Shown one piece after another: positions 1 to 22,809 of a stretch of DNA of 22,809 nt (positions within the stretch are counted from its first letter, which is position 1; every line of letters starts with the position of its first letter). The notes under the pieces were generated by a model, which saw nothing but the letters and a program-made list of their open reading frames with translations, did no database searches and had not been told where the DNA came from. The translations under genes were made by a program, and so were the position numbers. Source of the DNA: a virus; the IMG/VR virus record IMGVR_UViG_3300042987_000580, positions 1-22,809 of that record; one strand, written 5' to 3'.

Positions 1-3000
1 TGCAAGGTTGTTTCTGTTATTGAAGTTCTTAGCGTTGTTTAAAAACTCTCTAGAGCTTTGTACATGCACAGGAACAGCCACACCTTCCACCTCACTTTCT
101 GATGTACCAGAGATGAATAGAATGCGAGCGTCTTTTAGCTTTCCTTCAGGAACTCTTTCTGCTTCAGCCACTGTAGGATCTACAGACTGGATACCAGAAT
201 TGTTCTCAATCTCAGCTTGTTGCTTGTCAAGGTTTTCTTTATTCTTTAGGAGCTCTTGTCTCTTCTTTCTTTCTTCTTCTCTTTTAGCAATCACCTCACC
301 AGCCTGTGTTTTGAACTCTTTCTCAACATCTTTTACTAACTCAGGATCATTTAGAGAGTTGATGTAATTGAGTTTGTTTTCTGTAGGCTTCTCAATATCA
401 GCATACTTTTCTGTGCCTAACACTTGGTCTATCACCTTGTCCATCAATGTGTTAAGCTCATCAGAAGCGTTCTCTTGTTCAGAGAGTACAAATTGATCAA
501 AGTCCTCAGGAGCGATAAACTGTGTCTTGCCACTAGGCATTCTCACTTCTAGTTCTCCTCCAAGAGTTTGAGAAAGAACAGTGATTTTTGGAGCCATAAC
601 AAGTTTGTCATTATCTACAACAAATGGCTCACTAAGAGAATAGGGTTTACCCACCTCTAATTTTCTGATAGGTTCTTGCACACCAGCTACAGGAACAGGA
701 AGTTCCACCTTATCACCTACATTAAACTCAGGACTTCTTTCATAGTTGAGAGGATTTGCTTTCATATCCTCATACTCTTCCATGAATATCTTTCTACGCT
801 CACCAAGATTAATCATATCCTGAAGAGCTATCTTGAGTTCATCCTTTATGTCAGAAGTGACATTTAGGTCATTTATTTCGTTAAGTATATTAGCTGTAGC
901 TTTTCTATTGGGAGACTTACCTTTTAATACATCATTAAGAACATCTCCTGCAACAATACCATTTTCTACCAGTTTATTATTCAACTGAGGAATACGCACA
1001 TCATAGTTTGCAATCTTTGATGTAGCATACACCATCTTATCAATTACGTATGGAGAATACTTTCTGGTGACACCATCAGATAGTTTTTCACCTGCATATC
1101 TAAGATTGGTAGATTCGTATAAGTTATTTGTGTTTTTGGCTACAGTTTCTACACTATCAAGTCTTTCTTTGTAGCTTGGAATAGTGTCATTAATATTAGC
1201 CATTCCTTGCTCCTTAAGAGCAGCAAGTCCTTCTTCTGTGGTAGCCATGGTGCGTAGCTCATTAATGTCATCCATCACCATGTCAAATCTACCATACTTA
1301 ATACGAGGAGACAGGTAGTTAAGAAGCATATCAGTTTTTAAATCTGTAGCTTCTAGTCTGTTTCCAGTGATTACAGCATTCTCATATTGTTGCTGTAACA
1401 CCACACCTCTATTAGCAGCGTTTAGCTTATCTGTAAAAGCTTCCTTAAATGAAGGAGCTCCGTTAAGTGAATCTATAAAACGTGAAGTGTTTTGTGTTTT
1501 AGCTCTGTCCTCTGTGTACCTACCTTTAGCCTGCATTAAGCCTCCAGTGATACCACCAAGTACCAAGCTTTCCATACCCTCTTTAGACACTAAAGCACCC
1601 ACTCCTTCACCCTCTTGATTCTCTCCAAAGAGTCCATATAGGAACCCATCTGTCCAGATGCTAGCATCATCAGATAGAGCAGCCTTATTGAAATAGTTCT
1701 GTGAACCCACTTGTAGGGCATATTGTCCCACCTCTTGTGCAGCTTCTTTAGGATCGAATACATATCTACCTATACCACTCACCTTATCTACCAACTTACC
1801 CACTCTTGTAGATTCTTTAGCAACATACTTACTTCCTTGCAAAACAATATCATCTGCTTTACCAACTAATATATTTGCAGCAGCTCTTGTAGAGTTATAA
1901 GTAGATCCCATTAGGAATGGAAGCTGTGAAAATTCTGTGACACTTAAAAGAGCCATGTTGCCTAGGAAGGAAGTTTTACCCACCTCATTAGCTTTTTCAT
2001 CAATAGCCTTTAAGTCTTCTCCTGTAGGTTCTAGCCCACCATTCTTCTGCTTGAAATCCTCAATTAGATTATTTCTATACTCATTAGATGTTTGAAGAGC
2101 TTCAAAACTAGCCTCACCTGCAGAAGAGTATAAAGAGATGGCTGTTCTTCTGAAGGCATCATTTAATTTAGCAAACTGTACCTTGGTTTTAGCAATGTTT
2201 GCTAGCTGAGAACTTTTAGCTGTAATGTCAGCAATTGAAGACACTTGGTTTTCTAAAATAGCAGCTGCCTCAATATTCTTGGCAGAACTAAAAGCCCTAG
2301 CTGTATTTCTCAGTAGGGGTGTAAACAATTTAAATGCTTGGGAAGACTCAGCAACAGCTGCTCCACTAGCAGCAGCTCTGCCTAGGGCAGATCCAGCTCT
2401 TAGTAGTCCAGCATTAGCAATGTTACCACTTACCATTGCTCCTACAGCAAAACCAGAGTTTTTGATAAGTTTGTCAAATAAGAAGTTGGTTGTGAACCAG
2501 TTAGTAGGAGAATACCAAGCTGCATCTTTCTCAGCTTGTGTATAGTAGTTAGGTAGATATTCATCATCCACCTTCTTGTTCCAATCATCTAATCCCTGCA
2601 TGATTTCATTGTTCCAGAGATAGGAAAGTTTGCCACCAAAGATGGCTTTAGGAGCTCCATATAGAAGCATACCTAAACCACCAGCTACAGTGGTACCAGC
2701 TAAGTTGAGTCCTTTTAATACACCATTAGCAGCTCTATCCCAGTTAGACTGACCATAGGCAGCAAAGTCCTCATAGTTAGGAATAGTGGGGTTAAAAGCA
2801 GAATATCGTTTGTTCTCAGAAAGCTCCTTGTTTGTAATGAATATACCCTTCTCTGTAAAGTCTGAATTCTTTGTAGCATCATTCAGTTTATCAAAAACTG
2901 TGCGTGGACCTGATAAATCAGATAGACCACCAAATCCAACAGGGGACATGGGAGCTACAGGAACTGGTTCCTTTAGCTTTATGTCTACAGAGGGCATCTC

Positions 3001-3045
3001 GTCCCTCTTAATGATAGGCTGAAGATTTTTATCGAAATCAGGCAT
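1..3045 (-). CDS. Giant virion (cargo/ejection-type) protein, N-terminal 1015 residues; gene continues off the left edge
   Basis: The frame is open from an ATG at 3045 to base 1 with no stop, so 1015 residues of a longer protein are visible. It begins MPDFDKNLQPIIKR. Residues about 100-130 are Gly/Ala-rich and hydrophobic (NGVLKGLNLAGTTVAGGLG) and a second such stretch lies near 195-225. Between them is a WNNE...LPNYYT...AAWYSPTNW segment that I associate, from memory, with the N termini of giant proteins in crAss-like and related Bacteroidota phages. The last ~80 visible residues include a charged coiled-coil-like stretch rich in Glu, Lys and Arg. In crAss-like genomes the genes downstream of the tail proteins encode giant packaged proteins, one of them a virion RNA polymerase. 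No polymerase catalytic motif is visible here, so the class is inferred from position and size. It starts 8 nt after the 861 aa gene and probably shares its transcript. Confidence 0.8.
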   Translation of the reverse strand, partial: MPDFDKNLQPIIKRDEMPSVDIKLKEPVPVAPMSPVGFGGLSDLSGPRTVFDKLNDATKNSDFTEKGIFITNKELSENKRYSAFNPTIPNYEDFAAYGQSNWDRAANGVLKGLNLAGTTVAGGLGMLLYGAPKAIFGGKLSYLWNNEIMQGLDDWNKKVDDEYLPNYYTQAEKDAAWYSPTNWFTTNFLFDKLIKNSGFAVGAMVSGNIANAGLLRAGSALGRAAASGAAVAESSQAFKLFTPLLRNTARAFSSAKNIEAAAILENQVSSIADITAKSSQLANIAKTKVQFAKLNDAFRRTAISLYSSAGEASFEALQTSNEYRNNLIEDFKQKNGGLEPTGEDLKAIDEKANEVGKTSFLGNMALLSVTEFSQLPFLMGSTYNSTRAAANILVGKADDIVLQGSKYVAKESTRVGKLVDKVSGIGRYVFDPKEAAQEVGQYALQVGSQNYFNKAALSDDASIWTDGFLYGLFGENQEGEGVGALVSKEGMESLVLGGITGGLMQAKGRYTEDRAKTQNTSRFIDSLNGAPSFKEAFTDKLNAANRGVVLQQQYENAVITGNRLEATDLKTDMLLNYLSPRIKYGRFDMVMDDINELRTMATTEEGLAALKEQGMANINDTIPSYKERLDSVETVAKNTNNLYESTNLRYAGEKLSDGVTRKYSPYVIDKMVYATSKIANYDVRIPQLNNKLVENGIVAGDVLNDVLKGKSPNRKATANILNEINDLNVTSDIKDELKIALQDMINLGERRKIFMEEYEDMKANPLNYERSPEFNVGDKVELPVPVAGVQEPIRKLEVGKPYSLSEPFVVDNDKLVMAPKITVLSQTLGGELEVRMPSGKTQFIAPEDFDQFVLSEQENASDELNTLMDKVIDQVLGTEKYADIEKPTENKLNYINSLNDPELVKDVEKEFKTQAGEVIAKREEERKKRQELLKNKENLDKQQAEIENNSGIQSVDPTVAEAERVPEGKLKDARILFISGTSESEVEGVAVPVHVQSSREFLNNAKNFNNRNNLA

Positions 3046-3053
3046 TTCTGAGA

Positions 3054-5639
3054 TTATTTAAGGCTTCTAATTTCTTGTTTCCATTCTTCTGGAACACGAG
3101 GATCTTTTAGGTAGAGCTGTTTCAAATCCTCATCTGTAAGACCATTGATAAACTGTATAGCTCTACGAGAATCCATAGGATTGTTATCAATCTGTAAGTT
3201 CTTCCATCCAGAAGGAAGTTTCAGATTGAGATTGAGATAGTTCTTAGAATGGTTACTTTGGTTCCATTGAAGATCTGCTACTGCTGATAGATTTCTTAGA
3301 TTGGTAAAACTATTTCTTTGGAAGAACGCATCGCCTACCATTCCTGATGTGTTGGTGTTTCCATTTCCAAGATGTTGAGCTGTAGTCACTTGTTTCTGTA
3401 GGTAAGAAGGCTCATTAGAGGATGTAGGAATTTGAGCAGCCTCTTCAGATGTGAGAGGTATAAACTTCTCTTCTCCACCTTTTACTAGTACCAGATAAGT
3501 AGTTCCACCCTGTACCAGTCTTTTGTATTGTATATCTTCTTTATCCTTTCCAACTAACCATCCTCTAGCATCAGATATTTCATCTTTAGAAATCATATCT
3601 GATCCACCAGCAATACCAGCAAAATCACTGTCAAACTTCATAAGAGCTGACATAGCAATATTCTCAAATCTATTTCTAGATGAAGCTCCCTCTTTACTTG
3701 TTACAACGATGTTAGACATCATTGGAATGTATGCTCCTGTTTTAGAGAGCAGCTCGTTATAAACAGCCTCATTAACTTTAGTTACAATACCTTTGTTCTC
3801 ATTAACAACGTTGCTATACTTTTTAAAGGTGGTGTTTAAAAGATCGTCTGTACTCTTATTTCCAGAACCTCTCATTCTATAATTGTAAAGAAGTTTCTCC
3901 TTTTCTGTAAGCTTGCTTGTATCTATAGAAAGTTCTTTTCCAAGAGTGCTCAATCCAGGAACTCCACCTGCACTTTTGAATGTTGGTACAAGTTGTTCTT
4001 TACTTAAATAATCTAAGAGTTCTCTTTGAGAGAATGTGGTGTTACCAATTCTAAGTGAAGGAAGTGTAGATATATCCTTGTCAATCTTTTGTTTTGCAGC
4101 TAACACCTCTGGTGCTCTTTCAGCATTTTGCTCAGCTTGTTTTATAGCAGCATTTAGACGTCTAGCTTCTCTTTGACTATCTAATAGAAGGTCTACATCA
4201 TCTCTCCAGTCTACAGGAATAGCATTTACATTACCATTCTGATACTCAGCAATCTTCACCTTCCACATATTAGCGTTAGTGTTAGGAACAGCTGCTACCA
4301 TCTTATTTATAATACCATTAGCAAACTGTTCTTTACTATTAGCATCATTACGCATAGCTGCTACAGGGTCTTTCACCTTAGTGCTTTGACCACCATAAAC
4401 AGTGAAGTCAGAACCTAGTCCATAAAGTTCAATCTGTTGTTTATCAAAAGCAAGCTTATACTTGGCATCTTCTAGAGCCATATCATGCATGTCCTTCTTC
4501 TGCTTCCAAGAAAATTCTGCTTGTTGCTGACGAAACTTGCTTTGATCTAAAGCAAACTCCTGTTCCCAATGCTTAGCCTTGAGGACAGGATTCTCCATAA
4601 CATTTATCTTACTCTTTTCCCAAGAGAAGGCATTTGCAAACTGTGAAATAGCACCATTCTTGTAAATGGTTGCTTTAGCCTCTTCAGGATTAGATCTAAT
4701 CATAGCAATCTCCTGATCCTTCTCAAGTTCAGCTTGCACCTTTCTTTCTTCTAACTGCTTGATAGTTTTAAGAGCTAGGTCTTTTTCAGCAGGCTGAGAA
4801 GAGCTAGCATTTGCTATACCTTGAAGAGTTTTAATATTATTATCAATCTGAGAAAGCTCAGCTTTATATCTGCTCTCAGAATAAACAGCTAACTTATCAG
4901 GAGTGTCATATCCTCTAAACTGGTATCTTCCATTGATAGCCAATTGGTTAAGATCATCTGGTGTAAGGCTAGCTCTGATGGCATTCTCAATCTGAGCAGC
5001 AGAAACCTTTTCTGTAGAAACACGTTCCATTGCTGCAGCAATCTTATCATAGTCAGGTTTTCCAGTGACAGGATCTAAAACATAAGGAATGTCTTGTTCC
5101 TTTAGATTGGGATTAATAACCTTTAGGGTATCAAGCCACTTCTTATCTACATCAATATATTGTGTATATCTATCTCTAAATAACTCATTTACATTACTAG
5201 AACTAAGCCATCTGTTAGCTCGTTGGTTAAAGTCCCACTGGTTCTGAATAGATGATTTACCATCAGAAATGGCTTTCTCCATCTCAGCCATTTGTTTTCT
5301 ATACCAAGCTGTAGAACTTACAGCGTTTTGAACTAAAGGATCTTTCCCCACTTGAGTCACCATACCTCCTACAGAGTTAACAAGTTGGAAGTTTGAGAAG
5401 TCACCAGCAGCTACAATTCTTAAATCATTACCTAACTGATTAAGCTTAGACTGTAAATAGGCCTTGTCCACATCACGAACTACATCTAGTCCAGCAATGT
5501 TATCTATTTGAGTTTGAATCTTTTGGATGCCCTCATCATAGCGTCTTTGCTTTTCCATACCCACAGACACCATAGCCTCCACAGGAAGCTGCTGGATGTA
5601 GGGGTTAAACTGGGGTATTATGTCGGTGTAAGAGGCCAT
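3054..5639 (-). CDS. Large cargo-type virion protein, coiled-coil rich (861 aa)
   Basis: No enzymatic motif was recognised. The N-terminal ~150 residues have a pattern I associate with packaged proteins of crAss-like phages: a QRRYDEGIQKIQTQIDNIAG segment (residues 31-50), then GLDVVRDVDKAYLQSKLNQL, then AAGDFSNFQLVNSVGGM (about 77-93). Residues ~255-315 and ~345-405 are Glu/Lys/Gln-rich and probably helical coiled coils. The C-terminal third is more mixed, with no signal peptide or clear membrane segment. It lies between the 1183 aa cargo protein and the giant protein and has its own likely promoter just upstream. The ATG at 5639 is chosen because the promoter lies 15-46 nt before it and the conserved-looking sequence begins at once. 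The likely role is a structural protein carried in the virion, perhaps ejected with the DNA; this rests on family resemblance and position. Confidence 0.78.
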   Translation of the reverse strand: MASYTDIIPQFNPYIQQLPVEAMVSVGMEKQRRYDEGIQKIQTQIDNIAGLDVVRDVDKAYLQSKLNQLGNDLRIVAAGDFSNFQLVNSVGGMVTQVGKDPLVQNAVSSTAWYRKQMAEMEKAISDGKSSIQNQWDFNQRANRWLSSSNVNELFRDRYTQYIDVDKKWLDTLKVINPNLKEQDIPYVLDPVTGKPDYDKIAAAMERVSTEKVSAAQIENAIRASLTPDDLNQLAINGRYQFRGYDTPDKLAVYSESRYKAELSQIDNNIKTLQGIANASSSQPAEKDLALKTIKQLEERKVQAELEKDQEIAMIRSNPEEAKATIYKNGAISQFANAFSWEKSKINVMENPVLKAKHWEQEFALDQSKFRQQQAEFSWKQKKDMHDMALEDAKYKLAFDKQQIELYGLGSDFTVYGGQSTKVKDPVAAMRNDANSKEQFANGIINKMVAAVPNTNANMWKVKIAEYQNGNVNAIPVDWRDDVDLLLDSQREARRLNAAIKQAEQNAERAPEVLAAKQKIDKDISTLPSLRIGNTTFSQRELLDYLSKEQLVPTFKSAGGVPGLSTLGKELSIDTSKLTEKEKLLYNYRMRGSGNKSTDDLLNTTFKKYSNVVNENKGIVTKVNEAVYNELLSKTGAYIPMMSNIVVTSKEGASSRNRFENIAMSALMKFDSDFAGIAGGSDMISKDEISDARGWLVGKDKEDIQYKRLVQGGTTYLVLVKGGEEKFIPLTSEEAAQIPTSSNEPSYLQKQVTTAQHLGNGNTNTSGMVGDAFFQRNSFTNLRNLSAVADLQWNQSNHSKNYLNLNLKLPSGWKNLQIDNNPMDSRRAIQFINGLTDEDLKQLYLKDPRVPEEWKQEIRSLK

Positions 5640-5653
5640 ATATCATGAAGTTA

Positions 5654-5685
5654 CAAATGTAATAGAAAGAATTATAATTTCCAAG
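5654..5685 (-). promoter_or_regulatory. Bacteroidota-type promoter before the 861 aa gene
   Basis: Read on the minus strand, TACATTTG (5661-5654) matches the Bacteroidota -7 consensus TAnnTTTG exactly. CTTG (5685-5682), one base off the -33 TTTG, lies 20 nt upstream, within the usual spacing. A transcript would begin near 5647, giving a leader of under 10 nt before the ATG at 5639. It lies in the 86 nt gap between the 1183 aa and 861 aa genes, the only sizeable gap in the left half of the window. Confidence 0.6.
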
Positions 5686-5711
5686 AGAACTAACAAGTTT
5701 TGGTAATTCGC

Positions 5712-5730
5712 TCTAACTGAATTAGTTAGA
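5712..5730. other. Short inverted repeat overlapping the stop of the 1183 aa gene
   Basis: TCTAACT (5712-5718) and AGTTAGA (5724-5730) form a perfect 7 bp stem around a GAATT loop. The minus-strand stop codon of the 1183 aa gene (5728-5726) lies in one arm. A T-run follows on the plus strand (5733-5738), where there is no gene to terminate, and no T-run follows on the minus strand. It could be a weak transcript-end structure or a protein-binding site, or chance. Confidence 0.3.
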
Positions 5731-8700
5731 TATTTTTTAACGCTTTTACAACAGAGCTGTTCAGATTCAGTTTTTTAACAGACTTTCCACCCTTTGCTGT
5801 TTTTGTTTGAGTGGTGGAACCCACTGTAGGAATATTAAATTGGGCCATCTGCATATTCTGCAATCTGAAATTGGGGTCATAACGGTAGTTGTACATGTTC
5901 TCATATACAGCTAATGTTCTGTTATCCAACTTGTTCTGAGCATATTTGCTAGCAATAGAATTAAGAGCAGCTTGTGTTGTAGCCTTGGTTTTAGAAAGAG
6001 CCATAGCTTGCTTATCTGCTTGACGCTCAAGGATTTGTAAGTTCTGGAGCTTAGCTTGGTTGAGCAAGTTTCTATTCTCATCAGCCACTCTTCTTCTTTC
6101 AATTATGTTCAGTCTAGTCTCTTCTCCAAGAATCTTTTGGTTAGCTGCATATTTCTGAGCATTCAGAGAAGCTAGAGCTTCAGGGTTATATCCCACAAGT
6201 CTTTGTGTAGCGTTATAAGCTGCCTGATTCTCGTTTAGAATATCTTGTAAAGATATATCTACAGGAGTGCTGAGTTCAGGAATATACTTCTGAGCATATA
6301 CAGGCTCCACCTGATTTTGAGACAGAGCATACATTTCTCCTATAAGTTGGTTTGGATCAAGTGATTCTACATCAGAAGGTCTTAGATATTGAAGTGCCTG
6401 ATTTAGGAAAGAAGCTATGTTAAGGTCTGTCTTAGCAGGAGGAATCACATCTGCTTTTTTAGCTTCTGTAGGAGTGGGAGAAGGTTTAGGAAGAGTGATG
6501 GGAGGAAGCTTTCTGAGTGAACTAGGAAGACCTCCTGTTTCAGGTCTACTTCTAAAGTTAGCATCTAAAAGAGCTTTATATCTTTCAGTTCTAGGTCCAA
6601 AGATTTCATCAATATTGCTTCTCACATCTGTTTTAGGAAAACCTTTAGCTTTTCCATAAGCTGTTACATCATATTCAGACAGCACTTGTGTAGCAATATC
6701 TGGAGCAATTCTACTAAACTCTTTTTGGAAAAGAGCCACCTTGTCTCCTCTTCCTTGAGCTTTAGCCTCATTGTATAACTTAATAAGATAGTTATAATCA
6801 GCAGGGCTAATAGAACGACCACCTTGAGCTTTAGGGATACTAGCTCCCTTTCTAGCTAGTACATCTCCCTCATCTGTTACATCTAAAAGCTCTTCTTCTT
6901 TTGTATCATTGATAGCATTCTGGAGAGCAGCAGCATTTATCTTTTTGTCTGCCAAGTCTTTAAGTTTTGCATTAGCACCTTCTAGATTTGCTTGCAGGGT
7001 TCCAAGAGCAAGTTTGTCGAAAGATGACTGCACATCTAAGCTATCAAGTTGGTCTATTGACTTGTCAATCAACTTGTTCTGTTTGTTCTCCTGTTTAGAC
7101 AGGTCAGCTACGTAAGTTTTAAACTTCTTACCCTTAGCTTTAGAATCTGCTAACATATCTGCAAATGCGTTTGTGATTTTAATATTACCAAATACAGTGA
7201 GATTGGATTCACCACTTGTACCATCTTGTAGCTTTACAGCTGGTTCACCTCTTTCCACTTCTACAGGATTGTCACCATAGGTGATACCAATACCTGTGTT
7301 TCCTTTTCCATCACTCTCATCGTGGGATTGTCCTCTGAACATGATAGTTTCTCCTCCCTCAGGAAGGAAAGGATTGTAGGACATAGGTTCAGCATATCCA
7401 CCCCAGTGTGTTTGGAGTTCTCCACCCATTTGCATAGCTGGTCTTTCTGTAGACATAGCTGCAGCACTAGGAGGAGTGTACTCTTTTAAGTGACCACCAG
7501 CTCTTAACATATCAGCATCTTTAGGTGGCTTGAGAAGGTCTTTCACCTTATACTCTCCAAAGGTGGTAATCACCTGTGGTTGCCATGTGTGGCTCACCCA
7601 CTTATAAGGAGATGTTTCACCACCATCCTGCATGTTTGCTCTATTTATACTTTGAATGTCAAGACCTGTAGTTTGACCAACAATGTTTCCTACGTTTCTA
7701 TTAGTTAGTCTCTTAGATTGTCTTATTTTATCCTCTGTAGGATCAAAAATATCTCCAGCAACTTCACCAAGAGCACCACCTATTATACCACCAACAGGTC
7801 CACCAAGAAGTGTTCCAGCAGCTGTACCTATTCCTTTACCTATCTTAGATCCTGCATCAGGCTCACCAGTTATTGCTCCAGTGATACTTTGAAGAATATC
7901 TCCACCTCCTTGATTCATCATAGCTTTTCCAAATGCTGTATCTTGCATCCAGTTTTGATTACCAAGCTTGGCTTGCTTTATCTTACCACCCTTTTTAAAG
8001 GCTTTCACTTTATTACTATCATTGAGAGGTTCATATCCTAGGTCTGTATACATAGTGCCAGGATTATATATGTTTTGAATCTCTGTAGGAGTACCACCAA
8101 TGTTATTACGAATAACAGTGCCATCTTGAGCAAGTACGTTTGTTCCTACACCGTAGGAAGGAGACATTTGCTCAGGCTGGAATATTAAATCTTCTGGTCT
8201 AACATACTGATTTTGAAAGTATTGCTGAGGTCTGCTAGCAGCAGCTTGAGCAAATACACCTGTAAGTTTCTCCTGTTGAATAGCTTCTTGCAAAGCATTT
8301 CTTTGTTGTCCTAACATTTGAAGACCTCCAAAAACATCAGTGGCTGCCTGTAAAAAAGGTAGGGCATTAGTCATTCCAGCGTTTGTAGCTGAAGGAGTAG
8401 CACTAGGTTTAATAGTTTTAGAAGGCATTCCACCTTTCAACTTTTCCATAGTTGGAATTTGTATTCTTGGTAATCCACCAGTGCCTATTGTATCACCTCT
8501 TTGGGCTTTCTTAAGGCCTTTGCCATTTTTAGCCATTGTATTATAATTTGTAAAATTGAGTAGTTGATCCAGCTTCTTAATAGGTTGAGCATCAGCTTCG
8601 TTTACACTGATTCCTCCTTTAGCCATAGGATATTCTGTAACATAGTTACCGTCAAACATATAATCTTCTCCAGGCTGCATATATTGTACATCTCCTGTAT

Positions 8701-9277
8701 CAGATATTCCAATCAAGGGTTGGTCAACACCCTGCATTGTAATTTCATTAGAAGGGATGATTACAGGGTTTCCTATATTCTCAGGATTCCAATAACCCAT
8801 AGGATCTATAACAGTTCCATCTTGACTAATAGTCTTAGGTCTGAAATCTAGTCCTTCTTGATAGTATTTCATCTCCTGTCCATTCTGTGCACTAGCCTTG
8901 GTCTTCTTAGCATATGGACCATTACTAGGAGCAGGGTTGATTGTACGTGCGTACATCATTCCTGTAGCACCAGGAAGAGATCCACCCATAGCAAACTGTC
9001 CACCCCATGCAGGACTATAGTTACGTCCTTTGGTGTTATATGCCCATCCTTTAAATCCAGGAGGTAGGGTTACATTAGAAACATTAGCATTAGGTTTCTT
9101 TCCGTAGTTATCTTGTTTCTTTTGTCTTAATATACCACCTTCTTCAGCTTTGTAAGGCTTAGCCCCACCAGCAATAGCTCCAAAGAACTTACGCTGTTTC
9201 TCTGTAAGAGGATTTCCATGCACGCTTTTATCACGTAGGATTTCTTTTGCTTTTTCAGATGTTAGTTTCTTTGCCAT
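5726..9277 (-). CDS. Probable cargo/ejection protein with glycine zipper and recurrent short motifs (1183 aa)
   Basis: The N terminus has HGNPLTEKQRKFFGAIAGG (residues 20-38), a motif I recognise from virion proteins of crAss-like and other Bacteroidota phages; no enzyme function is known to me. Residues ~478-511 are a small-residue-rich hydrophobic stretch with GxxxG spacing (GTAAGTLLGGPVGGIIGGAL), like glycine zippers of membrane-inserting ejection proteins. Around 640-680 is a FRGQSHDESDGKGNTGIGI ... VEVERGE segment resembling a recurrent phage virion module. Residues ~710-800 and ~1035-1110 look helical. A short motif built on K-G/N-G ... K-A ... G recurs at 219, 249, 428, 809 and 1161. 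The start codon shares one base with the stop of the 288 aa gene (TAATG), implying translational coupling. It follows the muzzle gene, as packaged cargo genes do in crAss-like phages. Cargo is an inference; a maturation scaffold is an alternative. Confidence 0.8.
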   Translation of the reverse strand: MAKKLTSEKAKEILRDKSVHGNPLTEKQRKFFGAIAGGAKPYKAEEGGILRQKKQDNYGKKPNANVSNVTLPPGFKGWAYNTKGRNYSPAWGGQFAMGGSLPGATGMMYARTINPAPSNGPYAKKTKASAQNGQEMKYYQEGLDFRPKTISQDGTVIDPMGYWNPENIGNPVIIPSNEITMQGVDQPLIGISDTGDVQYMQPGEDYMFDGNYVTEYPMAKGGISVNEADAQPIKKLDQLLNFTNYNTMAKNGKGLKKAQRGDTIGTGGLPRIQIPTMEKLKGGMPSKTIKPSATPSATNAGMTNALPFLQAATDVFGGLQMLGQQRNALQEAIQQEKLTGVFAQAAASRPQQYFQNQYVRPEDLIFQPEQMSPSYGVGTNVLAQDGTVIRNNIGGTPTEIQNIYNPGTMYTDLGYEPLNDSNKVKAFKKGGKIKQAKLGNQNWMQDTAFGKAMMNQGGGDILQSITGAITGEPDAGSKIGKGIGTAAGTLLGGPVGGIIGGALGEVAGDIFDPTEDKIRQSKRLTNRNVGNIVGQTTGLDIQSINRANMQDGGETSPYKWVSHTWQPQVITTFGEYKVKDLLKPPKDADMLRAGGHLKEYTPPSAAAMSTERPAMQMGGELQTHWGGYAEPMSYNPFLPEGGETIMFRGQSHDESDGKGNTGIGITYGDNPVEVERGEPAVKLQDGTSGESNLTVFGNIKITNAFADMLADSKAKGKKFKTYVADLSKQENKQNKLIDKSIDQLDSLDVQSSFDKLALGTLQANLEGANAKLKDLADKKINAAALQNAINDTKEEELLDVTDEGDVLARKGASIPKAQGGRSISPADYNYLIKLYNEAKAQGRGDKVALFQKEFSRIAPDIATQVLSEYDVTAYGKAKGFPKTDVRSNIDEIFGPRTERYKALLDANFRSRPETGGLPSSLRKLPPITLPKPSPTPTEAKKADVIPPAKTDLNIASFLNQALQYLRPSDVESLDPNQLIGEMYALSQNQVEPVYAQKYIPELSTPVDISLQDILNENQAAYNATQRLVGYNPEALASLNAQKYAANQKILGEETRLNIIERRRVADENRNLLNQAKLQNLQILERQADKQAMALSKTKATTQAALNSIASKYAQNKLDNRTLAVYENMYNYRYDPNFRLQNMQMAQFNIPTVGSTTQTKTAKGGKSVKKLNLNSSVVKALKNI

Positions 9278-10143
9278 TACTTGTAAGAGATTTGGGCAGG
9301 TGTAATAATAAATTGGCTTACTAGATGCACATCAGACTTATTGTCCAATATGTGTCTTACCTTCAGATCTTTAGCTCTTAGAGGTTCCTTCTTGAAGGAT
9401 CTCTTACCATAGTCCATATTAGCTTGGTTCACCACCTTATCCAAAGATAGTGATTCACAAGTGGTTAGGAACAGTGGGATGGATTTATTCTTCACCAGTG
9501 ACCAGAAGGTGTTATACTGGTAGAAGTTATCACTCTTAGTAAATGTAATTGTTTTACTCTCAGTGTTGTATATAGGATACTTTAAGTATTCGTTGAGGTT
9601 GTTGATGGGCTTTGGAACCAGTTCAAGCACACCTGTGCTTTGCTGACCGTTGTATAATACAGCTTTGTTAAACCATTCATTGTCAACCTCAATCCTATCG
9701 TTATCATTAAATACACCAGTAGTAGATAAAAAGTACCTATAAGCCTTGGTGTAGTCTTTAACAGATTGAAGAATCTCATCATAATAGGAATAGCTGAACG
9801 GATACTCAATAATATAGGGTTCGATGTTTCCATAAAACTTGTTGTAATTCACCACATCTGTCAAGTGTCTCCATACACAAGAGCTAAGCTTTTGTGTAAA
9901 CGTGAGGGTCACTTGCTCATTAGGTGTCACCTCAGAGATGGGAAAATTGATAGTTTTCTTACAGGTGCCCACCGACTGAATAATAATCACTGTAGCATCA
10001 TCATCTACACTATAGCTCACTCCTTCTATTAGCACACTCTTGGGCACATTTGTAGCTATAACATTTCCAAGGTTGTCAGAAATATTAAAGGGCCCAGATT
10101 TGGGAGAAGCCTTTGTGAGTTTTATGTATACTATTTGTGACAT
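9277..10143 (-). CDS. Virion protein with N-terminal GPFN domain (288 aa)
   Basis: Residues ~4-72 form a beta-rich domain (IVYIKLT ... SGPFNISD ... TCKKTINFPI) that aligns with almost the whole 85 aa protein encoded at 19237-19494. The remaining ~210 residues are a separate part rich in Tyr, Phe and Asn, containing TFWSLVKNKSIPLFLTTCE and, near the end, DYGKRSFKKEPLRAKDLKVR; I recall similar sequence next to the muzzle gene in related phages but cannot name it. There is no poly-Thr tail, signal peptide or membrane segment. The gene starts 12 nt after the muzzle gene and its stop overlaps the start of the cargo gene, so it is expressed with the tail proteins. The likely role is a tail- or muzzle-associated structural protein with the N-terminal domain as a binding module; this is inferred from position. 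Confidence 0.75.
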   Translation of the reverse strand: MSQIVYIKLTKASPKSGPFNISDNLGNVIATNVPKSVLIEGVSYSVDDDATVIIIQSVGTCKKTINFPISEVTPNEQVTLTFTQKLSSCVWRHLTDVVNYNKFYGNIEPYIIEYPFSYSYYDEILQSVKDYTKAYRYFLSTTGVFNDNDRIEVDNEWFNKAVLYNGQQSTGVLELVPKPINNLNEYLKYPIYNTESKTITFTKSDNFYQYNTFWSLVKNKSIPLFLTTCESLSLDKVVNQANMDYGKRSFKKEPLRAKDLKVRHILDNKSDVHLVSQFIITPAQISYK

Positions 10144-10155
10144 CTATTATAAAGT

Positions 10156-13100
10156 TTACAAAGGTGGAAGCGTTGTTGTAGTGGTGGTACCACATGTATT
10201 TCCACAATAAGCACCCTGTGTAGCAGTTCCAAATCCAAATGTAAATGTTACACTACCCTCAACAGCACATAGTATATTATAACTTCCATCAACACCTATG
10301 CTATATGTTTGTGTAAATCCTTGACAATCAATCCATTGGAATGTAGCTCCTAGCTCAGAAGTGACAGTGTATTCATAACAATCATCACAACTAGGAGCTA
10401 ACGTAGTGGTGGTGGTTGTTGTACACTCTTCACAATCTGAATCTTGTGTACAAGGTGTTCCACATAGCGTAATAATCACTCCAGGATCAGAATAAGGAAC
10501 TATCTGTGTGCTAACACATATGTTGATAACTTGTCCTGCTTCTACAGGAGTGTAAGATAGCTGACTAGCACCACACTTGTAAGAAGCTACAAGGTGAGTG
10601 ATTTCATTAGAGTTGTATACAACATAACACTCACAAGGATAGGCAGTTGTTGTTGTTGTGGTTGTGCTGGTGCTAGTGGTGGTGGTTGTGGTTATTTCAC
10701 AAGCCTCACCCTCTAGGTCACAACCAGTGAAAGCTGTTGTGGTGGTAGTTGTAGTGATGCATCCTGAACCAACTAATGTTACATTTAGTCCTTTAGCTGC
10801 AGCATATATCTCATCTCCACATACACAAACTATTTGTGTTTCACCACCTGCAATAGGAGTGCTGTTCTGTGGTTGATTGTTGCAATCTATATAGTCATAG
10901 TAGACTGTCTCAGAAGATTGATTCTCAACAGAATATGTAGTGCACTCACACTCAAATTGTGTTGTTGTAGTGGTGGTTGTATTAGGAACAGGATTACCCA
11001 CCACAGCCTCAAAGTCAGCACAGCAATCATTCACTCCTGAATAGAAGAAGTTGTTCTCAGCTATATAGAAGTTAGGAATGTAGCTATGGAAGCTTATCCA
11101 ACTCTTAGTGTTGAAGTTGAAAGACAGGGTCCAGCTCTTATTACAGAAGTATTCTGAGTCTGTCAGATACACCTGCTTTCTAATAATCTCTGTGCCATCA
11201 CAGCATTCCACCTCTTCTTCTAGATAGAAGTTGAAGTCTGTGTCATCATAAACAATATTATTCAGCTTAGGGATATAGTCAAGCTTGGTAATGATGACAC
11301 GGTCAAACTTGCTATCATACACACCATGGAGTCCTACACCATTGAAATGGTTGTCTACATCCACATTAGGGAAATAACGCAATATTTCAAAAGCTAAATG
11401 GTCTGTAAAGAACCTGTTCATTCCTGATCCAAATGCTGACAAGTCTTGCACCTGATTACCAGCAATTAGGAACACCTGTCCACGCTTAGCATCTATTGTT
11501 ATCTGTCCTTGTGGTATCTTCAGAAGCATCTTGTTTTGAGAGCCCACATATCCTAAATCAGTTTCTGCAAAGTCAATAGGAGGAGCACTTGTAAACAAAG
11601 AAGGATTACCTATATAGGCAGCCTGTGGATTGCTAGTGTTGATAGTGAGAAGCGTGTTGTATAACAAGCTTTTGTTCTCAAAACGAGCTAGAATAGCCTT
11701 GTTCTGTATACCATCTAAGCTCACTAGAGGTCCATAGTTCTGAGGGAAGTCAAAGAAAGAAGAAGCTCTGTAAATCAACCAGTTATTTGCATTTGGTGAT
11801 GTAGTGAGTTCTTGGCTATCAGAGTAGATGGTTCTGAATGGGAAGTTGGTGTAACATACACTCTTCCAATCATAAGGAAGGTGAGTGAATGTATTTTCTC
11901 TGTTTTGCTTAGAAAATGTAGTGTTATAGTAATAGGTGTTATCCTGAGCAATAGACACATAGTCTTCTTGCACCCAATCATCAGGAATACCTGTGCTCAC
12001 ATGAGGCCAGAAGTCACCTTCTCTATTATTAAATGCCTGACGAAGGTCAACGTTGTAAGAGCTCTCACAATAGAAATAGGGGATGCCATACGCAAACAAA
12101 TACATCTTACCATCATAATAAGTTCTACCAGGACTGGTAATAGGAGTTTGACTATTAGGGCAGTCTAGGTTATTAGCCTTAATGGATATGAAGTTTGTAA
12201 GTGTTTGTGGTCCAGCAATTGCTGTTGTAAGAATAGAACGTCCTGAATGCCAGTATACAGGATAGGCTACATTTCCTATTTCATCATAGAATATGTCACT
12301 ATCATCAGGAGCATTCACACGGTTGTCTATAAAGAAAGGTAGTTTGGTCTTAAAGGCAAACTTGCTGATGAATGTATCTCCTCCAAAGAATGTAGCTACA
12401 ACAGGACCTGTAAGAGGAGTGATGTCTCTTTGGAATCCTGTATCCACTGTGTCATAAGAATACATCTGTCCATACTGATTGACAAATATGTTCTTAAGAG
12501 ATCCATAGTAGGAGATAACACTTATATACTGTTCTTGAGCAGGTGTACCACATGTTCCAGACTCACCAAGAGTTGTTCTAGACCTATCATTTACAAGTCC
12601 TGAGATGGTGGGAGTTTGGTTAGGGAAAGGAAGAGCTGGTCTGTTTGACTTAGTCTTTAGGTAAACAGAACTCTCTCTGCTCCAGTTATTTACATTCTTA
12701 TCATCACCCACTCCCTGTACACCAGGAATTAGATATTGTTTTAATTCTAGCTCACGCTGCTTCACTCCTAATCCATTGTTAATCAAGTTACTATAGTCAT
12801 AGCTGGCTATAGAATTGTAGGAATAAGCGTAGTTGCGTCTAGTGATACCATTTATGTAGATGGTAAGATAGGCTTGGTAGGCAGCAAATAATGCTGATGC
12901 ATTATAGTCAATGGTGATGGTTGCTATGTTATTTGCACTATTTAGTGCATCTTGTTGAGCCTCAGAACTTAGCAATCTGTACATAGCGTTTTTATTCACC
13001 TGTACAAAGTGAGCTTTTCCAGCACCATAGATTACATTCTCCAGTTTTAGAACACCTCCTAAGAAAGGTTGACCAAAGGATGTTTCTGGAGAGTTGAATA

Positions 13101-15618
13101 CATGTCTGTATTTAGCTCCATTCTCATCAAATCCTTCTAGGTTATCTGGGTTACAAAGACTAACACCTACAGAGTTTATAAATTCCACTTTGAGTTTAGT
13201 GGCATCATCAACTGTACTATCAGCATATGTAGGTGGTGAAAGTGAAGCAATATCAAAAGTGTAATCACCCACGCCAGAAGGAACTACAAAAGCGTATTGA
13301 TTGTTTATATCAAGAGGCTTATTTAAGAATAAATCACAACATGTAATTGTAGGATTGAGAGCGCAGTATTTAGTCCATCCATCAATATCAGTGGACATAC
13401 CATATCCTGTAGGAGCAGGAAGAACATTTCCTTGATTTAAACCACATCTAGAAATTGGCCAAACTAGTCTAAGTGAAACTGTTTGTGATATGCTGAGTTT
13501 GTTTACCGTAATCTTATATCTGTTATAAGTGTTTGATCCCATCGCTCCTTTAGCACCTCCATTAAACTTTGGTGCAGGATAGTCTAAAGCACAAAGTTTG
13601 ATGATGGTGTTCACCTCTGATGGAAGAATGGTTCTACTAGCTGGTTCTCCTGTGTAGCAATCAATGTAATCGATTGTACCAGGTGCTGTAGGGTAGATGC
13701 TAAAGTTTCTACATATAGATGTATTACTTGTTGCAGCAAGAGGAATGGTGTAAGCATTGCTCTTTTCAAGTAAGAATGGATCTTGTCTTAGGTCATTGTA
13801 AGGATAGTTGGGGAAGTAGTATTCTGTACCCTCTCTATCATACTTACCTACGTTTCTAAGGATACCCTTAGCTACAATAGATTTGTTTGTGCTTCTATCA
13901 CCACGTATAATCTTAAAGCCAGCTATCTCACTTTTTTGTTCAGCAGTGAGATTGGAAGAGTTGATTAGAGATTGTACCTGTTGTACATCTATTCTTACAC
14001 CCAGTGGGAATACAGCATCTTTCTGCATCACCATTGAGTTTTCTCCTGTAAACAGAGCAGACTCAAATATAGGGCTCACCAGTACATCTGGGAACTTGTG
14101 GTGTCTAATCTTCTGACCAGCTAAGTTTCCCCACAATTCTTCATTACAAGGGTATTCTTCTGTAGATTCCCAATAGCTAAACTCACCATTCTGGTAAGGT
14201 CCTTTGTAATCTACAGCAGGAGAATATCCTGGAGAGAATCCTGTAACAGTGGCTGTGTTGTATATCTTCCAATAGGGACTTGTTCCTGCAACAGGATCTT
14301 CAGGATCACCTATGAAGTCATCATTTGTTGTAGGAACAGGGAATAAATCATTAGCATTAGCAAGTCTTCCTGGGATGTGAAATCCATCAGTTTGTTTACC
14401 GTTCTTAAGAAGGAACACTATCTCAAATGCATACACCTCATCTCTTAAATAGCCTCTGAGGTTGGTGGCATTAAACTCATCCGCATAGGTTTCTGTATTA
14501 GGAATCCTATAAGTTTCCCATTGAAGAGTGACACCACTAGCAATTTGCTGGTAGTTGATTCTTTCTATGGAGGTGAGTTGATCCCACACTAATACATCAC
14601 GTACAGCTGTAACATCTTGAGCCACCTCGTAATAAGGAAACTTCTCAAAGATGTCATTCACTGTTAGGCGAATATCAGTTTTGTTTTGACCTGTGTAAGT
14701 GATCACCTGTGTTAGGGTGTCAATGAAGTAGGTGCCTATAAGCTCAACAGAGGTGATACCATTTATGGTTTTAATCACTGCTATGTTGAAATGCTGATAG
14801 AGTCCAGATCCTTCTAAGTTGCTGACAGTGAGTTCAATAGACCTACCTACAGGATAGTTGAAATTGGGAGTGGTAAGACTTGGATCAGCAACAGGAGTGG
14901 GATTGGTCACTGAGTAATAGGACGTAAGAGGATTACCATTAGCATCACAATACTGGATGGCAAATTGGTATGTACCAGCAATAAGCTCACCCCCTGTAGT
15001 GATGTTAGTCACTTCAAGCTGGGGAACCTGGAAGTTAGGTTGTACATTTAATCCGTTACAATCTATTTGGTCACTGTATATAGGGTCACAAGCTGGTGTT
15101 CCTGATATAAGAATATAGGGAAGGTTCTCAGGATTTAGGTCAATATATCTTCTGGGATTGAGACCATCTGTCCAATACACTTCTGTATTACACTCTGTGA
15201 TTCTGTGGACAGCCTTGTGAATAGGATGGTCGATGTTAAAATTGAGACAAGGAGCATTTACATATGTATGATAGATGCAGTCGTTATTATCCATATATCC
15301 AATCTCAGAACCACCTGTGTCAGGATTGGTGATAAAGAATACATGTTTATTTCTTTCTGGAATGAAATGTTCACCAATAAGCACATATCCATCAGGGAAG
15401 CTAAGACAGAACACATTCCCTGGCTCATTCTGATAGTTAACAGAATTTGAGTCAAAGTTCTCAACAGCAGCATTCAATGCATACGTTAGCTGACCTTTGG
15501 GAATCTGCGTAACAGATTGATCCATGTTAAGGCCAACGGTAGCATTGTTAGATTCTTGGACAACATTACTTCTGTTGACACCAAGAATGTTTTTTATTTG
15601 TTCTAATTCATCTGCCAT
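10156..15618 (-). CDS. Tail 'muzzle'/stabilisation protein, P22 gp10-like, with Thr-linked Cys-rich C-terminal repeats (1820 aa)
   Basis: Residues ~15-190 match my memory of the crAss-like stabilisation protein: a GLNMDQSVTQIPKGQLTYAL segment, then LSFPDGYVLIGEHF, then VYWTDGLNPRRYIDL, the last resembling the beta-propeller-like start of P22 gp10 relatives. The middle (~200-1540) is beta-rich, Asn/Tyr/Thr-rich and without membrane segments, as expected for a large tail-tip protein. From ~1547 the protein changes character: five poly-Thr blocks (1547-1553, 1622-1628, 1643-1658, 1733-1739, 1811-1816) separate three Cys-containing domains, and it ends LPPL. In crAss-like phages the muzzle forms the outer end of the short tail; repeats at the C terminus could be exposed or reach the cell surface, which is inference. 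It lies immediately after the gp4-like ring gene, the canonical order. Confidence 0.85.
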   Translation of the reverse strand: MADELEQIKNILGVNRSNVVQESNNATVGLNMDQSVTQIPKGQLTYALNAAVENFDSNSVNYQNEPGNVFCLSFPDGYVLIGEHFIPERNKHVFFITNPDTGGSEIGYMDNNDCIYHTYVNAPCLNFNIDHPIHKAVHRITECNTEVYWTDGLNPRRYIDLNPENLPYILISGTPACDPIYSDQIDCNGLNVQPNFQVPQLEVTNITTGGELIAGTYQFAIQYCDANGNPLTSYYSVTNPTPVADPSLTTPNFNYPVGRSIELTVSNLEGSGLYQHFNIAVIKTINGITSVELIGTYFIDTLTQVITYTGQNKTDIRLTVNDIFEKFPYYEVAQDVTAVRDVLVWDQLTSIERINYQQIASGVTLQWETYRIPNTETYADEFNATNLRGYLRDEVYAFEIVFLLKNGKQTDGFHIPGRLANANDLFPVPTTNDDFIGDPEDPVAGTSPYWKIYNTATVTGFSPGYSPAVDYKGPYQNGEFSYWESTEEYPCNEELWGNLAGQKIRHHKFPDVLVSPIFESALFTGENSMVMQKDAVFPLGVRIDVQQVQSLINSSNLTAEQKSEIAGFKIIRGDRSTNKSIVAKGILRNVGKYDREGTEYYFPNYPYNDLRQDPFLLEKSNAYTIPLAATSNTSICRNFSIYPTAPGTIDYIDCYTGEPASRTILPSEVNTIIKLCALDYPAPKFNGGAKGAMGSNTYNRYKITVNKLSISQTVSLRLVWPISRCGLNQGNVLPAPTGYGMSTDIDGWTKYCALNPTITCCDLFLNKPLDINNQYAFVVPSGVGDYTFDIASLSPPTYADSTVDDATKLKVEFINSVGVSLCNPDNLEGFDENGAKYRHVFNSPETSFGQPFLGGVLKLENVIYGAGKAHFVQVNKNAMYRLLSSEAQQDALNSANNIATITIDYNASALFAAYQAYLTIYINGITRRNYAYSYNSIASYDYSNLINNGLGVKQRELELKQYLIPGVQGVGDDKNVNNWSRESSVYLKTKSNRPALPFPNQTPTISGLVNDRSRTTLGESGTCGTPAQEQYISVISYYGSLKNIFVNQYGQMYSYDTVDTGFQRDITPLTGPVVATFFGGDTFISKFAFKTKLPFFIDNRVNAPDDSDIFYDEIGNVAYPVYWHSGRSILTTAIAGPQTLTNFISIKANNLDCPNSQTPITSPGRTYYDGKMYLFAYGIPYFYCESSYNVDLRQAFNNREGDFWPHVSTGIPDDWVQEDYVSIAQDNTYYYNTTFSKQNRENTFTHLPYDWKSVCYTNFPFRTIYSDSQELTTSPNANNWLIYRASSFFDFPQNYGPLVSLDGIQNKAILARFENKSLLYNTLLTINTSNPQAAYIGNPSLFTSAPPIDFAETDLGYVGSQNKMLLKIPQGQITIDAKRGQVFLIAGNQVQDLSAFGSGMNRFFTDHLAFEILRYFPNVDVDNHFNGVGLHGVYDSKFDRVIITKLDYIPKLNNIVYDDTDFNFYLEEEVECCDGTEIIRKQVYLTDSEYFCNKSWTLSFNFNTKSWISFHSYIPNFYIAENNFFYSGVNDCCADFEAVVGNPVPNTTTTTTTQFECECTTYSVENQSSETVYYDYIDCNNQPQNSTPIAGGETQIVCVCGDEIYAAAKGLNVTLVGSGCITTTTTTTAFTGCDLEGEACEITTTTTTSTSTTTTTTTAYPCECYVVYNSNEITHLVASYKCGASQLSYTPVEAGQVINICVSTQIVPYSDPGVIITLCGTPCTQDSDCEECTTTTTTTLAPSCDDCYEYTVTSELGATFQWIDCQGFTQTYSIGVDGSYNILCAVEGSVTFTFGFGTATQGAYCGNTCGTTTTTTLPPL
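10171..10980 (-). repeat. Three Cys-rich protein repeats joined by poly-Thr linkers (C terminus of the muzzle protein)
   Basis: Poly-Thr blocks lie at 10960-10980, 10735-10755, 10645-10692, 10402-10422 and 10171-10188. Three domains of ~68-74 residues lie between them: residues 1554-1621, 1659-1732 and 1743-1810. Each starts with CxC or CxxC, then Tyr/Val residues, a Y/W-x-D/K-C element, a Gly followed by I/V-x-C, and a C-terminal Gly/Cys element before the next Thr block. A short insert (AFTGCDLEGEACEI) separates two Thr blocks. Thr codons are mixed (ACT, ACC, ACA), so protein-level selection is more likely than recent slippage alone. Confidence 0.75.
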
Positions 15619-15624
15619 TTCCTA

Positions 15625-16599
15625 TTAGTTATTACGTCTCCAACCATATCTATTAGTACGATTGGGGAGTTCATACATATTAAATCTGTTAAGGTCATTC
15701 TTGATTCTACGTTGCTTAGTCCAAGCATCTTGCTTCTTAATCTCAATATCAGCCATGATGAACGCTTCCTCAGCCTGTTGTTTATAGAAACCTAGCTTTG
15801 TCTGAAGCTGGTTGAATGTTTCATCATTAGTCTGGTTGGTGAGGGTTTCAATCACTTTGTATTTGATGAAAGCCTCAATGTATTCTCTAATACGATAGTT
15901 GTCAGGAATGAGCTGATTTCCATTAGGATCATAGTCTGTAGCATAGAACAATAGATGCACAATTCCATTACGGAAGTTGGTAACAAACTTGTTGTCTCTA
16001 ACATCAAAACTATCATATCCAGCAGATCCTGGTGTAAACTCATTAATAGGAGGAGCTTCTTGATAGAACTCCCAGTTGTTAGTATAATCCACTCCACAGT
16101 TATTTCTAGCAGAAATGTTTCCTGGTTTTAACAGGTATTCTCTTCTGTATTGAACAGCAGCAGTGTTGTTAGACTTGTAAACAGCCTGAATAATAGCAGG
16201 CATACAATTCCCATCACACTGTGGATTTTGACATCCAGGGTTGTTACAAGGGGTGCCTCCAATAGTGAGTGGGGAGATTTGAATAGTGGTGTGTGTAGCA
16301 GCTTGAGAATAGAAAGAATTAGCTGACTGATAGGGGTAACCATTCACTGCTGTACACATCCAAGCTTCACGTACAGCAAAGAAGTTATCTGGTAGCCTAG
16401 CTTCATAGTCAGATATGTTAAGAATGTCTTCAGCAATTACATAGGTGGTTCTACCCAGCTTTCTGAGACACTTGTCCAGATAGGTGGGGAACATTAGATC
16501 ATCAACAGCACCAGTGTCAAAATAGCTCTTAAACTCCTCTTTTACAATAGAGTAGATGGGCTCTGGGCTAGTGAAGTTGTATTTATAGTAGTATGACAT
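15625..16599 (-). CDS. P22 gp4-like ring/tail-tubular connector protein (324 aa)
   Basis: The N-terminal half has the pattern expected of gp4-like head-tail adaptors: a helical start (YSIVKEEFKSYF), a PTYLDKCLRKLGR helix, then YEARLPDNFFAVREAWMC leading to a beta region. The C-terminal third is helical and basic (about 240-324). These proteins form a ring under the portal and carry the rest of the tail; the 324 aa length is plausible for the crAss-like version. Synteny is the strongest support: it lies between the IHF-like gene and the muzzle gene. An odd feature is a cysteine cluster at C118, C123, C128 and C132 (CNNPGCQNPQCDGNC), which could bind a metal or form disulphides. The start ATG at 16599 follows the previous stop by 3 nt. 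Confidence 0.72.
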   Translation of the reverse strand: MSYYYKYNFTSPEPIYSIVKEEFKSYFDTGAVDDLMFPTYLDKCLRKLGRTTYVIAEDILNISDYEARLPDNFFAVREAWMCTAVNGYPYQSANSFYSQAATHTTIQISPLTIGGTPCNNPGCQNPQCDGNCMPAIIQAVYKSNNTAAVQYRREYLLKPGNISARNNCGVDYTNNWEFYQEAPPINEFTPGSAGYDSFDVRDNKFVTNFRNGIVHLLFYATDYDPNGNQLIPDNYRIREYIEAFIKYKVIETLTNQTNDETFNQLQTKLGFYKQQAEEAFIMADIEIKKQDAWTKQRRIKNDLNRFNMYELPNRTNRYGWRRNN

Positions 16600-16602
16600 A
16601 GT

Positions 16603-17079
16603 TTATCTTTTCCATTCACGATAGATGTGCTGATACTTGTCATTGGTTTTCAAGTAGTGTGACAAAAGTCTGGAGGTAGTTCTAGAGGGTTTAAAATACC
16701 AAAGCTCACCGTGTTTTAATCTATTAGAGTTTTTAAACCACATCCATCCAAAGAAATATCCTTCTGTATGGAAGTTAAAATTGTAGATGATTTTACCCTT
16801 CTCTCTTGTCTTTTTCCAATCTACAGGAAGGTTGACAAACTCTTTACCATCCACTCCTTTCATCTTTCTACGCTTCTTCTTATTGATGGAGAACTCACCA
16901 AAGCCAAAAGGGAGCTTTGCTTTCTCCCCAGTTTCTAGGATGTATTCCCTAAAAGCGTCTGTAAAAGAATAGATGATGTTTCTCCACTCATCAAATGTAA
17001 GTTTGATGGAGGGATGCTTCTTACAGAAATTGTTGTAGTTTTCTTTGCTTGAACTTCTCCAATCTACCTTTGTTCGCAT
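16603..17079 (-). CDS. IHF/HU-like small basic protein of the crAss-like connector region (158 aa)
   Basis: This is a basic protein. An N-terminal helical part (LTFDEWRNIIYSFTDAFREY) leads to LPFGFGEFSINKKKRR, which resembles the Gly-x-Gly turn and basic beta-arm of HU/IHF proteins. crAss-like genomes carry IHF-like genes immediately before the gp4-like ring gene, and this gene is in that place. In a virion context such proteins have been interpreted as ring or collar components rather than free nucleoid proteins, so it may be structural. It is longer than a typical ~90-100 aa HU/IHF; the C-terminal ~60 residues (YFFGWMWFKNSNRLKHGELW) are aromatic and unlike HU. Its ATG overlaps the upstream stop (TAATG), suggesting coupled translation. 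I am more certain of the family position than of DNA binding. Confidence 0.65.
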   Translation of the reverse strand: MRTKVDWRSSSKENYNNFCKKHPSIKLTFDEWRNIIYSFTDAFREYILETGEKAKLPFGFGEFSINKKKRRKMKGVDGKEFVNLPVDWKKTREKGKIIYNFNFHTEGYFFGWMWFKNSNRLKHGELWYFKPSRTTSRLLSHYLKTNDKYQHIYREWKR

Positions 17080-17807
17080 TAATTGGTTGGTTTAGTATTG
17101 GGGGCCTGACCATCAATACCTTCTGCTGTCATATCTGTCTTGAGTGAGAAATATGTAGCCAGAAGCTTTTGAGAGGTGAGCTCCAATACCTGCTTCTCCA
17201 GATAACCTGGAAGAGCAAACTCCTTGTCTAGTGGATTAACACATAGTTGTTCCACTGTATATTGAGGAGTACCGCAACCACAAGCTGGATAGAGTATTTC
17301 ATTAGGAACATCCTCCTCAAACAGAGCCACTAGTCTGATAGCCTGTAGAAGTGGATTGCTCACATATAGATAGCCATTGCTTATCCAATAATACTCTTCC
17401 TTCTTAATGATGGGAAGTTTTAGAAGATTTATATACCTATTGATGGTTATTTCCTTCAGCTTTTTTCCTTGTCCACTCATTGCATTAATTGAGTAGACAC
17501 CCTGTATTACATATTGGTAATTACCCTCAGAAATACGAGGAAGTTTGTATTTGCTCCTAGCCACTGAGCAAGGGTCAACATATTCACAACATTCGGAAAT
17601 AGGAACTTCTATCATCTCCAGACAAGGAATAGTGGTGAACAGAGTGTCTGTTGCCCACAACTTTCTGAGGTTGGTTTCCCTTTTGAGAAGCAAAAGAGAA
17701 TTGTTCCTAATTTCAGAAGCAATAGCCCTGTCCGTAATCAAGCTATCTGTAGACAGAAGCTTGTGGGCAGAGCGTACATCTGAAACTAATTTCCTTAACG
17801 TGGCCAT
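17079..17807 (-). CDS. Conserved connector-region structural protein (242 aa)
   Basis: I recognise this as a conserved type of protein from the head-tail connector block of crAss-like phages, though no biochemical function is known to me. Recognisable parts are an N-terminal helical region (KLLSTDSLITDRAIASEI), LWATDTLFTTIPCLEMIEVP at 50-69, ECCEYVDPC at 72-80 and a short YWISNGYLYVSNP turn near 140-152. It contains several cysteines, including the ECC...C cluster and CGC at 176-178. No signal peptide or membrane segment is evident. It overlaps both neighbours by one base (TAATG at each end), so translation is probably coupled to the phosphoesterase before it and the IHF-like gene after it. 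A tail or collar ring subunit is the most likely role, by position. Confidence 0.7.
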   Translation of the reverse strand: MATLRKLVSDVRSAHKLLSTDSLITDRAIASEIRNNSLLLLKRETNLRKLWATDTLFTTIPCLEMIEVPISECCEYVDPCSVARSKYKLPRISEGNYQYVIQGVYSINAMSGQGKKLKEITINRYINLLKLPIIKKEEYYWISNGYLYVSNPLLQAIRLVALFEEDVPNEILYPACGCGTPQYTVEQLCVNPLDKEFALPGYLEKQVLELTSQKLLATYFSLKTDMTAEGIDGQAPNTKPTN

Positions 17808-19057
17808 TATATATACTGTTTGAAAATGTTTGTCATTCCATTAATTTGGTCTAGAAGAAACCCAGTCACCTCACCTTTGGAAATCGTGTATCCATTTTTA
17901 TCATCCCAACTACTCTTTGCTGTAGAGAAAGCTGGGAGCTGATAAAACTTGATACCATTGAAATCTAAGCTTAGCTCATGATGTTTGTCTCCTGTGAAGA
18001 TGTAGAAATGATTGTGGTCTGACCAATCACTCTTATATTCCATAGGGAACAAGCTAGCAAGCTTAGCAGGTTTTAGAGCATCTCCGTGGTTGAACATCAT
18101 AGCTGAATGTCCATAACTCACATACTTTCTATATCTAGGAGAGATGTCAAAAACCACACGCTCTTCATGTCTAAAATAAGTTTGTAACCAGCTAGCCAAA
18201 TGCCAGCCTACAAACTCATCATGATTACCAGCTACAAATATCACCTCAACATCTATTCCTTTTTGAAGAAGTAAGTTGATAACACTCACCTCGTGCTCAC
18301 ATATAGCTTGAAAAGCACTGTGATAGGAAAGGATGTTTTGTTGTGGTGTACCTTTTGTAGTTGTGTTGGTGAACTCGCTGTTAAACTCGTCTGACCCAAT
18401 AATGTATTTAATATCTGTTAGATTGTTAGCTAGACAGGCTTGGTTTAGGATGATTTCCACCTTCTGGATGAAGTCACCAAAACGTTCTTCTATACTATTG
18501 TTTCCTTCTATGTCCAGTTTGTTTAGGTGGGAGTCTTGCTTGTTTATGATGAGACAAGCATCTCTTTTACCCAATTCAAATTTAGGAGCTACTATCTCAG
18601 GGGAGCAGGGTTCATAAGTTTCTAGGAAGGCAATAAAGCTATCCTGAAATACCTGCTCATCTTTCTTTTTACCCAACCATGCTTTCACTTGGTAGTGAGG
18701 CTGGTCAGCATTTCCCCAGTAGTTTTGGACGTATTTAGTTATTTCCCACTTGTCCGTATCTATCTTACATTTCTCAATAAGCTCGTCTAAGCTCTTGATT
18801 TCTTCCTTAGAGTTGAACACCACCTCACCAGTTCCCTTTTGTACATCTTCAAAGAACCTTACCACTTGCTCTTCTAGGTCTCCAATGTAGTTACCAACTT
18901 CTGCCTCTTCTTGTGCTATTTGTGAGCCTCGCAGCTCTTTCATCAATTCATCCACCTCATTTTCTGTAATGTTGAGTTTGTCTGCATAGAACTTTTTGCT
19001 CTTCTTCCAGTGGAGCATTTGCTCCAGCTGTTGCAGAAGGGATTGATTTTCAGGCAT
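17807..19057 (-). CDS. Calcineurin-like metallophosphoesterase with N-terminal HTH-like region (416 aa)
   Basis: The metal-binding motifs of the calcineurin-like (Mre11/PP) superfamily appear in order: DSH at 175-177, GSDE around 221-224, GNHDE at 277-281, HGD at 324-326 and GDKHHE at 356-361. These bind a two-metal centre and cleave phosphoester bonds; whether the substrate is DNA, RNA or a small molecule is unknown. Residues ~14-43 (KKFYADKLNITENEVDEL and around) look like a helix-turn-helix, and ~60-130 is a separate domain with TDKWEITKYVQNYWG. The gene opens an operon of connector and tail proteins from its own promoter, so it may act in packaging, DNA-end processing or host DNA degradation. 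The ATG at 19057 follows the promoter by about 29 nt; its stop shares one base with the next start. Motif support for the fold is strong; the role is inference. Confidence 0.85.
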   Translation of the reverse strand: MPENQSLLQQLEQMLHWKKSKKFYADKLNITENEVDELMKELRGSQIAQEEAEVGNYIGDLEEQVVRFFEDVQKGTGEVVFNSKEEIKSLDELIEKCKIDTDKWEITKYVQNYWGNADQPHYQVKAWLGKKKDEQVFQDSFIAFLETYEPCSPEIVAPKFELGKRDACLIINKQDSHLNKLDIEGNNSIEERFGDFIQKVEIILNQACLANNLTDIKYIIGSDEFNSEFTNTTTKGTPQQNILSYHSAFQAICEHEVSVINLLLQKGIDVEVIFVAGNHDEFVGWHLASWLQTYFRHEERVVFDISPRYRKYVSYGHSAMMFNHGDALKPAKLASLFPMEYKSDWSDHNHFYIFTGDKHHELSLDFNGIKFYQLPAFSTAKSSWDDKNGYTISKGEVTGFLLDQINGMTNIFKQYI

Positions 19058-19085
19058 TTACGTTTTGATTTAGTTAAAATTGCAG

Positions 19086-19117
19086 TAAAGGTAGGAAACT
19101 TTTTGATATTTCCCAAA
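19086..19117 (-). promoter_or_regulatory. Bacteroidota-type promoter for the phosphoesterase-to-cargo operon
   Basis: On the minus strand TTTG (19117-19114) is followed after 20 nt by TACCTTTA (19093-19086), one base short of the -7 consensus TAnnTTTG. Transcription would start near 19079, leaving a ~22 nt A/T-rich leader before the ATG at 19057, with no Shine-Dalgarno sequence. It lies directly downstream of a T-tailed hairpin, so terminator plus promoter separate two transcription units. Confidence 0.65.
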
Positions 19118-19171
19118 ATTATCCAAACATTTTTCGTTATCCATGATAACATTTTTGGTTATAAATAAAAA

Positions 19172-19197
19172 CTCCCCAGGGTAGAAACCCCAGGGAG
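19172..19197 (-). terminator. Intrinsic terminator after the small Thr-tail gene cluster
   Basis: The minus-strand RNA can pair CTCCC with GGGAG, then, past a small TG/TG internal loop, GGGT with ACCC around a four-base loop. Immediately downstream on the minus strand is TTTTTATTTAT (ending near 19161). GC-rich stem plus T-run is a standard rho-independent terminator for the cluster ending with the 85 aa gene. Confidence 0.75.
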
Positions 19198-19225
19198 AAG
19201 CCCTGAAAACCAACAAACAGGGCTT
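19198..19225. terminator. Second hairpin, adjacent to the terminator
   Basis: AAGCCCTG (19198-19205) and CAGGGCTT (19218-19225) form a perfect 8 bp stem with a 12-base loop, right after the stop of the 85 aa gene. T-runs follow it only on the plus strand (19224-19228), so by itself it would terminate plus-strand transcription. In the minus-strand transcript it precedes the T-tailed hairpin and may protect the 3' end or block readthrough from either side. Confidence 0.6.
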
Positions 19226-19236
19226 TTTGATAGCTT

Positions 19237-19494
19237 TTATAATATCGTAGTGGTGGTTGTAGTGGTACATTCCACTATGGTGATATCAATATAATTTGTA
19301 CATAAGGGAGGATTGTCAGACATCACCCTAATGATAGTGGTTCCATTTGGAACTAATACACTTGTATACCCAGCTAACAGAGCTGCTTTAGAAACACCTG
19401 TTTCAAAGGCAGATGTATACCCATCAACATCTGAATAGAGATTGAAGGGTCCTGTGTCAGATCCTGCTGTGGTGAGAGTTATTACTACTATCAT
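19237..19494 (-). CDS. Small Thr-tailed protein with GPFN domain (85 aa)
   Basis: Most of the protein is one beta-rich domain (IVVITLTTAG ... TGPFNLYSD ... VSKAALLAGY ... TTIIRV ... CTNYIDITI) that aligns with residues ~4-72 of the 288 aa virion protein. It ends VEC, seven threonines, Ile-Leu, the same tail found on four other proteins in the window. There is no signal peptide or membrane segment. Its ATG overlaps the stop of the 103 aa gene (ATGA), indicating coupled translation, and it is the last gene before the double hairpin. I infer a small virion component, possibly a decoration or tail-tip part; no function is known to me. Confidence 0.75.
   Translation of the reverse strand: MIVVITLTTAGSDTGPFNLYSDVDGYTSAFETGVSKAALLAGYTSVLVPNGTTIIRVMSDNPPLCTNYIDITIVECTTTTTTTIL
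19246..19266 (-). repeat. Poly-Thr tract of the 85 aa protein
   Basis: Seven consecutive Thr codons using ACC, ACT, ACA and ACG, preceded directly by Cys and followed by Ile-Leu-stop. Confidence 0.9.
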
Positions 19495-19802
19495 AACAGA
19501 GTGGTGGTAGTGGTTGTTGTTGGTAGACAGCCATTTACAAGCTCACAGAACTGAACGTGGAATGTGGGATTTACACGAATAAGAATGAGAATAGCGTTCA
19601 GAATGTATTCTGGGCATATCTTAGAATCTATCTTCTCTAGAGCAATATCAAGGGAATCTCCTGTATTTACACCAGAGCATGGAAGGTTGTTTCCGTTGTA
19701 TACAATTTGACTAGCATCTAGACACACTGGAGGACAAGGACCCATTCCTTCTGGGTATACAGGCCCTGTCTGATAACAGGGCATTCCTGGTAAACAAGCC
19801 AT
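19491..19802 (-). CDS. Small Thr-tailed protein with TGDSL module (103 aa)
   Basis: The N-terminal ~27 residues are Cys/Pro-rich (CLPGMPC, then GPCPPVC). Residues ~31-52 (SQIVYNGNNLPCSGVNTGDS plus Leu) align with residues ~19-40 of the 381 aa collar protein (sharing Q, V, Y, G, N, P, G and TGDSL). A short hydrophobic helical stretch follows (EYILNAILILIRV, about 65-77). The protein ends GCLP, seven threonines, Leu-Leu. The TGDSL-type segment is common near the bases of phage fibre proteins, so this may be an anchoring module without its fibre. It lies between the collar gene (11 nt gap) and the 85 aa gene (ATGA overlap). Function unknown; a virion surface protein is inferred. Confidence 0.72.
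   Translation of the reverse strand: MACLPGMPCYQTGPVYPEGMGPCPPVCLDASQIVYNGNNLPCSGVNTGDSLDIALEKIDSKICPEYILNAILILIRVNPTFHVQFCELVNGCLPTTTTTTTLL
19500..19520 (-). repeat. Poly-Thr tract of the 103 aa protein
   Basis: Seven consecutive Thr codons, preceded by Cys-Leu-Pro and followed by Leu-Leu-stop. Confidence 0.9.
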
Positions 19803-19813
19803 TTATAATTAGT

Positions 19814-20959
19814 TTATGGGATGTACATAATATAGTAGCAAGCAAGAACAGGTGGGATGTTACCATGAGACTGGCCACCTCCTGTAGAATCATTATTCAC
19901 ACCTACAAATATTCCTGTTGTTTTTGTTTCACTTAATCCAAGAGTGGGTGCATTGTTGCTACCTGTCATTCTGTAAGAAAGTCCATCATCTAAATCATGT
20001 CTGAAATCAATGAACGTGGAAGCTGTTACATCAGGAGCAGATGAGCCACTAGCAATAGCACCAACAAGTAGGTGGTTGTGTCCAGGATCTACAAGAGTGG
20101 TGTTAGCAACGTGTGTGTGAGCAGGAATCTGTGCAGATGTAAGTGTAATAGTGTTAGCACCTGTTGTAGTGTTGAGAGCATAGTTGGGGTTACCAGCTAT
20201 ACTAGGATCAACAGCAGGATTGAGAGCTCCACCACCTGGAACAGCTTGAATAGCCCCTACAGGAATTCTTCCACGCTTATCAGGAGTGCCATTTGCACCA
20301 TTACATAAATAGATGTCTTCAAATCCATTAGCAGGAATGCCTATACCAGCACCATCAAAGTTGCTGAGAGATCCATAGTATTCCACCACTGTATAAGGAA
20401 CCATTCTGTCCTTGTATTGTACAACACCAGGAGCTGGTGTACAAGCTGCTACAAGAGCACAGAGTTCTGATTTCTTTACATAGTTGGTTTCAACATCCAC
20501 TACAAAAGCATCAAAATCAGCTTCTAGTAAGCAGAGCTTTGTAATAACAGCCTGGAGAATAGCATGTGTTCCAGAGTTAGCATTTACACCTGAAAGACAA
20601 TCTACATCATAAGGTCCTTCTAAAGCTGCTAAATCTGCTACAATAGCATCCACTTGCTCCTGTAAATCACAGGCAGCTTTAATAAGAGCTATGAACAGAT
20701 CAAGAGCTGTGAGGTCTTGACAGTCAGGTAGATACTGTTGAACAAGTTCACATATAATATCAGGATCAATAACTGGTTTGATTCCTGTAGCATCTAATGT
20801 AGAAGTGAGAAATCCAATAAGAGTTTGTTCTACATAAGAAAGGGAATCTCCAGTTTGGATTCCTAAGAGTGGAACATTCACTCCTGTATATTTGACGCAC
20901 TGATCTGATACTATCTCAGCGCAACCATTAAAGCAATTTGAACAGTTTGAGGAGGACAT
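19814..20959 (-). CDS. Fibre protein with tail-collar (microcystin-dependent-type) domain (381 aa)
   Basis: Three parts are visible. Residues 1-50 are Cys-rich with a VKYTGVNVPLLGIQTGDSL anchoring-type module shared with the 103 aa protein. Residues ~55-165 look largely helical, perhaps a trimeric stalk. Residues ~185-381 match the phage tail-collar family: YLCNGANGTPDKRGRIPVG (218-236), SAQIPAHTH (275-283) with the histidine pair, PGHNH (292-296), and the closing GGGQSHGNIPPVLACYYIMY (360-379), the classic C-terminal signature. In T4 gp12 the corresponding histidines bind a metal inside the trimer; that is family knowledge. The likely role is a host-binding fibre, either on the tail or as a head fibre, since crAss-like phages carry head fibres near the capsid genes. 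The family is clear, the location on the virion is not. Confidence 0.82.
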   Translation of the reverse strand: MSSSNCSNCFNGCAEIVSDQCVKYTGVNVPLLGIQTGDSLSYVEQTLIGFLTSTLDATGIKPVIDPDIICELVQQYLPDCQDLTALDLFIALIKAACDLQEQVDAIVADLAALEGPYDVDCLSGVNANSGTHAILQAVITKLCLLEADFDAFVVDVETNYVKKSELCALVAACTPAPGVVQYKDRMVPYTVVEYYGSLSNFDGAGIGIPANGFEDIYLCNGANGTPDKRGRIPVGAIQAVPGGGALNPAVDPSIAGNPNYALNTTTGANTITLTSAQIPAHTHVANTTLVDPGHNHLLVGAIASGSSAPDVTASTFIDFRHDLDDGLSYRMTGSNNAPTLGLSETKTTGIFVGVNNDSTGGGQSHGNIPPVLACYYIMYIP

Positions 20960-20969
20960 TTATTTAGGT

Positions 20970-21098
20970 TTATGTGTGAGGAAAAAGAAGAGTGGTTGTG
21001 GTGGTAGTGGTTGATAGACAATCTGTTGGTATGCAGTTGTTTGGATAGTAAACTGTCACTATCACAGGGTCTCCACAAGGATCGTAATAGCAGTTCAT
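20970..21098 (-). CDS. Tiny Thr-tailed protein (42 aa)
   Basis: A small reading frame starts with an ATG overlapping the preceding stop (ATGA at 21098-21095) and ends at TAA 20972-20970, 10 nt before the collar gene. It encodes MNCYYDPCGDPVIVTVYYP, NNCIPTDCLS, seven threonines, then LLFPHT. With four cysteines and a Cys-Leu-Ser-Thr7-Leu-Leu tail it carries the same C-terminal signature as the other tagged proteins, which, with the tight overlap, is the reason to believe it despite its size. The body before the tail is only ~29 residues. Function unknown. Confidence 0.68.
   Translation of the reverse strand: MNCYYDPCGDPVIVTVYYPNNCIPTDCLSTTTTTTTLLFPHT
20991..21011 (-). repeat. Poly-Thr tract of the 42 aa protein
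   Basis: Seven consecutive Thr codons, preceded by Cys-Leu-Ser and followed by LLFPHT and stop. Confidence 0.85.
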
Positions 21099-21361
21099 TT
21101 GCTTATCAACAGTTTAACCCTACTAGCAATCATCTCCACAGTATACATCTTTGCATAATTTGGATTGCAAAACTTATACGTGAGGATTCTTTTGTAATTC
21201 AGCAGGTCTAATATAGCTCCTGCTGGAACAGGTTGATTTAAAATAAATACAACGTTATTGTACAGATTTCCAGCTAGTTGCTTAAGCTTGCAATCAATGT
21301 CATTAAGCAACGCGGGAATTGTGGAACATTCTGGATAGTTGATTAATCTGGGAGTTAACAT
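21095..21361 (-). CDS. Small helical protein of the capsid-proximal cluster (~88 aa)
   Basis: From the ATG at 21361 this encodes MLTPRLINYPECSTIPALLN, then DIDCKLKQLAGNLYNNVVF and a helical region ending in MIASRVKLLISK. The DIDCKLxxLAxxLYNN pattern looks familiar from small proteins near capsid genes of Bacteroidota phages, but I cannot assign a role. The frame stays open up to an ATG at 21421, which would overlap the zinc-ribbon gene by 119 nt. The start chosen overlaps it by 59 nt, and a TTG next to the zinc-ribbon stop is a third option; the true start is uncertain. Its stop overlaps the ATG of the 42 aa gene. No membrane segment or signal peptide is seen. Confidence 0.6.
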   Translation of the reverse strand: MLTPRLINYPECSTIPALLNDIDCKLKQLAGNLYNNVVFILNQPVPAGAILDLLNYKRILTYKFCNPNYAKMYTVEMIASRVKLLISK

Positions 21362-21476
21362 ATCGTTTAAAGTTTTGTACGCCTTTGCTTGCAGCTGCAT
21401 TACATGCTGCACAAAGACCATTAATCAATTGACAACCACATCCAACATTTGTGCCACAGTTTCTACATTTAGCCAT
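21303..21476 (-). CDS. Small zinc-ribbon-like protein (57 aa)
   Basis: The start ATG follows the stop of the 188 aa gene by one base (TAACATG). The first 24 residues contain six cysteines in pairs: C4-x2-C7, C12-x-C14 and C21-x2-C24 (AKCRNCG, GCGCQ, LCAACN), a pattern that can hold a zinc ion. The remaining ~33 residues are polar and probably helical (GVQNFKRYVNSQINQLSRMF). I recall similar CxxC...CGC...CxxC mini-proteins from Bacteroidota phages but know no function; a structural stabiliser or small regulator are both possible. It overlaps the next gene in another frame, and the ordered cysteines argue that this frame is the real one at its 5' end. Confidence 0.7.
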   Translation of the reverse strand: MAKCRNCGTNVGCGCQLINGLCAACNAAASKGVQNFKRYVNSQINQLSRMFHNSRVA

Positions 21477-21477
21477 G

Positions 21478-22044
21478 TTATTGGAAGTTTAATACGTAGT
21501 TATTTCCACCGCATCCACAATTGTTCTTGATGAAATTATTCAACATCATGTTTGCTTGGTTATAAAGTTTGTTAGCTTCATCAATAGCGCAGTTGTTAGC
21601 TGCAGCAATAGATCCCTGTATAAAGAAGTAGATGGTGTTTAAATTCACCTTCTGCTGTGTTTTAATAGCTCTATCACACTCCATCATATCAAGCTTCATA
21701 AAGGCCTCATCAAACTTTTCTTGTATGAGGTCTGTACGCATGATAGCTTTTTCTACGAAGTTTAGATAGGCAGGAGCAACAGTGTATTTAAACTTATACA
21801 CTCCATCTGGGAGAGGCAATAGGGAATCCCCTAATGATGTAATTCCCAAACTTGTGGAGTTATAAATGTTAAAATCATTAACGTTAAAGGGAATGCTAAC
21901 TGACCCAAAACCAGGAACAGTGATGTCAATTGTGGGGGAAGAAACAACAGGGGGATTGGTCGGATAGGTAGATGCATCAGCAACACCAAGTGTGTACGAG
22001 TTGTACGTAGGTATCACTAATATATCAAGTTTCAAATCTGGCAT
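21478..22044 (-). CDS. Conserved protein downstream of the capsid gene (188 aa)
   Basis: The N-terminal half is beta-rich (LKLDILVIPTYNSYTLGVAD, then ITVPGFGSVSIPF) and leads to LPDGVYKFKYTVAP near residue 78-91. The C-terminal half is helical (EKAIMRTDLIQEKFDEAFMK, then LDMMECDRAIKTQQKVNLNT), followed by an Ala/Asn-rich helix and CGCGGNNY near the end. I recall this layout as widespread among Bacteroidota phages beside virion genes, without a known function. It is the first gene after the terminator hairpin that follows the capsid-like gene; no promoter is obvious in the 87 nt gap, so it probably depends on readthrough. An auxiliary capsid or head-fibre accessory role is plausible but inferred. 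Confidence 0.75.
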   Translation of the reverse strand: MPDLKLDILVIPTYNSYTLGVADASTYPTNPPVVSSPTIDITVPGFGSVSIPFNVNDFNIYNSTSLGITSLGDSLLPLPDGVYKFKYTVAPAYLNFVEKAIMRTDLIQEKFDEAFMKLDMMECDRAIKTQQKVNLNTIYFFIQGSIAAANNCAIDEANKLYNQANMMLNNFIKNNCGCGGNNYVLNFQ

Positions 22045-22060
22045 CTTATTCTAAATAAAT

Positions 22061-22101
22061 AAGCCAGAGGATCTGAGTTTGTATCCTCTCACCTCTGGCT
22101 T
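22061..22101 (-). terminator. Hairpin after the capsid-like gene (terminator or attenuator)
   Basis: AAGCCAGAGG (22061-22070 on the plus strand) and CCTCTGGCTT (22092-22101) form a perfect 10 bp stem with a ~21-base loop that can itself pair TGAG with CTCA. On the minus strand it is followed by ATTTATTT, a weak T-rich tail. Placed 30 nt after the capsid-like stop codon, it likely stops part of the transcription, giving more capsid mRNA than downstream mRNA. Confidence 0.7.
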
Positions 22102-22131
22102 AGGTTATATGATGTTGTTTCTTAGCTACTA

Positions 22132-22809
22132 TTACGGAATCAAGGTAGATGTAGTAGTAGTAGTTGGCCACACAGTGGTAGTAGTAGATGTAGTAGTAAC
22201 ACAATCATTATCAGCCACTACAGTTCCTAATGCAGCCTCAAGGATGGCTTGAAGAGCAGTTTCTTCACCAGATCCTTTTTCAACAGCAATGATCACTCTG
22301 CTATCCTCCATGATGTAGTCACCCCATTGGTAAACAGTTTTGTCATACTCGTTGAAACGGATGTTGAAGGTGTTGTAAGTTGTACCATCACTCACCCAGC
22401 TTTCAAAGTTCTCATTGTAGCCATTCATTCTGTACAAATGCTTCAAGTAACCTGCTTGATAGCTGTAGAAGTTCTTCTCCAATTGTGCAATCTCTGCAGA
22501 TGTACCGCTTGGATAAGAAGCACGCTGAATAACAGTGGCATCAGCTACAATGTTACAAGCATCAGCAACGATGAAGTCAGCTGTAGTTGCAGGACCATTG
22601 TACACGAATGTACGGAACCACATACGGTCATACTCCCAAGGGAATGCTGCAACATCACAAGGCTGTCCGTACTTAGTAAGAGGCTTACCAGTGATACGTA
22701 AGATAGCGTTCTGATCATTTCCAATACGTTGGAACTGATAGAATGTGTTGAAAGAGATGTTGTCAGGGTTGTTTCCAGGAGCTTGTAATTCTAATTGATA
22801 GATGAACTG
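22132..22809 (-). CDS. Probable major capsid protein, C-terminal 225 residues, with Thr-rich tail; gene continues off the right edge
   Basis: The frame is open to the right edge, so the gene starts outside the window; an internal ATG at 22623 is not the true start. Visible sequence includes FYQFQRIGNDQNAILRITGK, a GQPCDVAAFPWEYDRMWFRT segment and YQWGDYIMEDSRVIIAVEKG. I associate these with the crAss-like major capsid protein, but no HK97 signature can be proven from this fragment. Support also comes from position (before the connector genes), the following attenuator, and codon use: arginine is mostly CGT (6 of 8 counted), unlike neighbouring genes where AGA looks more common, as expected for a highly expressed protein. 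The oddity is the C terminus: DCV, TTTSTTTT, VWP, TTTTTST, LIP. An abundant head-decoration protein is the main alternative. Confidence 0.6.
   Translation of the reverse strand, partial: QFIYQLELQAPGNNPDNISFNTFYQFQRIGNDQNAILRITGKPLTKYGQPCDVAAFPWEYDRMWFRTFVYNGPATTADFIVADACNIVADATVIQRASYPSGTSAEIAQLEKNFYSYQAGYLKHLYRMNGYNENFESWVSDGTTYNTFNIRFNEYDKTVYQWGDYIMEDSRVIIAVEKGSGEETALQAILEAALGTVVADNDCVTTTSTTTTVWPTTTTTSTLIP
22144..22197 (-). repeat. Thr-rich tail of the capsid-like protein
   Basis: Two Thr/Ser runs (TTTSTTTT and TTTTTST) separated by Val-Trp-Pro, preceded by Cys-Val and followed by Leu-Ile-Pro-stop. Codons are mainly ACT with some ACA and ACC. Confidence 0.88.

Follow-up and report, generated by a model that had tools for sequence, protein, structure and literature searches.

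Poly-threonine tails on virion proteins of an aquatic crAss-like phage, together with similar linkers within its muzzle protein, are probably acceptors of O-linked glycosylation by a phage-encoded, cytoplasmic transferase of the PHROG 4417 family. Glycosylation is favoured among the possible roles because this family, with a predicted GT-A fold, adjoins and co-occurs with Thr-tailed genes in unrelated phage lineages. It is also the most economical reading, because it covers the interchange of Thr and Ser in the tracts, their exposure both at chain ends and in linkers, their spread over unrelated proteins, and the pairing of tails with the transferase gene.

Threonine tracts in the window and their carriers

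The window, i.e. the whole stretch of DNA that was analysed, is 22,809 bases long and represents part of the genome of an uncultivated IMG/VR virus. It encodes the Crassvirales hallmark proteins muzzle, ring proteins 1 and 2, and auxiliary capsid protein (matches to crAss_MUZ, CrAss_Ring_1, CrAss_Ring_2, and 7qof_a), and, outside the window, the related contig G005 encodes crass-type major capsid, portal, and terminase proteins (phrog_11589, phrog_6547, and phrog_6681, respectively). The window genes lie on the minus strand, and the relevant features are as follows:

22132–22809, minus strand: auxiliary capsid protein, C-terminal 225 aa (gene truncated at its 5′ end by the contig boundary); 22135–22203 encodes the tail CVTTTSTTTTVWPTTTTTSTLIP, C-terminus reading ...NDCV-TTTSTTTTVWPTTTTTST-LIP-stop
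20970–21098, minus strand: 42 aa Cys-rich protein; tract 20991–21014, C-terminus DCL-ST7-LLFPHT-stop
19814–20959, minus strand: 381 aa tail-fibre/collar protein without Thr tail (phrog_8469 tail fiber protein, E 1.4e-17)
19491–19802, minus strand: 103 aa protein with Thr tail, ...NGCLP-T7-LL-stop; tract 19500–19520
19237–19494, minus strand: 85 aa protein with Thr tail, ...IVEC-T7-IL-stop; tract 19246–19266
17079–17807, minus strand: ring protein 2, without Thr tail (CrAss_Ring_2, E 3e-18)
16603–17079, minus strand: DNA-binding-like 158 aa protein, without Thr tail
15625–16599, minus strand: ring protein 1, without Thr tail (CrAss_Ring_1, E 3.1e-10)
10156–15618, minus strand: 1820 aa muzzle protein (crAss_MUZ, E 2.5e-35); C-terminus ...NTCG-T6-LPPL-stop, tract 10171–10188
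10960–10980, minus strand: internal muzzle tract T7 (VPN-T7), without nearby Cys
10735–10755, minus strand: internal muzzle tract T7 after GCI
10645–10692, minus strand: internal muzzle tract T6-STS-T7 after ACEI
10402–10422, minus strand: internal muzzle tract T7 after EEC

The original prediction of a tag common to five proteins of different families was borne out by the sequences of all five C-termini. The ends that it had quoted were correct for the 85 aa, 103 aa, 1820 aa, and auxiliary proteins, whereas the 42 aa protein ends in T7-LLFPHT and not in T7-LL. Shuffling the 16 window proteins with their composition preserved gave an expectation of 0.0055 runs of six or more Thr residues vs nine observed, and of 0.004 proteins ending in five or more Thr residues vs five observed, values so far above the expectation from Thr content that the tails are more than coincidence. 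Counterparts of the 103 aa protein at the same syntenic position in relatives are usually Thr-tailed as well, and Thr-tailed families other than the auxiliary protein vary between genomes.

Thr tracts of the muzzle were found only in its C-terminal 275 residues and at the C-terminus itself (residues 1547, 1622, 1643, 1733, and 1811), the internal ones being located between Cys-rich segments of ca. 75 aa. These internal tracts had been described as closely following a cysteine, which holds for GCI-T7, ACEI-T6STST7, and EEC-T7 but not for VPN-T7. As separate observations in this region, the domain of the 85 aa protein recurs at the N-terminus of a 288 aa protein encoded at 9277–10143 (BLASTP, 36% identity over 58 aa), which also matches the C-terminal end of the muzzle-type profile phrog_15100. 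Among INPHARED phages, the most similar muzzle, with 36% identity, is encoded by Leptolyngbya phage Lbo-JY46 (PP438436.1), reported from a cyanobacterium; a crAss-like phage on such a host would be unusual, so caution is due with this host assignment.

The tailed protein originally termed capsid-like is, according to structural modelling, a homologue of the auxiliary protein exposed on the outer surface of the phicrAss001 capsid. The AlphaFold model of a full-length tailed homologue (L019, 387 aa; moderate confidence, pLDDT 71) matched the 333-residue phicrAss001 capsid chain 7qof_a (Foldseek E 5.8e-9). Residues 1–333 of the phicrAss001 auxiliary protein gp36 correspond to its two domains, and gp36 forms the outer capsid layer with nine copies per asymmetric unit (PMC10172136). 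Identification of the tailed 387 aa protein as the major capsid protein was ruled out, since the latter is the product of a separate, upstream 517 aa gene in G005 (phrog_11589, E 1.3e-32) and the predicted fold is that of the auxiliary protein. Scanning for homologues of the auxiliary protein yielded 80 loci. The T/S-rich tail was present on 50 of 50 non-redundant full-length auxiliary proteins, a figure that is not fully unbiased because part of these sequences came from a scan for the tail pattern, and 44 of the 50 ended in LIP; in the homology-fetched set alone, which is a mixed set, the tail was missing from one listed family member in 74.

PHROG 4417 and its pairing with Thr-tailed genes

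In many genomes with tailed proteins, a gene of ca. 312–349 aa belonging to the unannotated family PHROG 4417 was found near small Thr-tailed genes. The AlphaFold model of its product is confident (pLDDT 93) and matched GT-A enzymes (UGGT, glycogenin, and alpha-1,3-galactosyltransferase) with a Foldseek E value of 4e-7 and a probability of 1.00. In addition, a DxD motif (D109-x-D111 and D93-x-D95) occurs without variation in both the crAss-like and the Gram-positive members, and comparison with Pfam and NCBIfam gave no match. These data make PHROG 4417 a good candidate for a GT-A glycosyltransferase, with both activity and acceptor predicted from model and gene context. Glycosylation had been said to need a cytoplasmic enzyme, and this phage-encoded family, which adjoins and co-occurs with Thr-tailed genes in several unrelated lineages, is a good candidate for it.

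Within the crAss-like lineage, every one of the 16 large related contigs with a tailed auxiliary protein in the set tested contained the PHROG 4417 gene, as did all 16 contigs that carry its usual neighbour, a 135 aa gene; PHROG 4417 was often flanked by Thr-tailed genes. Given these two results, its absence from shorter contigs is best explained by contig ends. The gene is absent from the window fragment and from its closest relative (71 kb), which also lacks the 135 aa neighbour gene, and we infer that the phage from which the window derives carries it outside this fragment. No Thr tracts of the (ACN) type were found in three crAss-like phages devoid of the transferase gene, Lbo-JY46, phi17:2, and csAssE-Sib. 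The absence of the gene from the window and its 71 kb relative counts against glycosylation, as does the 120 kb contig G029, which encodes a poly-Thr protein and lacks PHROG 4417.

Two gene arrangements in relatives are worth recording on their own. A recurrent island (L112:14326-16571, L214-L229) consists of a gene for a 44–50 aa 'QIGWSQESNLLW..ISKQLE' protein with a Thr tail, followed by the PHROG 4417 gene and by one or two genes for 58–99 aa 'RFDGSGRIVPGSLIL..AYECCNP' proteins, often Thr-tailed. A cluster at L112:1362-10041 (G005:58362-67041) encodes a GT1, an FkbM methyltransferase, a sulfotransferase, an APS kinase, a cytidylyltransferase-like protein, a DUF2061 protein, and a 1139 aa methyltransferase-GT1-GT9 protein, and may serve to make, elaborate or sulfate a glycan. 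GT2, GT1, and sulfotransferase families were rejected as a general partner of the tails, since they occur only in some contigs; a sulfotransferase above the cut-off was found in 6 of 38 records. For a suspected likeness of the Y-x-x-W-Q motif to plant peptidyl glycosyltransferases, sequence searches of Pfam and PDB had no match, and the idea was dropped.

Distant PHROG 4417 homologues were found in 74 phage records, chiefly from unrelated phages of the Gram-positive hosts Lactobacillus, Enterococcus, Staphylococcus, and Lactococcus, with ca. 26–37% identity among the matches listed. The gene lies directly 3′ of the major tail gene in phiFL1A, 1706, and LpeD, directly 3′ of the major capsid gene in 4995_1, directly after the major capsid or tail-tube gene in R3.3, and near one of these in vipetofem. 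One or both of the major capsid and tail-tube products beside the transferase are poly-Thr-tailed in each phage, as exemplified by TTTTTTKPTTTTTTTQA; both are tailed in phiFL1A, and in vipetofem the tail tube is tailed and the major capsid protein is not. In MA9V-3, which infects Chryseobacterium, the Thr tracts are internal to genes neighbouring the transferase. A profile scan for the transferase yielded 80 loci, grouped into 29 clusters at 80% identity. A Thr-tailed gene was located within 4.5 kb in 26 of the 29 clusters vs none of 258 control genes, and 24 of 58 immediate neighbours of the transferase were Thr-tailed vs 0/258 in the control (permutation p 5e-5). The three clusters without a Thr-tailed neighbour count against glycosylation.

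Tail and transferase were associated in at least three gene families. Homologues of the 4995_1-type major capsid protein comprised 56 cases with both, 13 with neither, two with a tail and no transferase, and none with a transferase and no tail; for phiFL1A-type tail-tube homologues the corresponding values were 3, 11, 0, and 0, and all these raw counts greatly overstate the number of independent events, since many loci and contigs are near-identical prophages or close relatives. At least one of the two exceptions (L274) corresponds to a contig that ends at the major capsid gene, leaving no room for the transferase. The tail-tube genes of L311 and L312 are 86% identical and differ jointly in the tail and the adjacent transferase gene, with matching genes at both flanks. 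The same coupling was observed for the R3.3-type major capsid protein, except in L440. In this locus, the major capsid, tail, and transferase genes all look frameshifted and the tail seems to be missing, and it was treated as a sequence or assembly error or a decayed prophage copy.

In the proposed mechanism, the predicted GT-A enzyme, with its DxD motif and presumably a nucleotide-sugar donor, would modify Thr/Ser residues before or during virion assembly. Acceptors would be unstructured, surface-exposed tails of virion proteins, with Thr as the putative acceptor residue. The main carrier in the crAss-like lineage would be the auxiliary protein of the outer capsid layer, with several short proteins and the C-terminal region of the muzzle as further carriers, and the resulting virion would be coated with short sugars.

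Tract form and alternative explanations

The length of Ser-free tracts in the crAss-like group is narrow, with seven (n = 52) or eight (n = 29) residues in 81 of 87, and their usual form is T7/8-[VIAL]-[AP]-P. Besides, the auxiliary tail, mostly 21–23 residues long, is 86% identical on average (T and S counted as equal) vs 49% for the adjacent upstream linker, a constraint that speaks for glycosylation. The sharp T7/T8 length and the near-fixed LIP end are stricter than plain carriage of sugar would need and count against glycosylation; the narrow length may be due to the way in which the acceptor is recognised or to a further role in structure. The same traits, together with the usual 21–23 residues of the auxiliary tail, fit a peptide docking element, i.e. 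a sugar-free short β-strand or extended peptide with a common binding partner on the virion, as do the two strands that AlphaFold draws in the auxiliary tail, modelled at pLDDT below 50. We consider this explanation unlikely, since it does not account for the joint gain and loss of tails and the adjacent predicted transferase in unrelated phages, nor for the use of the same tract as a linker within the muzzle. Of the roles originally proposed, glycosylation is the one favoured by the pairing with the transferase, the disulphide tip is weakened by the frequent lack of the cysteine where the Thr run is kept, and the docking strand keeps a small probability for the well conserved auxiliary tail.

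Flexible linkers of low complexity, or seams of domain shuffling whose terminal copies have lost a downstream domain, are an improbable explanation of the tracts. This explanation agrees with the division of Cys-rich segments by the internal muzzle tracts, with the T7-phi-x-P form common to internal and terminal tracts, and with the recurrence of small domains across genes. However, codons are mixed (ACA/ACC/ACT), the 65 T7 contexts being encoded by 60 different DNA sequences and sharing no DNA repeat, indicating that the tracts are kept at the protein level; their length and T/S identity are maintained while the adjacent linker drifts, the tailed genes mostly encode short complete proteins rather than truncated multidomain ones, and the link to the transferase is left unexplained. 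Microsatellite slippage was ruled out by the mixed codons and by the confinement of (ACN)7 tracts to one strand in each of 20 related contigs. When 2.9 million viral contigs were scanned for T7-phi-x-P followed by a stop codon, 78 stretches emerged, mostly from this lineage, and six matches to the same pattern were obtained in 257 Gb of genome sequence from bacteria and archaea. Separately, long T/S tracts of small tailed proteins (L207, L214, L223) often finish in T7/T8 followed by a few hydrophobic/Pro residues, suggestive of a fixed length for the last run.

Glycosyltransferases of phages often modify DNA or the host envelope. PHROG 4417 might likewise act on something other than the tails, such as DNA or the host surface, its closeness to Thr-tailed genes being incidental, and the presence of further glycosyltransferases, a sulfotransferase, and an APS kinase in some related genomes is compatible with such a target. 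This is very unlikely, since the virion gene directly adjoining the transferase is typically Thr-tailed, whereas its close homologues without a transferase are untailed.

The upstream cysteine had been regarded as a fixed part of the tag. It is enriched, being present in 47 of 50 auxiliary proteins of relatives and within four residues upstream of 22 of 39 other terminal tracts (8.2 expected) and 82 of 150 internal tracts (25.8 expected), but it is often missing: auxiliary proteins L413, L414, L416, and L418 keep the tail and lack the Cys, and none of the 49 Thr-tailed genes of the Gram-positive set has it, which rules it out as a component of the tag. As judged from these sequences, the cysteine is part of the preceding domain, and in the muzzle it seems to be the residue that closes a Cys-rich segment. 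A disulphide-locked trimerisation tip formed by the Cys and the Thr run, as initially proposed, is therefore extremely unlikely, even with the enrichment and with the disulphides that stabilise the phicrAss001 tail (PMC10172136).

Relation to known systems and implications

Virion glycosylation by phage-encoded glycosyltransferases has been described for mycobacteriophages Che8, Corndog, and Myrna by Freeman et al. (2023; cited in PMC12363180 and PMC12619734), with glycans reported at the C-terminal ends of capsid and tail-tube subunits. The phages analysed here likewise encode a transferase (predicted GT-A with DxD, found in relatives and not in the window fragment). Their candidate acceptor tails are located at the C-termini of capsid and tail-tube proteins. 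On the contrary, the major capsid protein and the tail protein of Che8 lack poly-Thr tails, comparison of its gp109 and gp110 with the PHROG 4417 profile revealed no similarity (hhalign E 0.28 and 0.98, respectively), and the acceptor here appears to be a plain run of Thr borne by many proteins that are unrelated to each other. Virion glycosylation is thus already known from mycobacteriophages, and the present case would differ in its enzyme family and in having a simple acceptor sequence that recurs. PhicrAss001 has the same families of muzzle, ring proteins 1 and 2, major capsid, and auxiliary capsid proteins, and the main text of the paper describing it mentions neither threonine nor glycosylation (PMC10172136). 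With GT-A enzymes of the GT8/GT24 type (glycogenin, UGGT), PHROG 4417 shares the predicted fold, the DxD motif, and ca. 10% of the residues in the structural alignment. The tails resemble mucin-like or PT-box Thr/Pro-rich segments in having Thr runs broken by Pro and x-x-P after the run. Unlike them, the tails here are narrow in run length and occur in a phage virion context, and the resemblance is not a claim of homology. A literature search of incomplete coverage found no described function for poly-Thr tails in phages.

It is fairly likely that these tails represent a portable glycosylation tag, in which one GT-A family recognises a short Thr run that several unrelated lineages have added to those virion proteins that happen to be exposed (capsid, tail tube, auxiliary capsid, muzzle, and short fibres). 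If so, sequence alone would show which virion proteins carry sugar. Virion glycosylation would then extend, with a signature readable from sequence, to aquatic crAss-like phages and to many phages of Enterococcus, Lactobacillus, Lactococcus, and Staphylococcus, and the unannotated PHROG 4417 family would gain a function. Cultured phages such as phiFL1A and 1706 make the question of glycosylation directly testable, and the answer bears on the recognition of phages by their hosts and by immune systems.

Follow-up and report, generated by a model that had tools for sequence, protein, structure and literature searches.

The muzzle gene of this uncultured crAss-like virus was split into two open reading frames (ORFs), and the first of the two chains ended in an array of small Cys-rich domains on poly-Thr linkers. 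The domains belonged to one family with one predicted fold, were used in several virion genes and were turned over as whole modules among relatives. The array is probably a modular, exchangeable surface-binding appendage of the virion displayed on the muzzle, for which a binding role is inferred. By alignment, it was the C-terminus of the polypeptide and not of the muzzle fold. The window, that is, the whole stretch of viral DNA analysed (22,809 nucleotides), contained the following features, with residues numbered along the first muzzle chain.

10156–15618, minus strand: muzzle N-terminal chain, 1820 aa (PF25731 crAss_MUZ, E 2.5e-35; phrog_37948, E 8.6e-105)
within 10156–15618, minus strand: parts of this chain, body (residues 1–1545) and poly-Thr/Cys-domain array (1546–1820)
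13537–13716, minus strand: fourth copy of the domain family, inside the body, residues about 635–694 (E 1.3e-5 with a profile built without body copies)
10960–10980, minus strand: Thr7 linker 1, residues 1547–1553, directly after the body (AlphaFold2 pLDDT <50)
10756–10959, minus strand: Cys domain R1, residues 1554–1621 (AlphaFold2 mean pLDDT 89, six strands; profile E 1.6e-17)
10645–10755, minus strand: Thr linkers 2–4, residues 1622–1628, 1643–1648 and 1652–1658, flanking the short unit
10699–10722, minus strand: short unit CDLEGEAC, residues 1633–1640 (segment cluster A, 65 segments)
10423–10644, minus strand: Cys domain R2, residues 1659–1732 (profile E 1.2e-16; strand pLDDT about 86–93)
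10402–10422, minus strand: Thr7 linker 5, residues 1733–1739
10189–10392, minus strand: Cys domain R3, residues 1743–1810 (profile E 1.3e-13; pLDDT about 91–96)
10159–10188, minus strand: terminal Thr6-LPPL, residues 1811–1820 (Thr run 1811–1816)
9277–10143, minus strand: muzzle C-terminal chain, 288 aa (phrog_15100 positions 1588–1781 of 1783, E 9.5e-12)
19491–19802, minus strand: fibre-like anchor gene ending in Thr7-LL, an empty slot (in distant homologues, the same anchor is followed by long Thr/Cys extensions)
19237–19494, minus strand: a further small anchor gene, an empty slot with Thr7-IL at its end (orthologues in relatives L003, L011 and L017 carry a Cys domain)

The PF25731 match of the first ORF scored 122.4 bits against a Pfam cut-off of 27. 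A ring gene (CrAss_Ring_1, PF24228, E 3.1e-10) adjoined this ORF upstream and was itself preceded by a phrog_12177 gene, and the gene order of crAss-like muzzles, with an IHF-like gene and a ring protein upstream, was found in the window. In Bacteroides phage crAss001, the muzzle protein gp44 (PF25731) is of the same family and occupies the same place after the ring protein, with gp43 (ring) and gp42 (HU/IHF-like) before it. The body and the downstream ORF of the window jointly aligned along gp44, which differs in that it is one chain, has a tight turn at the position of the cut and is without the array. A DNA-repair-type exonuclease gene (17807–19057; phrog_704, E 3.6e-48) lay amid the virion structural genes. 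Furthermore, an ORF leaving the window edge (22132–22809) ended in a Thr/Ser tract (TTTSTTTTVWPTTTTTSTLIP) and may be a further slot.

The order of the array was Thr7, R1, Thr7, the short Cys unit, Thr6, Thr7, R2, Thr7, R3, Thr6 and LPPL. The tail contained 22 Cys in 276 residues versus 25 in the 1545 residues of the body. The original prediction, made from this sequence alone, had described three Cys-containing repeats on poly-Thr linkers, which were confirmed with exact coordinates and residues; its list of R1, R2 and R3 stood, and the short Cys unit between R1 and R2 had been missed. Short units of the form C-x-L-x-G-x-A (CDLEGEA, CTLVGTA and CNLAGTA) were present in the tails of most relatives, mostly as the first module after the cut, and this unit was the sole Cys module in the tails of L020, L021, L024, L051, L064 and L075.

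The relationship among R1, R2 and R3 was evaluated by pairwise alignment against 2000 shuffles. The R1/R2 score was above all shuffles and the R1/R3 score above all but 4, whereas the R2/R3 alignment alone was not significant (218 of 2000 shuffles). The evidence for the repeats therefore comes from the family as a whole. An iterated profile seeded with R1–R3 recovered all three, at the E values listed above, together with about 150 other copies, and an alignment of 62 divergent copies showed a Y-x-x-C-x-G core and four conserved Cys, two of them invariant and two nearly so. In the AlphaFold2 model of the whole tail, confident strands were present in R1, R2 and R3, and most of the linkers had pLDDT values below 50; the domains therefore look like rigid beads on disordered linkers. 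The comparison of the three folds rested on strand number and spacing, which were similar in each, and the pLDDT was high. By profile and model, R1–R3 are one family, each confidently predicted as a small all-beta domain, with disordered linkers in between. Unrelated folds for the three segments, which would have spoken against the repeats, were not predicted, and the proposal of small divergent domains on flexible linkers was supported.

The family had no counterpart among named domains in the searches performed. A Pfam search of the Cys domain gave no credible family match, a sequence search of the PDB matched no chain, and Foldseek against the PDB found nothing significant (best E 0.26 for R1 and 0.041 for the whole tail). 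Thus, no carbohydrate-binding or Ig-like fold, for which the original prediction had suggested a search, was recovered, and the domain was not assigned to a known Ig-like or carbohydrate-binding type by sequence or structure match. The fold search in BFVD gave two significant matches, both to unannotated proteins of uncultured Caudovirales. The muzzle tail alone had no tblastn match to named phages, and the Cys domain was absent from the five named phage genomes searched (Lbo-JY46, phi17:2, csAssE-Sib, crAss001 and FpV4). Single-domain scans for close relatives returned mostly muzzle contigs already in the set, and L103 and L104 were left out.

The position of the array on the muzzle was explored through the downstream ORF. 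The C-terminal 200 or so residues of the muzzle were encoded by this separate ORF, 12 bases after the first, and the pair combined spanned the muzzle fold. Residues 88–288 of the downstream ORF matched the C-terminal ~200 aa of single-chain muzzles, namely the muzzle ends of Leptolyngbya phage Lbo-JY46 (32%), Flavobacterium phage FpV4 (27%) and the human-faecal contig MT837925 by tblastn, and that of csAssE by blastp. In these four single-chain muzzles, merely a short loop connects the two halves. Residues 1 to about 80 were an added module related to the head module of poly-Thr fibre-like genes. The downstream gene was separate in every relative in which it was visible. A programmed frameshift between the muzzle and the next ORF was rejected, as the gap varied and whole extra genes were present in some relatives.

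By alignment, the cut corresponded to the turn FKDG/KMWEQ of crAss001 gp44, near residues 1238–1241. According to the published boundaries, gp44 residues after 1021 are outside the IG2 and crass domains (PMC10172136) and therefore in the propeller or ring-joining parts; our reading is that the turn is a propeller hairpin. Since the last ~200 residues were in a separate gene, the chain would be cut at this propeller-region turn, with the array on the new C-terminus. The placement of the repeats at the tip of the muzzle, as had been proposed, was thus not supported as stated; the attachment mapped by alignment to a propeller-region turn made by gene fission. A second cut, near residue 1467 (about 75 residues upstream), was found in L036, L038, L040, L041, L043, L044, L061 and L072, and the muzzle of these doubly cut relatives was encoded by three genes. 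At the second cut, the first chain ended in a Thr tract (L043 and L072) or a Fib_succ_major domain (L036). Plain stop-then-ATG boundaries were present at the L036, L043 and L072 junctions, and a frameshift was rejected there also.

In the literature that we searched, neither a split muzzle nor Thr-linked Cys domains on a muzzle were described, and nothing relevant on poly-threonine linkers in phages was found. The crAss001 cryo-EM paper attributes variation in muzzle length only to insertions in the IG2 and crass domains (PMC10172136), in agreement with the statement in the original prediction that reported crAss-like muzzles are not described with such a tail. Phage Lbo-JY46 (L079, PP438436.1) has a recorded cyanobacterial host, and its crAss-like muzzle was 36% identical to that of the window. 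To our knowledge, crAss-like phages are otherwise tied to Bacteroidota.

The domain family also occurred in other parts of the virion genes. The body copy of the window was located in an insertion by alignment to Lbo-JY46 and in the crass domain by alignment to gp44. The body-copy-free profile, applied to all muzzle bodies, gave 11 matches at E<=1e-3, one of which was a separate insertion in L078, and zero matches in 132 reversed sequences. Further copies were found in fibre-like genes 4–5 kb upstream of the muzzle. One fibre domain of L019 shared 76% identity with a muzzle-tail domain of L008, versus 30 and 38% with the muzzle-tail domains of L019 itself. The best account of this pattern is that domains moved between genes or that old paralogues were lost differentially.

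The tails of relatives were compared to describe the turnover of the array. The 56 complete tails ranged from 10 to 632 residues and contained many module types. The same architecture was shared by 7/7 pairs at a body identity of at least 98%, 11/15 at 90–98%, 10/43 at 80–90%, 19/164 at 70–80% and 15/888 at 60–70%; these counts hinge on how the tails were cut (by a simple rule at Thr/Ser runs) and grouped (by single-linkage clustering), and they come from non-independent relatives. The variation observed was the gain and loss of whole modules. The bodies of L011 and L047 were 96.6% identical, yet one whole domain differed, with Thr tracts at its bounds. Runs of exactly seven Thr were by far the commonest (117 of the 271 runs of four or more), and in 33 of the 56 tails no more than 6 residues followed a final Thr run. 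The Cys domains diverged faster than the muzzle body: the identity between the window and L055 was 86% for the body, 65% for R2 and 53% for R3. In the close relatives L004 and L012, only a Thr stub of 10–13 residues was in the place of the array. Hence, at least some phages can do without the array.

Alternative tail modules included Fib_succ_major (PF09603, E 7.8e-37) and a DUF5122 beta-propeller; the latter (E 2.2e-35) was located among many Thr tracts in the muzzle tail of L042 (L042:12582-14498). The lectin-like Fib_succ_major domain was at a neighbouring site, on the muzzle chain at the second cut, in relatives such as L036; it was absent from the window, and no sequence relation between it and the Cys domain was found. 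The original prediction had suggested that copy number could vary between relatives, and both copy number and content differed strongly; where the repeats were lacking, other modules or a bare Thr stub occupied the same place. In the record of L022, the domain match at the muzzle-tail end (G003:C1:90909-91103) contained one in-frame TAA, probably because the match runs past the stop.

Several explanations of the array were weighed against these results. The array might bind a target other than the host receptor, such as mucus, extracellular matrix, particles or biofilm, and hold the phages near their hosts. This would suit the varied domain types, the dispensability and the presence of the domains in several virion genes; moreover, gut phages have modular Ig-like/BACON adhesins that bind epithelium and raise retention (PMC13370021). 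However, host contact is a better fit for the fast divergence and for attachment to the tail-end protein, close to where DNA is ejected, and general adhesion is considered unlikely. A structural role is less likely still; here the domains would make the muzzle stiffer or lock it, shield the split hairpin or disulfide-link the subunits, and their diversity would reflect neutral drift in a loop that is tolerated. The copy inside the muzzle body, the disulfides that stabilise the crAss001 tail (PMC10172136) and the tolerance of insertions at the hairpin turn are in its favour, but the array was missing or replaced by unrelated modules in relatives, rigidity would not pass through disordered linkers, and the same domains were on fibre-like genes.

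Indels at Thr tracts, bare stubs and the wide range of lengths would also be expected of a selfish or accidental expansion, in which Thr-codon tracts recombine and gather coding fragments that are functionless in most copies. Nevertheless, the frames stayed open throughout, the Cys and core motifs were conserved across the 62 copies and confident folds were retained, which makes such an expansion very improbable. A surface-binding appendage thus remains the preferred reading of the array. For crAss001, the muzzle has been proposed to touch the cell and to gate ejection (PMC10172136). For the array, cell contact is not assured, because its attachment maps to the propeller region and not to the distal crass domain.

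A mechanism for the appendage can be proposed as follows. The ancestral crAss-like muzzle was one chain, and in the clade of the window its gene is cut at the short propeller-region turn, so that the first gene encodes the body and the second the final ~200 residues. The two chains would presumably re-pair in the virion. The new C-terminus bears a string of apparently rigid, probably disulfide-bonded beta domains of ~65 residues on disordered Thr6-8 linkers. With three domains per chain, a muzzle hexamer like that of crAss001 would show 6 x 3 = 18 domains. Domains are gained and lost, and are probably exchanged, also with the upstream fibre-like genes, with the joints in Thr tracts; judging from the positions of the breaks, the repeated ACN codons of these tracts would offer frame-preserving homology for recombination. 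Whole-module exchange would be the source of diversity. Most likely, the domains bind weakly and multivalently to variable glycans or proteins on the host cell surface, or to the surrounding matrix, and such contacts would precede the opening of the muzzle. In a wider reading, which is put forward tentatively as nearly an even call, several virion proteins, including the gatekeeper propeller cut at hairpin turns (one cut in the window, two in L036, L038, L040, L041, L043 and L072), would share one phage-wide pool of Cys-rich plug-in modules. The modules would move between slots by recombination at Thr-codon tracts and diversify host contact without a retroelement.

Ig-like domains on virions have been proposed to keep phages where their hosts are. 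The domains of the window resemble the Ig-like/BACON virion adhesins (PMC13370021) in being small beta domains that are repeated, exchanged and diverse between relatives. They differ in having 4 core Cys, no Pfam match and Thr6-8 linkers, and in being fused to the muzzle, whereas the Ig-like/BACON adhesins are fused to capsid or fibres. The combination of a conserved anchor with exchangeable terminal domains is shared with the domain shuffling of phage receptor-binding proteins (PMC10684548); in the window, by contrast, two genes encode the gatekeeper protein that serves as the anchor, and the muzzle body, the muzzle tail and the fibre-like genes share a single set of modules. Accessory adhesin domains on virions are known already; the array of the window adds an unnamed domain family and a split-propeller attachment site.

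The unnamed domain family is now supplied for annotation. The split genes indicate that two or three genes can jointly encode a core tail protein. Furthermore, if the gatekeeper of this clade carries exchangeable binding domains, removal of a single genetic module would make it possible to test how recognition is linked to the opening of the gate.
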